Source of the DNA: Yersinia intermedia
GTDB taxonomy: Bacteria > Pseudomonadota > Gammaproteobacteria > Enterobacterales > Enterobacteriaceae
Assembly (NCBI RefSeq): GCF_900635455.1
Contig: NZ_LR134116.1
Span: 806,001 to 870,000 of the forward strand
Reading direction: 5' to 3'
DNA: 64,000 nucleotides
Each line of letters starts with the position of its first letter. Position 1 is the first letter of the stretch. Positions 1 to 64,000 of this stretch are shown here, in pieces. The position numbers and the translations under genes are program-made. The notes under the pieces were generated by a model. The model was not told where the DNA came from. It was given only the letters and a program-made list of their open reading frames with translations, and made no database searches.

Positions 1-788
1 CAGATCGCCGCTATTTGGCTCTAGGTGTGTTGGCGGGGATTGTCACCATTCCGATTGGCTGTATCGCTGGTGGGCTGGTGGCGATGTATTCCGGCGTGGA
101 AGTTAACGGTCAGCCGGTGGTATTCACGATGAGTCTGATCCTGATGAACATGATCCCGGTACTGATCGTGGCGGCGCTGGTTGCGCTGGGGTTGAAGCTG
201 ATTCCAGAGAAAATGATCAACGGCTTTCAAATCTTTGCCAAGATTTTGGTGGCGATCATCACCGTTGGTTTAGCGGCGGCGGTGGCTAAATTTGCCGTCG
301 GTTGGACGATAATCCCAGGTCTAGATCCGATCTTCATGACTGAAGGTGATAAGCCCGGCCAGGTTATGCGTGCGATCGAAGTCATCGGCTCTATCTCCTG
401 CGTACTGTTGGGGGCATACCCGATGGTATTGCTGCTAACCCGTTGGTTTGAAAAACCGTTGATGCGCGTTGGTGGATTGCTGCGGGTTAACAATATGGCG
501 GCGGGCGGTATGGTAGCGACGCTGGCAAACAACATCCCAATGTTTGGCATGATGAAACAAATGGATGCGCGCGGCAAAGTAATCAACTGTGCGTTCGCCG
601 TCTCAGCGGCCTTTGCTTTGGGCGATCACCTTGGCTTTGCCGCTGCGAATATGCCTAGCATGATTTTCCCCATGATCGTTGGCAAGTTGGTCGGTGGGGT
701 AACTGCCATCGGTGTGGCAATGATGTTGGTCCCGAAAGGGGAAGACGTTGCAGTCGACGCTGTGCAACCAGTGTCAGAGGAGTCCTAG
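1..788 (+). CDS. eutH: Ethanolamine permease-like protein EutH, C-terminal part
   Basis: Integral membrane protein of the ethanolamine (eut) operon, thought to let ethanolamine enter at low concentration or low pH. The window opens inside the gene: the frame is open from base 3 and reads DRRYLALGVLAG, which corresponds to about residue 150 of the roughly 408-residue enterobacterial protein. About 260 residues remain, with several hydrophobic helices and the conserved stretches LANNIPMFGMMKQMD and FALGDHLGFAAANM. The stop lies one base before the eutA start, so translation is probably coupled. The N-terminal part lies outside the window. Confidence 0.95.
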   Translation, partial: DRRYLALGVLAGIVTIPIGCIAGGLVAMYSGVEVNGQPVVFTMSLILMNMIPVLIVAALVALGLKLIPEKMINGFQIFAKILVAIITVGLAAAVAKFAVGWTIIPGLDPIFMTEGDKPGQVMRAIEVIGSISCVLLGAYPMVLLLTRWFEKPLMRVGGLLRVNNMAAGGMVATLANNIPMFGMMKQMDARGKVINCAFAVSAAFALGDHLGFAAANMPSMIFPMIVGKLVGGVTAIGVAMMLVPKGEDVAVDAVQPVSEES

Positions 789-789
789 C

Positions 790-2202
790 GTGAAAACTCT
801 CGAACTGCTTAGCGTCGGCATTGATATTGGCACAACCACAACGCAGGTAATTTTTTCTCGCCTGTCGTTGGTGAACCGTGCGTCTATTTCTCAGGTTCCC
901 CGCTATGAGTTCGTGAAGCGCGAGATTATTTGGCAGAGCCCAGTGTTGTTTACACCGGTTGATTTCGCTGGCTTCCTGCGGGAAGAAGAGCTGCTAGCAT
1001 TGGTATTGGCTCAGTATCAGGCTGCTGGGATTGCGCCAGAAACTATCGACTCTGGTGCCATTATCATCACCGGTGAAACAGCAAAAACCCGCAATGCGCG
1101 TCCGGCAATCGTGGCGCTATCTCAACGGTTAGGTGACTTTGTTGTCGCCACCGCCGGCCCACATTTGGAGTCGATAATTGCCGGTTTCGGTTCTGGTGCG
1201 CAGACCTTATCTGAGCAAAAAATGGCGCGGGTATTGAATATTGATATCGGTGGTGGCACCGCCAACTACGTGCTGTTTGAAGCAGGGCGCGTTATCAGCT
1301 CCGCCTGTTTAAACGTGGGGGGACGACTGCTTGAAACTCGCTCTGATGGTCACGTGTTACGTGCACATCCTGCCGGACAATGGATTGCCGACTCTCTGTT
1401 TGGCACTGGGGTGAATGTTGAAAACCTGACGTTAATACAGCTTAATCAAATAGCTGCACGCATGGCGCAACTGCTATTAGAAGTGTTCAATGGCGCACCT
1501 TCTTCACTGGCTCAGCGACTGCTGATGACTGATGCCTTACCCGTATGTGATTCGCTGTATGCCTTAACGTTATCTGGCGGCGTAGGCGAGTGTTTTCGTG
1601 CAGGTGAAAACGATAACCCATTCCGGTTTGGCGATATTGGCCCGCTGCTGGCGCAAGCCATTCACAACGATCCCGGTTTTGCCGCACTGCCGGTGCAGGT
1701 TCCGAATCAAACCGTGCGTGCCACCGTGATTGGTGCGGGTGCACATACGCTTTCTCTTTCTGGCAGCACTATCTGGCTCGATGGTCTCTCGCTCCCCATT
1801 CGCAATATTCCGGTGGTTCATCCTGCTGGAGGTAACGCTGCACTGCTGGTAGACGAGTGGCTGCAAGCGCTGACTCAAATGGATTTACAGCCACAGCAAG
1901 ATCTCTATGCATTGGCATTACCCACTGAACTGCCCGTGAGCTATGCCTCGGTGCAGCAGTGTATAGAAGCTTTGCAGACGTTTTGCGCTCATTTTCCTAA
2001 TCCACATCCGCTGCTGGTCGTCGCCTGCCAAGACTTTGGCAAAGCGTTGGGCATGTTGCTGCGGCCGATGATGGCACAACGTCAGCTGGCGGTGATCGAT
2101 GAAGTGATCACCCGAACCGGCGATTACATTGATATCGGCACACCGCTATTTGGCGGTGCAGTAGTGCCGGTCACCGTCAAATCACTGGCTTTTCCTTCTT
2201 AA
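790..2202 (+). CDS. eutA: Ethanolamine ammonia-lyase reactivase EutA
   Basis: Chaperone-like ATPase that reactivates ethanolamine ammonia-lyase by exchanging damaged cobalamin cofactor. It belongs to the actin/Hsp70 ATPase fold: the phosphate loop SVGIDIGTTTTQVIF is at the N-terminus, a second one, LNIDIGGGTANYVLF, near residue 155, and TLSGGVGE near residue 260. I chose the GTG at 790, which gives 470 residues, close to the usual 467; an ATG at 748 would sit inside eutH. The gene lies directly between eutH and eutB, as in the standard eut order. No defect is visible. Confidence 0.95.
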   Translation: MKTLELLSVGIDIGTTTTQVIFSRLSLVNRASISQVPRYEFVKREIIWQSPVLFTPVDFAGFLREEELLALVLAQYQAAGIAPETIDSGAIIITGETAKTRNARPAIVALSQRLGDFVVATAGPHLESIIAGFGSGAQTLSEQKMARVLNIDIGGGTANYVLFEAGRVISSACLNVGGRLLETRSDGHVLRAHPAGQWIADSLFGTGVNVENLTLIQLNQIAARMAQLLLEVFNGAPSSLAQRLLMTDALPVCDSLYALTLSGGVGECFRAGENDNPFRFGDIGPLLAQAIHNDPGFAALPVQVPNQTVRATVIGAGAHTLSLSGSTIWLDGLSLPIRNIPVVHPAGGNAALLVDEWLQALTQMDLQPQQDLYALALPTELPVSYASVQQCIEALQTFCAHFPNPHPLLVVACQDFGKALGMLLRPMMAQRQLAVIDEVITRTGDYIDIGTPLFGGAVVPVTVKSLAFPS

Positions 2203-2214
2203 GGGAACCTCATT

Positions 2215-3576
2215 ATGAAACTAAAAACACAACTATTTGGTAAGTCGTATCAGTTCAAGGATGTGAAGCAGGTACTGGCGAAAGCCAACGAACTGCGTTC
2301 GGGGGATGTGTTGGCTGGCGTGGTGGCTGGAAGTTCGCAAGAGCGCGTAGCGGCCAAGCAGGTGCTATCAGAGATGACGATTGCGGATATTCGTATGAAT
2401 CCGGTTATCCCGTATGAAGAAGACTGTGTGACCCGCATTATTCAAGATGACATCAACGAAACTGCCTATGCCCGAGTGAAAAACTGGAATATCAGCGAAC
2501 TTCGGGAATACATCCTTGATGATGAAACCAGCGTGGACGATATTGCCTTTTTACGCAAAGGGATAAGCTCCGAGGTGGTTGCTGCGGTGGCCAAGATTTG
2601 TTCCAACGCTGACTTGATTTACGGTGCCAAAAAGATGCCGGTGATTAAGAAAGCCAATACCACGATTGGCCTTCCTGGCACTTTCAGCGCCCGTTTACAA
2701 CCTAACGATACCCGTGACGATGTACAGAGTATCGTGGCGCAAATTTATGAAGGGCTTTCGTTTGGGTTGGGCGATGCTGTTATCGGGGTTAACCCAGTGA
2801 CCGATGATGTCGATAACCTGAGCCGTGTGTTAGATACCATTTACGGTGTAATAGACAAGTTTTCAATTCCGACCCAAGGCTGCGTGCTGGCGCATGTGAC
2901 GACCCAAATTGAAGCGATTAAACGCGGTGCACCGGGTGGCCTGATTTTCCAAAGTATTTGTGGCAGTGAAAAAGGGCTGAAAGAGTTCGGTGTTGAGCTG
3001 GCAATGCTGGATGAAGCGCGTGCAGTGGGCGCGGAATACAACCGCATCGCAGGTAGCAACTGTCTCTACTTTGAAACTGGACAAGGTTCTGCGCTATCTG
3101 CTGGCGCTAACTTCGGTGCCGATCAGGTCACGATGGAGGCGCGCAACTACGGTTTAGCGCATCACTACGATCCTTTCATCGTTAATACCGTGGTGGGCTT
3201 TATCGGGCCAGAGTATTTGTATAACGATCGCCAGATCATTCGCGCCGGTTTGGAAGACCATTTCATGGGCAAACTGAGCGGGATCTCAATGGGTTGCGAT
3301 TGCTGCTACACCAATCATGCTGATGCCGACCAAAACCTTAACGAAAACCTGATGATCCTACTAGCGACCGCCGGATGTAACTACATCATGGGGATGCCGC
3401 TGGGTGACGACATCATGCTCAACTATCAAACTACTGCATTTCACGATACAGCCACGGTGCGTCAGTTATTGAATCTGCGCCCATCGCCGGAGTTTGAGCG
3501 CTGGCTTGAAACAATGGGGCTGATGGCAAATGGTCGCTTGACCGCACGCGCCGGTGATCCGTCGCTATTTTTCTGA
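2215..3576 (+). CDS. eutB: Ethanolamine ammonia-lyase large subunit
   Basis: Catalytic subunit of adenosylcobalamin-dependent ethanolamine ammonia-lyase (ethanolamine to acetaldehyde plus ammonia), which works inside the Eut microcompartment. The 453-residue length is the family norm. Conserved features include the TIM-barrel segments SFGLGDAVIGVNPVTDDV and FQSICGSEKG, and the C-terminal MGCDCCYTNHADADQN. A good ribosome site (AAGGGAACC) precedes the ATG, and eutC follows after 18 bases. It is intact and syntenic with its partner subunit. Confidence 0.97.
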   Translation: MKLKTQLFGKSYQFKDVKQVLAKANELRSGDVLAGVVAGSSQERVAAKQVLSEMTIADIRMNPVIPYEEDCVTRIIQDDINETAYARVKNWNISELREYILDDETSVDDIAFLRKGISSEVVAAVAKICSNADLIYGAKKMPVIKKANTTIGLPGTFSARLQPNDTRDDVQSIVAQIYEGLSFGLGDAVIGVNPVTDDVDNLSRVLDTIYGVIDKFSIPTQGCVLAHVTTQIEAIKRGAPGGLIFQSICGSEKGLKEFGVELAMLDEARAVGAEYNRIAGSNCLYFETGQGSALSAGANFGADQVTMEARNYGLAHHYDPFIVNTVVGFIGPEYLYNDRQIIRAGLEDHFMGKLSGISMGCDCCYTNHADADQNLNENLMILLATAGCNYIMGMPLGDDIMLNYQTTAFHDTATVRQLLNLRPSPEFERWLETMGLMANGRLTARAGDPSLFF

Positions 3577-3594
3577 TTTCTGAGGTGAATCATC

Positions 3595-4470
3595 ATGGAT
3601 CAAAAACAAATAGAAGAGATTGTGCGCAGCGTGATGTTACGCATGGGGCAGGTCGAAGTTGCTACGCAACCGGCATCGGCAGCAGCCAGTGCAGATACCG
3701 TTGAGTGTTGTTCTATGGATCTCGGTTCTGAAGAAGCTAAGCAGTGGATTGGCGTGACCAATCCGCAACGCCTTGATGTGCTGCAAGAGTTGCGCAGCAG
3801 CACGGCAGCGCGAGTATGTACTGGCCGCGCAGGTCCTCGTCCACGTACTCAGGCACTGCTGCGTTTTCTGGCTGACCATTCGCGCTCCAAAGATACGGTA
3901 CTAAAAGAGGTGCCGCTGGAGTGGGTACAAAAGCATGGCCTACTGGAAGTGCAGTCTGAAATCAGTGACAAAAACCTGTATCTCACTCGTCCAGATATGG
4001 GGCGATGCCTTAGCGCCAGTGCAATAGAAACATTGAAAACCCAGTGCAAAGCCAATCCTGATGTGCAGGTGGTTATTTCTGATGGGCTATCGACTGATGC
4101 CATCACAGCTAACTATGACGAGATCCTACCGCCGCTGCTGAAAGGTTTGGAACTTGCAGGGATGAACGTTGGCACGCCGTTCTTTGTGCGCTATGGCCGC
4201 GTGAAAATTGAAGATCAGATTGGCGAATTACTGGGCGCGAAAGTGGTGATTTTGCTGGTTGGCGAGCGCCCTGGATTGGGGCAATCGGAAAGCCTTTCCT
4301 GCTATGCAGTCTATTCGCCACGAGTGGCAACCACCGTAGAAGCTGATCGCACCTGCATTTCAAATATCCATCGAGGCGGAACGCCTCCGGTTGAAGCGGC
4401 TGCGGTAATTGTGGATTTGGCAAAAAGAATGCTGGAGCAAAAAGCTTCTGGTATTTCGATGACTCGTTAA
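3595..4470 (+). CDS. eutC: Ethanolamine ammonia-lyase small subunit
   Basis: Small subunit of ethanolamine ammonia-lyase; it closes over the cobalamin bound to EutB and helps to direct the enzyme into the microcompartment. The 291-residue length is typical. Conserved segments seen are [47 protein letters not shown] and the C-terminal [17 protein letters not shown]. The ATG at 3595 has the site GAGGTG upstream. It is in line with eutB and eutL, and no damage is visible. Confidence 0.96.
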
Positions 4471-4482
4471 GGAGAAAACACT

Positions 4483-5142
4483 ATGCCAGCATTAGATTTT
4501 ATTAAACCAAGCGTCAAAGCGATGAGAGTTATTGCTGCGCTGCAAGACAATTTCCGTTGCGAGTTGAAATTGCCATCCCATATTAGCAGTCTTGGCCTGA
4601 TTACCGTTGATTCTGACGATGTGGCTTACATCGCCGCCGATGAAGCCACCAAACAAGCTCAGGTAGAAGTGGTGTATGGCCGCTCACTGTATGCCGGTGC
4701 CGCACATTCACCATCACCGTCTTCGGGTGAAGTGATTATTATGCTCGGCGGGCCGAACCCTGCCGAAGTGCGTGCCGGTTTAGATGCGATGTTTGCCATG
4801 ATCGAGCAAGGGCCAGCATTCCAATGGGCCAGTGATGCCGAGGATACGGCGTTTCTAGCCCATGTGGTTTCACGTACTGGCTCCTACCTTTCTGCCTCTA
4901 CCGGCATTCGTTTAGGTGACCCGTTAGCGTATTTGGTTGCTCCACCGCTGGAGGCCACATTTGGCATTGATGCCGCGCTGAAATCGGCCAATGTGCAGTT
5001 AGTGACCTATGTTCCACCACCGTCAGAAACCAACTACTCCGCTGCGTTTTTAAGCGGTAGTCAGGCGGCCTGCAAAGCTGCGTGTAATGCGTTTAGCGAA
5101 GCGGTATTGGAAATAGCACGCTGCCCTATTCAGCGCGCTTAA
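4483..5142 (+). CDS. eutL: Ethanolamine microcompartment shell protein EutL
   Basis: Tandem BMC-domain shell protein that forms a trimer with a gated pore in the facet of the Eut microcompartment. It is 219 residues long, the family norm, and made of two circularly permuted BMC halves. Recognisable stretches are [38 protein letters not shown] and [15 protein letters not shown]. An AGGAGAA ribosome site precedes it, 12 bases after eutC. Its presence shows that the operon encoded an encapsulated pathway, although eutS, eutM and eutN would lie outside the window if they are present. Confidence 0.96.
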
Positions 5143-5154
5143 CGGAGGACGGCC

Positions 5155-5709
5155 ATGATCAACGCGCTGGGATTACTGGAAGTTTCGGGTCTGGTCGCGG
5201 GAATTGATGCAGCTGATGCCATGCTCAAAGCCGCCGATGTAAGAGTTCTCAACCATCAGGTGATTTCGCCGGGGTGGGTTACGTTAGTCATCGAAGGCGA
5301 TCTGGCTGCCTGCCGTGCGGCGCTGGATGCCGGTGTTGCCGCTGCTAGCCGTACCGGTACGGTCATCAGCCGTAAAGAGATTGGCCGTCCGGATCCCGAC
5401 ATTGAAGAGTTCGTTTTAGAACTGCGCGGTGTCAGGCCGAAAGCGCATGCGGTGTCTGATCATGTGGAGGATCCAGAACAGGTGCCGGCCACAGAGGAGA
5501 ACGATGCAGCATGGCCGCTGGAAGCATTGTTGGCGGAAATTGCCAGCCATGCTCAAGGCATGACGGTCGGTGAAGTTGCTGCGCGTTATCAGCTTAGCTT
5601 GAAGCAGAGCAAGTATGCGTTAGAAGGGCTGCTGCGAGAGGGCAAACTGCGTAAGCGCGGCAGCCGTTATCGCGTGAAGGCGGTGAACAGGGAGGTGGGC
5701 CATGAGTGA
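5155..5709 (+). CDS. eutK: Ethanolamine microcompartment protein EutK
   Basis: Minor shell protein with one BMC domain at the N-terminus (about residues 1-90, starting MINALGLLEVSGLVAGIDAADA) and a C-terminal winged-helix-like domain (about residues 120-180, with MTVGEVAARYQLSLKQSKYALE) that in the enterobacterial family has been proposed to bind nucleic acid. At 184 residues it is slightly longer than the E. coli protein, mostly in the linker. The site GGAGG lies just upstream. The stop codon overlaps the start of the following remnant ORF by eight bases, which suggests that an intact gene once followed in the operon. Confidence 0.94.
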   Translation: MINALGLLEVSGLVAGIDAADAMLKAADVRVLNHQVISPGWVTLVIEGDLAACRAALDAGVAAASRTGTVISRKEIGRPDPDIEEFVLELRGVRPKAHAVSDHVEDPEQVPATEENDAAWPLEALLAEIASHAQGMTVGEVAARYQLSLKQSKYALEGLLREGKLRKRGSRYRVKAVNREVGHE

Positions 5710-6031
5710 CCCGAGCCAAATGCGCATTGCGCTAACACCCGAGGAGATCCGCGCTCGAGTTGCGGCGGCGGGCGGTGCGGGGCTTCCTACTTACGTAAAA
5801 CTTCAGGCGAAGGCGGAGATTTATCTGGTCAATGCTGCCGAGTGTGAGCCGCTGTTGCAGGTCGATCAACAACTGGTGGTGCGGTCGGCCGATAGCTTGC
5901 TGCGTAGCCTGCAATACGTCATGTGTACCACGCAAGCTGCAAGTCAATCCGCAGGAGAAAAAGGCGCACTGGTATACAGCATGGTGGTGCCTAATCCACA
6001 CCCGGAATGCTGGCAGCAACTGGTTGGATAA
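5702..6031 (+). pseudogene. Collapsed PduS-like electron-transfer protein fused to a shell-protein tail
   Basis: The first about 78 residues, with GAGLPTYVKLQAKAEIYLVN and AAECEPLLQVDQQL, match the N-terminus of PduS/RnfC-type flavoprotein cobalamin reductases, proteins of roughly 450 residues. After about position 5940 the similarity stops, and the ORF ends with [15 protein letters not shown], which resembles the C-terminal end of a BMC shell protein (PduT-like). The simplest reading is an internal deletion that removed most of a pduS-like gene and the front of a following shell gene. The glycine-rich N-terminal motif is also shortened. I infer that the product is not functional. The identity of the tail is a weak call. 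Confidence 0.6.
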
Positions 6032-6060
6032 CACTTGTGGGTTTCTACCGAGGAGCGCAT

Positions 6061-7110
6061 ATGAAAAAAAAACCAGAGCTCGATCTGCACCATCTTTTTT
6101 CTGGGGAAATCGATCCAGAGAATTGCAAACCGTTAGTTGAGCAAGAAAATGTTCATCAACGAAAGTCGCAAGATGTGTATGAACACGCCTGCACTATCAC
6201 CGCATGGCAGCAACTTTATGATCAGCTCCACCCAGGAAAGTTTAAAGGTGAACTAACCGAAATTCTTTTTGATGGTGTGCAGATTTTCCGTGAATACACC
6301 AGCTTAGCTCTGCGCCAATCTTGCATGGTGTGGCCGGATGCCTTCTGGTTTGGGATCCCTGAGTTGAAAGGTGAACACGGTTTTATCGGTGCGCAACCAC
6401 TGGACTTACAAGAAATCGCGGTTCGCCCTGGAGGAAAAGAGTTTGAACTCAGCACTCCAGATGATTACACCATTCTCGGCGTGGTGGTTTCTCATGATAT
6501 GTTGTTTAACCACGCAGCATCGTTACTCGACCCTGATCGTCTGTTGCAACTGCTCAACAGTAACCCGGCTCTGGAAGTGAATGCTTATCAAAAAGAATTC
6601 CTATGGTATTTCATTAATCAGGTGCTATTGCACGGCAGCGTGGATCCTGAATGTATGCAACTGGCAAATGTGCGCAAAGTGTTGTGCCACAACCTGCTAA
6701 CGGCGATGACCAATTTACTGGAAGGCGCACAGCCAGTCTCGACCCGACAAGTGCACAGCCGAATTAACTATCGACATCTGGTCTCACAGGCGAGGGAATA
6801 TCTGTTGAGCCAATCTTCTGAGCCGGTAACTGTGTTGGATTTATGCCGTGAGTTATACGTTAGCCGTAGAACGCTGCAAAACGGTTTTCATCAGGTGCTA
6901 GGCATTGGGCCGAACGCGTGGCTAAAAGCATTGCGCCTGAATGCGGTACGCCGCGAACTGGTCAGCCCATATTCTGAGTGCCGCACCGTGAAGGACGCCG
7001 CGATGCAGTGGGGATTTTGGCATTTAAGCCAGTTTGCTATTGATTATCAGCGTCTGTTTAATGAAAAACCATCGGCTTCGCTGGCCGCGCGTGGTACTCG
7101 CTTTATCTAG
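6061..7110 (+). CDS. eutR: AraC-family ethanolamine operon activator EutR
   Basis: Transcription activator of the eut operon that responds to ethanolamine together with adenosylcobalamin. It has 349 residues from the ATG at 6061, with the site GAGGAGC just upstream; an in-frame upstream start at 6007 would add 18 residues unlike the family. The N-terminal sensing region contains the conserved [20 protein letters not shown] and [10 protein letters not shown]. The C-terminal double helix-turn-helix (about residues 245-345) includes [19 protein letters not shown] and [18 protein letters not shown]. It closes the eut operon, the usual position. Confidence 0.95.
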
Positions 7111-7127
7111 TCATCATGGCGGGGTAT

Positions 7128-7159
7128 ACAAACAAAAACGGACCTCCATGGAGATCCGT
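7128..7159 (-). terminator. Original tRNA-Phe terminator, displaced by the island
   Basis: On the minus strand a near-perfect 10-bp stem (7138-7147 with 7150-7159, one G-U pair) is followed by TTTTTGTTTG, a standard factor-independent terminator. It lies just beyond the left copy of the tRNA-Phe 3' end and points away from it. I infer that this is the terminator that once followed the intact tRNA-Phe now 28 kb away. It may also act from the other side on eutR transcripts. Confidence 0.75.
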
Positions 7160-7170
7160 TGATATGAATT

Positions 7171-7219
7171 TGGTGCCCGGACTCGGAATCGAACCAAGGA
7201 CACGGGGATTTTCAATCCC
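7171..7219. repeat. attL: 49-bp copy of the tRNA-Phe 3' end
   Basis: These 49 bases are identical to 35023-35071, the 3' part of tRNA-Phe including the CCA end, T arm, variable loop and anticodon arm. After the identity ends, the left copy continues TGCGTAATT and the right copy continues into the rest of the tRNA. This is the classic footprint of tyrosine-integrase insertion into a tRNA gene and marks the left border of the integrated element. Confidence 0.95.
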
Positions 7220-7279
7220 TGCGTAATTGTAATACCAACAGTAATTTCGTCACTTGGATAACTAATCCAGGTAACGTGT

Positions 7280-8248
7280 ATGCATGTGATCTCAGTAATT
7301 TCTACAAAAGGTGGGGAGGGGAAATCGACCCATGCCGCCAATATTAGTGGCTTTTGTGCTGATGCAGGTCTAAAAACACTGCTTATTGATGGCGATTATG
7401 CTCAGCCAACGGCTTCCAGCTACTACTCACTTCGCTATGAAGCCTCCTGTGGTCTATACGAATTACTTATGCGCACGGTTGATCTCAATCAGCCAGAACA
7501 ACTCATTTCTCATACCAATATTAATAATCTTGATCTGATTATTTCCAATGATCCTCATGAGCAATTAAAAACATCCATGATGCATATACCAGATGGGCGT
7601 ATTCGCTTGCGTAATCTGTTAATGCACCCCTTGTTTCAATCCTACGATGTCATCGTCATTGATTCCCAAGGTGCCCGCTCCATCATGCTGGAGTTAGTCA
7701 TTCTGGCAACCAACCACACTGCAGTTGCGCTAATAAAACCGATCGTCCCTGATGTACGAGAATTTTTACGCGGCACTATCACCTTGATGGAAGGGCTATT
7801 GCCCTACGACAATTTTGGCATTGTGCTGCCACCGGTGAAGGTGCTGGTTAACTGTATGGATTATACCGTCTTAGCCAGAAATGCATTGGATGCTCTAACT
7901 GATATTGTGGAGCAGGGAGTCTATGGCTCTACAGATATTTCAGTCTCTATGTTACAGACTCAAGTTTATGATTTAGATATATATAAGTCTGGCCACAGCT
8001 TATCCAGATGTCGGTCGCGGGGGATATCAAAGTTGCAAGAGCTGGTGGAGTGCTACGGGAGTTGGACTGAAAGCACGGTTGTTTGCGGCCTACAATACTC
8101 GGACGGTGAATATGATGAAATCCCGAGATCCGACCAACTGGGAAGAAAACCTACTGCGCTGGTTGGTCAGCCCCCAGAATACCTTGATGTCTTCAGGGGG
8201 AGATACCTATCTGAGTGGGAGTCAGCGTGGTGTTGGGGGAGATATTGA
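7280..8248 (+). CDS. ParA-family ATPase with its C-terminus replaced by out-of-frame traG sequence
   Basis: Partition-type ATPase of the kind found next to the attachment site of SPI-7/pKLC102-type ICEs, where it helps to maintain the excised element. The deviant Walker motif STKGGEGKSTHAANI starts near residue 9, DGDYAQPTAS near residue 38 and the switch VIVIDSQGARS near residue 123. ParA-like sequence runs to about residue 236 (DLDIYK, near base 7987). The last about 85 residues are the wrong frame of a traG-like gene, so the native C-terminus is lost. The ATPase core is intact, but function is doubtful. It is the first gene inside attL. Confidence 0.8.
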   Translation: MHVISVISTKGGEGKSTHAANISGFCADAGLKTLLIDGDYAQPTASSYYSLRYEASCGLYELLMRTVDLNQPEQLISHTNINNLDLIISNDPHEQLKTSMMHIPDGRIRLRNLLMHPLFQSYDVIVIDSQGARSIMLELVILATNHTAVALIKPIVPDVREFLRGTITLMEGLLPYDNFGIVLPPVKVLVNCMDYTVLARNALDALTDIVEQGVYGSTDISVSMLQTQVYDLDIYKSGHSLSRCRSRGISKLQELVECYGSWTESTVVCGLQYSDGEYDEIPRSDQLGRKPTALVGQPPEYLDVFRGRYLSEWESAWCWGRY

Positions 8249-8783
8249 TACCGGCTTCAAGCAGTTGGTGAGTGGCCTGGGAGCATTCTCGGTGCAATCT
8301 ATCCAGTTACCGGCGTTTGATGCGTTGCGGCAGGCATTGCCGATGGTTCATGGCATTCTGATGATGGCTATGGTTATCTGTATTCCCTTGGTGATGCTGT
8401 TGGGTGCATACGATCCGAGAGTGGTGATAACGCTGACGTTTGCCATGTTTGCACTGACATTTGTGACGTTCTGGTGGGAACTGGGCAGTTGGCTGGATGA
8501 TCGGCTGATCGAGATTGTCTACACCGGCGCTCGCGGTTATTACAACTGGTTTAGCAATGTCGGCGCAGAAGGCTGGATCATGAATCTGGTGCTCGGCTCC
8601 ATGTTTGTTGTGTTGCCTATGTTTTGGTTTGGCGCTGTAGGCTGGAGTGGTGTGCAGATAGGTCATGCGCTATCTCAGTCAATGAGTAGTGGTACTCAAA
8701 TATCGCAGCAAGCGGGTGCTGCTGGTGGGCAAACAGTAACAAATACAGCGAAGAGTGCACTCAGCAAAGCAAAACGAAAATGA
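7987..8783 (+). pseudogene. 3' fragment of a TraG-like ICE mating-pair protein
   Basis: An open frame (stop-free from about 7987; a TTG codon at 8079 could restart it) reads GRGGYQSCKSWWSATGVGLK and then SRDPTNWEENLLRWLVSPQN. This resembles the middle of the TraG N-terminal-domain proteins of SPI-7-type ICEs, which are about 500 residues long. Three membrane segments follow (about 8335-8400, 8415-8475 and 8575-8655), then a Gln/Ser/Ala-rich tail ending SALSKAKRK. The N-terminal half is missing, deleted at the junction with parA. Such proteins sit in the inner membrane and stabilise mating pairs; this remnant can no longer do so. The family call is from memory of conserved patterns. Confidence 0.65.
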
Positions 8784-8821
8784 CATTTGTAGGGATTGTT
8801 ATTGTTAGCTATATCAATACA

Positions 8822-9040
8822 TTACTCATCATCACTTCTAATGTCCCCAACGTAAAAGCCATAGCCACTATGCCCATCACGCCACCCATCATCTGCGTTT
8901 TCTGATTTAACGACATCTCTTTTACTTACGGTTATTACGAAAGTTAGAATAGATAGCAGCGTATTAATTGCTGCAATTAGACCATTGAGAATAGCTAACC
9001 AAGATTCATTTTTTTGAGCGTTAACATTCCTGTTTTTCAT
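8822..9040 (-). CDS. Small predicted membrane protein, unknown
   Basis: A 72-residue ORF on the minus strand with the ribosome site AAGGAAA about seven bases before its ATG. It has one clear hydrophobic segment (residues 15-37, about LAILNGLIAAINTLLSILTF), followed by a charged tail rich in Asp and Gly and ending DIRSDDE. I recognise no family. It stands alone between the traG remnant and an AT-rich gap, which is usual for ICE accessory genes. Confidence 0.5.
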   Translation of the reverse strand: MKNRNVNAQKNESWLAILNGLIAAINTLLSILTFVITVSKRDVVKSENADDGWRDGHSGYGFYVGDIRSDDE

Positions 9041-9239
9041 TATATTTCCTTATAAAAATATTAATCAATTACAATTATATTTTTTGCATTTATAATGATG
9101 CTAGTGAGTTTTTCATGAATAACTTATATTCTCTTATAAAGATAATTCTTTCCGCTCGAAATGTCGACAATGAATATATTGAATTGTATCGTGATACTCG
9201 AAGTAATTAGCTCTTAGCATACAAGGACTTTAATTTACG

Positions 9240-9815
9240 ATGTTTGGAATCATCGATATACAAGAACAGGGAAGTAATGCAATTGAAACAACAAATAGTG
9301 TTTTTAGTCAAGCTGGATTGCCTTTAATCATTTCGCGAATGACTCATCAGGACTTGATATGTTGCATTAATCGTTCCCGAAATAGCATTAATCCTCTTGA
9401 ATGGCGAAACATTCAAACTGATCTTAATAGAAGTGATGGATATAATTTTTGTTTTAAACTTGCTGTTGAAGATGAGGAGCTCAATCCTGTACCTGAGCGA
9501 CCGGAGGGGGGATGTGCATGTTGGTATAATGAGTTATCCCAAAAAGTCACCATAGAAATGATCCAGAGTTTTGATGACTATGATGGCCCCCTTGACGGCA
9601 AAATGATGATTTATTCCTTGGTAACATTGATCTTTTTCCTACAAGAGGTTGGTGGTGTTGGCGTATATATTGATCAGCCTGTGAATGATCGAGTATGTGA
9701 TTACTATATGAATGTTTTAAAATTTGAAGATGTATCAGGGACTCGAACTTTACTATACCGTTCTATTGAGGAGCTAGTGGCCTGGTATCAGGATCTCGAT
9801 CTTGCAATGTTCTGA
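9240..9815 (+). CDS. Hypothetical protein, 191 aa
   Basis: An acidic, soluble protein of 191 residues with an AAGGA site nine bases before the ATG. The second half (IEMIQSFDDYDGPLDGKMM, then IYSLVTLIFFLQEVGGVGVY and PVNDRVCDYYMNVLKFEDV) has the rhythm of a GNAT-like fold: a long helix, then a strand, then a DYYxxxLxF motif. I see no convincing acetyl-CoA loop, so the function remains open. The region is AT-rich compared with the ICE backbone. It may be cargo of the element; neighbours give no clue. Confidence 0.6.
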   Translation: MFGIIDIQEQGSNAIETTNSVFSQAGLPLIISRMTHQDLICCINRSRNSINPLEWRNIQTDLNRSDGYNFCFKLAVEDEELNPVPERPEGGCACWYNELSQKVTIEMIQSFDDYDGPLDGKMMIYSLVTLIFFLQEVGGVGVYIDQPVNDRVCDYYMNVLKFEDVSGTRTLLYRSIEELVAWYQDLDLAMF

Positions 9816-9898
9816 CCTGAGTGTGAATGAAGCACCATTGATATCGTATGTAAAATAAGCAATAATCAAAGCAGGCATCATTGATGCGGAGGATAAAA

Positions 9899-10099
9899 AT
9901 GAAATCAAGATCACAGCACAATGAAACGGTTCACCCGGAGAGGAACGTTTCGGTGACAGCGAAAGAGACAGATAAGCCCCTTTCCATGTCGAAAGAGCAA
10001 CTGATTCAAGTCATGGTTGCTGCTGTACCGCGAGTGCGCAAAATGCCGAAGGCCCCTAAGGGCGAAGCTGCAGGCAAAAAAGCGATCATCTACGGATAA
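9899..10099 (+). CDS. Small basic hypothetical protein
   Basis: A 66-residue protein with a strong GGAGG site six bases before the ATG at 9899; an in-frame ATG at 9881 has no such site. It is rich in Lys, Arg and Pro, with the middle segment MSKEQLIQVMVAAVPRVRKM forming a likely amphipathic helix. I recognise no family. Its good ribosome site and codon use like the ICE backbone suggest a real gene. Confidence 0.55.
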   Translation: MKSRSQHNETVHPERNVSVTAKETDKPLSMSKEQLIQVMVAAVPRVRKMPKAPKGEAAGKKAIIYG

Positions 10100-10239
10100 A
10101 AAGGCGACTCTTATGGTTGCTTCAGGTAATTTCCGCCCATTGGTGATTCTTCTGTAATAATCGAAAACTGTAAATATATCTTGTTTACGACGGGATATAT
10201 TTACGAACTTCTTTTGAGGATTTCTGGTCGATTAAGTTC

Positions 10240-10380
10240 AGCACGTTATCCATCAAATCCATCATGAGGTGGAGCCAGTGAGTTAGCCCCCATCAAAGGG
10301 GCAGACGAGCGGGAGCGATTCCAGGACGGAACAAGTCCTGGAACACCGATTGTGGAGTTGTGGATAACATTTAGTGATAG
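10240..10380. other. Hairpin-rich intergenic region
   Basis: Between 10100 and 10383 there is no convincing gene. A perfect 9-bp stem (10319-10327 with 10335-10343, loop of seven) and a short CCCC/GGGG hairpin near 10290 suggest a structured transcript or binding region left over from the ICE backbone. No T-run follows, so it is not a standard terminator. Confidence 0.35.
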
Positions 10381-10383
10381 CAG

Positions 10384-11049
10384 CTATTTATTATCTTTCT
10401 TTAAACTTAATGCTAACTCGGTGAGTGTTATCATACGCTCGTAGCGAGCTAATGTATGATGCAATGTTATAGATACAAGCATCAATCCAATATAGCTATA
10501 AGCGATGATAGAGGGCCATTGACTTTGGCTATCTATTTTAAATGTCATACCTAGTATGGCCAGTATCCCTGGAAATATCCCCAGTTTCTCAATAGGGCCA
10601 ACTATGATTTGCATTCTTTTTTCAAGAAAACTTTTCTCATGTTTTATCTCCATTAGTCCAAATTCTAACTCTCTAATACTCAATTCTAATAATTTGGGAA
10701 GTTTCTGGTAATCAACAATACTCTGTTTTTTTACGTTTGTATTTATTGCATGATTGAACGGAAGAGCAAACGATTTATATGTGCCATTTCTGTTTTTATA
10801 TAAATCAATGAAAGGTATTAGAAATATGGTGAAATATGATAAAACTAATAATAATATAGATACTGATAGTATAAATTCGCTTTTAATTAATTTTGAGATA
10901 AAAAGAGTAAGCAATGCTAAGGTTATAGATATGGCTATTATTAATAAAGAGTTTCGTTGTAATCTATCAGATAATTTTTTTTGCTTTCTATTTTTCTTTT
11001 TTTCCAAAATCTCTATTGATTTTATAATGTTCATATATCTTAATGCCAT
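10384..11049 (-). CDS. Predicted four-helix membrane protein, unknown
   Basis: A 221-residue protein on the minus strand, start at 11049 with AAGGA eight bases upstream. Two hydrophobic helices lie near residues 33-52 and 59-80, followed by a soluble, charged stretch (about 85-150, with ELSIRELEFGLMEIKHEKSFLEKRM, partly coiled-coil-like), then two more hydrophobic helices near 155-172 and 180-200. The N-terminus is strongly basic. It is AT-rich and unlike its neighbours, which suggests acquired cargo. No family is recognised. Confidence 0.6.
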   Translation of the reverse strand: MALRYMNIIKSIEILEKKKNRKQKKLSDRLQRNSLLIIAISITLALLTLFISKLIKSEFILSVSILLLVLSYFTIFLIPFIDLYKNRNGTYKSFALPFNHAINTNVKKQSIVDYQKLPKLLELSIRELEFGLMEIKHEKSFLEKRMQIIVGPIEKLGIFPGILAILGMTFKIDSQSQWPSIIAYSYIGLMLVSITLHHTLARYERMITLTELALSLKKDNK

Positions 11050-11140
11050 GTCATAGTCCTTTTTATTTGGTGAAGGCTATCAGAATACATTTCCATTACC
11101 TTCCAGTGCTTGCCGAATATAACAATGGTGATTATCATAT

Positions 11141-11315
11141 TCAACGTTGGACCGTTGTCATCGACAACACCCTATGCATTCATGCTCTGTAAGGATGCGC
11201 CGAAAGGTGAGCAAGCCCGAGTTGCCCAGACCTGAAATGCAACACTTTAGAGCGGTAACCCCCCTGAACCTTTGAGAGCGGGGATCGCAGGATCACTGCG
11301 GTGAAGGTATCCTTA
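11141..11315 (+). repeat. ICE leader repeat, copy A
   Basis: About 175 bases closely similar to 23563-23735. Shared landmarks are a short hairpin GTTGTC/GACAAC, the phrase GACCTGAAATGCAACACTTT, and GGTAACCCCCCTGAACCTTTG followed by GCGGGGATCGCAG. It shows no long ORF. Such repeated leaders precede accessory gene blocks in SPI-7-type elements, by analogy; whether it is a promoter region or an RNA is not known. Confidence 0.5.
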
Positions 11316-11379
11316 TCCCTCAATAAATAGCTTCTACTGATTAGTAGAGCAACTATATCAATGGGCCTATGCCCAACAA

Positions 11380-11910
11380 TCTCGGCAACATTTGCGGCTC
11401 TCTGCTATGCCAATTGGAACATTTGGCATCTGCCAGAGCAGCATTTGGTGCGAGATATGAGCAGCGCGTCACTTGTGTGATTGCGAAGCATATACCAAGT
11501 GACGCGCGCAGCGCATAACGGACAAACCCGCTTAATTCGGGCATCAACGACGTCTGCTACGCTCTGACTGACATGTAGTGCCTTGGCCGAACCTTGGGCT
11601 ACGGAACATTCAGAACAGTAAGTAGGCATTTTTAAACAACTGCGTCATAAATGCGGGATAACCCGAGAAAGACGCCTATTTAATAGAGAAAGGAGAAAAT
11701 CGACTCGGTAACGATGGCAGCGTCAGTGAAAGCTGACGGATGGAGGTGACCTGGCAATTGTCAGGAACCGGTGCAAACCGCAAGCAGCTCAGCGAGCTGT
11801 GGATACCTCATAAGAACTTAACATTTTGCCACCCCGATGTGCAGTTATCAGTCGAGCCGCAGGAAGCGTAAATCAAACCGTGACATCGGGGCCGAGGTGT
11901 ACACCCTGTA
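11380..11910 (+). ncRNA. Candidate structured RNA region upstream of recombinase copy 1
   Basis: There is no convincing gene here, but several strong inverted repeats: a perfect 12-bp pair at 11464-11475 and 11496-11507; ATGCCAA with TTGGCAT at about 11407-11429; CAGCTC/GAGCTG at about 11787-11801; and a perfect 9-bp closing stem at 11832-11840 with 11883-11891 around a roughly 42-base interior. The region ends about 50 bases before the recombinase start. It could be a folded leader RNA or the recombinase target site. Minus-strand ORFs in it lack ribosome sites. Confidence 0.4.
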
Positions 11911-11943
11911 CTGAACATTTTTATGGATGAAAAGGGGAGGGGG

Positions 11944-12855
11944 ATGTCGAGAGCTAATAAGCAGTTAAGTAAACAATTAATCACATTGGCACGCAAATCG
12001 GGGGGGAGTTTTAAAACTGTTGCTGATCGCGCCAGAATAGCATCTCGATTAGCAGTAACTATGTTGAAGTTGAATATTCAGATCCGCGATGTGAATAATA
12101 TAAAAACAAGCCATATAGAAATATATATAAAGAATCGCCAGTTAAACAATATATCAAAACGAACAATGCAAAATGAAATGGCCGCGATTAGGGCGATATT
12201 TAACACTGCGGGGAGAACTAAACTCGCCGATCCGGATCATGAACGATTAAGTAATTCAGCCCTTGGGCTGTCAGGTGCTAGCCGTGAGGGTGCAAAAGTC
12301 GCTATTTCGAACGAACGCTATCACGCAGTACTCCTACATATACATTATAAAGACGAAGGGGTTGCCGCCGCAATGCAATTAGCTCGACATTTAGGGCTAA
12401 GAACAGAAGAAACGGTTCAATCAGCCAAATCACTAAAAACCTGGCAGCGGGCATTACAGCGAGGTGATGAACGCATACGGGTTGTATTTGGAACGAAAGG
12501 TGGACGCCCGAGGGACACCACGGTTGTGGATCGCGATACAGTTATTCGTGTAGTTAATGAAGCGATTAAATATGCTGATAGAAATAATGGGCGTTTAATA
12601 GATAAGCCTAATTTGCACTCTGCGATTGATCGGTATCGAAATATTCTCAAAGGGGCAGGGTTAACGGGAAAGGAATCCCCACATAGTTTGCGCTATGCCT
12701 ATTCCAGAGACGCTACGGAATATCATATGAATAAAGGATTGAGCCGCAAAGAAGCTGAAGCAATGGTCTCAATGGATTTAGGGCATGGGGATGGACGCGG
12801 GCATTATGTTGCCAGGGTTTATAATAGAGTGGGTGATGATAAAGTTGAGTCTTGA
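11944..12855 (+). CDS. Tyrosine recombinase (integrase-domain protein), copy 1
   Basis: Site-specific recombinase of the integrase-domain family carried within SPI-7-like elements. I place the start at the ATG at 11944 after GGGAGGGGG, giving 303 residues. The N-terminal half (SKQLITLARKSGGSFKTVADR) is a SAM-like core-binding domain. The catalytic half has GLRTEETV (first Arg), PHSLRYAYS (His-x-x-Arg), LGHGDG (His) and VARVYNR (Tyr nucleophile). From 12166 to 12788 it is base-for-base identical to the second copy at 22810-23432. The C-terminus (VGDDKVES) differs from that copy. It is followed by insertion-sequence debris. Confidence 0.85.
   Translation: MSRANKQLSKQLITLARKSGGSFKTVADRARIASRLAVTMLKLNIQIRDVNNIKTSHIEIYIKNRQLNNISKRTMQNEMAAIRAIFNTAGRTKLADPDHERLSNSALGLSGASREGAKVAISNERYHAVLLHIHYKDEGVAAAMQLARHLGLRTEETVQSAKSLKTWQRALQRGDERIRVVFGTKGGRPRDTTVVDRDTVIRVVNEAIKYADRNNGRLIDKPNLHSAIDRYRNILKGAGLTGKESPHSLRYAYSRDATEYHMNKGLSRKEAEAMVSMDLGHGDGRGHYVARVYNRVGDDKVES
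12166..12830 (+). repeat. Recombinase direct repeat, left copy
   Basis: Bases 12166-12788 are identical to 22810-23432; two mismatches (12789 and 12819) occur before the match ends at 12830. The offset is a constant 10644 bases with no gaps. Upstream of 12166 the two genes are still homologous but clearly diverged, so the edge of identity is sharp. This is a large direct repeat flanking the radical SAM operon. Confidence 0.95.
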
Positions 12856-13012
12856 CAGTGTGAATGGCGAAGCATTTTTCAGAAAGGTGTTGAACGTGAG
12901 TATTACGTTTGATTGGCTGCCAACTCATTGGATGTATAACTTTTTTAGTGGTAACAGCGTGACCTGTGATGATATGAGGCAGGCACTAGATCCCCGGCAG
13001 ATCTAAGATTTT

Positions 13013-13310
13013 GATGGCGTCGGAATGGCGGTTATCTCATTACTTTTGCTCTGCGTTTTCATCTGCCCCAGATCAACTGCTGGCGGAAGGACTGAGCATA
13101 TGAATGGTGCTGAAACGATCATTTGGGGTGTAGGTGCCTCGTAAAGTTTTACCACCGATGGCTACGATTTCACCTTCGGTCAGGCGGGTACAGCACGTAT
13201 CCAGGCCAAAAACGCTCACGGAATACTCGCGGCTTAATAGCTGCGATCAAACTGGCAAAGGTACAATCTAACCGGATACCATTATCGGACAGCTTTTGCT
13301 TGAGAAACTA
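13013..13310 (-). pseudogene. ISAs1-family (H-repeat) transposase remnant
   Basis: Read on the minus strand in shifting frames, the sequence gives EGEIVAIGGKTLRG and then an IHMLS...QMKTEQKSNEITAIP-like stretch, the conserved core of ISAs1/H-repeat DDE transposases, which are about 370 residues long. Frameshifts and stops break it throughout and both ends are missing. It is dead DNA between recombinase copy 1 and the next gene. Confidence 0.7.
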
Positions 13311-13652
13311 GTCATTGTGTCCCATGACATACATTACGAATGTCAATCCAACTGTGGGCTCTGGAGATAACCTCACAAAGAGTACCAAACAAAATATCAA
13401 ACGAAGGATAATCGATTTTCGCATTCTGTTGGTTGTCCTGGATGAGACAGAAATACTGCTTGATGGTTCTATATCCATGGCTATGCCCTCAAAAAGCGAG
13501 CATAAGATCACCGACGGATCCGCAGGTCAATTGCGCCCTAGTTTTGGGTGTAAAAACGTCCATGATCTTGCTTTGAGTTTGCTTCAGATCATATACCACT
13601 ATCATTTACTGTGTTTACATACAGCGTTATGTTTCTCTTAGGTATTAGTTAT

Positions 13653-14111
13653 ATGGATAACCATCAACTTGCACAGTTCATTGTCGCCGCAAAAAAAGCC
13701 ACCTATGCATCACAAGATGATAATTTTTCTCTGCGCCCTCTATTGCCGGGATCAAAGTATTTGGCTTTTGGACGACCACCATTCTTCTATTGTGACACAT
13801 ACTTTGGGATGAATGACTTTGCCGGACAAGAAGTTGTTTACTATCAAAATGTCCCTGTTTGGTCTATGTATTATAGAGGGGGGGTGATTTCTGCTGAAAA
13901 TATGTCTAGTATCTATGCTTTTTTGAGAAAAGCGCTGATGACAGTACCTTTATCTGCTCCTTTTCGAGGAACAACCTCTCTATGTGAAGGGGAACTTCAG
14001 TATGTTAATAATTACGTTGGGGAAATTCGAAACTTTAGTGGTGAGGAATACATATATCAGAGTACAGATTTGGTCTACCGTCTGACCTATATAGGTGGCC
14101 TGCTTTCCTGA
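13653..14111 (+). CDS. DUF5680-like protein
   Basis: A 152-residue soluble protein; I start it at the ATG at 13653 because the family begins close to the phrase FIVAAKKATYAS. Conserved-looking features are LLPGSKYLAF, YCDTYFGMNDFAGQEVVYY and PVWSMYYRGG, a pattern of small stand-alone proteins annotated as DUF5680. The function of that family is unknown to me. It is isolated between two insertion-sequence remnants, with no operon partner, and AT-rich like other cargo. No clear ribosome site is seen. Confidence 0.6.
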   Translation: MDNHQLAQFIVAAKKATYASQDDNFSLRPLLPGSKYLAFGRPPFFYCDTYFGMNDFAGQEVVYYQNVPVWSMYYRGGVISAENMSSIYAFLRKALMTVPLSAPFRGTTSLCEGELQYVNNYVGEIRNFSGEEYIYQSTDLVYRLTYIGGLLS

Positions 14112-14253
14112 AATTATTTTATACAGGAATTGCATCATCCCTCGTACTATTTTTGATGAAAATATATGTTCATCCCCTTAAGAATCCTAAGGGAATTTAT
14201 ATAGAGGGATTGATGATCTTATTTTTTAAATAACTAATTCAATAAAACACTCT

Positions 14254-14790
14254 TATGCTTGCTCGTTCATTACTCCAAGATTTCTTTGAAAGTATACTGC
14301 ACTTCTGCACTGTTATCGGCAGAAGGCACTTACCTATACCACTAGTGCGGTTATCTGCGGAACTCTGCTGACTCTTTCATATATTGGCCGCTATTTACCG
14401 GGATGGGCCAGCGTAAAACATAAAATCAAGTGTGTTGATCGCCTTTTGGGTAATCTTCATTTGCATAATTGAGTTACCTTTCTTTTTTTAAAGAACCATA
14501 CGACATATAGCCTGTAATATGCTGTGTGATTCTAAATGCCATTACAGTTGACGATTTGGTTTTTTTTTAACTAGACTGGAATCGTGCACTCGCAACTTTC
14601 GCCTGTGTTCAACCTTGAGGTTCGTAGCTGGTAACCCTTATAGCTTAAGGCTAAGTGGGACACTATTGAGCTGCATTATCCCATCGTACAGCTAGGTAAT
14701 GCTGCTATTCACGAATTTTTTCTTTACTTGCTTTCCAAATTTTTAAATCTCGAAACAGAAATACTCATTATTGCTAATGTTGGTTTTGGC
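14254..14790 (+). pseudogene. IS4/IS10-type transposase remnant
   Basis: Plus-strand frames give MLARSLLQDFF, then after a frameshift LHCYRQKALTYTTSAVI, YIGRYLPGWASVKHKIKCVD and RLLGNLHLHN, which matches the N-terminal part of IS10-like DDE transposases. Near 14735-14790 a further fragment, LNLETEILIIANVGFGM, matches the region before the second catalytic Asp, which here is Asn. Many stops and frameshifts separate the pieces. The element is dead and incomplete. Confidence 0.6.
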
Positions 14791-14864
14791 ATGTAAGTCA
14801 CCTAAGATGGAGAGCTTACTCACTTACTACTGTATCAACTATTGCTGTGTAAGAGCAGTCCAGT

Positions 14865-15087
14865 TTATCGGTAATACGTTTCAGTTCCTTCCAGAGTTGG
14901 CGGATCTTTGATTAGATTTTAGTGATTGATAAATAGGGCCGGATTTTTTACCCAAGTCTAGAGACTGTGTGGTTGTATCAAGACGGGTTGCGACGCTTAC
15001 AATGGAATGACGATGATCAGCAACCGGCCTAACCGCTTCAGTTTTTAATTCTTCGGGATAACCTTTACCGCTCATTGGTACCCTCAT
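14865..15087 (-). pseudogene. IS3-family orfA remnant
   Basis: The minus-strand ORF from 15087 reads MSGKGYPEELKTEAVRPVAD and VATRLDTTTQSLDLGKKSGP, the helix-turn-helix N-terminus of IS3-family OrfA proteins. After the break near 14890 a KELKRITDKL-like stretch in another frame matches the following leucine-zipper region. The rest of orfA and all of orfB are missing. It lies just upstream of the promoter region of the radical SAM operon. Confidence 0.65.
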
Positions 15088-15306
15088 TTAAGCTATCTAA
15101 AATGACTCTGAGGAGTCTACCAAACCCGTTGCAACTTATGAATAATTAAAATATTTTATCCTTTGTAAGGCCTGCCAGATTTAGGTATTTTACCTATATT
15201 CAGCTTAACTCTAATTTTACAAGATTTAATTCTTAATTTTTATGTTATGTCGGTTAAATATTCTCTTGTTGTTTTGTGTCAATGTTTACTGTTTCTTAAG
15301 TATATG

Positions 15307-15347
15307 TTGATCCAAATCAATAATAAGTATTGCTTAAGTGATCTAAA
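15307..15347 (+). promoter_or_regulatory. FNR box with class II promoter
   Basis: TTGATCCAAATCAA at 15307-15320 matches the FNR consensus (TTGAT, four bases, ATCAA) at all ten defined positions. A -10-like TCTAAA sits at 15342-15347, about 28.5 bases from the box centre; 29.5 is ideal for an FNR site centred at -41.5. This predicts a start near 15354 and a leader of about 90 bases. Oxygen-responsive activation fits an operon of Fe-S and radical SAM enzymes. It is a prediction from pattern only. Confidence 0.65.
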
Positions 15348-15445
15348 AATATCCATGACACTACTGTCAGATGATAGGCAGCAAAAACACATTGTAAATT
15401 AATCAGTATTTAAAATGACAAAATATTATGACAAGGATTGTGTAC

Positions 15446-16561
15446 ATGGATATCAAAAAAAGAAAAGTAGATGTTATCTTCAATACTACTTTGGTTTGCC
15501 CGTGGGATTGTGAAATTTGTTGTGTGGATGCGGTTCATGTAGGTAAGGTTGGGAATGATATATTTATAAAACACAATAACTTGGAAGTTATTGAAACTTT
15601 TCCAGATGATATGTCTGACATGAGTATTTATGAGCAGGCAGCGATGAGAAGAGTAGAACGTGGTGAGGAGTTGTCTCTGGAGGATAAAAAGAAAATCATA
15701 GATAATTTATCAGGATATGATGCAAAGATTGATATTTCTGGAGGCGATGCACTAGTTTTAAAAGATAACTTTGATTTACTTGGTTATGCATCTGAGAAAT
15801 TGGGGAAAAATAATGTTACTTTGACTGCTACTGGGTTAGGTACATCTAAGGTGGATATAAAACAAGTTGCAGAACTCATATCTGAATATAATTTCACATT
15901 TGATGCCGCATCATTAAAGGATATTGCAAATAGACCAAATGGTTATTCAATGGGTAATCTAAAACGAGCAGGAAGATTCGTAGAATTAGGATGCAAAACA
16001 CGTGCTGAATTACCCTTAACGACAGATATTATATCCAGAGAACACCTCGAGCGTCTTTATTTAAAACTTAATGAATATAATATTGACAAATTGCTTATCA
16101 TGCGACTTTTCCCTGTTGGTAGGGGAACGACAAAAATTGATAAAATTCCAAGTCGTGAAGAGTACTTATTAGCAATAGATATTTTGAAAGAAATGGAGAA
16201 TAAATATCACACTCCAGTTGTTAAACTACAATGTGCGCTTAGAAATATTGTGCCATCTGATGTGGATAAAAATCCATGTGATATGTTGAGTGAGTCATTT
16301 GGTATAACTCCTGATGGAAAATTGCTAGCTTCGCCGTGGGCGTATAGTTGTGGTGGTAAGGTTCTTCACGATTGTTGGGAATTAGGTGATATTGTTCAAA
16401 ATAGGCTGGAAGTATTACTTTCTGGTGATAAAGCACAACGATATTATCGCCGATTAGAAGAAAATAAAGGACATTGCAAATTATTTAGTTTCATCAATTC
16501 AAATAAAATAAATCCTGAAGATAGATTATTTGATTCTGCTGATAAACTCCATTGCAATTAA
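15446..16561 (+). CDS. Radical SAM enzyme, first gene of the cargo operon
   Basis: A 371-residue radical SAM protein. The CX3CX2C cluster motif is at the N-terminus in CPWDCEIC, followed by another Cys; the Gly-rich SAM contact DISGGDAL is near residue 95, and LTATGLGTSK follows in the barrel. The C-terminal part carries more cysteines (NPCDMLSESFGITPDGKLL and YSCGGKVLHDC), like a reduced SPASM/twitch region that may hold an auxiliary cluster and whose GITPDGKL phrase is typical. I chose the ATG at 15446, with AAGGA eight bases upstream; the ATG at 15428 has no such site. Substrate unknown. No precursor peptide gene is evident nearby. Strongly AT-rich. Confidence 0.85.
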   Translation: MDIKKRKVDVIFNTTLVCPWDCEICCVDAVHVGKVGNDIFIKHNNLEVIETFPDDMSDMSIYEQAAMRRVERGEELSLEDKKKIIDNLSGYDAKIDISGGDALVLKDNFDLLGYASEKLGKNNVTLTATGLGTSKVDIKQVAELISEYNFTFDAASLKDIANRPNGYSMGNLKRAGRFVELGCKTRAELPLTTDIISREHLERLYLKLNEYNIDKLLIMRLFPVGRGTTKIDKIPSREEYLLAIDILKEMENKYHTPVVKLQCALRNIVPSDVDKNPCDMLSESFGITPDGKLLASPWAYSCGGKVLHDCWELGDIVQNRLEVLLSGDKAQRYYRRLEENKGHCKLFSFINSNKINPEDRLFDSADKLHCN

Positions 16562-16575
16562 TCAGGATGAATAAT

Positions 16576-17760
16576 ATGAGTCAGAGGCTATTTGTTGATT
16601 TTATGGGCAAAAAACTGTGCAGCCCTATAATTGTTGGTGCGGGGCCAAGCACTAAAAGTTGTAGTGATATTATAGAAGCTGCGAAGTTTGGTGCAGGCGC
16701 TGCCATTATTAAATCCATAGGATGGCATGCAGATGTAGAAAAGACATTAAAAGATAGGAAAAGATATAGATGGATAAAAGGGTATGGTACTTATCTAAAA
16801 TCTACTTATTTATGTGAAATTTTGTCAAAACCTTATGGATGTAATCTAATTAAGGAGGTGAAGAGTTCATCAGATATTCCAATATACGCCTCTGTCTTTT
16901 ATCCCGCACTTTCAAATGAACATGATATAGATAGATGGATTGACCTAGTAAGTGAGGTTTCAAATGCTGGATGTGATGGCGTTCAATTAGATTTTTTTTA
17001 TCTAGATTTAAGAAAACTTAATGATGACGAGGTGTGTTTTTTTGTTGATGCGATAAATAGGATTTGTAGATCCACTCATTTACCTGTCATGCCTAAACTT
17101 AACATCGCGATGGATGATGACTTAATCGAAAATTTGTTGAAAAATAGTTTGTCAGATGCTTATGTATTTATTGACTCTATAAATACAGAGCCATATATAG
17201 ACATTTGGAACAAAGGAGCACCTCTTTTTGATGGACAACTATATAACTCTCAAACTAATAGGTCTGGCAGTGTGGTAGCTGGTGAAGCATTATTACCTTT
17301 TACATTTAATATGACACAGCGATTGTATAGATCGACAGATAAAAACCTATCTGCCGGAGGAGGGCTCGAGCATTGGGAAGATATTATCCGCTGTATAATG
17401 CTTGGTGCTTCAACAGTTCACCTTACATCTATATTAATGCGACGTGGGTTTAAATATATTCGAGATTTGAATTCATCAATTAATAATTATTTAGATAAAC
17501 AACACGTTGAAAAAATAAGCGATATTAGAGGGGTTAGTTATTCGACAAACGCTGGTAATACAATAATACAACAAAAGCCGATTCTCGATATGAGAGCGAT
17601 AATAGATTCATCAAAATGCAATGACTGCGGTGTATGTGAAAGATTTAAAGTTTGTGATTCTTTTTCTGTTAAACCATATGACTTCATAAATAATTGTGAT
17701 GGTTGCACTTACTGTCTTGCTCTTTGCCCACGCAATGCAATTAGCCTGATTGGAGTCTAA
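16576..17760 (+). CDS. Dihydroorotate dehydrogenase-like/ferredoxin fusion (PreA-like)
   Basis: A 394-residue flavoprotein-type enzyme. Residues 1-310 form a dihydroorotate-dehydrogenase-like TIM barrel (CSPIIVGAGPSTKSCSD, GAAIIKSIGW, GCDGVQLDFFYLD, then GGGLEHWEDIIRCIMLGAS, a phosphate-binding FMN loop). The C-terminus carries two cysteine clusters, CNDCGVCERFKVC and CDGCTYCLALCP, as in bacterial-type ferredoxin domains. This layout matches PreA, the pyrimidine-reducing subunit of dihydropyrimidine dehydrogenase, but no PreT partner is present. I infer a reductase or dehydrogenase step acting on the pathway intermediate. The start at 16576 has AGGA upstream. It lies 14 bases after the radical SAM gene. 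Confidence 0.8.
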   Translation: MSQRLFVDFMGKKLCSPIIVGAGPSTKSCSDIIEAAKFGAGAAIIKSIGWHADVEKTLKDRKRYRWIKGYGTYLKSTYLCEILSKPYGCNLIKEVKSSSDIPIYASVFYPALSNEHDIDRWIDLVSEVSNAGCDGVQLDFFYLDLRKLNDDEVCFFVDAINRICRSTHLPVMPKLNIAMDDDLIENLLKNSLSDAYVFIDSINTEPYIDIWNKGAPLFDGQLYNSQTNRSGSVVAGEALLPFTFNMTQRLYRSTDKNLSAGGGLEHWEDIIRCIMLGASTVHLTSILMRRGFKYIRDLNSSINNYLDKQHVEKISDIRGVSYSTNAGNTIIQQKPILDMRAIIDSSKCNDCGVCERFKVCDSFSVKPYDFINNCDGCTYCLALCPRNAISLIGV

Positions 17761-17761
17761 A

Positions 17762-18787
17762 ATGAATGAACTCAATAAAAGTAAAAAGCTAAATTTTGCA
17801 TATTCAATCTTTACATTGATATTTTTTTCCGTGCAACTCCGAATTGTCATTGATACATTTTATTTTGAAAAAAACTCTTTTATAGTTTTGTTCTATTGCC
17901 TTTTATTTCTAAAGCTTGGAGAGTTAGTTAATGAGTTAATTGTGATTAATGCAACAAAGTTATTTGCTGTTTTGGGTACAATCTCACTATTTATGATTAT
18001 ATATATGAATGGTTTTTTTGTCTTTGTTGGATGTTTTATTTTTGGGTTTTGTCTAATGAAAGTTAGAGATAAAACTATACAACATAGTACTAAAAAAATA
18101 AAATTCACAGCAAGAGCTATTGGCTTTGTTTTATCACCAATATTGCCGTATATATTATTGGTTATACTTTGTATCATGGCAATGATCGCGATAGTTACTA
18201 CTAGATTTGATGAGGATATAAGCGATAATTTTTCGTTGCAGTGGTATGATGGTAGCGTTGGAATTGTTGGTAATTTATGTATGGGAATACATCATTTCCA
18301 TTATTTCTCATACGCATATTCTATACCACTTGCATTCTTTATTTTTACATCGATAAACTCAGCATGGCTAGGACTGATTTTCTATATCGGTTGGGCAGCA
18401 TATAATGCATATGAGCGAATAATAAAACCTAGCTGGAATTATCTTTTTATTGGACATATAGTTGCAGCTGTTTCACTTATAATGCTTGCGAATAATCATA
18501 CTATAGCATCTATGACTTTCTGGTGGTTTATGACAGGGTTGGGAGGTGGAACAGTATATATGATCCAGTCTCTATCAAACGTCAAGTGTAATAGCTCAAC
18601 TGAACTAAAAATATCTGAAGGATTTGGTCATGTTTTCGGTATATTAGCATGGGGGGGCTCGATTAATTACCTTGGAGTGGATGCATCATTTATATTTGGA
18701 GCCATAGGTGGTATTTTAGTGGCAATTATTTCTTTATGTAAGATTTTTATTGCTCGCCAAACTTTTATAAGGAGATTTACTAAATGA
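17762..18787 (+). CDS. Multi-pass membrane transporter, MFS-like
   Basis: A 341-residue hydrophobic protein with about ten membrane helices, for example FAYSIFTLIFFSVQ, LFAVLGTISLFMIIYMNG, ILPYILLVILCIMAMIAIV and LFIGHIVAAVSLIMLA. The overall pattern (a basic loop KVRDKTIQHSTKKIKF between the two halves, Gly-rich helices near the end with GLGGGTVYM) suggests a divergent major-facilitator carrier shorter than the usual 400 residues. I infer export or uptake of the pathway product or precursor. It begins two bases after the preceding stop and its own stop overlaps the ATP-grasp start (ATGA), showing tight coupling. Confidence 0.7.
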   Translation: MNELNKSKKLNFAYSIFTLIFFSVQLRIVIDTFYFEKNSFIVLFYCLLFLKLGELVNELIVINATKLFAVLGTISLFMIIYMNGFFVFVGCFIFGFCLMKVRDKTIQHSTKKIKFTARAIGFVLSPILPYILLVILCIMAMIAIVTTRFDEDISDNFSLQWYDGSVGIVGNLCMGIHHFHYFSYAYSIPLAFFIFTSINSAWLGLIFYIGWAAYNAYERIIKPSWNYLFIGHIVAAVSLIMLANNHTIASMTFWWFMTGLGGGTVYMIQSLSNVKCNSSTELKISEGFGHVFGILAWGGSINYLGVDASFIFGAIGGILVAIISLCKIFIARQTFIRRFTK

Positions 18788-20157
18788 AAAAAATTTGTTA
18801 TGTCGTTGGAATTGCAGGTGCTTCTTTAGACTATTCATTACCACGAATAATAAAAAAAGGAAGAGTTTATGCCTTAGTGGCTGCTCCTATTTCACAAGAA
18901 AAAATAGATGTTTTGACTGAGTTTTGTGTTGATGTAAATATAATCCCTAACCTTACGAGTGAGCTTTTTGATGAGGCATCACTTGAACTGGAAATTATAG
19001 AATATGCTAATAAAATTAATGCGGATGCAATAGTAACCCTTGATGAGTTTAGTGTGGTCGCTGTATCAATGGCTGCGGAAAAATTAAATTTAAGAGGGGC
19101 TGGAGTAAATGTAAAACGCTCGCGTAATAAATTTTTAATGAGGGAGTCATTCTCCGAGGCTGGTGTTCCTAATCCTAAATATTTGAAACTAACAGCAGCT
19201 ACTGATACATCTAATTTACTTAAAACATTGAATACACCTTTCATAATTAAAGTAACCGAAGGTGCAGGTTCCTATTGCCACACGCTTATAAATAGAAAAT
19301 CAGACTTTGAAATTGAATTCCAGTTATTGCTAGATAAAGTTTCAACGGTTGGTTATGACAAAAGCCTTGGGGTTGTTGACTCATTCCGTAAACCAGAGTT
19401 TATAGCTGAAGAGATTATCGATGCTACTACAGATAGTTGGTATGAAGAACCCGGTTACGGTAATTATGTAAGTGTCGAAGGGTTTGTAATTAATGGTGTT
19501 TATTATCCGGTTTCGATTACTAGTCGGTTGCCTACCATACCTCCTTTCACAGAGACTGGATTACAGACACCTTGCGAATTATCACCATTTAAAAGAAAAC
19601 TTATTGAAAATATGGCAAGAAAGGCAGTAGATGCAATGAAGTTGAGTTGTTGCGGCACGCATACAGAAATAAAATTACTCAAAGACAACAAGATGTGTTT
19701 AATTGAAACGGCCGCTAGATTACCCGGAGCTTCGATAACAATGATGGTTGAAGACGCCTTTGGTGTTGATTTAATAGGCTCTCTTGTTGAGTTACTTTTA
19801 TATGGTAAGTCAGATTCTATTCCCTCTACTATGATAGATAGTAATTATATACAATCTACAGGTTCCGTTGCTTTAGTACCTACTGATGCTTCAGGACGTC
19901 CGTGGAAAACCAAACCTAAACTTAATAAAAATATTGATATAAGCAAGATAATTCCAAAGGGAGTCAAGTATGAAGTTATTTGGAATAAAGGATTATTTGA
20001 TGGGCAAGAAGTGCAATCTTATGATTTAAAGAAAGGGTATTTTAATTTTCTTGGAGGAGTATATCTTAAAGCTGAGAAAACTCATGATATTATGCTTGCT
20101 CAACTTTCAATTTTAAATAATCTAGAAGATCTTCTGAATAATAGTAAGGATAATTAA
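18784..20157 (+). CDS. ATP-grasp ligase
   Basis: A 457-residue carboxylate-amine/thiol ligase of the ATP-grasp type (carbamoyl-phosphate-synthase-like fold). The N-terminal about 110 residues form a preATP-grasp domain (CYVVGIAGASLDYSLPRIIK, VTLDEFSVVAVSMAAEK). The ATP-binding Lys lies in PFIIKVTEGAGSY (about residue 155), the hinge in FIAEEIID, and the metal-binding acidic residues in GTHTEIKLL and CLIETAARLPG (about residues 285-325). I infer that it joins an amino acid or other carboxylate to an amine during biosynthesis, as in peptide-like natural products. It overlaps the preceding gene by four bases. Confidence 0.8.
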   Translation: MKKICYVVGIAGASLDYSLPRIIKKGRVYALVAAPISQEKIDVLTEFCVDVNIIPNLTSELFDEASLELEIIEYANKINADAIVTLDEFSVVAVSMAAEKLNLRGAGVNVKRSRNKFLMRESFSEAGVPNPKYLKLTAATDTSNLLKTLNTPFIIKVTEGAGSYCHTLINRKSDFEIEFQLLLDKVSTVGYDKSLGVVDSFRKPEFIAEEIIDATTDSWYEEPGYGNYVSVEGFVINGVYYPVSITSRLPTIPPFTETGLQTPCELSPFKRKLIENMARKAVDAMKLSCCGTHTEIKLLKDNKMCLIETAARLPGASITMMVEDAFGVDLIGSLVELLLYGKSDSIPSTMIDSNYIQSTGSVALVPTDASGRPWKTKPKLNKNIDISKIIPKGVKYEVIWNKGLFDGQEVQSYDLKKGYFNFLGGVYLKAEKTHDIMLAQLSILNNLEDLLNNSKDN

Positions 20158-20158
20158 A

Positions 20159-21490
20159 TTGGGAAATTTGAAAGCTTTATTAAAACAGACTTGGCCGGTG
20201 CTATTAAGTCAGTTAGCCGTCACTCTTTATGGAGTGATAGATACTATTTTTGCAAGTCAACTATCACCTGACTCACTTGTGATAGTAAGCGTTAGTTCTA
20301 ACATATATTCAACGGTGTATATTACTTTTTCAAGTGTTTTATATATATTAATGCCATACGTATCACAATTATTTGGGGCAAATAAAAAAAATGAAATGGT
20401 GGGTGTTTTAGGGCAAGGTTTTTGGCTGTCTATTTTTTTATGCATCCCTATACTTTTTTTTCTTATTTTCCCAGAACCATTTCTATATATAACTTCCCTT
20501 CCTAATGATTATGTATATATAGTGAAAAGATATTTGATAATAGTATTATTCAGTGTTCCAGCATTGATGATGTTTAGAGTTTACTTTGCCTATTGCGCAG
20601 GGATTTTGAAACCTGCGAATGTTATGTATCTGAATATTATAGGTCTTATTCTTAAAATTATAACTTCTTATGTGCTTATTCATGGTTTTATTGGATTCCC
20701 AGCGTTAGGGGTTTATGGTTGTGCTATTTCAACTGTGATTGTTAGTTGGATTGTTCTTGCATTGGCGTTTGTTATTATGAAAAGAGATAAAATTAATGGA
20801 GGAGAGCTTTTTTTTGTTTTGTTTTCTCGGCCAAATTTTAAATTTCAAGCCGAGCTTTTTAAAAAAGGCTTTCCTATTGGACTTACTTTTTTTATCGATT
20901 TCACCTCATTAACATTTATTGGTCTTTTAGTTGCTAGAATGGGAGTAATAGTGACTGGGAGTTATCAGATTGCGTCTAATATATCGTTGTTGTGTTATCT
21001 TGTTCCACTTTCTATAGGGAGTGCAGCTAGCGTTTTATTAGCTAAGTCTATAGGAGAAAAAAATGTGCAAGATTCTAGAAGTGTTAGAAGGACTGCGCTA
21101 TTTATGACATCAGGCATTAGTTTAGGCATTTGTTTCACACTTGTTTTTATTCCTGAATATCTAGCATCATTGTATACTGATAATTCAGAGTTGGTAAAAA
21201 CGGCATCTATTTTCATTCGGCTGGTTGCTGGCTATCATTTTTTTGATTCATTATTAACTGTAACAAGTGGTTTGCTCAGAGGGTACAAAAAAACGTCCGT
21301 TCCTACAGTAATTTATGGATTGAGTTTGTGGGTTTTTGGGCTTGGGGGGGGGTATTATTTAGCATTCATTCGTGGCATAGGTGCTGAAGGCTTCTGGTAT
21401 GGGTTAAGTTTTGCAGCATTTGTCGCTGCGGTATCTATGGGTATATACTTATCACATGTTGCAAAAAATGAACTAGCGCAATCATTGTAG
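20159..21490 (+). CDS. MATE-family exporter
   Basis: A 443-residue, 12-helix transporter of the multidrug and toxin extrusion family. The N-terminus LLKQTWPVLLSQLAVTLYGVIDT with SSNIYSTVYITFS, and the repeat of the same pattern in the second half (FFIDFTSLTFIGLL, GSYQIASNISLLCY), are typical of the two pseudosymmetric halves. I accept the TTG at 20159, one base after the ATP-grasp stop; an AAGGAT site lies just upstream. With the preceding carrier this gives the operon two membrane transporters, which suggests that the product leaves the cell or is toxic inside. Confidence 0.85.
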   Translation: MGNLKALLKQTWPVLLSQLAVTLYGVIDTIFASQLSPDSLVIVSVSSNIYSTVYITFSSVLYILMPYVSQLFGANKKNEMVGVLGQGFWLSIFLCIPILFFLIFPEPFLYITSLPNDYVYIVKRYLIIVLFSVPALMMFRVYFAYCAGILKPANVMYLNIIGLILKIITSYVLIHGFIGFPALGVYGCAISTVIVSWIVLALAFVIMKRDKINGGELFFVLFSRPNFKFQAELFKKGFPIGLTFFIDFTSLTFIGLLVARMGVIVTGSYQIASNISLLCYLVPLSIGSAASVLLAKSIGEKNVQDSRSVRRTALFMTSGISLGICFTLVFIPEYLASLYTDNSELVKTASIFIRLVAGYHFFDSLLTVTSGLLRGYKKTSVPTVIYGLSLWVFGLGGGYYLAFIRGIGAEGFWYGLSFAAFVAAVSMGIYLSHVAKNELAQSL

Positions 21491-21514
21491 CAATGTAGGT
21501 TCTAAGGATAATTT

Positions 21515-22360
21515 ATGAAAATAACTGAAATCGTAGCAAAAAGTATTATTACAAAATCAAAGCTACCTGACACGGATTATGTTGTTAATCCTTATACAGG
21601 CTGTGCATTTGCTTGCATGTACTGTTATGCTTGCTTTATGGGACGGTTTATTGGGGAGGAAAATACCCCCTGGGGTGAATATGTATATGTTAAAAAAAAT
21701 GCAGTGGATTTGTTTAATAAGGATCTTCAAAAACTTTTAAGAAATAAAACTCGAGGAAGTATTTTTTTGAGTTCTGTTACTGATCCCTATCAAAATTGTG
21801 AGCACAAGTATCGTTTAACTAGAGGGATATTGCAAGCTATTGCAGCGGCTAATTATGATGGAGTAATAAGTATCCTTACTAAGTCCCCTCTAATTTTAAG
21901 GGATATTGATGTTATTAAAAAAATAAAAAATATTGAAGTTGGCTTAACTATTACATCGCTTAATGACAAATTAAGTAGACATCTTGAAGTCAATGCTCCA
22001 TCTACAGTTCGTAGACTTAGGACTCTTAGTGAATTACACGAAAATGGAATAAATACATATTGTTTCATTGGTCCTTTGCTACCACATTTTAAAAATAGTC
22101 CAGAAGAGTTGGAAAATCTCATTTCTAGCATTGCTGATACTGGGGTCAAATCTGTTTATGTTGAGCATATTAATTTAAAAAAATATATTTCAGACAGTTT
22201 ATTATCTTTCACAAATAGTGATAGTGAAATTCGTAGCCTCTATAAAAATGCTAAGTCAGAGCAACATCGTGCTGAACTAGGGGTAATGGTATCCAATCTT
22301 CTAAGTAAGTACGGGTTGACGTTGAAAATGAATCAAGTTATCGATCATATGAAGACATAG
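21515..22360 (+). CDS. Radical SAM enzyme of the SPL (spore photoproduct lyase-like) group
   Basis: A 281-residue radical SAM protein. The cluster motif CAFACMYCYA (CX3CX2C followed by Tyr) starts near residue 30, preceded by YVVNPYTGC, a pattern of COG1533/SPL-related enzymes rather than of peptide-modifying SPASM enzymes. FLSSVTDPYQNCEHKYRLTR, near residue 88, is the hallmark second motif of this group, and SILTKSPLILRDID follows. Substrates of most such proteins are unknown. It lies 24 bases after the MATE gene and is the last gene before the long inverted repeat at 22372-22450. Confidence 0.85.
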   Translation: MKITEIVAKSIITKSKLPDTDYVVNPYTGCAFACMYCYACFMGRFIGEENTPWGEYVYVKKNAVDLFNKDLQKLLRNKTRGSIFLSSVTDPYQNCEHKYRLTRGILQAIAAANYDGVISILTKSPLILRDIDVIKKIKNIEVGLTITSLNDKLSRHLEVNAPSTVRRLRTLSELHENGINTYCFIGPLLPHFKNSPEELENLISSIADTGVKSVYVEHINLKKYISDSLLSFTNSDSEIRSLYKNAKSEQHRAELGVMVSNLLSKYGLTLKMNQVIDHMKT

Positions 22361-22371
22361 TTAAGACTTTT

Positions 22372-22460
22372 AATTTAATGCAGTGCTACGATAATCTCTT
22401 GATGCTTCAAACTTTTGTCAAAAATTTTTGATTAAGCACTGCATTAAATTTTTTATTTTA
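22372..22460 (+). terminator. Terminator-like long inverted repeat after the operon
   Basis: A perfect 16-bp inverted repeat (22372-22387 with 22435-22450; each arm AATTTAATGCAGTGCT or its complement) encloses 47 bases and is followed by TTTTATTTTA. It lies 11 bases after the last radical SAM gene. It probably ends the operon transcript in both directions; the long loop is unusual, and the repeat could instead be a boundary of an inserted module. Confidence 0.65.
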
Positions 22461-22620
22461 AAAGATTGCTTTAGATGTGTATTTATTGAAATCACTAGAA
22501 TCTATCATGATTATGATTTGTTGTGCTCGTTCAAAAAGAGTAGCCAATCCTTTAGGCAGTGAATTTGTTGGTGATATGAGGTAAGAAATATAGTGACTCA
22601 ATAATAAGTCAAGTAAGCAA

Positions 22621-23484
22621 TTGATCACACTGGCGCGAAAGTCAGGGGGAAGTTTTAAAACTGTTGCTGATCGCGCCAGAATAGCGTCGCGTTTCGCCGA
22701 AAGTATGTTGAAATTAAACATCCAAATCCGTGATGTCAGTAATATAAAAATCAATCATGTTGAGCTGTATATAAAAAGCCGTCAGTCTGTGAATATTTCC
22801 AAGCGCACTATGCAAAATGAAATGGCCGCGATTAGGGCGATATTTAACACTGCGGGGAGAACTAAACTCGCCGATCCGGATCATGAACGATTAAGTAATT
22901 CAGCCCTTGGGCTGTCAGGTGCTAGCCGTGAGGGTGCAAAAGTCGCTATTTCGAACGAACGCTATCACGCAGTACTCCTACATATACATTATAAAGACGA
23001 AGGGGTTGCCGCCGCAATGCAATTAGCTCGACATTTAGGGCTAAGAACAGAAGAAACGGTTCAATCAGCCAAATCACTAAAAACCTGGCAGCGGGCATTA
23101 CAGCGAGGTGATGAACGCATACGGGTTGTATTTGGAACGAAAGGTGGACGCCCGAGGGACACCACGGTTGTGGATCGCGATACAGTTATTCGTGTAGTTA
23201 ATGAAGCGATTAAATATGCTGATAGAAATAATGGGCGTTTAATAGATAAGCCTAATTTGCACTCTGCGATTGATCGGTATCGAAATATTCTCAAAGGGGC
23301 AGGGTTAACGGGAAAGGAATCCCCACATAGTTTGCGCTATGCCTATTCCAGAGACGCTACGGAATATCATATGAATAAAGGATTGAGCCGCAAAGAAGCT
23401 GAAGCAATGGTCTCAATGGATTTAGGGCATGGAGATGGACGCGGGCATTATGTTGCCAGGGTGTATAATAGAGTAAGTGAATAG
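22621..23484 (+). CDS. Tyrosine recombinase, copy 2, with damaged 5' end
   Basis: Second copy of the integrase-domain recombinase, 287 residues from the TTG at 22621. Homology to copy 1 extends eight codons further upstream (LNNKSSKQ), to an in-frame TGA at 22594-22596, and no ATG or good ribosome site is present there, so the native start seems lost. The catalytic residues (GLRTEE, PHSLRYAYS, LGHGDG, VARVYNR) are intact. The first about 65 codons are diverged from copy 1 and the rest is identical until the last few codons. It is not preceded by the structured region found before copy 1. Activity is uncertain. Confidence 0.75.
   Translation: MITLARKSGGSFKTVADRARIASRFAESMLKLNIQIRDVSNIKINHVELYIKSRQSVNISKRTMQNEMAAIRAIFNTAGRTKLADPDHERLSNSALGLSGASREGAKVAISNERYHAVLLHIHYKDEGVAAAMQLARHLGLRTEETVQSAKSLKTWQRALQRGDERIRVVFGTKGGRPRDTTVVDRDTVIRVVNEAIKYADRNNGRLIDKPNLHSAIDRYRNILKGAGLTGKESPHSLRYAYSRDATEYHMNKGLSRKEAEAMVSMDLGHGDGRGHYVARVYNRVSE
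22810..23474 (+). repeat. Recombinase direct repeat, right copy
   Basis: Right-hand partner of 12166-12830, in the same orientation, identical over 623 bases and then with two mismatches. Homologous recombination between the copies would remove 10,644 bases that carry the whole radical SAM operon and leave a single hybrid recombinase gene. Confidence 0.95.
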
Positions 23485-23562
23485 TCTTAATTATCTTAAT
23501 TTATACTAATTTTGTAAAGTAGGGGGTTGTTGAATTCGTTTAATTTATGTACGATTTTATGT

Positions 23563-23735
23563 GTTCAATCGTTGTCTTCGACAACACCCGATGCTGCCAT
23601 GACCTGTAAGGTAGCACTGTACAGTGGTCAAACCCCAGTTGCCTGGACCTGAAATGCAACACTTTTAGAGTGGTAACCCCCCTGAACCTTTGAAAGCGGG
23701 GATCGCAGTTCACTGCGATAAAGGTACACTTTTCT
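23563..23735 (+). repeat. ICE leader repeat, copy B
   Basis: Partner of 11141-11315 with the same landmarks in the same order: GTTGTC-TTC-GACAAC hairpin, CCTGAAATGCAACACTTT, GGTAACCCCCCTGAACCTTTG and GCGGGGATCGCAG. It differs by scattered substitutions and small gaps. It lies upstream of the small ICE genes at 23840-26665 and may carry their promoter. Nothing codes convincingly on either strand between 23485 and 23839. Confidence 0.5.
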
Positions 23736-23776
23736 AACATGTCTTAATTGGCATCCTATCTGATTGACCCACCCTC

Positions 23777-23836
23777 AAGGGAGCATGCTTTCCTGCCGAG
23801 GGATAGGTGTTCCCTTATTTTTTGCATAAGGAGACA
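23777..23836 (+). promoter_or_regulatory. Leader switch 1: attenuator hairpin or sequestered ribosome site
   Basis: Arm 1 (23777-23785) pairs with arm 2 (23808-23816), and a T-run follows, as in a terminator. Arm 2 (23808-23817) can instead pair over ten positions, nine of them paired, with 23827-23836, which contains the AAGGAG ribosome site of the next gene. The two structures exclude each other. Confidence 0.5.
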
Positions 23837-23839
23837 TCA

Positions 23840-24142
23840 ATGACCACTTTTGTACTTGCCGCAGAATACCGGAATGCAGCAGACCGTATGTTTACCCTGG
23901 CGAATGTACATTTCTGCGCAAGTGTTGGGCATGATGAGCGGTATTCATGGTGTGGTAGTGCGCAGCGTCATCTTGCAGAACTGGAAAATCTGAGTTGCAA
24001 GAGGGCTAGTGAACGTGACCGGCGTTGTTTTGCTCGCGCCAACCGTTTATTGCGTAAACGTATTGCGATGGTCAACGAACAAGGTGAAGTGTTATTTCCG
24101 AGCGATGTTGTGAGGTTTGCACGCCATTCGCTGTGTGATTAA
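23840..24142 (+). CDS. ICE-associated small protein
   Basis: A 100-residue basic protein starting at the ATG at 23840 after AAGGAG. It is rich in Arg, Ala and Cys (LAAEYRNAADRMFTLANVHF, ERDRRCFARANRLLRKRI). I recognise no domain. Together with the next genes and the ArdC-like gene it forms the conserved right-hand block of small genes seen in SPI-7/pKLC102-type elements; that assignment is by context. Codon use and base composition match the ICE backbone rather than the AT-rich cargo. Confidence 0.6.
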   Translation: MTTFVLAAEYRNAADRMFTLANVHFCASVGHDERYSWCGSAQRHLAELENLSCKRASERDRRCFARANRLLRKRIAMVNEQGEVLFPSDVVRFARHSLCD

Positions 24143-24169
24143 CGGCGGATAACACTTTTTCATGCTGAT

Positions 24170-24321
24170 GCTAAAGATGCCAGTCTCAAGACGAGACGGC
24201 GACCCATGACGAAGCCATAGTAGTACTTGAACAGGCTGTTCATGACTTTGATGCCAACACGGGGATCTGCTGGTTAACGCTGGAGGCTGCATTAGAGGTT
24301 GTTCGAACTCAGGGCAGCTAA
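24170..24321 (+). pseudogene. Possible frameshifted small ICE gene
   Basis: The frame ending at the TAA at 24319-24321 reads SQDETATHDEAIVVLEQAVHD and then FDANTGICWLTLEAALEVV, which looks like real protein. It has no start codon after the upstream in-frame stop at 24172-24174. An ATG-started frame at 24162 runs into it with a one-base shift. I infer a small gene broken by a frameshift; this is a low-confidence call. Confidence 0.3.
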
Positions 24322-24349
24322 ACCAATGTTTTGATTTCACTCACCCATA

Positions 24350-24405
24350 GGGACTGACTTCCCTATCGGGGGTAAGTCCCTTTTTTAATTTTAAAGGAAC
24401 TTACC
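24350..24405 (+). promoter_or_regulatory. Leader switch 2
   Basis: GGGACT at 24350-24355 can pair with AGTCCC at 24375-24380, directly before six T residues (attenuator form). The same second arm, GGTAAGTCC at 24371-24379, is complementary to GGAACTTACC at 24396-24405 (one bulge), which covers the ribosome site immediately before the start at 24406. Confidence 0.5.
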
Positions 24406-24747
24406 ATGATGACGACAAACCAGGCCAACAACCCCTTTTCTCTCGATGACTTGTGTGAACTGGCGAACCTTGAAGGTGATTTGCTGGTGATTGCAGCACA
24501 CGAGAAATTGGGCATTGGCATACAGCCGGATGAAGATGGTTTTACCGATAACGTTTGGGCGATTGGTCATATGGCTCAAACGTTTGCTAAAAAATGTGGG
24601 TTGGATTCACTCCGTTATACCCATCCGTCCTGCAAAGTTTTGTTCGATGATGTCATTGCTCTAGGCAGAACGGTTTGCTCTGGAGCCTGGGACCACTTCT
24701 TTGAAGTGGGGCTAGAGGAATCAAGAGCAATTCTGGAGGGATGGTAA
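24406..24747 (+). CDS. ICE-associated hypothetical protein
   Basis: A 113-residue acidic protein (PFSLDDLCELANLEGDLLVIA, WAIGHMAQTFAKKCGLDSLR). The start at 24406 (ATGATGACG) has AAAGGAA upstream within the leader switch. Its stop overlaps the ATG of the next gene by one base, so the two are translationally coupled. No catalytic motif is seen. It belongs to the right-hand ICE block; the function is not known. Confidence 0.6.
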   Translation: MMTTNQANNPFSLDDLCELANLEGDLLVIAAHEKLGIGIQPDEDGFTDNVWAIGHMAQTFAKKCGLDSLRYTHPSCKVLFDDVIALGRTVCSGAWDHFFEVGLEESRAILEGW

Positions 24748-25241
24748 TGCGTCGATGTTACTTCTTCACCCATATCAAGACGGTTTCCCATGAGGCCTGG
24801 AGTGAGCTGTGCCGTGCAATATCCCGAGTGCATAATCGGGTTCGCAACGAGTCGGGTTTTTGCTGGCTGGGTAAACCCTTGACTGTCTATGACCACAGTG
24901 GAACAAAACCACTGAGGTATGACGACAGTATGGTCGGTCTGGGCGTTATCTCCTTTAACGGTGATTTTGGCACAGGCCTGTCAGGTGATCCTCTTTGCCT
25001 GGTTCGGTTGTTTTCCTCCGAACGACAGCAAAGTCAGTGTGATACCGGCCATCATCCTTACGATTTTATGGTGATGGCGGTACTGCTACTGGTTAACCAC
25101 TATTGCCCTACGTGTTACGCACTTCATTCGACGGTCGAACGTACCGAGTGGCAGCAGATTTCTGACTGGTTAAACACCCACCTCCATTTGGCGGTGATGT
25201 TACCACCAGGGCTTCAACAAACTGACGCTATTATCGGTTAA
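24747..25241 (+). CDS. ICE-associated hypothetical protein
   Basis: A 164-residue protein starting at the ATG at 24747; GGAGGG lies about ten bases upstream inside the previous gene. It contains several His and Cys residues (HYCPTCYALHSTVER, TGHHPYDFMVMAVLLLVNHY) that might bind metal, but no known motif is complete. It is co-transcribed with the 24406 gene. A strong hairpin and leader switch separate it from the ArdC-like gene downstream. Confidence 0.6.
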   Translation: MRRCYFFTHIKTVSHEAWSELCRAISRVHNRVRNESGFCWLGKPLTVYDHSGTKPLRYDDSMVGLGVISFNGDFGTGLSGDPLCLVRLFSSERQQSQCDTGHHPYDFMVMAVLLLVNHYCPTCYALHSTVERTEWQQISDWLNTHLHLAVMLPPGLQQTDAIIG

Positions 25242-25261
25242 TGCGATTCTAGCACTGACAA

Positions 25262-25323
25262 CCCTTGCGGGGATTTATTCCCGCAAGGGGGTAAGTCCCC
25301 GTTTTTTATGGCGAGGACTTACC
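25262..25323 (+). promoter_or_regulatory. Leader switch 3, upstream of the ArdC-like gene
   Basis: A perfect 10-bp hairpin (25262-25271 with 25280-25289) is followed by GGTAAGTCC (25290-25298), a T-run, and then GGACTTACC (25315-25323), which ends at the base before the start codon. The two 9-mers are exactly complementary, so the ribosome site can be closed completely. This is the cleanest of the four leaders of this type. Confidence 0.55.
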
Positions 25324-26322
25324 ATGACAACGAAACAAACCAAGAAAAAGGCAGTATCACGTCACCAGGATAAAGTGGACCTGTTCCAAGTCGTGACGGA
25401 TAAAATCGTCGCGGCACTGGAAAAGGGCACGTCCCCGTGGCGCAAACCGTGGCGTACTGTTGCCGGTGGCCGTTCTGTCAGCATGAGCGGATTACCGGCC
25501 AACGCCATTACTGGACGAGCCTACAGCGGTATCAATGTGTTGCTGCTGTGGATTGATGCAGCGGAGAAGGGGTTTACTTCACACCGCTGGCTGACGTTCA
25601 AACAAGCACAGGATGTAGGCGGTAACGTACGCAAAGGCGAAAAATCGACGCTAGTGACTCTGTTCAAGCCGTTCGAGAAAAAAGAGACTGACGAACAGGG
25701 CAGGCCTCTTTTTGACGAACAGGGTAACGCCGTGGTCTCCAGGCGGAATTTCATGACCAGTTTTCACCTGTTCAACGTTGAGCAGTGTGAGAATTTACCC
25801 GAGAAACTGTTGACGCCAGTGAGTGTGGCAGGTGATGCAGTAGAATCGCCAGAGCAACACGATATTGAGCGTATTCAGCGGGCAGAGCAGGTGATCGCCT
25901 GCAGTGGCGTACCAGTGGTACATAGGTATCAAGACCGGGCATTCTACAGCGCTGGAGCAGATCGCATCACGATGCCGGAAGCGGTGCAGTTCCATCGCCC
26001 GGCAGATTACTACAGTACGCTGTTGCATGAGCTGGTGCATTCTACCGGTCATGTCTCCCGATTGGCGCGAGAAGGCATAACGTCTTCTTCACGTCGGTTT
26101 GGGGACCCGGTGTATGCGTTCGAAGAGCTTGTGGCGGAAATCGGTTCGGCATTCCTGTGCGCCGAAGTGGGTATCCAGGGTGATGTTCAGCATGAGAGTT
26201 ATATTGCATCATGGCTGAAGGCACTGAAAGAAGACAAAAAGGCCATCTTCCAGGCAAGCCGTTTTGCCCGTGAAGCCTTTGAGTACCTTATTTTACGTGA
26301 ACAGGCACTGGCTGTAGCCTGA
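25324..26322 (+). CDS. ArdC-like antirestriction/zincin protein
   Basis: A 332-residue protein of the ArdC (formerly DUF1738) family. The N-terminal ssDNA-binding domain (about residues 15-130) has the marks IVAALEKGTSPWRKPW, GRAYSGINVLLLW and GGNVRKGEKSTLVTLFKPF. The C-terminal zincin domain has HELVHSTGHVSRL (about residue 237) and a downstream EELVAEIGSAFLCAE, giving the zinc ligands and catalytic Glu. Family members on conjugative elements protect incoming DNA against restriction. It is intact here, although the conjugation genes are gone. A structured leader precedes it. Confidence 0.88.
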   Translation: MTTKQTKKKAVSRHQDKVDLFQVVTDKIVAALEKGTSPWRKPWRTVAGGRSVSMSGLPANAITGRAYSGINVLLLWIDAAEKGFTSHRWLTFKQAQDVGGNVRKGEKSTLVTLFKPFEKKETDEQGRPLFDEQGNAVVSRRNFMTSFHLFNVEQCENLPEKLLTPVSVAGDAVESPEQHDIERIQRAEQVIACSGVPVVHRYQDRAFYSAGADRITMPEAVQFHRPADYYSTLLHELVHSTGHVSRLAREGITSSSRRFGDPVYAFEELVAEIGSAFLCAEVGIQGDVQHESYIASWLKALKEDKKAIFQASRFAREAFEYLILREQALAVA

Positions 26323-26344
26323 GCCAATATCGGAGGAATTAGCG

Positions 26345-26665
26345 ATGGATACCCATGAAGTTCGTGAATACCAGACGATAGCGGCGTATTTGCTGGAGAA
26401 ACACTTCGGGTTGACGCTGAACGATACTAACCTGCATGACGATACTGTTGTACAGGAGCTGGTTGAACTCAACGTGCCGGTGTTTGAAGCAATTAACCAA
26501 CTGGTGGAGAAATACCACTTGGACAGGATTGACCAGAACGACTGGTCTCCCCGGAGTCCTTTATTGACCCCGAGCAACTTTTGGGTTGCCGTATTGGAAA
26601 TTGTGCCGGAGAAGGTTCAGCTTGTTCGTCTCGATGAAACGAATGATAGTTCGGTGGTTATCTGA
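26345..26665 (+). CDS. Small ICE-associated acidic protein
   Basis: A 106-residue acidic protein, starting at 26345 after GGAGGAATTAGCG. It reads as mostly helical (REYQTIAAYLLEKHFGLTL, ELNVPVFEAINQLVEKYHLD), followed by SPRSPLLTPSNFWVAVLEI. It directly follows the ArdC-like gene, as such small genes do in related elements. I cannot assign a function; a toxin-antitoxin partner is conceivable, but no evidence in the sequence supports that. Confidence 0.6.
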   Translation: MDTHEVREYQTIAAYLLEKHFGLTLNDTNLHDDTVVQELVELNVPVFEAINQLVEKYHLDRIDQNDWSPRSPLLTPSNFWVAVLEIVPEKVQLVRLDETNDSSVVI

Positions 26666-26734
26666 CACTGCGGGATTACGATGCCCGGATTGGGGGGACA
26701 ATGGCCCTGATCCGGGTATTAAACAAAAGGACGC

Positions 26735-26920
26735 ATGCAGGTATGCTGGAAAGTGTACGGATTGTCTGAGGACGTGACTGACAGGGAGACTTTTTATAAT
26801 GCAGCGCTAATGGCGGCTAAAAATATTGATGGGTTTAGGGGGAACCTAGATTTTTGTATAAAGAATGGGCACGATAAACGTGCCCAAACGGTTGAAAGGT
26901 ATATACCACTATTTATCTGA
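26735..26920 (+). CDS. Short hypothetical ORF, possibly a gene remnant
   Basis: A 61-residue ORF (ETFYNAALMAAKNIDGFRGN, DFCIKNGHDKRAQTVERYI) whose end overlaps the convergent KAP NTPase gene by 12 bases. It has no clear ribosome site before its ATG, and its amino-acid composition looks protein-like only in the second half. It may be the tail of a truncated gene at the junction where the NTPase gene was inserted. Low confidence. Confidence 0.3.
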   Translation: MQVCWKVYGLSEDVTDRETFYNAALMAAKNIDGFRGNLDFCIKNGHDKRAQTVERYIPLFI

Positions 26921-29900
26921 ATCAAACATAGAACGTCGTTTTATTATTTTATAATAAGAAGGGGTTTCCTCATCCTCTTCGAAATCAGAGAAAAAGTGCT
27001 TATCTCTTAATGCTGTTAATAAATTTTGATTAGTTGCATTAATCTCAATTTTTGGCTTGCCTCGCCACAATATTTTACTAAACTCCAGTAAACCAATCAT
27101 ATCAAGATACTCTTTGCAGACTGCCTTACTCAAATTCTTACTCGGCAACAAGGCGATTAATAACGCTATTTTATCCTGCTTATCCAGACCCTCTGCGGTA
27201 AACAAATCTTTTAGTAACGGTTCAGAAACATCATCGGGGCTTGCTATCAATGCTGATATGTTCTGTATTGCTCGGCTCAGAATAATTGACTGAGTGGAGA
27301 CTTCCCAGGTTTTATAAGATAACGTCAATTTTAAGAGTTCTTTTGATTCAAAATTATTTTCTAAAATATAATCATTAACGGCAGGAGGGTACTCCTTACC
27401 ATCAATAGCAAGCGGCGTTTTAACAAACCCGAACAACTTAATTTTTATATCATCATCAACCTTCCAAGAAAGTATCGATATAGCTTCATTTAAAATAAAA
27501 CTCTCTTCTGTCATCATGTTAACGTAGGTTTCGATATTCTTTTTGATATAATAAAAAGCTTGTTCAGGATAATTATCACGTATAAAACTAAGTGACTCTA
27601 AATCCATGCAAATAATATTTTTATCTATTAATATCTTGAATTTATCGCTTGCAATATCGCTAATTCTAAAGGCGGAGTTATAATGAAGATTTAGAGAACA
27701 GACTAATTTATCATATTTATAATTTGATAAATTATTACAAATAATAATTGATCTAAACAGTTTTCTTTTTTGCTCGTCTGTAATGTCGATAATTGAAAAA
27801 TTAAGCTCTACATCAGTTCTATTGATAAATCCGATAAGTGAATTATCTAACCCATCAACACTTGTAAAGTAAGATACTATATTCTCCTCAGAACAAATCG
27901 CTATATCTTTATCCAACAGCGATAACCATAAGGATTCGTTCTCAACCTTATTTAGAGAGGCTACTGGTGTTTTCAATGAGTTTATATATCTGTCTTTTTG
28001 TTCATCCGATATTTCCTCATTATTAAGGACAGATAACACAATAGTTTCATCATCTATAATTGAGCCATTACAGCCAGATAACACTGTATCGATATAATCA
28101 CCAATATGGTTATTAACATAGTTCGCCAGAGGTGAATCAGGCTGTGACATCACTAACGTATAGTTTTTATGGCGAATATCGTCTTTATTGCTAAGCTGAT
28201 AAACCTCACTCAGCATTAGGGACAGGTTGGCAACGTTAATGTTATAAAGCGAATGCTGATAAACCGCATCAAAGAGTACTTTATTTGCGCTTTCAAAATT
28301 AATACTGGCAAAAGAGACATTAAGCAGCTTAAAACCACTAATTAACTTGTCAACATTAGGCTCTGTTATTGCCAAATAATCTGTCGAATCAGAGAGGTAA
28401 TTGGTCAAACAATCATCAATGTTAATTGCCTCAATGGCGTTATTATCAGAATAATAAAATGTGCCTACTGAGTAACGTTTAACCCAATCAGCAGAAAACT
28501 CGCTCTCTTTAAAGGCATAAGAAAAAAACTCAGGCCACAGCGTATTTAATCTATTAATAAAGCCAGGCTGAGCCCTCTCCGTTTCAAAGTAGTCACGAAT
28601 AAATTCAAAGCTTCTATCTTCTCTAAACTGTTTAAATAATCTTTTTATTAAATTCACGTGGACTGGTGTTTGAAGCAGGTAAGTTAATAAATCAAAATTA
28701 AGCGCCTCTTCCTGTTCAAAATCCACCTCTCTAAGACGGGCAACAACCAGCTTGGGATTCTTGAGTTGATAAGTGAACTCTTTACCTTTTTGATCAGTAA
28801 TGCTGCGTAAAAACATCTTATCAATCCGACTCAGGCTATTCTCATAAAAATAGGTCATATAGTCGGTGTAGGTTTCATCAATATAGCCATCGCGGATAAG
28901 GTATTTGAGTAAGTCAAAATACTCACTTCTTTTTATTTCATTAAAATCTCGCTCCTCACCGATTTCATTGGTATAGGTGAGTTTAAATACTTTATCAATA
29001 TTTTCTCTTGTTATGATTTCTTTGAGTTTTCTATTTCTAGAGTCAACTAAATTATCTTTTAATTTCAATAATACATCATTTATTTTTTCTGCTTTACCAT
29101 TAATTTTGTTTTCAATATTTTCTTTTCTATATTTCCTTTCATTCTCTATATTGGTTATTTCAGTCTGATAGTAATGACGGTTGTTGTTATATTGAGATAA
29201 CTTCCTATCATATATAGCATCAACCTCATCAATAGAGTTGAGTATTTCATTATTTATTATCTCAATCTCTTTGTTTTTATCGTCAATGTCCATTTCTAGT
29301 TTTTTTATTTCTTGATTAATAATATTTTCCTTTTCACTAAATATGGTAAAAACCATCCCCTGATTGATCTGTAATTCACTGAAATCTCTAGGGAAAATGT
29401 TTTTATAGGTAATGACGGCCAGCATTTTATTACAATCAAGTTCGGTTATATTTAATCTATTGTAGTACATTAGGAATTCATTATAGATATTTTTCAATAT
29501 CCTCATATCATCAATATATAATGAAAGTCCTTGCAAGAATCTTTGATTGAACAATGATAAAATATCACCTTTTTCAAAGATGGAGATAAACTTATCGTAA
29601 GAGTTAGAGCTATCAACCACAGGGATAACAGGGATAATATAATCAAAGAACTTGGTTCTATCTTTAGAAATAAAGATATCGTCGCGAAGCAGGTAAATGA
29701 AACGTAACGTCGGTTTTTTGTGTCCTGCCAGACTACGTTGAATATTAACCAGTCTATTTACTTCATGAAGACGCTCAAAGATATGATTGCTATTAAAACG
29801 GTCCATATCTTCAAAAATAATAGCATCAGCATCAACGTTCTCGAAAAGATATAATACCTCATTTAAATACCTGTCAAAATAAGAATCTTCACTCTCTTCA

Positions 29901-30541
29901 AAAATATCTATTTCATTGCCCTGCAAGCTTATTTTTCTCAGCATGTTCCTGTTTTTTTGTGTTCTAACTAAGACATGGATAAACACATAGGATAAAATAG
30001 CGCATATTGTGCCGCTAATTAACAGAGAGTCATGTTCGGTGGAGAATATTAAAAGCGTTTTTAACCAACCATCGGATAACAACAGGACAAAATTATTCCA
30101 TTTATCAAACAGTGTGATATGCAATATCATTGCAATAAACAACACTATAAAAAAAGTATTTTTAGCAACACTTTTAGATGTTACTTTCTTCTTTACTTTA
30201 AATTTCGTTTGAGGAATATTATCGGCATTAATTTGGTGAATTAACTGGTTAAGAATTTTACCTTCTAACGCAGTTTCATTAATGGGTTTCTCGAGTTCAC
30301 TGGTTTCAGCCTGATCCGCCGCTCTAAAATGAGCAAGCGAAATATGAACAAACTTTATTTTCGGATGGCTTTTCTTATAGGATTCGACAAGACTGCTTTT
30401 TCCTGCGCTATATTGCCCTGATATTGCGATATTTTTTAGATCATCATTGTCAAAAACAAAATCTATAGCATTTTTATATACACCCAACTCAACATCGTTG
30501 ACAGGCGTTAATTTTTGGAATTTATAGCTGTTATCACCCAT
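26909..30541 (-). CDS. KAP/YobI-type membrane P-loop NTPase, 1210 aa
   Basis: A large P-loop ATPase with the KAP layout: Walker A GQYSAGKSS at residues 42-50, two membrane helices (about 129-145 and 173-192) inserted between the Walker motifs, and Walker B IIFEDMDRF at 241-249. Residues about 395-500 (KKLEMDIDDKNKEIEIINNE and following) are strongly coiled-coil. The remaining about 700 residues are an uncharacterised helical region. The nearest group I recognise is the YobI-like P-loop NTPases. KAP proteins have been linked to phage exclusion (PifA), so defence is a fair but unproven guess. It is a single, AT-rich gene facing the ICE block and bounded by an IS remnant. Confidence 0.75.
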   Translation of the reverse strand: MGDNSYKFQKLTPVNDVELGVYKNAIDFVFDNDDLKNIAISGQYSAGKSSLVESYKKSHPKIKFVHISLAHFRAADQAETSELEKPINETALEGKILNQLIHQINADNIPQTKFKVKKKVTSKSVAKNTFFIVLFIAMILHITLFDKWNNFVLLLSDGWLKTLLIFSTEHDSLLISGTICAILSYVFIHVLVRTQKNRNMLRKISLQGNEIDIFEESEDSYFDRYLNEVLYLFENVDADAIIFEDMDRFNSNHIFERLHEVNRLVNIQRSLAGHKKPTLRFIYLLRDDIFISKDRTKFFDYIIPVIPVVDSSNSYDKFISIFEKGDILSLFNQRFLQGLSLYIDDMRILKNIYNEFLMYYNRLNITELDCNKMLAVITYKNIFPRDFSELQINQGMVFTIFSEKENIINQEIKKLEMDIDDKNKEIEIINNEILNSIDEVDAIYDRKLSQYNNNRHYYQTEITNIENERKYRKENIENKINGKAEKINDVLLKLKDNLVDSRNRKLKEIITRENIDKVFKLTYTNEIGEERDFNEIKRSEYFDLLKYLIRDGYIDETYTDYMTYFYENSLSRIDKMFLRSITDQKGKEFTYQLKNPKLVVARLREVDFEQEEALNFDLLTYLLQTPVHVNLIKRLFKQFREDRSFEFIRDYFETERAQPGFINRLNTLWPEFFSYAFKESEFSADWVKRYSVGTFYYSDNNAIEAINIDDCLTNYLSDSTDYLAITEPNVDKLISGFKLLNVSFASINFESANKVLFDAVYQHSLYNINVANLSLMLSEVYQLSNKDDIRHKNYTLVMSQPDSPLANYVNNHIGDYIDTVLSGCNGSIIDDETIVLSVLNNEEISDEQKDRYINSLKTPVASLNKVENESLWLSLLDKDIAICSEENIVSYFTSVDGLDNSLIGFINRTDVELNFSIIDITDEQKRKLFRSIIICNNLSNYKYDKLVCSLNLHYNSAFRISDIASDKFKILIDKNIICMDLESLSFIRDNYPEQAFYYIKKNIETYVNMMTEESFILNEAISILSWKVDDDIKIKLFGFVKTPLAIDGKEYPPAVNDYILENNFESKELLKLTLSYKTWEVSTQSIILSRAIQNISALIASPDDVSEPLLKDLFTAEGLDKQDKIALLIALLPSKNLSKAVCKEYLDMIGLLEFSKILWRGKPKIEINATNQNLLTALRDKHFFSDFEEDEETPSYYKIIKRRSMFDSDK

Positions 30542-30725
30542 TGATATCCCTTCCTATCTTCACCAGCAAGTTACTTACTAGCATGAATTCAATAAAATCA
30601 TATAGATAAAAGACAATACTCGTATCTTATAATAAAGATAACGCTAAAGATTCGGAAAGCTTGGCGGTTTTATTTTGCCTATCCCGCTGATTTTACACTA
30701 CTGTTAGAGCTGAGTATGCCATGAC

Positions 30726-31252
30726 GGCTTTGTTAGATAAATAGAACTTTTAGCCGCAATCAGGATCACATTCATGACGAGTTTGCGGTATCCCGAGGCA
30801 AAAAAAGTTCAAAATCAACAATTGGCTAGCCTACACCAAGGCGCTTATCAATCAAGACTCGCTGACATTCTGGCTTGATGAATCGGCCATTCGGACCTAG
30901 TTCGAAGGACCAAAACGGTCGTCCGCAATGTTATTATGAGCTGGCTATTTCTACCGTACTGATGCTCAAACGCGTATTTCGCCTGACACTACGGGCCGCT
31001 CAGGGATTCATTGATTCCTTTTTTGTCTTAATGAAACTTTCGCTCCGTTGCCCAAATTATTCCTGTGTCAGCAAGTGGCTAAATCCGTCAGCATCTCGTG
31101 TAAAAACTTTATGAGAGGCGAGATTGCTCATTTGGTTATCGATTCCACCGGTTTGAAAGTCTTCGATGAGGGTGAGTTGAAAGTGAAAAAACACGATCAG
31201 GAAAAGCGCTGAATCTGGCGAAAACTCCGCCTTGCCGTGGACGCCAATATGC
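30726..31252 (+). pseudogene. IS5/IS903-type insertion-sequence remnant
   Basis: GGCTTTGTTAGATAAAT at 30726 resembles the terminal repeat of IS903-like elements. The following frames give INNWLAYTKALINQDSLTFW, then VLMLKRVFRLTLRAAQGFID and GEIAHLVIDSTGLKVFDEG, all typical of the IS5/IS903 transposase. Stops and frameshifts are frequent, and the match ends near 31252, before the catalytic C-terminal half. It is inactive. The region 30542-30725 upstream is AT-rich and probably holds the promoter of the divergent NTPase gene. Confidence 0.75.
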
Positions 31253-31332
31253 GAATCCCAATCTACTACCAGTATGGTTGGTCAGCACGTTTGGAGAGCA
31301 AAGAAAAATCAGTGGCATAATACTGAGTTCAG

Positions 31333-31353
31333 CGCCCCGGTAGTATTGGGGCG
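31333..31353 (+). terminator. Short GC-rich hairpin
   Basis: CGCCCC (31333-31338) pairs with GGGGCG (31348-31353) with a nine-base loop, followed by TGTTT. It could act as a weak terminator between the insertion-sequence remnant and the relaxase transcription unit. The 31354-31463 stretch holds no gene that I can see. Confidence 0.4.
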
Positions 31354-31463
31354 TGTTTCATTGAGAATCTTGTATATATCATTGGTCTGCAAACCCCGAA
31401 TAAAGCTTTAAACTCTCATATAGAGTTGTTTGTTACCGTAATACTTCGCATTTATAGAGTGGG

Positions 31464-31490
31464 GCTCCCATTTCCCAGGGAAACAGGAGC
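31464..31490 (+). promoter_or_regulatory. Leader hairpin over the relaxase ribosome site
   Basis: GCTCC at 31464-31468 pairs with GGAGC at 31486-31490, closing the AGGAG ribosome site used by the small ORF at 31496. The design is like the three leader switches at 23.8, 24.4 and 25.3 kb but shorter and without a T-run. Confidence 0.4.
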
Positions 31491-31495
31491 ACGCT

Positions 31496-31591
31496 ATGCA
31501 ACTCCCTTTCGAACTCGACCCGCAGATTATTCACCGCATCATTCACCGTCAGGCTGGATGGCGTAAGCAGGGAGATGACGGCTTATGCTGA
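31496..31591 (+). CDS. Short ORF coupled to the relaxase gene
   Basis: A 31-codon ORF (MQLPFELDPQIIHRII, then HRQAGWRKQGDDGLC) with AGGAG seven bases upstream. Its stop overlaps the relaxase start (ATGCTGA), so its translation would open the relaxase start. It may be a leader peptide for translational control or a small conserved ICE protein. The strong ribosome site and overlap support that it is translated. Confidence 0.5.
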   Translation: MQLPFELDPQIIHRIIHRQAGWRKQGDDGLC

Positions 31592-32817
31592 AGTCTCTCC
31601 TGAAGTATCTACCTGTCTCGTCAGTAAAAGTCAGTAGCGGTGAGAAATCTACTGCAACGCAATTGCTATCAGTCCAGTTACCGAACGGCTATCACGCGCC
31701 GGTGTCGGCCCGTGAACAGTTGGCAACACCACGACGTCGTCAATGTTTGCAAATGCTGTGGGATTATTCGTCACTGCCTAACGACATGTATCAGCAGTAT
31801 TACCTGCAGCCACTTGAACACTGCGTCACTCTGATGCAGCAGTTCCCTGCAACGGAGAGCGATCATCATGCTTACCTGGGGGGGATGGTGGATCATCTGC
31901 TCGAAACGGTAGCCTATGCTGCCCGGCTATCAAAAAACTACCTGTTGCCTGTCGGGGCGCAACCGGAAGAGCAGGCCTCGCAGAGTGCCGCCTGGAACTC
32001 GGTGATTGTCTATGCAGCTATGCTCCAGTCACTCGACAGGTTGTGCCAGATTGAGGTTGAGCTGCAAAGTGGGCAGCGTTGGATACCGCTTAATTTTCTA
32101 CCTGGCGAACCTTACCGTTTTCGTTTTACCCCTATGGCTGATACCGTGCAGGTTCAAAGTCTGAGCGCGATGTTGGCTTGGAAAATAATTCCTTATGAAG
32201 CACTGATCTGGTTGAGTACTTGGCCGAATGTGCTGAAAATCTTATCGTTGTATTTAACGGGGTTTCGACATGAGTCAGGGATAGTGAATACCATTGTGCT
32301 GGATGCTATTCGGGTTTCAGCGGGCTCATCATTTGAATCACCGGCAGAGCTTCCTGTGGATACAGCTAATGAACAGTTAATAATTACAGGATATGACGGC
32401 TCTGATATAAAACAAAATACTGTCCCAATAGCCCAGAATGAGAACTTTAATCTGGGATCTATTTTTCATCAATGGGTGAAAAAGAGTATTTTAGAACAAT
32501 TAATTGCAGTTAATACAATTGACTCATCAGTATTTATCATTTCAGGTTATGTATTTATGAGATCGCCAACTATTTTTTATCAATTCATGGCGGAAAATAA
32601 GCAAACTTTAGGCGAACCTCCATGTGATTGGCGCATGGTGCAAAAACAATTTGAGAAGCTAAAACTCCATAAACGCCAAACCAATGGGGTGAATGTGTAT
32701 TGTTGCGAAGAGAAAGAAGGGAGTAAATCCTTTAATGGCTACCTGATCCCTGTTGCCAAAATTTATGGTACCGTTTCACCTCCGGCGGATAGTCTATTAA
32801 TGATTTTAAGACAATAG
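31585..32817 (+). CDS. MobH-type relaxase (TraI_2 domain protein)
   Basis: Relaxase of the kind that nicks oriT in SPI-7/pKLC102-type ICEs, 410 residues. The N-terminal TraI_2 domain (about 25-230) has LATPRRRQCLQMLWDY and the His motif ESDHHAYLGGMVDHLLETV. The position where relatives usually read LLHDIGK here reads MLQSLDRL, so the HD pair of this metal-dependent family is absent. The C-terminus (about 290-400, FHQWVKKSILEQLIAVN and YVFMRSPTIFYQFM) matches the TraI_2_C winged-helix domain. It sits near the integrase, the usual place. Whether this divergent form is active is open. Confidence 0.8.
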   Translation: MLKSLLKYLPVSSVKVSSGEKSTATQLLSVQLPNGYHAPVSAREQLATPRRRQCLQMLWDYSSLPNDMYQQYYLQPLEHCVTLMQQFPATESDHHAYLGGMVDHLLETVAYAARLSKNYLLPVGAQPEEQASQSAAWNSVIVYAAMLQSLDRLCQIEVELQSGQRWIPLNFLPGEPYRFRFTPMADTVQVQSLSAMLAWKIIPYEALIWLSTWPNVLKILSLYLTGFRHESGIVNTIVLDAIRVSAGSSFESPAELPVDTANEQLIITGYDGSDIKQNTVPIAQNENFNLGSIFHQWVKKSILEQLIAVNTIDSSVFIISGYVFMRSPTIFYQFMAENKQTLGEPPCDWRMVQKQFEKLKLHKRQTNGVNVYCCEEKEGSKSFNGYLIPVAKIYGTVSPPADSLLMILRQ

Positions 32818-32894
32818 GTTTAGATGTTTCAGACAAAAGGATTTTTATAACTGCTATTTATATAAAGAGAGAGTAGGGGGGCATTCAGGAAGTG

Positions 32895-32947
32895 AATGGT
32901 TATCTTATTGCAATAACTAAATATTTCAATCCCGCAAGATAACCATT
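32895..32947. other. Perfect 12-bp inverted repeat
   Basis: AATGGTTATCTT (32895-32906) and its exact complement AAGATAACCATT (32936-32947) flank 29 bases and are followed by TTTT. The pair lies between the relaxase and a small minus-strand gene and could be a bidirectional terminator; the long loop makes a protein-binding site equally possible. Confidence 0.4.
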
Positions 32948-32984
32948 TTTAGGGAGCAACTAGCCGTACTAATATAATTATCCA

Positions 32985-33152
32985 TTACTTTTTATCCTTT
33001 AGTCTGCGTTCAATTTCTGTTTGCATCGATGTAACTATAAATTGAGCTGTACTCTCATCAGCTTTCTTAACTGACTCCATTGCTTCTACTACATTGTGAG
33101 GAACTCGAGCTTTTAAGGCTTTTGATTTTGCATTTATGTTTCCGGTAGCCAT
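32985..33152 (-). CDS. YlcI/YnfO-type small protein
   Basis: A 55-residue basic protein on the minus strand (start MATGNINAKSKALKARVPH). The middle reads VVEAMESVKKADESTAQFIV and the end TEIERRLKDKK, a ribbon-helix-helix-like pattern common in small prophage and island proteins annotated YlcI/YnfO (DUF3950). AGGAAC lies a few bases before the start. It may be a small DNA-binding regulator. It is divergent from the Icd-like gene, with about 180 bases of hairpin-containing intergenic sequence between them. Confidence 0.6.
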   Translation of the reverse strand: MATGNINAKSKALKARVPHNVVEAMESVKKADESTAQFIVTSMQTEIERRLKDKK

Positions 33153-33332
33153 AGCTTAGTTCCTAAAAATTTTAATCTAACTGACATAGGTTATAAAGTC
33201 ATTGACGTGTGGCCCACCTTGATTTTATAGTGGACCACACCTTGACTCAGTCCAAGGTTTACTATTAGCGAAGCCCAGTAGTGCTACAACACTAGCCGGG
33301 CCTCTAACCATCACGTTAAAAGGACTAACGCT

Positions 33333-33518
33333 ATGGCTGCACCAAAGTGTACTTATATCTTTGTAGCGATCAACCGTATTCAGACGAAAACAGCCCCTAT
33401 TATGTTACGTGTAACGGCGACGGATGAGAAATCAGCGCGTCAACGCTTTGTTTCTGATTATGTTTTGTGTTTTGCTGGCCGCCTACCCGCATATAGGGGG
33501 TATCATGGAACAATATGA
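33333..33518 (+). CDS. Icd-like host cell-division inhibitor family protein
   Basis: A 61-residue protein with AAAGGA before the ATG. The pattern TYIFVAINRIQTKTAPIMLRV, then TATDEKSARQRFV and LCFAGRLPAYRG, resembles the Icd-like proteins of P4-type prophages and islands. P4 Icd inhibits host cell division; most relatives are untested. A GCCCAGT.../...GCCGGGC hairpin at about 33274-33302 upstream is also a feature of P4-like icd leaders. Its 3' end overlaps the next ORF by 14 bases. Confidence 0.6.
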   Translation: MAAPKCTYIFVAINRIQTKTAPIMLRVTATDEKSARQRFVSDYVLCFAGRLPAYRGYHGTI

Positions 33519-33732
33519 GCTTATCACGCCACTCATCCCTACATGTATCGATGTTGAATGCCAATGTAGGGCTTTGGCTTACGCAGCCTATCACATTGAC
33601 CATATAGAAGTTCAAGAGCTTCTTTTATTTACTCTCATTGAGAAACAGCATCAATTAACAGCAATGTTAGAGGCAGAATATAAAGAGGCCAAGGGGAATG
33701 ATATTGTTAATATGAATATATTGGGTCTGTAA
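33505..33732 (+). CDS. Small hypothetical protein overlapping the Icd-like gene
   Basis: A 75-residue acidic protein (MEQYELITPLIPTCIDVECQ, ALAYAAYHIDHIEVQELLLF, TLIEKQHQLTAMLEAEY) starting at 33505 after AGGGGG, inside the last codons of the preceding gene but in a different frame. Its regular helical pattern and coupling argue that it is real. The frame is open further upstream, but that part would be a shadow of the Icd-like gene. No family recognised. Confidence 0.55.
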   Translation: MEQYELITPLIPTCIDVECQCRALAYAAYHIDHIEVQELLLFTLIEKQHQLTAMLEAEYKEAKGNDIVNMNILGL

Positions 33733-33742
33733 CTTTCAATTT

Positions 33743-33813
33743 ATTAATGGTTACCCTATGTCTATCTATATAGAGTTATTTAACGTTATGATAGTCATGG
33801 GTAACCCATTAAT
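33743..33813. promoter_or_regulatory. Operator-like inverted repeats before the integrase
   Basis: An 18-base arm at 33743-33760 is the near-complement of 33796-33813, each with a shifted base. The right arm itself contains the palindrome ATGGGT-A-ACCCAT. The pair brackets the region where an integrase promoter would lie, so it may be a double binding site for a regulator or an excisionase. Inference from symmetry only. Confidence 0.45.
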
Positions 33814-33858
33814 ATTGGTTGAACAAGGAAGTCAAAAATGAGCCATATAACATTTTAA

Positions 33859-34800
33859 TTGCTCTTGGAAAAATATTTTTTCAGTAAATCTCTACGCCCT
33901 GCGACAGAATGGAGTTATCAGAAAGTTGTAAACTCGTTTGAACAATATACAACCAAACTTCCGCATGAAATTAGTGATCAAATTGTATTAGAATGGCGTC
34001 GGTATGTATTGAACGATTTGAGACTGGAACCGCGAACCTGGAATAATAAGGTAGCTCATCTTCGTGCATTATTTAATTTTGGTATGAAGAAAAAACTATT
34101 AAAACATGAGGAAAATCCATTTAATGGATCTGTGGTAAGAGCGGGTATTAAGAAAAAGAAAATTCTGACGTTAGGGCAAATGAATAGTCTCTATCTATTG
34201 ATGAAACAATACTTTCAAAGAGAAAGGGATTTACCCGCGTCACATTGTTTTAATACCCGTAATCACGCGTTTTATCCTTCATGGTTTTGGCTTACGGTAT
34301 TAGATGTTTTACGTTATACCGGTATGCGGCAAAATCAACTGCTGCATCTACGATTATGTGACATCAATTTAGATGAGCGGAGTATTGAGCTGAGGATCGC
34401 GGGTTCTAAGAATCACAAAGAGCACCGTGTACCAATAGTATCCGCGCTGTTCCCACAGTTGAAGCTACTGGTTAACAGAGCGCTAGATGCCGGTGCAGAA
34501 CCACAAGATCAATTATTTAATGTTGGGCGATTTGATTTACGTCGTCGCGATAAATATCCGTTAGAAATGGATCAATATCCATTACGGGCATTTTTCCGAC
34601 GTCTGTCCAAAGAATGCCGTTTTACTGTGAGCCCACACCGTTTCAGACACACTATTGCCACGCATATGATGAAATCCCCGGATAGGAACCTTCAGGCCGT
34701 CAAAAAGCTATTGGGGCATGTCAGCATCCAATCAACTCTTGAGTATATCGATGAAAACGTTGATAGCTTGCGGGATATTTTGGAAAAAGAGTTGATGTAA
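33859..34800 (+). CDS. Tyrosine integrase of the element, with a stop after codon 6 of the native frame
   Basis: Integrase expected to insert the element into tRNA-Phe. It has 313 residues from the TTG at 33859. The catalytic set is complete: TGMRQNQLLHLRL (Arg), SPHRFRHTIATHM (His-x-x-Arg), LLGHVSIQSTLEYID (His, Tyr). In the same frame an ATG at 33838 follows a good AAGGA site, but codon 7 is TAA (33856-33858), directly before the TTG. The native start was very likely 33838, so a nonsense change has broken it; restart at the TTG may still give some protein. It reads toward the tRNA-Phe attachment site about 220 bases away. Confidence 0.85.
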   Translation: MLLEKYFFSKSLRPATEWSYQKVVNSFEQYTTKLPHEISDQIVLEWRRYVLNDLRLEPRTWNNKVAHLRALFNFGMKKKLLKHEENPFNGSVVRAGIKKKKILTLGQMNSLYLLMKQYFQRERDLPASHCFNTRNHAFYPSWFWLTVLDVLRYTGMRQNQLLHLRLCDINLDERSIELRIAGSKNHKEHRVPIVSALFPQLKLLVNRALDAGAEPQDQLFNVGRFDLRRRDKYPLEMDQYPLRAFFRRLSKECRFTVSPHRFRHTIATHMMKSPDRNLQAVKKLLGHVSIQSTLEYIDENVDSLRDILEKELM

Positions 34801-34810
34801 CAGCTTGAGG

Positions 34811-34832
34811 CAAGGGCTCAGTGAGCCTTGCT
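34811..34832 (+). terminator. Hairpin after the integrase
   Basis: GCAAGGGCTC and GAGCCTTGC form a stem with a three-base loop and one bulge, ten bases after the integrase stop. No T-run follows, so it would be a weak terminator. The rest of 34833-35022 shows no gene. Confidence 0.35.
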
Positions 34833-35022
34833 GATTTGACACTAGAGGAAACTCTGTGTAACCATAACACGTAACAAAGCCCACTTAATTTAACAAGTGA
34901 GCTAATTGATTGCTAACTATTTTTACAATCCATATGACGAAATTATGAGGTATCGTATTCCTGTCTAATCACCTGCTTGTTAAGACTGATGTTCAGCCGT
35001 AGTAACAAACAAGCTTAAATAG

Positions 35023-35071
35023 TGGTGCCCGGACTCGGAATCGAACCAAGGACACGGGGATTTTCAATCCC
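35023..35071. repeat. attR: 49-bp copy within the intact tRNA-Phe
   Basis: Identical to 7171-7219. It is the 3' part of the intact tRNA gene and marks the right border of the integrated element. Confidence 0.95.
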
Positions 35072-35098
35072 CTGCTCTACCGACTGAGCTATCCGGGC
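35023..35098 (-). tRNA. tRNA-Phe (anticodon GAA)
   Basis: A 76-base tRNA on the minus strand: acceptor GCCCGGA/TCCGGGC, D arm with AGCTCAGTCGGTAGAGC, anticodon stem GGGGA around TTGAAAA with anticodon GAA at 35065-35063, T arm GGTTCGATTCC, and encoded CCA. In E. coli the tRNA-Phe gene pheV also lies close to speC, so this is probably its counterpart. It is a well-known island insertion site. Its own terminator is now 28 kb away at the left end of the island, so downstream transcription enters the element. Confidence 0.97.
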
Positions 35099-35101
35099 AA
35101 C

Positions 35102-35137
35102 GGGGCGCATTAAACCGTATTGGCGGCAAGCAGTCAA
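35102..35137 (-). promoter_or_regulatory. tRNA-Phe promoter
   Basis: Minus strand: TTGACT (35137-35132), a 17-base spacer, TTTAAT (35114-35109), then the GC-rich discriminator GCGCCCC. This is a strong sigma-70 promoter with the discriminator typical of stable RNA genes under growth control; it ends a few bases before the tRNA 5' end. Confidence 0.8.
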
Positions 35138-35428
35138 TGAGTTTCTCTTATAAAGGCGATCGGTTGCTCTCTTTTCATGCAAAAATAGTGAGAAAACTGT
35201 TGAGCAGTTAATTTTTATAGCGCATGTGAATATTTCATCTGCTTGATTTATAGCTTTTTTATTTTTCAGTCTGTTAAATAACAATAGCTTAGATATTCAC
35301 TAAAAGTGCATTTTTATTGACATGCAAGGTTGAACCGGCCAGCAAAACATGCAATTATTGCGAAAATTTAGCGTTACTATTCATCTCTCTAACCCATATC
35401 ATTTGGATTACGTAAGCAGGAGGCGGTT

Positions 35429-35524
35429 ATGACAGTAGTAGACTATTCAATGCATAATGAGCGCTTCTCATGCTATTTCTCCTGTTGTTCTGCTGTTAAG
35501 TTCCTTGTTACTTTCATGCGGTAA
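35429..35524 (+). CDS. Candidate leader peptide upstream of ornithine decarboxylase
   Basis: A 31-codon ORF (MTVVDYSMHNERFSCYF, then SCCSAVKFLVTFMR) with a very strong AGGAGG site six bases before its ATG. It lies in an otherwise gene-free 660-base stretch upstream of the decarboxylase gene, which starts 238 bases later. E. coli speF is controlled by a leader peptide that senses ornithine (SpeFL); this ORF shows no clear sequence similarity to it but has the same position and size. It may be a regulatory peptide. Nothing else codes between 35099 and 35762. Confidence 0.45.
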   Translation: MTVVDYSMHNERFSCYFSCCSAVKFLVTFMR

Positions 35525-35762
35525 GGCTATCTGTCGCTCACTGTTAGATATTATTAAAAATAGAGTTAACTCTCTGATTTTACTGATGTCTATTGGTCGG
35601 AGCGAAGACCAGTTAACTCGTTATTATAGCTTCTATTTGAGCTGATTATCGTGTGCGTAATAGATATCAATTTGCCGGCATCACATAAAATCTGCACCTT
35701 ATGCGATGCCATATACATGCCAAAATGGCAGCCTCATACCTGACCGTTTGAGAGTAAGTGAC

Positions 35763-37925
35763 ATGACACTATTAAAAATAGCAACAAGCGCTCGTTTGGC
35801 TTCTTATATAGAAAGCCAGCGGGGAATGGTATACCTCAATCAAACCGATTTTACTGATGTTGCCGCTGTCGTGATGTCGGTTGAAGATGCGAATGCCGGT
35901 ATATTGTCAAAATTGCATGATCTGGGTTTTGCTATTCCTACTTTTGTTGCTGTCACGGCACAACAGACGGTTTCTGCTGATTATTTGCCCCTGATTAAGG
36001 GGATTATTACGCTCGGCGAGGCAAACAAAGCTTTTTACAATGCTCAGGTAGAAGCTGCTGCCAGTGAGTATCAAAAAAATCTATTACCGCCATTTTTCTC
36101 AACATTGAAAAAATATGTCGAGATGAATAATTCAACTTTTGCTTGCCCAGGGCATCAGGGCGGCGAGTTTTTCCGTAAGCATCCTGCCGGTCGCCAGTTT
36201 TTTGAATTTTATGGCGAGACCATTTTCCGTTCAGATATGTGCAATGCGGACGTTAAACTGGGTGATTTATTGATCCATGAAGGTGCTGCCAAGGATGCAC
36301 AAAAATATGCGGCTAAGGTCTTCAATGCGGATAAAACTTATTTTGTTTTGAATGGTACGTCGGCTGCTAATAAGGTGGTAACTAACGCCTTATTGACTCG
36401 CGGTGATTTGGTTCTGTTCGATCGTAATAACCATAAATCTAACCATCATGGTGCGCTGATTCAGGCTGGGGCGACACCAATCTATTTGGAAACTGCCCGC
36501 AATCCGTTCGGTTTTATTGGTGGTATTGATGCTCATTGTTTTGACGAGCGTTATTTACGCCAGCAATTGCGTGAAGTTGCCCCCGAACGGGCAGAAGAGG
36601 AGCGGCCATTCAGATTGGCAATCATTCAGTTGGGTACCTACGATGGTACGGTGTATAACGCACGTCAGGTGGTTGATAGTATTGGCCATTTGTGTGATTA
36701 CATTCTATTTGATTCTGCGTGGGTAGGTTACGAACAGTTTATTCCGATGATGAAGGATTTCTCACCGCTACTGCTGGATTTAAATGAAAATGATCCTGGG
36801 ATTATCGTGACTCAGTCAGTGCACAAGCAGCAGGCTGGTTTCTCCCAAACCTCGCAGGTACATAAAAAAGATAATCATATCAAAGGGCAAAAACGGCACT
36901 GTAATCATAAACGTTTTAATAATGCATTTATGTTGCATGCTTCAACCAGCCCGTTCTACCCATTATTTGCCGCACTGGATATTAATGCCAAAATTCATTC
37001 TGGTGACAGTGGCCGCCGTATGTGGATGGATTGTGTCAAGTTGGGCATCGATACCCGTAAACTATTATTAGAACGCTGCTCTATGTTGCGGCCATTTATT
37101 CCTCCCACTGTCGGCGGTAAAAATTGGCAAGATTACGATACGGATATCATTGCTAATGACGCACGTTTCTTTAATTTTGTGCCTAATGAACGTTGGCATG
37201 GATTTGAAGGGTATAACCAAGACCAATATCTGGTTGATCCTTGTAAGTTATTACTGACGACACCGGGTATCGATGCCAACAGCGGCCAATATACTGAGTT
37301 TGGTGTTCCGGCAGCAATATTGGCTACCTTCCTGCGTGAGAATGGTATTGTGCCGGAAAAATGCGATCTGAATTCGATTCTGTTCTTGCTAACTCCGGCA
37401 GAAAATCCAGCAAAAATGGCGCATCTGGTTGATATGCTGGCTCAGTTTGAGCGCTACGTGGAGCAAGATGCTTTACTGTGTGATGTATTACCGACGATAT
37501 ATCGTAAGAATGAAGAGCGCTATCGCGGCTATACTTTACGCCAACTATGCCAAGAAATGCATGACCTCTATGTCAGCTATGATGTTAAACAACTGCAAAA
37601 GGATATGTTCCGCAAAGCCAGCTTCCCACCGGTGTTAATGAACCCGCAAGATGCCAATATCCAGTTTATCCGCGATAATATCGAGCTTGTCCCTATTGCC
37701 GAGGCTGAAGGGCGCATTGCTGCTGAAGGTGCACTACCTTATCCGCCGGGCGTATTGTGCGTGGTTCCGGGTGAAATGTGGGGTGGGGCGGTACAGCGTT
37801 ATTTCCTGGCGTTGGAAGAGGGAATTAATTTATTGCCGGGCTTCTCGCCAGAATTACAGGGCGTTTATATCGAAAAAGGTGATGTAGAGTGGCGGCGTAT
37901 CTTTGGTTATGTCATTACGCCGTAA
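35763..37925 (+). CDS. speC: Ornithine decarboxylase
   Basis: PLP-dependent ornithine decarboxylase (ornithine to putrescine), 720 residues, the family norm for the large bacterial enzymes. An N-terminal wing domain (about 1-110) is followed by the PLP core: FACPGHQGGEFFRKHPAG, TYFVLNGTSAANKVV, FDSAWVGYEQF and the Lys-containing SVHKQQAGFSQTSQ. The C-terminal end GALPYPPGVLCVVPGE is conserved. I chose the ATG at 35763. Synteny with mltC and tRNA-Phe fits constitutive speC; sequence details lie between SpeC and inducible SpeF, and no potE transporter gene is present. A strong terminator follows. Confidence 0.93.
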   Translation: MTLLKIATSARLASYIESQRGMVYLNQTDFTDVAAVVMSVEDANAGILSKLHDLGFAIPTFVAVTAQQTVSADYLPLIKGIITLGEANKAFYNAQVEAAASEYQKNLLPPFFSTLKKYVEMNNSTFACPGHQGGEFFRKHPAGRQFFEFYGETIFRSDMCNADVKLGDLLIHEGAAKDAQKYAAKVFNADKTYFVLNGTSAANKVVTNALLTRGDLVLFDRNNHKSNHHGALIQAGATPIYLETARNPFGFIGGIDAHCFDERYLRQQLREVAPERAEEERPFRLAIIQLGTYDGTVYNARQVVDSIGHLCDYILFDSAWVGYEQFIPMMKDFSPLLLDLNENDPGIIVTQSVHKQQAGFSQTSQVHKKDNHIKGQKRHCNHKRFNNAFMLHASTSPFYPLFAALDINAKIHSGDSGRRMWMDCVKLGIDTRKLLLERCSMLRPFIPPTVGGKNWQDYDTDIIANDARFFNFVPNERWHGFEGYNQDQYLVDPCKLLLTTPGIDANSGQYTEFGVPAAILATFLRENGIVPEKCDLNSILFLLTPAENPAKMAHLVDMLAQFERYVEQDALLCDVLPTIYRKNEERYRGYTLRQLCQEMHDLYVSYDVKQLQKDMFRKASFPPVLMNPQDANIQFIRDNIELVPIAEAEGRIAAEGALPYPPGVLCVVPGEMWGGAVQRYFLALEEGINLLPGFSPELQGVYIEKGDVEWRRIFGYVITP

Positions 37926-37939
37926 ACTGAGGTATTGAT

Positions 37940-37967
37940 AGACAGCCGATGAAAGTATCGGCTGTCT
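37940..37967 (+). terminator. Terminator of speC
   Basis: A perfect 11-bp stem AGACAGCCGAT/ATCGGCTGTCT with a six-base loop lies 15 bases after the speC stop. Poly-A follows on the plus strand and no T-run, so it may mainly serve convergent transcription or RNA 3'-end protection. Confidence 0.65.
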
Positions 37968-37995
37968 AACAAAAAATCATTACAAATTAGGAATA

Positions 37996-38745
37996 TCAGT
38001 AACCTAAATAGCGCGCGACTAAAACTGTACCGGAAATCAGCAATAGGATATTTATTAATCGAATAAGCTGGTCGCGGCTTATCCCTAAACTGATTTTATT
38101 GGCGATAGCCAAACCAACTAGCATCCCCGGCACCAGCAGTAGCACCATCCATAAAATAGATATATCCATATAGACCCCTGCCAGCGTAAATAAAATAACT
38201 CGCGTGAGGGTACTTAGGCCGATAAGCGTGGTCTGGGTGATCCGTAAATTATCTTTGCTAGCTATCCTGCCAGATAAATAAATAGCATAGATAAATCCGC
38301 CACTGCCAAACAACGCACTGAAGACACCGCCAATCAAGCCAAAAGGAATGGCTGCAACAGGTTTGAATTGCCCTTGTGGTTTACGCCGGCTGAGGGCATA
38401 AATGGCATAGAAAATAACAAATATGCCGAGCGCCAGTAGCAAAATATCGGGGCGAGTACGTAGCAGTAACGTCGCGCCGATCAGACTACCAATAATCATT
38501 AGTGGGACTAATCGCTTAAGTTCAGCAAGGTCGGCATGACGGCTATGGCGGGCCACATTGGTAATGGCTGCGAACATATCGACAATTGCCAATAATGGGA
38601 CAATCTTAGCGACAGGAATAAATAGCGCCAATATCGGGCTGGCAATTAATGCAGAACCAAAACCTGTAATACCAAAGATTATATAAGCGATGACCATAGT
38701 GGAGAAGATTACCACCATTTCAAACAGGGTAAGTCCAAAGTCCAT
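37996..38745 (-). CDS. TauE/SafE-family membrane exporter
   Basis: A 249-residue protein with about eight membrane helices of the TSUP (TauE/SafE) type, a family of anion or sulfonate carriers. The N-terminus FSTMVIAYIIFGITGFGSALIA and the second-half repeat FGLIGGVFSALFGSGGFIYAIY show the internal duplication with its Gly-rich motif. The substrate cannot be told. It is a single gene on the minus strand between speC and mltC, in the place where E. coli has nupG. Confidence 0.85.
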   Translation of the reverse strand: MDFGLTLFEMVVIFSTMVIAYIIFGITGFGSALIASPILALFIPVAKIVPLLAIVDMFAAITNVARHSRHADLAELKRLVPLMIIGSLIGATLLLRTRPDILLLALGIFVIFYAIYALSRRKPQGQFKPVAAIPFGLIGGVFSALFGSGGFIYAIYLSGRIASKDNLRITQTTLIGLSTLTRVILFTLAGVYMDISILWMVLLLVPGMLVGLAIANKISLGISRDQLIRLINILLLISGTVLVARYLGY

Positions 38746-38978
38746 TTGCTCAATCTGCCGATAGTAGAGATAGAATGATTATCCATACTATAAACATTTT
38801 ATTGCGAATGGTTGTTATTCAAATGTGCACTTTTGTCAGGCGATCACACTTTAGATATAAAAATGGCACAGGGGTTAGCTGTGCTATTCCAATTGTCCTT
38901 AAGAATTGACGTTGCAGATGATTTGCCAGCTACCTGCAACGCCAATTTCTTTGGCTATAAAATCCACTATCAACAAAA

Positions 38979-40055
38979 TTAGTGGCGGCGATAGCTCTTC
39001 TGCGCGCTGTTCACTTTCACCAGATAACGGCGAGATTCACCAGAAGGGTGTTTAGTGGTCAGCGTTTGGAATACATCTCCAGGCGCCATATTGTTAATAA
39101 TATTCACTGCCTGGATCTTATCGCTGGAGAATACCCGCAATACGCTACCTGCACCGCCGTTATAAGAGGTAATAACAGCATAACGCCGTGAGGTGGCATT
39201 CTGAATTCCGCCTAAATAGGTATTTTGCAGAATTGACAGATATGCAGTACCTGCATCAATATTATTTTCTGGATCAAACAGATAGCTACGGCTTGGTTGG
39301 CCACTTTTACCTTTCATTTTGAACACATCTCGCCCGGCAGTATGCTGCACAACTTGCATCAGGCCCAACGCATCAGAGCCGCTGACCGCATATGGGTTGA
39401 AGCTAGATTCTGTTTGCATAATTGCCAGGATCAATGACTCTTCGACGCCATAACGCTCCGCTGATTGGCGCACCAGTGGTAGGTATTTATGGGCGCGTTG
39501 ATCCAGATGGTTAGGAACCAATTGCAAGGTGACCGACCAGATAACATGCAGGCCGGAAGTGCGTTTTTGCATTCTGGTTTGTAGCAGGTAATCAGCAAAA
39601 TGGGCCGCACGCCATTCCCAGCGGATCGGCTGACCATTGTTATCTAGCACCTGCCCATAGAGGAACGGTTCTTTACTGATCTGAATATCGTTAACATCCG
39701 AATAGAGGTCGATAGAGCCGGGATCATCACCCATTAAAAGTGTGGTGATAATGGCCTGACGCAAGTGAGCCGCCGGATCTGTCGTGGCAATGGTTTCAAC
39801 CGTAATCGTACCGGCATCGAAGTTGATATGGCTGCGGGTTTGATATTGATCCGTATACTTAACGTAATCTTTTGGCCCCGCGATTAAGACTTCTTTTAAT
39901 CCCCAAATATTTTCAATGTTATGAGCAAATTGGCCCATTAAAATCTCAAAACCGTTGGTGTCTTTGACATAGGCTTCGTTTTCTGTTTGATTCTTATTGC
40001 CTGAGCAAGACACTAACAATGGTGCAATTACCAACAAAGCTAAAATTTTCTTCAT
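38979..40055 (-). CDS. mltC: Membrane-bound lytic murein transglycosylase C
   Basis: Outer-membrane lipoprotein that cleaves peptidoglycan glycan strands with formation of 1,6-anhydro ends. I place the start at 40055 ([17 protein letters not shown]), giving a lipoprotein signal with Cys as the lipidated residue and 358 residues in all. The SLT domain is C-terminal, with the catalytic Glu in [21 protein letters not shown] and then GTAYLSIL and ITSYNGGAG. It is next to yggX and mutY, as in E. coli, on the same strand. Confidence 0.95.
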
Positions 40056-40112
40056 CTTACAAGCCATATCTTGATGAGGCATAACAGCGGGGCCAGCGCA
40101 GACCCCGTGTGG

Positions 40113-40385
40113 TTACTTACTCGGTGGAGTATAACCTTCAATATGAACATCCTGCCCTTCGAACAGGAAGTTAACCATCTCCTGCTCTAGCAGTTTTCGG
40201 TCTTCCACATTCATCATGCTCAGTTTTTTCTCGTTAATCAGCATGGTTTGCTTGGTTATCCATTGTGACCAAGCCTCTTTTGATATTTCGTTATAGATAC
40301 GTTTGCCGATTTCACCTGGATAGAGCTGAAAATCCTGCCCCTCAGCATCTGTTTTTAAAAAAGTGCAAAAAATCGTTCTGCTCAT
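40113..40385 (-). CDS. yggX: Probable Fe(2+)-trafficking protein YggX
   Basis: A 90-residue cytoplasmic protein that protects Fe-S clusters and takes part in iron handling. It starts [19 protein letters not shown] with the conserved Cys7, then [18 protein letters not shown] and [19 protein letters not shown]. Length and order next to mutY are as in other enterobacteria; MutY contains an Fe-S cluster, and the pair is often co-transcribed. Confidence 0.96.
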
Positions 40386-40438
40386 GCTAAATCCTCTTCT
40401 ATGTTGCTATACCCTTCATACTTGAAGTTGCAGGGGGG

Positions 40439-41503
40439 TTAGCTATGTTGGTTACTCGGCTGTTTTGCCAACTGATGTAATAAACGTTCAACTGGGGCAG
40501 CCAATCCTACTGCGGGTGGTTGTGCTAAGTTATACCAGAGACCTGCACCATCATCCATGCATCCGCGGGATGATGCCGCATTCAACCACATCGGGACAAT
40601 ATCCAGATGGAAGTGACTGAAGGTATGACGAAAAGCAGTTAACTGCTGCAAGCCGCTGCTGGCAATACTCTGTTGCTGCAACCAACGCTCCAGTTCGGCT
40701 TGTTCAGCAAATTGTGGGAAGCAGAACAGCCCACCCCATAGACCTACTGGGGGCCGCTGTTCGAGCCATACCTGCGAGCCGTTTTGCATCAACAAAAAGT
40801 AAGCTGTTTTCTCTGGCAATGTCTGCTTGGGTTTTTTGCCAGGGTAGCGTGCCCAACTGTGATTAGCATAAGCCATACAACCGGTATTTAGTGGGCAAAG
40901 CTCACACTTGGGTTTAGAACGAGTGCAAACGGTGGCACCTAAATCCATCATCGCCTGATTAAACTGACCTACACCTTGGGCTGGCGTAACATCTTCACTG
41001 ATTTGCCACAGGTGACCTTCGACTTCTTTTTTACCGGGCCATCCCTTAACCGCGTAACAACGGGCCAGCACTCGTTTGACGTTACCATCTAAAATAGGAA
41101 AATGTTTGCCTAACGAGAGCGACAAAATAGCCCCTGCGGTGGAGCGCCCAATCCCCGGCAATGCGAGAATCTCGTCAAAGGTAGTAGGGAACTCGCCTTG
41201 ATGGCGTTCAACAACCGTTTGGGCGGCTTTATGCAGATTTCTGGCACGGGCGTAGTAACCCAGCCCGGTCCATAAATGCAGAACTTCATCCAACGGTGCC
41301 GCTGCCAGCGCGCGGATATCAGGGAAGCGCAACATAAAGCGTTGAAAATAGGGAATGACGGTCGCAACCTGAGTCTGTTGCAACATCACTTCTGATAACC
41401 ATACCTGATAGGGTGTTTTATCCAATTGCCACGGCAAGGTTTTACGGCCAAAGCGTTGGTACCACTCAAGTACCTCGTGCGCGAATTGTTGCGCTTGCAT
41501 CAT
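40439..41503 (-). CDS. mutY: A/G-specific adenine DNA glycosylase
   Basis: Base-excision repair enzyme that removes adenine opposite 8-oxoguanine. The start at 41503 ([15 protein letters not shown]) agrees with the family; the longer frame to 41554 does not. The helix-hairpin-helix [15 protein letters not shown] with nearby catalytic Asp (LDGNVKRVL) is near residue 120, the [4Fe-4S] cysteines are in [17 protein letters not shown], and a C-terminal NUDIX-like 8-oxoG recognition domain follows ([13 protein letters not shown]). About 354 residues, the usual length. Confidence 0.96.
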
Positions 41504-41777
41504 AAGTTGGTACCAATATCCGGCAGGTAATGAATTAGGGCTGGATTGCAGCATAGAGTTCTCACCCTGTAAACCCCCTTCGTACTTGAATCTACAACTG
41601 TGTTAGCGGCACTCACCCACTCGAATCCGCACCCGAATCACTGACTTGAATCGGCCACTTTGGTTATATCTACGTTATTTACTGCTTAATTTTGTACTTA
41701 TGACGCCCAGAGTTGATAAACTACCGTATCTTTGCATAATGCGCGTTCACATACGCAATCAACAGACAGAAAGCACC

Positions 41778-42497
41778 ATGATAAATGACGTCATATCCCC
41801 GGAATTTGATGAAAACGGCCGAGTCATGCGCCGTATTCGTAGTTTTGTCCGTCGTCAGGGGCGGCTGACCAAAGGTCAACAACTGGCGCTAGATAGCTAC
41901 TGGCCGGTGATGGGCGTGGAATATCAGGCAACGCCGGTTGACATAAACACCTTGTTTGGCCGCGAAGCTCCGGTGGTACTGGAAATTGGTTTCGGGATGG
42001 GGACTTCACTGGTGACTATGGCTGCCAGTAATCCACAGCAGAATTTTCTGGGAATAGAAGTACATTCTCCGGGAGTTGGTGCTTGTTTGGGGTCTGCTCA
42101 CGAGGCTGGGCTAAGCAACTTGCGGATCATGTGCCATGATGCAGTTGAAGTGCTGGAAAATATGATTCCAGATGCTTCACTGGATATGGTACAGCTATTC
42201 TTCCCTGACCCATGGCACAAAGCACGCCATAATAAGCGTCGTATCGTCCAGACGCCTTTTGTTGAATTGGTGAGAAGTAAATTAAAAGTGGGGGGCGTGT
42301 TCCATATGGCGACCGACTGGCAACATTATGCGGAACATATGCTGGAAGTGATGTCAGGTGTAAACGGATACCGCAACCTTTCAGAACAGAATGATTATGT
42401 TCCTCGTCCGGATTCGCGTCCGCTGACAAAGTTTGAATTACGTGGCCAGCGTCTGGGACATGGCGTTTGGGATCTAATGTTTGAGAGGAAAGAATAA
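41778..42497 (+). CDS. trmB: tRNA (guanine-N7)-methyltransferase
   Basis: Methylates G46 in the variable loop of tRNAs, using S-adenosylmethionine. The start [15 protein letters not shown] at 41778 matches the enterobacterial protein; 239 residues. The SAM-binding motif [15 protein letters not shown] is near residue 70, and the catalytic region [17 protein letters not shown] near 145. It is divergent from mutY, with a short palindromic repeat between them, and its stop overlaps the yggL start (TAATG). Confidence 0.96.
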
Positions 42498-42823
42498 TGG
42501 CTAACAATCGCAGTCGTCGTTTACGCAAGAAGATGCATATCGGCGAGTTTCAGGAATTGGGTTTTTCCGTACAATGGTCCTTCCCTGAAGGGACTGGTGT
42601 TGATGTAATTGATGAAACTGTCGATGCTTTTATCGATGAAGTCATTGAAGCAAATGGCCTGGCATTTGATGGTAGTGGCTACTTGCAGTGGGAAGGTCTG
42701 ATTTGCCTGCAAGAGATCGGTCATTGCACTGATGAGCACCGTGCGTTGGTTACTAAATGGCTGGAAGCTCGTAAGTTGAAAAATGTAGAAACCAGTGAGC
42801 TGTTTGATATCTGGTGGGATTGA
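42497..42823 (+). CDS. yggL: YggL family protein (DUF469)
   Basis: A 108-residue protein of the DUF469 family ([20 protein letters not shown], then LGFSVQWSFPEG). Members have been linked to the 50S ribosomal subunit in E. coli; the exact role is unclear. It overlaps trmB by one base and is followed by a GGCGCC-stem terminator at 42855-42880. Confidence 0.93.
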   Translation: MANNRSRRLRKKMHIGEFQELGFSVQWSFPEGTGVDVIDETVDAFIDEVIEANGLAFDGSGYLQWEGLICLQEIGHCTDEHRALVTKWLEARKLKNVETSELFDIWWD

Positions 42824-42851
42824 TCTTCCAGTTTAACGGCAGATAATTAAT

Positions 42852-42880
42852 AAGGGCGCCTAAGCAGGCGCCTTTGTTTT
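42852..42880 (+). terminator. Terminator after yggL
   Basis: GGCGCC (42855-42860) pairs with GGCGCC (42867-42872), extended by AA/TT pairs, and is followed by TTTGTTTTTA: a standard factor-independent terminator. Confidence 0.85.
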
Positions 42881-42932
42881 TATCGGGCACGGCTAGTGGA
42901 AACTGTTACTGGGTTCTATTGGGAGCATCTTT

Positions 42933-43877
42933 TTGGCAAAAATTTTAGAGGTAGCAACAATCTTAAATAATGCCTTGCTGGCAGACATCTTGCAGCAGGT
43001 TCGCCCGCTGATTGGTCAGGGGAAGGTTGCTGATTATATTCCAGCGTTGGCAGAGGTCTCGGCAGATAAGCTGGGTATTGCTGTGTGTACGTTGGATGGC
43101 GAGATTTTTCAAGCTGGGGATGCTGATGAGCGCTTCTCTATCCAATCGATTTCGAAAGTGTTAAGTCTGACTCTGGCATTATCCCGTTACGGTGAGCAAG
43201 AGGTGTGGCAGCGGGTGGGCAAAGAACCCTCCGGCCAACCCTTTAACTCATTGGTTCAGCTAGAGTTAGAAAAAGGTAAACCACGCAATCCTTTTATTAA
43301 TCCAGGGGCGCTGGTGGTATGCGATATGTTACAAAGTCGCTTGAGTGCGCCGAAGCAGCGGATGTTGGAAGTGGTGCGCCAACTCGTGAGCGATGATAGC
43401 ATCAGCTATGATCCTCGAGTGGCCCGCTCTGAGTTCGAACATTCAGATCGCAACGCGGCTATCGCTTATCTGATGAAGTCTTTTGATAATTTTGATAACG
43501 ATGTACTGACGGTGCTTCAGACCTATTTTCACTACTGCGCTCTGCGTATGAGCTGTGTCGAACTGGCTCGCTGTTTTGTCTATCTGGCAAACCAGGGGCG
43601 CAGTATTGGTGGGCATAGCCCGCTGATTACGCCGATACAGGCACGGCAAATTAATGCCTTGATGATTACCAGTGGCATGTACGATGGGGCGGGCGAATTT
43701 GCCTTCCGCGTTGGTATGCCGGGCAAATCAGGGGTAGGTGGCGGCATTATCGCTATAGTGCCGGATGAGTTGTGTATTGCGGTGTGGTCACCAGAATTGG
43801 ATCATGCGGGGAACTCTCTTGCCGGAACTGCTGCCTTAGAGCTATTGGCACAGCGGATTGGCCGCTCCATTTTTTAA
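42933..43877 (+). CDS. glsA: Glutaminase
   Basis: Hydrolyses glutamine to glutamate and ammonia. It has 314 residues from the TTG at 42933, which has GGGAGC upstream. It has the serine-dependent beta-lactamase-like fold with the SxxK motif in [11 protein letters not shown] (about residue 68), then [29 protein letters not shown] and [13 protein letters not shown]. coli carries ansB rather than a glutaminase gene near this spot. A symbol of glsA or glsB would be equally defensible. Confidence 0.92.
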
Positions 43878-43897
43878 AACAGCGCTTCAGGAGTCTT

Positions 43898-44638
43898 ATG
43901 TTACATAAAATGAACGCATTACGAACGGCAGCTCTGGCGGTATTGATGCTGACTGCTGGACAGGTGCAAGCTGAATATCAGTGCAGTGTAAAACCGCAGG
44001 ATGATGTGATCATCAGCCCGCAATCTGTGCGGATAGTGGGGGCCAGCGGTAATTTGCAGATTTCGCCGGATGGCGATGTTACCCGTAATGGTAAAACACT
44101 GACGCTGACTGATGCGCAGCGCCAACAGGCGTTCCGTTACCAGACTGCATTGCGCAAAGATTTGCCGTGGATAGATCAGGGCGCGCAGCAGCATCTTGAA
44201 AAAGCACGAGTTTCTTTGGATAAAGTGATTGTTCAGCAATTGGGGAGCAGCAGTAATGTGCGTAACCGGCTCACCACATTGAATGATCAACTCAAGCAAC
44301 AGATGAACCGTATCATTGAGAAACGTAGCGATGGTTTAACCTTCCATCATCAGGCCATCGATCAGGTAGAAAAAGATGGTCGCCAGTTAGTGCAGCAAAG
44401 TATGGGCGGTGTGTTGCAAGATAGCTTGAACGAGATGGGGGTTAAGCAGGCGACCAGTGGTAGTAGCGGTAATAATCCGTTGCAAGCGATTATGGGCAAT
44501 CTGGGTGGGTTACAACAGGCTATTCAGAACGAATGGAACAATCAGGAACAGGAGTTCCAGCAGTTTGGCCATGAAGTCTGTGGGCGGGTGACGACACTGG
44601 AACAGCAGCGTAAGGATTTATTTAAGGCGCTGAACTAA
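43898..44638 (+). CDS. yggN: YggN family periplasmic protein (DUF2884)
   Basis: A 246-residue secreted protein with a cleavable signal (MLHKMNALRTAALAVLMLTA ending near QVQA). The mature part is rich in Gln and Lys and mostly helical (LNDQLKQQMNRIIEKR, NEWNNQEQEFQQFGHEVC). The function is not known. It is in the conserved enterobacterial position between yggL and hemW, with GGAG before its ATG and a strong terminator after it. Confidence 0.9.
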   Translation: MLHKMNALRTAALAVLMLTAGQVQAEYQCSVKPQDDVIISPQSVRIVGASGNLQISPDGDVTRNGKTLTLTDAQRQQAFRYQTALRKDLPWIDQGAQQHLEKARVSLDKVIVQQLGSSSNVRNRLTTLNDQLKQQMNRIIEKRSDGLTFHHQAIDQVEKDGRQLVQQSMGGVLQDSLNEMGVKQATSGSSGNNPLQAIMGNLGGLQQAIQNEWNNQEQEFQQFGHEVCGRVTTLEQQRKDLFKALN

Positions 44639-44674
44639 ATCCTCCTTGAACTTGAAGCCGCAGGGGGGAGCTAA

Positions 44675-44716
44675 AGCAGGTTCAGGTTGTGGGCTTCACC
44701 TGAACCTGCTTTTTTA
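44675..44716. terminator. Bidirectional terminator between yggN and hemW
   Basis: A perfect 13-bp stem (44675-44687 with 44698-44710) with a ten-base loop and TTTTTT on the plus strand. It separates the convergent genes yggN and hemW. Confidence 0.9.
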
Positions 44717-44726
44717 CGCATCAAGT

Positions 44727-45857
44727 TTACAAAAACAGTTCTAGCAGTGAGTTAAGGAATAATTTTCCTTTCTCGGTAATCTGCCAGTACTCCTCTGTTT
44801 CGATTAAATATCCTTTGGCCAATGCCTCGTCTAACTGTGGGCGAATGGTGCTTTCAGCCAGACCAGTGAAGTGGTAGAAATCTGCACGCGGTGCGGCTTC
44901 TAATAACCGGAAACGGTTCATAAAGAACTCAAAAGGCCGGTCAGCCGTTTCCACTTCATACTGTTTATCCAGATATTTACCCTGCATAAAGCCACGAGGA
45001 TGTTTGGTTTTTATCGTCCGTAAGATACGGCCATCGCTAAAAGTGACTTTACCGTGCGCCCCGCAACCAATGCCCAGATAATCACCAAAACGCCAGTAAT
45101 TGAGGTTATGTTGACACTGGTAGCCTAGTTTGGCATAAGCCGAGGTTTCATATTGCTGATATCCGGCAGCAGTAAGTAATTGATGCCCCTGCTGGAAAAT
45201 ATCCCATAGTGCATCGTCATCTGGCAGAACCGGCGGGCGTGAACTGAAACCAGTATTAGGCTCAATCGTCAGTTGATACCAAGATAAATGCGGCGGATTC
45301 AGTGCGATAGCTTGGCGCAAATCGTCCAGCGCCTCTTCCAATGTTTGATCAGGCAAGCCGTGCATTAAATCCAGATTAAAACTACGTAAATTCAGTGAGG
45401 TTGCCAGCTCCGCGGCTCGTTTAGCTTCATCTGGCCCATGAATCCGCCCAAGACGCGTTAATTTCTGTGCGCTAAAGCTTTGTACGCCGATGGAGATACG
45501 GTTAATACCGGCGCGTTGATAGCCGCTGAAGCGGTCAGCCTCGACCGCGCCTGGGTTTGCTTCCATGGTGATTTCAGCATCGGCTGCAAGGGGGAGTCTG
45601 GCACGCACACCATCAAGCAGTTGTTGCATCGCTGCGGCGCTGAGTAAACTCGGGGTGCCCCCACCAATAAAAATAGTGCTGATTTCACGACCACTGGTCA
45701 GTGGTACGTCGGCATCAAGATCCGCTAATAAGTGTTCTACATATTCCTGATGAGGAACATCACCTTTCAGTGCATGAGAGTTAAAGTCACAGTAAGGGCA
45801 CTTCTGCACACACCAGGGAATATGAATATAGAGACTGAGCGGCGGTAACTTAAGCAT
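44727..45857 (-). CDS. hemW: Heme chaperone HemW (radical SAM fold)
   Basis: Radical SAM-fold protein that binds and delivers heme; formerly annotated as oxygen-independent coproporphyrinogen oxidase. The motif [10 protein letters not shown] (CX3CX2C) is at the N-terminus, followed by [10 protein letters not shown] and [11 protein letters not shown] use the start [15 protein letters not shown] at 45857, which overlaps the end of rdgB by eight bases; 376 residues. The order rdgB-hemW is standard. Confidence 0.95.
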
Positions 45858-46443
45858 TACGTAGTGCATCCAACATCAGTTTCAGCGCCTGACCACGGTG
45901 TGATACTGCGTGCTTCTCTTCACGAGTTAATTCTGCGGCGGTTTTACTCAACGCCGGGATGTAGAAAATAGGATCATAACCAAATCCAGCCGCACCAGCA
46001 GGTTGATGGGCAATCACACCCGGCCATTGGCCGTGAAATACTAAAGGTGTTGGGTCTTCTGCATGGCGCATGTAAACCAGCACGCAGTGGAATTGGGCGC
46101 TGCGTTTTGCATCGGGGACATCTTTCAACGCCACTAGCAGTTTTTCGAGGTTATCTTGATCACTGGCATCAGTACCCGCGAAGCGTGCGGAGTAAATTCC
46201 TGGCGCGCCACCTAGCGCATCAACAGCAAGGCCTGAGTCATCTGCGATAGCCGGTAAACCGGTAATTTGTGCGGCATGGCGCGCTTTTAATATGGCATTT
46301 TCGATAAAAGTTAAGCCAGTTTCATCGGCGGATTCTACGCCTAGTTCGGTTTGTGCGACGACATCCAAACCAAAATCGGCCAGCAAATTTGCCAACTCAC
46401 GCACTTTGCCGGGGTTACCGGTGGCTAATACTATTTTTTGCAT
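45850..46443 (-). CDS. rdgB: dITP/XTP pyrophosphatase
   Basis: Removes non-canonical purine nucleotides (ITP, dITP, XTP) from the pool. It has 197 residues, with the nucleotide-binding [15 protein letters not shown] at the start, the catalytic and metal region [20 protein letters not shown] and [20 protein letters not shown], and the C-terminal [12 protein letters not shown]. It is intact and lies between yggU and hemW in one minus-strand run. Confidence 0.96.
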
Positions 46444-46497
46444 GGAGGGGATCCTGAATTTTATTAGAGCTGACAGTTATTCTTGCGGGAAGTCCCA

Positions 46498-46788
46498 TCA
46501 CTCGAGCAGTGCCGCAACTTCTGGTGGGATCTGTTGCGGGTTAACAATTTTGATCTGTTTGTGCCGCCCCAGTTCACCTTTTTCGATAACTACCTGACTT
46601 TTGGCTACCCGAAATTGTTTAGCGATAAACTTGATCAAATGGGTATTAGCTTGACCATCTACGGGCGGGGCGGTAATGGCGACTTTTAGTTCATCGCCAT
46701 GTAACCCGACTATCTGATCACGGCTGGCTTTGGGCTGAATATATAGCCTCAAAACCAGCCCGTCCAGCAAGGGTGTTACTGCACTCAC
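46498..46788 (-). CDS. yggU: YggU family protein (DUF167)
   Basis: A 96-residue DUF167 protein. I choose the GTG at 46788, which overlaps the yggT stop (GTGA) and gives the same length as in E. coli. Conserved phrases are [38 protein letters not shown] and [13 protein letters not shown]. Function unknown. Confidence 0.92.
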
Positions 46789-47339
46789 AACATAACCCAA
46801 AGCTCGCCTAGCATATCCATACCTAAGAAGTTGATCAGATACAGGATAAGAATAACGATCATCGCCGAAAAATCGATACCACCCATGGCCGGTAAGATGC
46901 GGCGAATCGGAGCCATTAAAGGCTCAGTCAACTGATACAGCAGATAGTCCATCGGACTGCGGCCCTGACTCACCCAACTCATCAATGCACGGATAATCAT
47001 CACCCAGAAAATCAGGTAACCCGCAGCTTTAAACAGTGCGATAACACCAAACAGCAGATTATAAGGGTTGAGTGAGATTGCACCGCTACCAATCAGCAGC
47101 AACAGTGGGAACTTGATGGTCATCAGCAAGTATGCCAGCAGCAGTGATGCGCTGTCGATTGGCCCCATTGAAGGAATAATCCGACGCAGTGGGCCAACAA
47201 TCGGCTGGGTGATTTTCACCACAAATTGTGAGAATGGGTTATAGAAATCGCTGTGAACCCACTGCATCCAGATACGCAACAGCAGTACCATCACATACAG
47301 GTCAATGACCGTTTTGGCCAAAAAAGTCAGCGTTAGCAT
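46785..47339 (-). CDS. yggT: YggT family membrane protein
   Basis: A 184-residue inner-membrane protein with two copies of the YGGT unit, each ending in a motif like [20 protein letters not shown] and [18 protein letters not shown]. Members have been linked to osmotic and cation stress in other bacteria and to cell-division loci in Gram-positives. It is co-transcribed with yggU and lies after proC. Confidence 0.93.
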
Positions 47340-47467
47340 GAGTTGCTTTAGTCCTTATCCTTAATTTTGGATATACGCAAATAGAGATTCTATCACGTAC
47401 TTTATACACCCCTATCTTAACGAGAAAGCAATAAGGGTAGTGTCGGATTTTGTAAATTTTGTCGTGG

Positions 47468-48289
47468 TTAGAACAGCTTTTCCATTTCTTTCGCTCGTTT
47501 GATAGTGGCTTGCATGGCGCTAGCAACAGTTGCGGATAAATGCTGCTCGTTAAATACCCTAATTGCCTCGGCTGTAGTCCCTCCTTTCGAGGTTACCTGC
47601 TCCCGCAGCGCCGAGAGTGGCAATTGCGGGTTCGCTTCCACGAGTGCAGTCGCTCCAGAGGCGGCTTGTTGTACCAGCAGGCGTGCGGTTTCACTATCAA
47701 AACCTAACCGTTCGGCTTCCTGTTGCATTGCTTCCATAAACAGGAAGAAATAGGCTGGTGCACTGCCTGCTGCAGCAATAACGTTGTTAATGTCGTCCTC
47801 GTCATTCACCCAACAGACTTTACCCACTGCCTTCATCAGCGAAGCGGTAAAGTTGCGATCGTTTTGCGAAACCTGCTCCGGTGCATATAGGCCACTCATC
47901 CCTTTACCCACCAGCGATGGGGTATTAGGCATAATACGCACCAAATTGAGTTTATCCCCCAAGAGCGCATAGAAACGTGAGACCTGAACACCCGCAGCAA
48001 TGGAAAGTACCAGTTTGTCAGTGAAATCGACATTGTTTCGCAATGCCTGGCATACATCGGCCATTAATTGCGGTTTAACCGCTAAAACGACCACCCCGGC
48101 TTTTTGTGCCTGAGCGTTATTATCATCACTACTGATGACACCAAATTCAGCGGCCAGAGCATCACGATTTTTAGCGGAAGGCGCGCAAACGCTGATCATT
48201 TTAGCGGGATAACCACCGGCAACCAAACCCGCGATAATTGCGCGTGCCATATTGCCAGCGCCAATGAATGTTATGTTGCGATGTTGCAT
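47468..48289 (-). CDS. proC: Pyrroline-5-carboxylate reductase
   Basis: Last step of proline synthesis: NAD(P)H-dependent reduction of pyrroline-5-carboxylate. 273 residues from the ATG at 48289. The Rossmann motif ITFIGAGNMARAIIAGL is at the N-terminus, with VRIMPNTPSLVGKGM in the middle and the C-terminal SKGGTTAEAIRVF typical of the dimer region. The gene lies between yggS and yggT, a common arrangement. Confidence 0.95.
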   Translation of the reverse strand: MQHRNITFIGAGNMARAIIAGLVAGGYPAKMISVCAPSAKNRDALAAEFGVISSDDNNAQAQKAGVVVLAVKPQLMADVCQALRNNVDFTDKLVLSIAAGVQVSRFYALLGDKLNLVRIMPNTPSLVGKGMSGLYAPEQVSQNDRNFTASLMKAVGKVCWVNDEDDINNVIAAAGSAPAYFFLFMEAMQQEAERLGFDSETARLLVQQAASGATALVEANPQLPLSALREQVTSKGGTTAEAIRVFNEQHLSATVASAMQATIKRAKEMEKLF

Positions 48290-48376
48290 CAATTTCTCCT
48301 ATGCCCTTGGTACTTAAAGCCGCAGCCCGAAGGTGTTAATTAACATTAGCGGCTCTGACGCCAATGACTTTGGGGG

Positions 48377-49072
48377 TTAAGCGCGGGTACCAAAAATGGC
48401 AGTACCAATACGCACTAATGTACTTCCGGCACTAATAGCGGCCGCCATATCATCTGTCATGCCCATAGAAAGCGTATCTATCTGAGGGTAGCTGGCTTTT
48501 AAAGTCAAGAAAGCCTGATTCATTTGTTCAAATACAACCAGTTGCCGCTGGTAATCGCTTTCCGGTGCAGGAATAGCCATCAACCCCCTTAAGCTCAGGT
48601 TAGGCAGTTCGCTAATACTGGCTGCTAATGCGGGTAGCTCTGTTAAGGCAATCCCTGACTTACTTTGCTCATCACTGATATTGACCTGAATCAGTATATT
48701 CAGCGCGGCCATCGCTGCCGGGCGCTGAGTGCTTAGGCGCTGGGCTATCTTTAGCCGATCGACGGTATGGCACCAGGCAAAATTTTCTGCCACTAACCGG
48801 CTTTTATTGGATTGCAGCGGGCCAATAAAGTGCCATTCAAGATCGGTACTATGGGCGTTATTGGCAAAATAGTGGATTTTATCGACCCCTTCCTGCACAT
48901 AGTTTTCGCCAAAAGCATATTGCCCAGCCGCGATGGCTTCTTCGATAGCGCTCACAGGTTTGGTTTTACTGACTGCAAGCAATGTCACTTCTTGTGGAGA
49001 GCGTGCGCAATTGTGTGCAACTGTTGCGATCCGCGCTCTGACATCCTGTAGATTCTGCTCAATTGTGCTCAT
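48377..49072 (-). CDS. yggS: PLP homeostasis protein YggS
   Basis: Pyridoxal-phosphate-binding protein of the PLPBP/YggS family, thought to keep free PLP and amino-acid pools in balance. 231 residues from MSTIEQNLQDVRARI at 49072. The PLP Lys is in LLAVSKTKPVS; WHFIGPLQSNKSRLV and LSMGMTDDMAAAI (phosphate binding) follow. It is divergent from yggR with only 19 bases between the starts. Confidence 0.95.
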   Translation of the reverse strand: MSTIEQNLQDVRARIATVAHNCARSPQEVTLLAVSKTKPVSAIEEAIAAGQYAFGENYVQEGVDKIHYFANNAHSTDLEWHFIGPLQSNKSRLVAENFAWCHTVDRLKIAQRLSTQRPAAMAALNILIQVNISDEQSKSGIALTELPALAASISELPNLSLRGLMAIPAPESDYQRQLVVFEQMNQAFLTLKASYPQIDTLSMGMTDDMAAAISAGSTLVRIGTAIFGTRA

Positions 49073-49091
49073 ATGGACCCAGGAGTTTGAT

Positions 49092-50231
49092 ATGGATTTC
49101 ACCGGTCTGGATGATAAAGACACCGACCTGGATAACCCTGTATTTAGCGGTGGCACAGCTAAATGCATTGATTTAGAAAGTCCTGAACATACCGATGATG
49201 TCTTTGACGAACAGGACTTCGCAAATAAGGTGGCGGCTAGTGTAAATCATAACGCATCGGATCTGCACCTTTGTACCGATTATCATCCGGTATTACGTAT
49301 CGATGGTGCACTGAAAACCTTCACGCATTGGCCACGGGTGAGTGCCAACTGGCTCAATAAGTTCTGTCGGCATTTATTAAGTGAGGAGCAATATCGTCGA
49401 TTGTGGCAAATGGGGCAGGTGGACTGCGCTTACACAACAGTTACCGGGCAAAGGCTACGGGCTAATATTTTTCAGCAGCAGCAGGGGCAATCGGTAGCTT
49501 TTCGTATTATCTCTGCGGCTTGCCCATCACTGGAGGAATTGGATGTCCCACCGATTATTCACCAACTCATTGAGCAAGAGAATGGGTTGATTTTGGTTAC
49601 CGGTGCAACGGGCAGTGGCAAGTCCACGACATTAAGCGCGATGATTAGTGCCATCAATCAGCATCAGGCGCGTCATATCATTACGCTTGAAGATCCGATT
49701 GAGTTTGTCCATAGCAGCCTTTCATGTTTGATCCAGCAGCGGGAACTGGGGAGCCATACCCCATCTTTTAGTCATGCCTTAACTGGGGCGCTGCGTCAGG
49801 ATCCCGATATTATTTTGTTGGGTGAGTTACGTGATCTGGATACGATTCGTTTAGCCCTAACCGCCGCTGAAACGGGGCATTTGGTGCTAGCTACGTTACA
49901 TACTCGCACTGCAACACAGGCAATTGATCGGTTGGTAGATGTTTTCCCTGCGGCAGAGAAAGCCACTATTCAGGCACAATTGGCAGCCAGTTTGCGTGCC
50001 GTTATCGCACAAAAATTGTGTCATAAGGTGGGCGGTGGGCGCATAGCTGTATTCGAGATCCTGACACAAACCACGGCAGTCAGTCATTTGATTCGCGAAG
50101 GTAAAACCTATCAGCTAGCGAATGTGATACAAGCTGGTGCGCAATGGGGGATGCAAACTTTTGAGCAAGGGATGGCACAGCGGGAGGAACAGGGCGTATT
50201 GGCTGAGCACCATATTAGTCAATTAAGATAG
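49092..50231 (+). CDS. yggR: PilT-like type IV pilus retraction ATPase YggR
   Basis: Hexameric secretion ATPase of the PilT/GspE family. 379 residues from 49092, with AGGAG before the ATG. Walker A GATGSGKSTTLSAM is near residue 177, Walker B DIILLGELRD near 240, and the His box AAETGHLVLATLHTRTA follows. The N-terminus is about 40 residues longer than in E. coli YggR and acidic. Other pilus genes are not in the window, so its role is inferred from the family. Confidence 0.9.
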   Translation: MDFTGLDDKDTDLDNPVFSGGTAKCIDLESPEHTDDVFDEQDFANKVAASVNHNASDLHLCTDYHPVLRIDGALKTFTHWPRVSANWLNKFCRHLLSEEQYRRLWQMGQVDCAYTTVTGQRLRANIFQQQQGQSVAFRIISAACPSLEELDVPPIIHQLIEQENGLILVTGATGSGKSTTLSAMISAINQHQARHIITLEDPIEFVHSSLSCLIQQRELGSHTPSFSHALTGALRQDPDIILLGELRDLDTIRLALTAAETGHLVLATLHTRTATQAIDRLVDVFPAAEKATIQAQLAASLRAVIAQKLCHKVGGGRIAVFEILTQTTAVSHLIREGKTYQLANVIQAGAQWGMQTFEQGMAQREEQGVLAEHHISQLR

Positions 50232-50270
50232 AGCCGCTAACACCGCCACGGCTCCAAGTACGAAGGGTAA

Positions 50271-51395
50271 TTATGCTGAAGGGATCTGCTGAGTAATACA
50301 GTGAATATTCCCCCCACCGAGCAGGATCTCTCGGGCGGGAACACCGGTAATGGCAAAGTCTGGGAACATCTGTTGCAACAGATCTTGCGCCAGCCCATCG
50401 GTGCGCTCATCCAACAACGGGTAAATAATTTGTTGGTTACTGATCAAAAAGTTGACGTAAGAGCCAGCCAGTCGTTCACCTGCAGTACGCGGAACTGCAT
50501 CACTGGATAGCACGTCGAAAGTCTCTTCTTCGGTGTTATACAACGGGCCGGGAGCGGGTAGTTTCCAGATTTTTAGCTTGCGGCCTTTGGCATCAACCGC
50601 GTTGGATAACACATCAAAAGCAGCAACTGATCGTGCGTACTGTGGATCCTGTTGATCGTCGGTCCAATGTAGAGCAACTTCACCTGGGCGAACAAAGCAG
50701 CACATATTGTCGATATGACCATCAGTTTCATCGTTATAAACGCCATCTTGCAACCAGATGAAGTGTGTAACACCCAGGTATTCACGCAATAACTGTTCAA
50801 TCTGCGCTTGATTCAGATGCGGATTGCGGTTTGGATTCAGTAAACATTCAGCGGTGGTTAGCAGAGTACCTTCACCATCGGTGTGAATCGACCCACCTTC
50901 TAATACCAGAGGGGCGCTGTAATGGGCATTATGCAGGAAGTCACTTACCTGAACGGCAACTTTCTCATCTTGTTGCCAGTTGGCATACAGGCCACCGTTA
51001 AGGCCGCCCCATGCGTTGAATTGCCAATCCACCGCACGGCGTTCACCGCTACCGTTAATCACCATTGTCGGGCCGGTGTCACGCATCCAGGCATCATCAC
51101 TGGCCATTTCGACCAGTGTTACGTTAGCTGGCAGGGTTGCTTTAGCCTGAGCCATAAATTCGGCGGGCACGCCCATAAATACGGGGGTTGTGCCGCTGAT
51201 GGCCGCAGCGACTTTGGCAAACGTCTGCTGAGCGGGAGCCCCCTTGCCACGCCAGTTATCTTGACGATATGGCCACAGCATCCAGACCGCATCCTGCTTT
51301 GCCCATTCGGCAGGCATAAAGAAGCCATCCTGTTGCGGTGTGCCGGGTAGGGCTTGTGAAGCTGAAACTTGTAACATCGCGTCTTGTGCAGACAT
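50271..51395 (-). CDS. aguA: Agmatine deiminase
   Basis: Converts agmatine to N-carbamoylputrescine. 374 residues of the guanidino-group-modifying fold, with [20 protein letters not shown] at the N-terminus, [25 protein letters not shown], and the nucleophilic Cys in the C-terminal [11 protein letters not shown]. It forms a unit with aguB three bases upstream and works downstream of SpeA. Confidence 0.95.
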
Positions 51396-51398
51396 AAA

Positions 51399-52283
51399 TT
51401 ATCTCCGGGTCTTGCCGTCAGAAGTCGCTAAAGCCTGATACATTTCCGGGCGGCGATCGCGGAACAAGCCCCATGAAGCGCGCTGTGCCGCAATCTCTTG
51501 CAAATCAAACTCATGCACCAAAACAGCTTCGTCTGTTTTGTTAGCCTGAGCCAGCAGAGCGCCAGTTTGGTCAGCGATGAACGAAGACCCGTAGAAGGTC
51601 ATTTCCAGGCCCGCTATAAATTTACTTTTCTCGGTACCGATACGGTTAGACGCAATTACGGGTACCAGATTTGCAGCGGCGTGGCCCTGCTGCACTCGGG
51701 TCCAGTGTGGTTGGCTATCGATTTCAGGATAGGCCGGTTCGGAGCCAATTGCGGTCGGGTAGAAGATAATTTCCGCACCAAGCAGTGCCAGACTACGGGC
51801 CGTTTCTGGGAACCATTGATCCCAACAGATGCCGACGCCAACTTTGGCATAACGAGTTTGCCAGACTTTAAAACCGGTATCGCCCGGAATAAAGAATTGT
51901 TTTTCCTGATAAGCCGGGCCGTTAGGGATATGGGTTTTACGATACACATCCAGCACTGAGCCATCAGCATCAATCATAACCAGCGAGTTATAATAAGCGT
52001 TGTTGGCTTTCTCAAAGAAGCTCAGCGGTAACACCACTTCCAGCTCGGCGGCCAGTTTGGCGAAGTGCTTAATTAACGGGCTATTATCCAGCTCTTGGGC
52101 CAGTGCATAGTGTTCCGGGCTTTGATCAATACAGAAATAAGGTGCGGCAAACAGCTCCTGAATCAGGATGATCTGTGCGCCTTTGGCGTGCGCTTGACGC
52201 ACCAGTTTCTCAGCATTTTCAATGTTCTTAGGCAGGTCCCAAGAGCAAGCCATTTGAGTCGCAGCAACAGTCACTTTTGTCAT
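51399..52283 (-). CDS. aguB: N-carbamoylputrescine amidase
   Basis: Hydrolyses N-carbamoylputrescine to putrescine, carbon dioxide and ammonia. 294 residues of the nitrilase fold; the catalytic triad is visible as Glu in LIQELFAAPYFC, Lys in VYRKTHIPNG and Cys in GVGICWDQWFPE. It precedes aguA in the same operon. Together with speA at 60620 it replaces the missing agmatinase speB. Confidence 0.95.
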   Translation of the reverse strand: MTKVTVAATQMACSWDLPKNIENAEKLVRQAHAKGAQIILIQELFAAPYFCIDQSPEHYALAQELDNSPLIKHFAKLAAELEVVLPLSFFEKANNAYYNSLVMIDADGSVLDVYRKTHIPNGPAYQEKQFFIPGDTGFKVWQTRYAKVGVGICWDQWFPETARSLALLGAEIIFYPTAIGSEPAYPEIDSQPHWTRVQQGHAAANLVPVIASNRIGTEKSKFIAGLEMTFYGSSFIADQTGALLAQANKTDEAVLVHEFDLQEIAAQRASWGLFRDRRPEMYQALATSDGKTRR

Positions 52284-52465
52284 GAGAAAACCTCAATAAA
52301 TGTAAAAAACACCCGCATGGGGTGTGCAATATTTTGAGCCGCTGATTGGCATAGGTTCAGTATACAATCCTGTGGGCGCAGGTGTCACGATATGCGGGGG
52401 ATTGTCAAACCAGACGGTGGAAACACAATATGCAGAACAGTAACCGAAGCTGGATAAAATCCGAT

Positions 52466-52888
52466 TCAACCCGCCTGTTCATCAAACCAACTTTCCAGAA
52501 TAATGACCGCAGAGGCGGCATCGACACTGCCTTTATCCAACGCACGGTAACCACCACTGTCGAACAAGTTGGCGCGAGCTTCTACTGTGCTGAGGCGTTC
52601 ATCCTGTAAGGCTATTTGTACACCAAAGCGGCCATGTAAGCGGTTGGCAAATCTACGCGCGCGCGCGGTTAGGGGTTGCTCGGTGCCATCCATATTCAGC
52701 GGCAGCCCGACGACAACTAAATCAGGTTGCCACTCTTTCAGCAGTTTTTCGACTTTCTGCCAGTCTGGTGTGCCATCTTGCGCTTTAAATGACGTTAGCG
52801 CGCGGGCAGTGCCGGTCACTTCTTGTCCAATGGCTACGCCGATACTTTTAGTCCCAAAATCAAAGGCAACAATTGTACGATTAGCCAT
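52466..52888 (-). CDS. yqgF: Putative pre-16S rRNA nuclease YqgF/RuvX
   Basis: RNase H-fold nuclease involved in 16S rRNA 5'-end maturation. 140 residues, with [19 protein letters not shown] at the start, [10 protein letters not shown] in the middle and a C-terminal [14 protein letters not shown] that holds the last acidic residue. Its start overlaps the yqgE stop, the standard arrangement. Confidence 0.95.
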
Positions 52889-53451
52889 TAAGCGTGTCCT
52901 GCTTGCGGAGCAATATTAAAGATATTGATACCCAACTTGTTGGCTGCAGCCTGCCAGCGTTCAGCAATTGGCGTGTGGAACAGAATGTTAGTGTCAGCCT
53001 CAATCGTCAACCAGGCGTTGTCCAGCAATTCCTGTTCTAGCTGCCCCTGTTGCCAGCCTGCATAACCCAATGCCACCAGTAAATTTTTAGGTTGTTCTGG
53101 TGTCCCTAGCGTCTCCAGTACATCTTTGGAGGTGGTTATCATCGTATCGGGTGAGATAGGAATACTGGAGCCGAAACCTTCACGGGGTGAATGCAGGATA
53201 AAACCCCGATCCTCTGCCAATGGCCCACCGGCTAATACCGGTTTATCCAGGCGTATCGCCGGGTCTCGTGGTGAAGGATTGATTTTTAGTTTTTTCAGCA
53301 CGGTTTCTACTGTGAACTGCTCCATAGGCTTGTTTATCACCAAACCCATTGCGCCCTCTTGGTTATGCTCGCAGATGTAAATAACCGAGCGCATAAATTG
53401 AGGGTCCTGAAGTGAAGGCATAGCGATAAGAAAATGATGCTGTAAATTCAT
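52888..53451 (-). CDS. yqgE: YqgE/AlgH family protein
   Basis: A 187-residue protein of the YqgE/AlgH (DUF179) family; the biochemical role is unsettled. I place the start at 53451 ([19 protein letters not shown]), the family start; the longer frame has no support. Conserved parts are [20 protein letters not shown] and [16 protein letters not shown]. It overlaps yqgF. Confidence 0.94.
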
Positions 53452-53524
53452 TATGTTATATAGGGGATTCGCTGAGTTAAGGGGTGAACTTTTGTCAGTA
53501 TGCGGATAAATGCCAATAAAGTCA

Positions 53525-53735
53525 CGGATCCCCTTCGTCCTTGAAGCTGCAGGGGTGTTGGCTGCGTTCACGCACCCGAATCACTTGACTGCGTAAGCTC
53601 ATCGGGATTAATGAGCCTCATCCTTGAGGCTCACCCTGCGGGCTAGCATAACTGCTGTTCAAATCGGTTCCCGACCAATTTGTTACTCTCTTGCCGCCTA
53701 CCTGCAACTCCAATCACTTTGGGCGGGGTATCCGG
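53525..53735. repeat. Yersinia-type palindromic intergenic repeat
   Basis: Contains CCTTGAAGCTGCAGG, CACCCGAATCACTTGAC followed by GTAAGCTCATCGGGATTA, and a terminal CTGCAACTCCAATCACTTTGGG. The same units recur at 59464-59590 and 59770-59900, and as short pieces at about 40405-40440, 41568-41650, 44645-44672, 48300-48375 and 60090-60150. The core GCTCATCGGG/CCCGAATCAC has hairpin potential. This fits the YPAL-type repeats described in Yersinia; the naming is from memory. It fills the gap between yqgE and gshB. Confidence 0.6.
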
Positions 53736-53736
53736 T

Positions 53737-54690
53737 TTATTTATTAGCTAACCGCACTTCAATTGCATCCATCAGCATTTTGGTGATGGACACATCCGGG
53801 AAGGCAGCTTCAATTTCGCGGATGCAGGTCGGACTGGTGACGTTAATTTCAGTCAGACGATCGCCGATAATATCCAATCCGACAAAAATTAAGCCTTTTT
53901 GCTTCAGTACCGGTGCGACAGCGCGGGCAATGGCCCAGTCGCTCTCACTAAGTGGACGAGCTTCGCCTCGGCCGCCGGCCGCCAGATTACCACGGGTTTC
54001 ACCTTGAGCCGGGATACGTGCCAGGCAGTAAGGTACCGGCTCGCCGTCAACCACCAAGACCCGTTTATCGCCTTCTTTAATGGCGGGCAGGAAGTTCTGC
54101 GCCATGCAGAATCGGCTGCCCAATTCGGTCAGCGTTTCAATAATCACCGACAGGTTAGGATCATCTTGTTTCACACGGAAGATTGAGGTCCCTCCCATTC
54201 CATCCAGTGGTTTCAGAATGATATCACCGTGTTTTTGATGGAATTTACGAATGCGGTCTTTATCGCGGCTGACCAGGGTATCCGGGGTTAATTCAGGGAA
54301 CCAGGCGGTAAACAACTTCTCATTACAGTCACGCAGGCTCTGCGGCTTGTTCACGACCAGTGTGCCCTTATCTTCTGCGCGTTCGAGAATATAGGTGGCA
54401 TAGATGAATTCAGTATCAAACGGCGGATCTTTGCGCATCAGGATGACATCAAGGTCGTGCAGGGGGATATCCTGTTCAGCGCCGAAATTGAACCAACTCT
54501 CTTTATCCTGTTTTACGCTGAGTAGACGGGTACTGGCTCTGCCTTCACCGCCCTGTAAGTACAGGTCGCCCATCTCCATGTAATGCAGTTCCCAACCACG
54601 GCGCTGTGCTTCCAACAGCATGGCGAAGCTGGAGTCTTTCTTGATATTAATGGACGAGATTGGGTCCATTACGATGCCGAGCTTGATCAT
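53737..54690 (-). CDS. gshB: Glutathione synthetase
   Basis: Joins gamma-glutamylcysteine and glycine with ATP. 317 residues. N-terminal domain MIKLGIVMDPISSINIKKDS; the ATP-grasp Lys/Gly loop is in ILKPLDGMGGTSIFRV; metal-binding residues are in FVGLDIIGDRLTEINVTSP near the C-terminus. It is placed between yqgE and rsmE, as in E. coli. Confidence 0.97.
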   Translation of the reverse strand: MIKLGIVMDPISSINIKKDSSFAMLLEAQRRGWELHYMEMGDLYLQGGEGRASTRLLSVKQDKESWFNFGAEQDIPLHDLDVILMRKDPPFDTEFIYATYILERAEDKGTLVVNKPQSLRDCNEKLFTAWFPELTPDTLVSRDKDRIRKFHQKHGDIILKPLDGMGGTSIFRVKQDDPNLSVIIETLTELGSRFCMAQNFLPAIKEGDKRVLVVDGEPVPYCLARIPAQGETRGNLAAGGRGEARPLSESDWAIARAVAPVLKQKGLIFVGLDIIGDRLTEINVTSPTCIREIEAAFPDVSITKMLMDAIEVRLANK

Positions 54691-54715
54691 TCTTCTCTCC
54701 TAGTGGGAACGAATT

Positions 54716-55447
54716 TTATCCCAGATCACCAAACCGCACCTGTAAAGCAGTGATTGCGGTAAGCGCTGTAGTTTCGGTACGTAGAACTCGCGGACCTAGC
54801 AGGATATCAGTAAATCCAAGGCGCGAGGTCATGGCAATTTCATCGGCAGAGAGGCCGCCCTCCGGGCCAATCAACAAACGCACGTTGTTGAGTGTAGGGG
54901 GAAGGGTATTGATGCTGTTGCTGGCGCGCGGATGCAGGTTCAGTTTCAGGCTATCATCCTGCTCAGCACACCAGTCTGATAGTTGCATGGCGCTACGGAT
55001 TTCCGGGATCCTATTGCGGCCACACTGTTCGCAGGCAGCGATAGCAATTTTCTGCCATTGCTGGAGTTTCTTCGCTAAACGTTCGCCATCAAGCTTAACC
55101 CCACAACGTTCAGAAAACAGCGGAGTAATCACATTGACACCCAATTCAATGGATTTTTGCACCGTAAATTCCATTTTCTCGCCACGGGAAATCACCTGAC
55201 CCAAATGTAAGTTCAGTGGTGATTCACGGTCTTCCAATTGCCCTTCACCAAGCCGAACCAGCAGGCTTTTTTTATCTGAGCGGACAATTTCGGCGGCAAA
55301 AACCTGGTTGCTGCCATCAAATAATTGCAGGCTTTGGCCTTCAGTCATCCGCAGTACACGGCCTACATGATTGGCAGCTTCATCACTGAGCGCCAATTCG
55401 GTATTTGCCTGTAAAGGCTGCGGATGATAAATGCGGGGGATGCGCAT
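54716..55447 (-). CDS. rsmE: 16S rRNA (uracil(1498)-N3)-methyltransferase
   Basis: SPOUT-fold methyltransferase of U1498 in 16S rRNA. 243 residues from [18 protein letters not shown] at 55447; the longer frame to 55702 runs into endA and is not supported. The knot region is visible as [16 protein letters not shown] and [19 protein letters not shown]. It is upstream of gshB on the same strand. Confidence 0.95.
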
Positions 55448-55493
55448 GAGTTGCTCTGAGTCCTGAAACGAAAACGTTGACCAGTATACTAGA

Positions 55494-56201
55494 TTAGCCT
55501 TTTCGCTGCTGGCAAGCCCGTTGTACATAAGGGTTATGATTACCCTGAGCTTTAGCCACCCGCTCATCACGCTGGCATTCCCAGTCCGTGACGGGATACT
55601 GGCGGTTCCAGACCTCAAATAGCTTGCTTTGTTGGCTGGAAAGTCGCAGTTGATACTGGTCACGCATATAAAAATAGGTGCGTGCAATTGCTCCGCGAGC
55701 ACGTACTGGCGGCTCTGCCAGTTTATTTTTAAAATCGATTTTCATATCACACTGGCCGTATTGGCCCTGGCCGCCATTCCATTGGGAATACATGAAGTTA
55801 CTGCGGTCACCATTCACTTCGCCAATAGCCGGTTGCAGATTGTGTAAATCGGTCTCTATCTGGCGATAGATGGGATCTTTAGTGCAGTTTTTGCGGCCAC
55901 CTTGTTGCCAGCATTGGCGCTGGTGGCCAAATTGCCACGCTGGAACCACATGCTCCCACTCAATCCTTGCCGCTCGCTGGGCGTTTTTTCTTGGTTGATA
56001 GCCGCAGCTTTTTAGGTCAGGAATACCTTTTTTGCCTTGCCAATCAATTTTGCATCCGCAGTAAAAACTGCCGGGTGCATCCTGATTAATTTTTGCAGCG
56101 ACCGCTTTAGCCTGAGAAAAGTTATTAATGCTTTGACTGTGACTGACCAGAGGAAGCAACGAGGGGGATAAAACCAGCAGGAATAGAATATTGCGTAACA
56201 T
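55494..56201 (-). CDS. endA: Periplasmic endonuclease I
   Basis: Periplasmic DNA-cleaving nuclease. 235 residues with a signal peptide ([20 protein letters not shown], cut before or near HSQS). The beta-beta-alpha metal motif region reads [11 protein letters not shown] (catalytic His) with [19 protein letters not shown] following. Cysteines for disulfides are present, as expected for a periplasmic enzyme. It is intact. Confidence 0.96.
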
Positions 56202-56298
56202 ATCTCAAAACAGCCCGATGATGAAAAGCAGGCAGGTTATAGATAATACTGATGGATAGCAAATTAACATGCTGTTTTATAACAAGTAACGCTAATTC

Positions 56299-56811
56299 CT
56301 AATAACTTTTTAGTGCGTTAAATTGCAGCTTTTCGCCACAGTTGCGGCAGCGATATTCACTCTCGCCACGTTGCACTTTATTGTGGCGGCGAATGGTTAA
56401 AGCGTGTTGCTGGCATTTGCACTGATAATTGAAGGTCTTACTGCGCACTGAGGCCACTTCAAACTGATGGGTGCGGCTGGCAGGGACTTGCAATACCTGC
56501 TCCATCATCCAGCGCCATTCTTTACCATGGGGGGCAACCCGGCCAAATTGTCGATACACCAGTAAGTGAGCCAGTTCGTGCGGGACGACCTCCTCGATAA
56601 AATCCTGCTGATTTTCCAGTAACAATACGGGGTTAAGGCGAATTTCGAAGGATTGCAGGTAAGCACTACCCGCGCTAGTACCGCGTTGATGGTAGTTGAT
56701 TTTCGGCTCCGAATAGGCGGTACCAAGATGCTGATTCGCTAACTGCAATTTGTGGCGCAGGCAGCGCATAACGGCTTGCTGTAACGCGATTGGGATTCTT
56801 TGTGTACTCAT
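56299..56811 (-). CDS. sprT: SprT family zinc metalloprotease-like protein
   Basis: A 170-residue protein of the SprT/Spartan family. HEXXH motif in [15 protein letters not shown] (about residue 78), and a C-terminal four-Cys zinc ribbon with [16 protein letters not shown] and [11 protein letters not shown]. The role in bacteria is poorly known. It lies upstream of endA on the same strand, as usual. Confidence 0.93.
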
Positions 56812-56869
56812 ATCGCCGAAGAATAAAACGGCCGATAAGCAGATGCAAGCCAGTAGGCAGGACTATTTT

Positions 56870-56930
56870 TAGTAGATTATTATATAAAAACATATAATAT
56901 AAAAATATATAATGAAATATGATCATCCGA
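56870..56930 (+). promoter_or_regulatory. AT-rich promoter and putative operator of the BigR-like regulator
   Basis: ACATATAATATAAAAATATATAATG upstream of the regulator contains overlapping palindromes of ATATA units; part serves as a -10 (TATAAT). ArsR-family sulfur sensors of the BigR type bind AT-rich palindromes over their own promoter, so autoregulation is likely. Confidence 0.45.
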
Positions 56931-56937
56931 AGGGCTT

Positions 56938-57267
56938 ATGAATAACCATCAAACGATCAGCATGGATCTTATGAGGCAAGCGGCAGCAGCGGCTTGTGAT
57001 GTATTACGCATACTGTCGAATGAGGATCGCTTGCTCTTACTGTGTCAATTGAGTCAGGGAGAAAAAGCAGTCGGTGAATTAGAAGCCGCATTGGGGATTC
57101 ATCAACCGACGTTATCACAACAGCTTGGTGTGCTGCGTAGTGATGGGCTAGTGAACACTCGCCGTGAGGGTAAACGTATTTTTTACTCAATTGCCGATAG
57201 CAAAGTTTTAGCGCTGCTTGAGGTGCTTTATCAGCTTTATTGCCCACAAGAGAAGGAGGCAATATGA
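56938..57267 (+). CDS. ArsR-family repressor, BigR/SqrR-like sulfide sensor
   Basis: A 109-residue winged-helix repressor. The recognition helix is in IHQPTLSQQLGVLRSDG and the wing in NTRREGKRIFYSI. It lacks the metal-binding ELCVCDL motif of arsenic or zinc sensors and instead has two cysteines, C36 and C102, 66 residues apart. That is the same spacing as the thiol pair of BigR-type regulators that sense persulfide. It is followed, with a four-base overlap, by two YeeE-type transporter genes, which fits a sulfur-stress operon. Confidence 0.8.
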   Translation: MNNHQTISMDLMRQAAAAACDVLRILSNEDRLLLLCQLSQGEKAVGELEAALGIHQPTLSQQLGVLRSDGLVNTRREGKRIFYSIADSKVLALLEVLYQLYCPQEKEAI

Positions 57268-57695
57268 CCATCGATTGGATTAACTTTACCCCTTACAGTG
57301 CACTGGCCGGAGGGGCAATATTGGGTGTTGCAGTAACGTTTCTATTGTTAGCTACTGGCCGGATTGCTGGTATTAGTGGCATTTTGGGGGGCTTACTTCC
57401 GCCAAAAGCAGGAGATAGCGGCTGGCGGCTGGCATTCATCATCGGTTTGGTTACTTCACCTTTGGTTTATTCGCTGTTTACTGCGTTACCGGCTATCCAA
57501 ATTGATGCAGGTTTGCCCACTCTGATTTTAGCCGGATTGCTGGTAGGAATTGGGACGCGCTATGGTGCCGGATGTACCAGTGGGCATGGCGTCTGTGGGC
57601 TAGCACGTTTTTCGCCACGTTCACTGGTGGCGACATTGAGCTTTATGTTTACCGGCTTTATCACCGTGGGGCTGGTTCGCCATCTCTTTGCTTAG
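57264..57695 (+). CDS. YeeE/YedE-type sulfur transporter, half 1
   Basis: A 143-residue membrane protein with about four helices. It has the signature GIGTRYGAGCTSGHGVCGLARFS, with the Cys residues that pass thiosulfate in YeeE-type carriers. The start at 57264 overlaps the regulator stop (ATGA). Single-unit proteins of this type work in pairs; the partner gene follows nine bases later. The substrate is inferred from the family and the regulator. Confidence 0.85.
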   Translation: MTIDWINFTPYSALAGGAILGVAVTFLLLATGRIAGISGILGGLLPPKAGDSGWRLAFIIGLVTSPLVYSLFTALPAIQIDAGLPTLILAGLLVGIGTRYGAGCTSGHGVCGLARFSPRSLVATLSFMFTGFITVGLVRHLFA

Positions 57696-57704
57696 GAACA
57701 GAAT

Positions 57705-58118
57705 ATGAATCTATTTTTCTCGCTGTTGGCCGGGCTGATATTTGGTTTGGGCCTGATAGTGGCAGGTATGGCGAACCCTGCCAAGGTACTCGGTTTTCTC
57801 GACATCGGCGGTTTATGGGATCCGTCACTGGCATTGGTGATGGCAGCCGCAGTGGCTATCGCGACACTCGGTTTTACCTGGGCCAAAAAACGTAAAGCCA
57901 GTTTGCTGGGGCAGCCCTTGCAATTGCCAACCTCTAATCGTATTGATCGGCGGTTAATTGGCGGTAGCCTGTTGTTTGGCGCCGGTTGGGGATTGGCGGG
58001 GATATGCCCTGGGCCGGCGCTGGTATTGCTGGGCGCTGGGATGTTCAAAGGGGTTATCTTTGTCGCCGCAATGGTGGCGGGGATGGCAATATTTAGCCTA
58101 TTAGAACGTGCTCGTTAG
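57705..58118 (+). CDS. YeeE/YedE-type sulfur transporter, half 2 (DUF6691-like)
   Basis: A 137-residue membrane protein with about four helices. The first reads FFSLLAGLIFGLGLIVAGMA followed by the conserved NPAKVLGFLDIGG, and the second half has LLFGAGWGLAGICPGPALV, the matching cysteine-containing signature. It pairs with the preceding gene to give one two-part carrier. A strong bidirectional terminator follows at 58123. Confidence 0.85.
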   Translation: MNLFFSLLAGLIFGLGLIVAGMANPAKVLGFLDIGGLWDPSLALVMAAAVAIATLGFTWAKKRKASLLGQPLQLPTSNRIDRRLIGGSLLFGAGWGLAGICPGPALVLLGAGMFKGVIFVAAMVAGMAIFSLLERAR

Positions 58119-58122
58119 TGAT

Positions 58123-58149
58123 AAAAAAACCCCGCCAGGCGGGGTTTTT
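58123..58149. terminator. Bidirectional terminator
   Basis: AAAAAACCCCGCC and GGCGGGGTTTTT form a GC-rich stem with A/T tails on both strands, serving the sulfur operon on the plus strand and metK on the minus strand. Confidence 0.92.
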
Positions 58150-58175
58150 GCTGTTCAACGCTTAACGGTTGAAAC

Positions 58176-59330
58176 TTATTTCAAGCCAGCAGCCTCACGC
58201 AGCAAGGCGGCTTTGTCGGTTTTTTCCCAAGGGAATTCTTCACGACCAAAGTGACCATAAGCGGCGGTTGCTTGATAGATCGGATGCAACAGATCCAGCA
58301 TCTGAATCAAGCCATAAGGGCGCAGTTCGAAGAATTCACGCACCAAGGTAATCAATTGATCCTCAGAGACCTTACCCGTGCCGAATGTTTCCACCATGAT
58401 GGAGGTGGGTTCTGCCACACCAATGGCGTATGAAACCTGAATCTCGCAACGGTCAGCCAGGCCAGCCGCAACGATATTTTTCGCCACATAACGGGCAGCA
58501 TATGCCGCTGAGCGGTCAACTTTGGATGGATCTTTACCGGAGAATGCCCCACCACCATGACGAGCCATGCCGCCGTAGGTATCAACAATGATTTTACGCC
58601 CAGTCAGACCACAGTCGCCCATTGGGCCACCGATAACGAAACGGCCTGTCGGGTTGATATGATATTTGGTGGCTGCGGTGAGCCACTCAACAGGTAGAAC
58701 CGGTTTGATAATCTCTTCCATCACCGCTTCTTGTAAATCTTTCAGGCTGATATCTTCTGAATGCTGTGTTGACAGAACAACCGCATCAATACCGACAATC
58801 TTGCCGTCATCATATTGGAAGGTAATCTGGCTTTTTGCATCCGGGCGCAGCCACGGCAAGGTGCCATTTTTACGCACTTCAGCCTGACGCTTTACCAAAC
58901 GGTGAGCATAGGTAATAGGTGCAGGCATTAAAACGTCGGTTTCGTTAGTGGCATAGCCGAACATCAGGCCCTGATCACCCGCGCCTTGTTCTAAGGGGTC
59001 TGAACGGTCAACACCCTGATTAATATCAGGTGATTGCTTCCCAATCGCACTTAAAACGGCGCAAGAGTTAGCATCAAAACCCATCTCAGAATTAACATAA
59101 CCGATTTCGCGCACGGTTTTACGGGTGATCTCTTCGATATCTACCCATGCGTTAGTGGTAACTTCACCGCCAACTAATACCATACCCGTTTTGACATAGG
59201 TCTCGCAGGCAACACGCGCTTTCGGATCTTGTGCAAGAATCGCGTCAAGAACCGCATCTGAAATCTGATCAGCAATTTTGTCTGGATGCCCTTCAGAAAC
59301 AGATTCCGACGTAAATAAGTGTTTAGCCAT
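58176..59330 (-). CDS. metK: S-adenosylmethionine synthetase
   Basis: Makes S-adenosylmethionine from methionine and ATP. 384 residues, the norm. Motifs: [18 protein letters not shown] at the start, [19 protein letters not shown], and the P-loop-like [19 protein letters not shown]. It has a long leader of about 300 bases and tandem MetJ boxes upstream at 59645-59676. Confidence 0.97.
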
Positions 59331-59463
59331 TATTTTCTTTACCTTGAATACAAGTGAAAAGTCACTGCATAGCGTTGGGTGCCAGACAACAGAAGCCTAC
59401 GTTTGGTTAGGTCTTCTGGTACGTTGACGTTTTACAACGCCTCTTTAGGCAAAGCCTTTAGCA

Positions 59464-59590
59464 GTCGATCCCATTCGTACTTGAAGCTGCCTGGTTGTTA
59501 GCTGCGAGCAGTCTCCCGAGCCACTTACCTGGGTAAGCTCATCGGGCTGGTTCGTTTGCTGTCTACAGGCAACGCCAAGTTTTTTGGGCG
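59464..59590. repeat. Yersinia-type palindromic repeat in the metK leader
   Basis: Carries GTACTTGAAGCTGCCTGG, CTCCCGAGCCACTTACC, GTAAGCTCATCGGGCTGG and a distal AGGCAACGCCAAGTTTTTTGG. It is similar to 53525-53735 and 59770-59900. It lies within the predicted metK 5' untranslated RNA, where it would form a hairpin. Confidence 0.55.
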
Positions 59591-59644
59591 TATAAATTTA
59601 GAAGCCTTGCATGATTTGTCGCACACGTAGCATTCTAGCAATTA

Positions 59645-59676
59645 AAATGTTTGGATGTATTAACATCTGGACGTCT
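59645..59676 (-). promoter_or_regulatory. Four tandem MetJ boxes upstream of metK
   Basis: Minus strand, four consecutive 8-mers: AGACGTCC, AGATGTTA, ATACATCC and AAACATTT, against the MetJ consensus AGACGTCT; the first matches at seven of eight positions. A TAGAAT -10-like hexamer follows at about 59631-59636. This fits repression of metK by MetJ with S-adenosylmethionine, as in E. coli. Confidence 0.6.
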
Positions 59677-59769
59677 ATTTTAGGTCAGCTTTTACTCTTA
59701 ATGCCAGCCCTTTTTGCATCAAGATATTTCTTACTTTGGTTGTCATGGTGTTTATTTACCGCTTGATAC

Positions 59770-59900
59770 AGTTATACCCGTCATCTTTCAAGCTGCATGT
59801 GCGTTGGCTACACTCAATAGCCCGAATCACTTACGACAGTAAGCTCATCGGGATTATCTTGCTTGCCACCTTCCTGCAACTCGAATTATTTAGGGTCTGC
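59770..59900. repeat. Yersinia-type palindromic repeat upstream of metK
   Basis: Reads CCGTCATCTTTCAAGCTGC, then AGCCCGAATCACTTACGAC, GTAAGCTCATCGGGATTA and CTGCAACTCGAATTATTTAGG; a partial inverted piece follows at 60090-60150. The remaining sequence from 59901 to 60619 shows no gene that I can support. Confidence 0.55.
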
Positions 59901-60619
59901 GCGCTATTTTCATTTTGCATTTTGCTCGCGTTATAGGTATAAACTGCGCGCGCAGCTTATTTGATATGCAATGATGAAGATGGCAGAAGATGACATTAGC
60001 TCATTGTTAGATTTGCAGAGTTTTGCACTCAGGTGCTTAACCGTGAATGGGCACGAAAATAGCGGCGTCATCGAACTGTTACTTAATCTGTCTATACCCA
60101 ATAGATTTCAATATGCAGCCAATACCCCTGCAACTTGAAAGATGACGGGTCTATTTAAAGTCTTGTCCGTTCAATCTGAGCGGCATGCGTGGAGGTGGTT
60201 GGATTAATGATCCGTTGTCAACTGGTTGCTGCACATCAACAGCTACGTCGTTCTGACGTTCAATCCCCCTTTGCAACCTTCCTTTCTTGTACTCCATCAA
60301 GGCGATGTTACACCCACATGGGTGCGTCTCAGGATTCGCGGGCGGGTTAATAACCGTCTGAAGCACTGAATCCGACTAGCTTGATCACTTTGCGGCTAAT
60401 CCGATTCACAAAATCTCAATACGTATTTACAGTCGAACGTATTTTCCATTTAAACGTGTTTTACCCTTTTGGGTAATGAATAGCTGAGTGATAAACCGCT
60501 CGTGGATAGCGCTTTGCAGCGTAATATTCTGCCGATTCGGCGTCCACGTGGGTTGTCCTTGCTGGTTGTAGCTGCGATAGTGGCTGACTTTATCGTCAGT
60601 ATCGCAATAGAGGCGAATT

Positions 60620-62599
60620 ATGTCTGATGATAACTTGATTGGCCGTCCGTCAACTGCGGGCGCACATGTTTCTTTACGCTCCATGCAGGAGGTTGCCATG
60701 AATGACCGTAATGCCAGCAAGATGCTGAGCACGTATAACGTCGCCTACTGGGGTGGCAACTATTATGACGTCAACGAGTTGGGTCATATCAGCGTTTGCC
60801 CTGATCCAGATGTTCGTGAGGCGCGTGTCGATCTGGCGCAACTGGTCAAAGGAATGCAGCTCGAGCAGGGGCAACGTCTGCCTGCATTATTCTGTTTCCC
60901 ACAAATTTTACAACATCGCCTGCGCTCAATTAACGGTGCATTTAAACGTGCGCGTGAGTCATTTGGCTATGAAGGCGATTACTTCCTGGTTTACCCGATT
61001 AAAGTAAACCAACATCGCCGGGTTATTGAGTCTTTAGTTAATTCTGGTGAGCCGTTGGGGCTGGAAGCTGGCTCTAAAGCTGAAATGATGGCGGTTTTGG
61101 CCCATGCAGGCATGACCCGTTCGGTCATCGTTTGTAACGGCTATAAAGATCGTGAATATATTCGTCTGGCATTAATCGGCGAAAAACTGGGCCATAAGGT
61201 TTATCTGGTCATCGAAAAGATGTCAGAAATCAAAATGGTACTGGAAGAAGCCGAGCGCTTGAATGTGGTACCGCGCTTAGGTGTTCGTGCGCGACTGGCA
61301 TCCCAAGGCTCTGGTAAATGGCAGGCCAGCGGTGGTGAGAAATCCAAATTTGGTTTGTCTGCCACTCAAGTGCTGCAATTGGTTGATATGCTGCGTGACG
61401 CCAATAGCCTTGAGAGCCTGCAATTACTGCATTTCCATTTGGGATCTCAGCTATCCAACATCCGTGATATCTCCACCGGGGTTCGTGAGTCAGCACGTTT
61501 CTACGTGGAATTACATAAACTGGGTGTCAATATCCAGTGCTTCGATGTGGGTGGTGGTTTGGGTGTGGATTACGAAGGAACACGTTCCCAATCCGATTGC
61601 TCGGTTAACTATGGCCTGAATGAATATGCCAATAACGTTATCTGGGGGATCGGGGATGCCTGTAATGAACATGGCCTGCCGCATCCAACAGTGATTACCG
61701 AATCTGGCCGCGCAGTAACCGCACATCACACTGTGCTGGTATCCAATGTTATTGGTGTGGAACGTAACGAGTTCAACGAGCCGCAGCCACCGGCTACCGA
61801 TGCGCCACGCGCACTGGAAAGCCTATGGGATACCTGGTTGGAAATGCAGGAGCCGGAAAACCGCCGCTCTCTGCGCGAATGGCTGCACGACAGTCAAATG
61901 GATTTACATGATGTGCATAGTCAATATGCCCATGGGATACTGGACCTGACACAACGTGCCTGGGCGGAACAGATGTACCTGAGTATCTGCAATGATATCC
62001 AGAAGCAACTGGACCCAAGCAACCGTGCACACCGGCCAATCATTGATGAGCTGCAAGAGCGTATGGCCGACAAGCTGTACGTGAATTTCTCGCTGTTCCA
62101 ATCTATGCCGGATGCCTGGGGTATCGATCAGTTATTCCCAGTGTTGCCACTGGAAGGGTTAGATAAACCACCAGAACGCCGTGCGGTATTGTTGGATATT
62201 ACTTGTGACTCAGACGGTACCATCGACCATTATATTGACGGTGATGGGGTAGCAACCACCATGCCGATGCCGCCATATGATGCTGAAAACCCGCCATTGT
62301 TGGGCTTCTTTATGGTTGGTGCCTATCAAGAGATTCTGGGCAATATGCACAACTTGTTTGGTGATACCGCCGCGGTTGATGTGTATGTATTCCCTGACGG
62401 CACGGTTGAAGTTAACCAGACTGACGAAGGTGATACCGTCGCAGATATGCTGGAATATGTTCAGTTGAACCCAGAGAAATTGCTAAATCAATTCCGTGAT
62501 CAGGTGAAAGACACGGATCTGGATACCGAGTTGCAGGCGCAGTTTATGGAAGAGTTCGAAGCAGGTCTGTACGGTTATACTTATCTCGAAGATGAGTAA
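60620..62599 (+). CDS. speA: Biosynthetic arginine decarboxylase
   Basis: PLP enzyme converting arginine to agmatine, the first step to putrescine through AguA and AguB. 659 residues; the start [14 protein letters not shown] at 60620 aligns with the E. coli protein and has GAGG upstream. The PLP Lys is in [33 protein letters not shown] and [14 protein letters not shown] follow, and the second active-site Cys is in [19 protein letters not shown]. speB, which follows speA in E. coli, is absent. Confidence 0.97.
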
Positions 62600-62642
62600 C
62601 AGCTAACGGCTGCTTTTTCAACGCAAGAAGTCTCTCTATATT

Positions 62643-62670
62643 AAGGGCAAACTCAGGTTTGCCCTTTTTG
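62643..62670 (+). terminator. Terminator of speA
   Basis: AAGGGCAAAC pairs with GTTTGCCCTT around a short loop and is followed by TTTGTTTG: a standard terminator 44 bases after the speA stop. Confidence 0.88.
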
Positions 62671-62752
62671 TTTGCCCCTGTCACTGGTGATTGCCCAAAT
62701 ATCAACCACACTAAGATTAGTTATTTATGATGCTTATCTGAGAGGTGCCTGA

Positions 62753-63076
62753 ATGGGATGGGTCAGTGTTTGTAAGGTAAATTACGTCAAGCCCGATTTT
62801 CCTTTCTCAGCTCAGATTGATGATAAAAGGATTGGCATCTATATCATCGATGGTGAGTATTTTGCGATGCAGGATATCTGTCCTCATGCCAATGCATTGC
62901 TAAGTCAGGGCTTTATGGATGGCGAAACCGTTGAGTGCCCATTACACGGTGCATTGTTTGATGTGCGGACCGGCCAGTGTTTGCGTGAGCCGGGCGATAG
63001 GGATTTAGAAACCTATCCAGTGCGCATTAAAGGTGATCAGATTGAGGTAGATCTGGGTGTAGATAGTGGCGGGTGA
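62753..63076 (+). CDS. Rieske-type [2Fe-2S] ferredoxin
   Basis: A 107-residue Rieske protein. Cluster ligands are in QDICPHANALLSQG (Cys-x-His) and ETVECPLHGALFD (Cys-x2-His), spaced as in the soluble ferredoxin components of aromatic-ring dioxygenases. No oxygenase or reductase gene is nearby, so its partner is unknown. A GAGAGGTG site precedes the ATG. It is a single-gene unit between two terminators. Confidence 0.88.
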   Translation: MGWVSVCKVNYVKPDFPFSAQIDDKRIGIYIIDGEYFAMQDICPHANALLSQGFMDGETVECPLHGALFDVRTGQCLREPGDRDLETYPVRIKGDQIEVDLGVDSGG

Positions 63077-63096
63077 TATTCAGTAATAAGAGAGTA

Positions 63097-63123
63097 ACGC
63101 CCGCAAAAATCACGGGCGTTATA
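63097..63123. terminator. Hairpin between the Rieske gene and loiP
   Basis: TAACGCCCG (63097-63105) pairs perfectly with CGGGCGTTA (63115-63123) between convergent genes; it probably terminates both. Confidence 0.75.
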
Positions 63124-63142
63124 CAGTGATAATTGACGGGGT

Positions 63143-63895
63143 TTACTTCTCAGCAGCAATACGTTGGCGAATATGATCGGCCCGCGCTTGTGATGACGGA
63201 TGATCGTCAAACATGCTGCTGGTACGGCCTGCTTCCATGGTTGCTAATTTTTCAAAGCTAGTGACTAAACCATTTGGATCGATACCGCGTTTTTTCAACA
63301 AATCGAATGAGTAATCATCCGCTTCGCTTTCTTGTTTTTGTGAAAATTGAGCGTTAACCAGTTTCTCGCCAATATCTGCTAACTGAGACTGAGATAACTG
63401 CCCGGCAATCCCACCAGCGGAACTGGCCGCAGTGCGCAGGGCCGTTGTGCCATAAGCCACTTGCATCGCTTTACGGGTATGCCCCAATGCCACATGGCCC
63501 ATCTCATGACCGAGTACACCTTCCACTTCATTATCGGTCATCATATCCATCAGGCCGCTATAAACACGAATACAACCATTTGCCATGGCCCAGGCATTCA
63601 CATCCTTTGTGACATACACCTTATAGTTAGCTGGCGTACCATTAATGTTATCGCCTAATGCGGCTGAAATTTTCGCCAACCGTTTGGCATAGGTACTGTC
63701 TGCGGGCGCTATCTGCGCTTTCTGATCCATTTCGGCGCAAGATTTCTCGCTGAGCATTTTTACATCAGCATCATTCAAGGTTGCCGCTTGAAATGCCTGT
63801 GCGCCTGACTGCATTAAGCCATCAGTATTCATATTTTGGCAGCCGCTAAGCAGCGCGGTAAGGCTCAGTGCAATCATTGAAGTACGAATTTTCAT
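63143..63895 (-). CDS. loiP: M48-family outer-membrane lipoprotein metalloprotease
   Basis: Zinc protease of the LoiP/YggG type, 250 residues. Lipoprotein signal MKIRTSMIALSLTALLSGC with the lipidated Cys at residue 19. The HEXXH motif is in VLGHEMGHVALGHTRKAM (about residue 132), with the third ligand region in QKQESEADDYSFDLL. LoiP of E. coli is induced at low osmolarity. It lies downstream of speA in the same general place as E. coli yggG. Confidence 0.93.
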   Translation of the reverse strand: MKIRTSMIALSLTALLSGCQNMNTDGLMQSGAQAFQAATLNDADVKMLSEKSCAEMDQKAQIAPADSTYAKRLAKISAALGDNINGTPANYKVYVTKDVNAWAMANGCIRVYSGLMDMMTDNEVEGVLGHEMGHVALGHTRKAMQVAYGTTALRTAASSAGGIAGQLSQSQLADIGEKLVNAQFSQKQESEADDYSFDLLKKRGIDPNGLVTSFEKLATMEAGRTSSMFDDHPSSQARADHIRQRIAAEK

Positions 63896-64000
63896 AACAC
63901 TTTGTTCCTGTGGTTATGCCATTTTTATCATTGGAGAGGACCGTTCTCTTCGTGATGATAACGCATCAGTTGCAGTTATCTATCCACCATTACTTGCCAA

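Follow-up and report, generated by a model that had tools for sequence, protein, structure and literature searches.

The analysed DNA (hereafter the window: 64,000 nt of Yersinia intermedia NZ_LR134116.1, positions 806,001-870,000, forward strand, within which all coordinates are counted) carries a six-gene operon, A to F (15428-22360, all on the plus strand), to which we give an even chance of being a mobile gene cluster that makes and secretes a small, peptide-like molecule with an amide bond. The observations behind this reading (gene order, homology, conserved residues, co-occurrence, and flanking integrases and repeats; Table 1) are compatible with a route in which A and F would start from a primary metabolite and make of it an unusual building block resembling an amino acid, and B, an FMN-type barrel, would carry out a redox step on an intermediate (or supply electrons to A and F). 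D would then ligate this block to a further amino acid in the manner of bacilysin-type dipeptides (the best-grounded of the steps), while C and E, judging by fold and family, would export the product or an intermediate. No description of this gene set was found in the literature searched.

Table 1. Operon, neighbouring genes and boundaries of the mobile element (coordinates within the window)
Feature	Coordinates	Strand	Description
Likely attL of the whole island	7171-7219		49 bp, exact
Direct repeat, left copy	11153-11317	+	about 166 bp, outside the integrases
Left integrase	11923-12855	+	Integrase_1 and Phage_int_SAM_2
DUF5680 protein	13653-14111	+	152 aa from ATG 13653; ORF open from GTG 13611
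Stretch between DUF5680 and A	14112-15427		without a long ORF
A	15428-16561	+	radical SAM enzyme, 377 aa, SPASM-like C-terminus
B	16552-17760	+	DHOD/PreA-like barrel, two C-terminal [4Fe-4S] motifs
C	17762-18787	+	predicted MFS-fold membrane carrier without Pfam family
D	18784-20157	+	ATP-grasp ligase nearest BacD (alanine-anticapsin ligase)
E	20159-21490	+	MATE-family efflux transporter
F	21515-22360	+	radical SAM enzyme, SPL/PA0069/mobile-pair-B-like, 281 aa
Right integrase	22621-23484	+	
Direct repeat, right copy	23570-23734	+	about 166 bp, outside the integrases
Likely attR	35023-35071		exact 49-bp copy within tRNA-Phe (35023-35098, minus strand)

The ORF calls returned six same-strand genes with gaps of at most 24 nt, as the preliminary description of this DNA had stated, and its list of parts (a pair of dissimilar radical SAM enzymes, a DHOD/PreA-like protein bearing two [4Fe-4S] motifs, an ATP-grasp-type ligase, a MATE transporter and a second carrier) holds as well. 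The start of B is uncertain (TTG 16552, ATG 16567 and ATG 16576 are all possible), so that A and B are separated by 5 nt with ATG 16567 or overlap with TTG 16552; similarly, B and C are 1 nt apart with ATG 17762 and overlap with TTG 17750. C and D share a 4-nt ATGA overlap, and the two remaining junctions measure 1 nt (D-E) and 24 nt (E-F). The GC content of the operon genes (0.315-0.349) does lie below that of the window (0.447), but the earlier view that AT-rich base use sets the operon apart stands only in part, since other portions of the island are AT-rich too (27-31 kb, GC 0.29-0.37). The operon cargo is enclosed by two near-identical integrases (95.5% amino-acid identity over 287 aa), and these in turn by direct repeats that are 82% identical to each other. 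At the level of the whole island, the combination expected of an ICE (direct repeats at a tRNA gene together with an integrase) was found in the tRNA-Phe repeat and the integrase at 33859; TraI_2 was found as well. The integrase-flanked position supports the separate transfer proposed before, as does the distribution of A, which among 25 genomes of the genus is present solely in that of the window.

Upstream of A lies a gene that the preliminary description overlooked, encoding a DUF5680 protein (Pfam PF18931, 110 bits on 13611-14108). It is the sole copy in its genome and was found in one of 369 genomes of the class (again the window's own); at three of the eight other loci described below (L004, L005 and L009) it is situated inside the A-F cluster, and it is absent from five of the eight carrier genomes. 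We consider that this gene probably belongs to the cluster. The interval between it and A contains a 68-aa minus-strand ORF without a Pfam match and resembles, by eye, what we take to be insertion-sequence debris.

The CxxxCxxC motif of A (Cys24/28/31) is invariant in all 28 aligned rows (A included), and three further invariant cysteines (269, 284 and 350) probably hold one additional Fe-S cluster. A had no match in Pfam, SPASM included, and some of its 330 homologues bear PF13186. F likewise carries CxxxCxxC, exceeds the Pfam cut-offs for PF04055 (44.5 bits) and for DUF5131 (30.6 bits, cut-off 28.9; a family without a stated function), and stays under the NCBIfam cut-offs for NF033668 and TIGR04470. 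In the searches made (by sequence profile for A and by sequence for F) no solved relative of either enzyme was found, so that their chemistry is a guess, and neither was placed in a family whose reaction is assigned.

Across its ATP-grasp region D reads, by sequence, as a BacD-like L-amino acid ligase, which supports the ATP-driven amide formation suggested earlier: it scores 190.6 bits against the NCBIfam BacD model NF053745 (below the equivalog cut-off of 850), aligns over residues 69-354 of 457 with the BacD structures 3wo1, 3wnz and 3vmm (PDB; E about 5e-50), also matches 3vot (E 7e-9), and falls slightly under the cut-off of Pfam ATP-grasp_4 (26.2 bits, cut-off 27). D has an Ala at the position aligned with the Ala of 3wo1, which we take to be the W332A mutant of BacD. 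PMC6920838 describes Trp332 of BacD as a pocket residue. Regarding the two carriers named in the preliminary description (one MATE, one MFS-like), E is assigned to the MATE family by its models (PF01554, 161 bits; TIGR00797, 249.5 bits, cut-off 147.4), and C is predicted to adopt the MFS fold, as a Foldseek search with its AlphaFold2 model (mean pLDDT 91.5) retrieved MFS transporters, VMAT2, MdfA and NorA among them (E values start at 7e-7; chains of these three give TMq 0.72-0.77, and the 50 listed rows 0.49-0.77). The invariant residues of C are H181, H184-Y-F, H236, E290 and H294 (numbered from 17750; 17 aligned rows), and among the 369 class genomes that of the window is the one in which C was found. 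In B, the eight cysteines of the [4Fe-4S] motifs are invariant in all 12 rows, and the aligned lysines (Lys54, in all 11 rows with a letter there, and Lys182) and the glycine-rich site are retained. The position of the catalytic cysteine of dihydropyrimidine dehydrogenase (which we take to be Cys671 of the pig enzyme) is occupied by Tyr150, within an invariant DFFY; every one of the 12 B rows has Tyr here, and Asp in place of the Asn three residues earlier.

One genome scan with A yielded eight other loci (in Burkholderia, Orbaceae, Rhodobacter, Bacteroidetes, Streptomyces, Brooklawnia, another alphaproteobacterium and a woesearchaeote), which span Pseudomonadota, Bacteroidota, Actinomycetota and one archaeon. 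F accompanies A on the same strand in seven of the eight, and the remaining partners vary: a PreA-like B is present at three loci, an MFS-fold C at four, a MATE gene at four and an ATP-grasp gene at one, with six loci having a transporter gene (C or MATE). As the same gene types are grouped in unrelated genomes, their clustering is more than chance, in support of the earlier claim that they serve one pathway; what recurs are the gene types of the set, whereas the exact six-gene set was found only in the window, and C and D occur together at none of the other eight loci. The Burkholderia operon (A-B-MATE-F-ATP-grasp-DUF5680-AMP-binding/thioesterase protein) is kept in two genomes of that genus with protein identities of 96.6-100%, L005 has the order A-B-MATE-F-DUF5680-thioesterase, and other clusters bear an AMP-binding/thioesterase protein, a thioesterase or a glycosyltransferase. 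The A rows of the window, Burkholderia and Orbaceae form one supported set (96/94). Further homologues would be linked, judging by equal size of the longest contig (A, B and C: 40,282; A and B: 70,709; B and C: 8,073).

Since F is near A at seven of eight loci and the other partners are variable, A and F look like the core pair, with B, C, D and E tailoring and exporting, and being exchanged between clusters. The constancy of this pair against the swapping of B, C, D and E had been overlooked in the preliminary description. More tentatively, A and F may be a widespread pair that makes one shared core scaffold in bacteria and archaea, decorated by swapped partners (ligases, AMP-binding/thioesterase proteins, glycosyltransferases, PLP enzymes and exporters); we hold this to be possible, at somewhat short of an even chance.

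Several observations count against the reading of the operon as a pathway for a secreted amide: the single ATP-grasp gene among the eight other loci, the distance of D below the BacD cut-off, the five carriers missing DUF5680, the weak matches of C elsewhere (25-31% identity), the B of L010 (28% identity only), the Streptomyces locus L008 (A without F within 10 kb), the lack of a transporter within the 5-kb contig of L009, and the weak matches of F to anti-phage models. The near-constancy of A and F alone, with B, C, D, MATE and DUF5680 variable, would also suit a pair acting inside the cell (in cofactor, RNA or protein modification) amid interchangeable cargo and without a single secreted product, and the NCBIfam names of PA0069 and Rv2578c, families that border on F, assign no role. 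We regard this as unlikely, given the tight operons in the window and in Burkholderia, the transporters at six of eight loci, and a very patchy spread (9 of 978 genomes in seven carrier-centred searches, and 2 of 971 without the centre genomes) that is unlike a housekeeping function.

A nucleotide-type product, perhaps defensive, is rather more doubtful. The product of A and F would be a modified nucleotide or nucleoside, of the viperin kind or a nucleoside antibiotic, and kinases, phosphatases and phosphorylases would process it in some clusters. In line with this are the weak score of A against the viperin model (16.9 bits, E 8e-4), the weak matches of F to the candidate anti-phage models PDC-M30B and PDC-M41B (30 bits) and the caspase/Avs-like gene in front of A in L008. 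Among the clusters, L009 carries an AAA_17 kinase-like gene, L007 a PNP_UDP_1 domain, L008 HAD phosphatase domains within the ORF that encodes A, and L011 a weak phosphatase match nearby, under cut-off. The viperin match is, however, weaker than those of A to heme-pathway and SPASM radical SAM models (all of them weak), the AAA_17, PNP and HAD genes are limited to one cluster each, the amino-acid ligase, AMP-binding and thioesterase genes indicate an amino-acid product, and transporter genes stand at most of the loci. A RiPP pathway, with A as a SPASM-like maturase of an unannotated precursor peptide, is improbable, and had been judged less likely before: mycofactocin maturase is among the weak NCBIfam relatives of A (21.5 bits) and some A homologues are named radical SAM/SPASM, but 795 small ORFs from nine cluster regions (20-140 aa, between-locus matches at E <= 0.01, a search that a very short or divergent precursor could escape) held no shared precursor, the matches tracing back to A, B, D or F themselves, apart from two pairs that look like chance (one of 17 residues, the other 28% over 54 residues with E 0.010). 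That B works as a dihydropyrimidine dehydrogenase and the product is the pyrimidine-derived metabolite allowed by the preliminary description is highly improbable: this enzyme is the best structural relative of B and PreA its best NCBIfam match, but the score (111.6 bits) is far from the cut-off (335), the Tyr replacing the catalytic Cys and the Asp before it hold in every row, and B was not found in five of the eight clusters (some contigs being short).

Should the shared scaffold be real, this pair, found in several phyla next to genes for amide formation and export, would give a first glimpse of an entire new class of natural products or signals and not of one compound. As the operon is short, appears complete and is carried on mobile DNA, it provides a practical handle on two new radical reactions, an altered-site PreA relative, the function of DUF5680 and, probably, a new secreted metabolite.

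In comparison with known systems, F resembles the spore photoproduct lyase, PA0069 and Rv2578c families in its CxxxCxxC region and an NPYxGC stretch, and stays under every cut-off (20.8 bits against 400 for spore photoproduct lyase TIGR04070). The radical SAM mobile pair A/B is likewise formed by two radical SAM genes that share a piece of mobile DNA, and F is 32% identical to one pair protein B; its TIGR04470 score (148.6 bits) is nevertheless well below 410, A and F are not adjacent in the window, and A showed no detectable relation to the one pair protein A compared, from a plasmid (hhalign probability 2.3, BLASTP E 12). B shares with PreA/dihydropyrimidine dehydrogenase and the DHOD-like PRK07565 the barrel, both lysines, the Gly-rich site and the paired [4Fe-4S] motifs, and departs from them in Tyr150 and in scoring under both curated NCBIfam cut-offs. 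Finally, BacD is the nearest relative of D in NCBIfam and the PDB, and although no scored neighbour of D is named as a bac gene, the scheme of the bacilysin-type dipeptide pathway (unusual amino acid, ATP-grasp ligation, export) would be alike, with the unusual amino acid here coming from radical SAM chemistry.

Open reading frame calls in the window recovered all six genes of the operon put forward in the preliminary description: A (radical SAM enzyme), B (DHOD/PreA-like), C (carrier), D (ATP-grasp ligase), E (MATE) and F (a second, SPL-like radical SAM enzyme). The A/B junction is 5 nt or an overlap and the B/C junction 1 nt or an overlap (depending on the start codon taken), followed by a 4-nt overlap (C/D), 1 nt (D/E) and 24 nt (E/F). 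Gene GC (0.315-0.349 vs 0.447 for the window) agrees with the AT-richness ascribed to the operon, but further parts of the island are likewise AT-rich. A, which has no Pfam match, weakly resembles heme-pathway and SPASM radical SAM models (top match NirJ1, 34.7 bits vs a cut-off of 650); since six of its cysteines (Cys24, 28, 31, 269, 284 and 350) are shared by all 28 rows of an alignment that includes it, it likely carries, judging from sequence, a radical SAM cluster and one auxiliary cluster on three cysteines. B joins its barrel to two [4Fe-4S] motifs and, compared with dihydropyrimidine dehydrogenase, keeps Lys54 (11/11 rows with a letter at the site), Lys182 and the glycine-rich site, while Tyr150, inside an invariant DFFY (12/12 rows), occupies the position of the catalytic Cys. 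C belongs to no Pfam family; its predicted model (pLDDT 91.5) has an MFS fold, and four His and one Glu are invariant (17/17 aligned rows).

One profile scan of genome contigs with the A alignment returned eight other loci (a lower bound, given its strict peptide patterns), in which partner genes were sought by tblastn with A-F. F lies near A in 7/8 loci, on the same strand and at most about 4.6 kb away, the exception being L008 (Streptomyces; none within 10 kb of A). Recurrence of gene types of the set in unrelated genomes supports a single pathway, but the exact six-gene set was seen in none of the eight loci. B is found in L004, L005 and L010 (45%, 48% and 28% identity), and C, as weak matches (25-31% identity), in L006, L007, L010 and L011. 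An E-like MATE occurs in L004 and L005 (L006 and L011 have different MATE-type genes), ATP-grasp in L004 only, and DUF5680 in L004, L005 and L009, being absent from the other five carrier genomes; absences in short contigs are not firm (that of L009 spans 5 kb, that of L006 begins ~0.1 kb before A). All seven L004 genes recur in another genome of the genus Burkholderia (96.6-100% protein identity), and the L005 set in a second genome of its family (99-100%, neighbours matched full-length); in this near-identical copy (L028, genome G551) the A gene is broken in two frames. Homologues of A, B and C on metagenome contigs of equal size suggest that all three share one contig.

Features of the window and additional genes of the other A loci
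Sequence	Position	Strand	Feature
Window	7171-35071		tRNA-Phe island
Window	11923-12855		left integrase
Window	13653-14111		DUF5680 gene
Window	15428-22360	+	operon A-F
Window	22621-23484		right integrase
Window	26909-30541	-	YobI-like ATPase
L004 (Burkholderia)			AMP-binding + thioesterase protein
L005 (Orbaceae)			thioesterase
L006			glycosyltransferase, related to that of L011
L006	4699-5796		gene related to that of L010
L007			PLP enzyme + nucleoside-phosphorylase-like protein
L008 (Streptomyces)	6387-12055		HAD phosphatase domains in one ORF with A; caspase/Avs-like gene
L009			AAA_17 kinase-like gene
L010	12095-13120	-	gene related to that of L006
L011	12971-13974		glycosyltransferase, split in two frames

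In L008, the large caspase/Avs-like gene precedes the A-HAD ORF with a 4-nt overlap; this fusion is not general, since two Streptomyces homologues of A from the protein search measure 392-397 aa. The gene common to L006 and L010 (the two copies are 26% identical across 349 columns, and that of L010 matches DUF6879 and, weakly, TrmB) is a possible cluster regulator, and the split glycosyltransferase of L011 suggests that this cluster may be decaying.

A was detected in 9/978 genomes by seven carrier-centred searches (E <= 1e-20; 1/25, 2/65, 1/343, 1/103, 2/44, 1/394 and 1/4), or 2/971 with centre genomes left out; DUF5680 and C each occur in 1/369 class genomes, the window's own. The 22-row A tree unites the window, Burkholderia (two genomes), Orbaceae and rows P0026, P0028, P0029 and P0031 in a supported set of 8 (96/94), all 4 genome loci of which hold B and a MATE. 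The two integrases (95.5% protein identity to each other) bracket DUF5680 and A-F and are themselves flanked by a further direct repeat (copies in mirrored order), and the whole is nested in a 27.9-kb island ended by exact 49-bp repeats at tRNA-Phe, which also holds ParA, ArdC, TraI_2 and another integrase. The island's 1210-aa YobI-like ATPase (PADLOC model Tmn, 222 bits) is possibly an anti-phage gene.

As F stays with A while other genes are swapped, we consider it most likely that A and F would make a shared core of the product, which the remaining genes would tailor and export; L008, having A without F, argues against this. The presence of ligase, AMP-binding, thioesterase and PLP genes suggests that this core resembles an amino acid, and D suggests a dipeptide-type product in the window. 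Because F weakly matches two candidate anti-phage models and A, weakly, viperin, we retain a role in defence as a rival reading.

The literature search found no description of the gene set, in keeping with the preliminary description, which knew of no such pathway. F exceeds the Pfam cut-offs for Radical_SAM and DUF5131 and lies under those of NCBIfam for PA0069, mobile pair B, Rv2578c and SPL. Below curated family cut-offs in each case, the nearest named systems are BacD for D (by NCBIfam and PDB comparison) and the radical SAM mobile pair for F, and the nearest named proteins are PreA/DHOD-like for B and SPL-like radical SAM enzymes for F.
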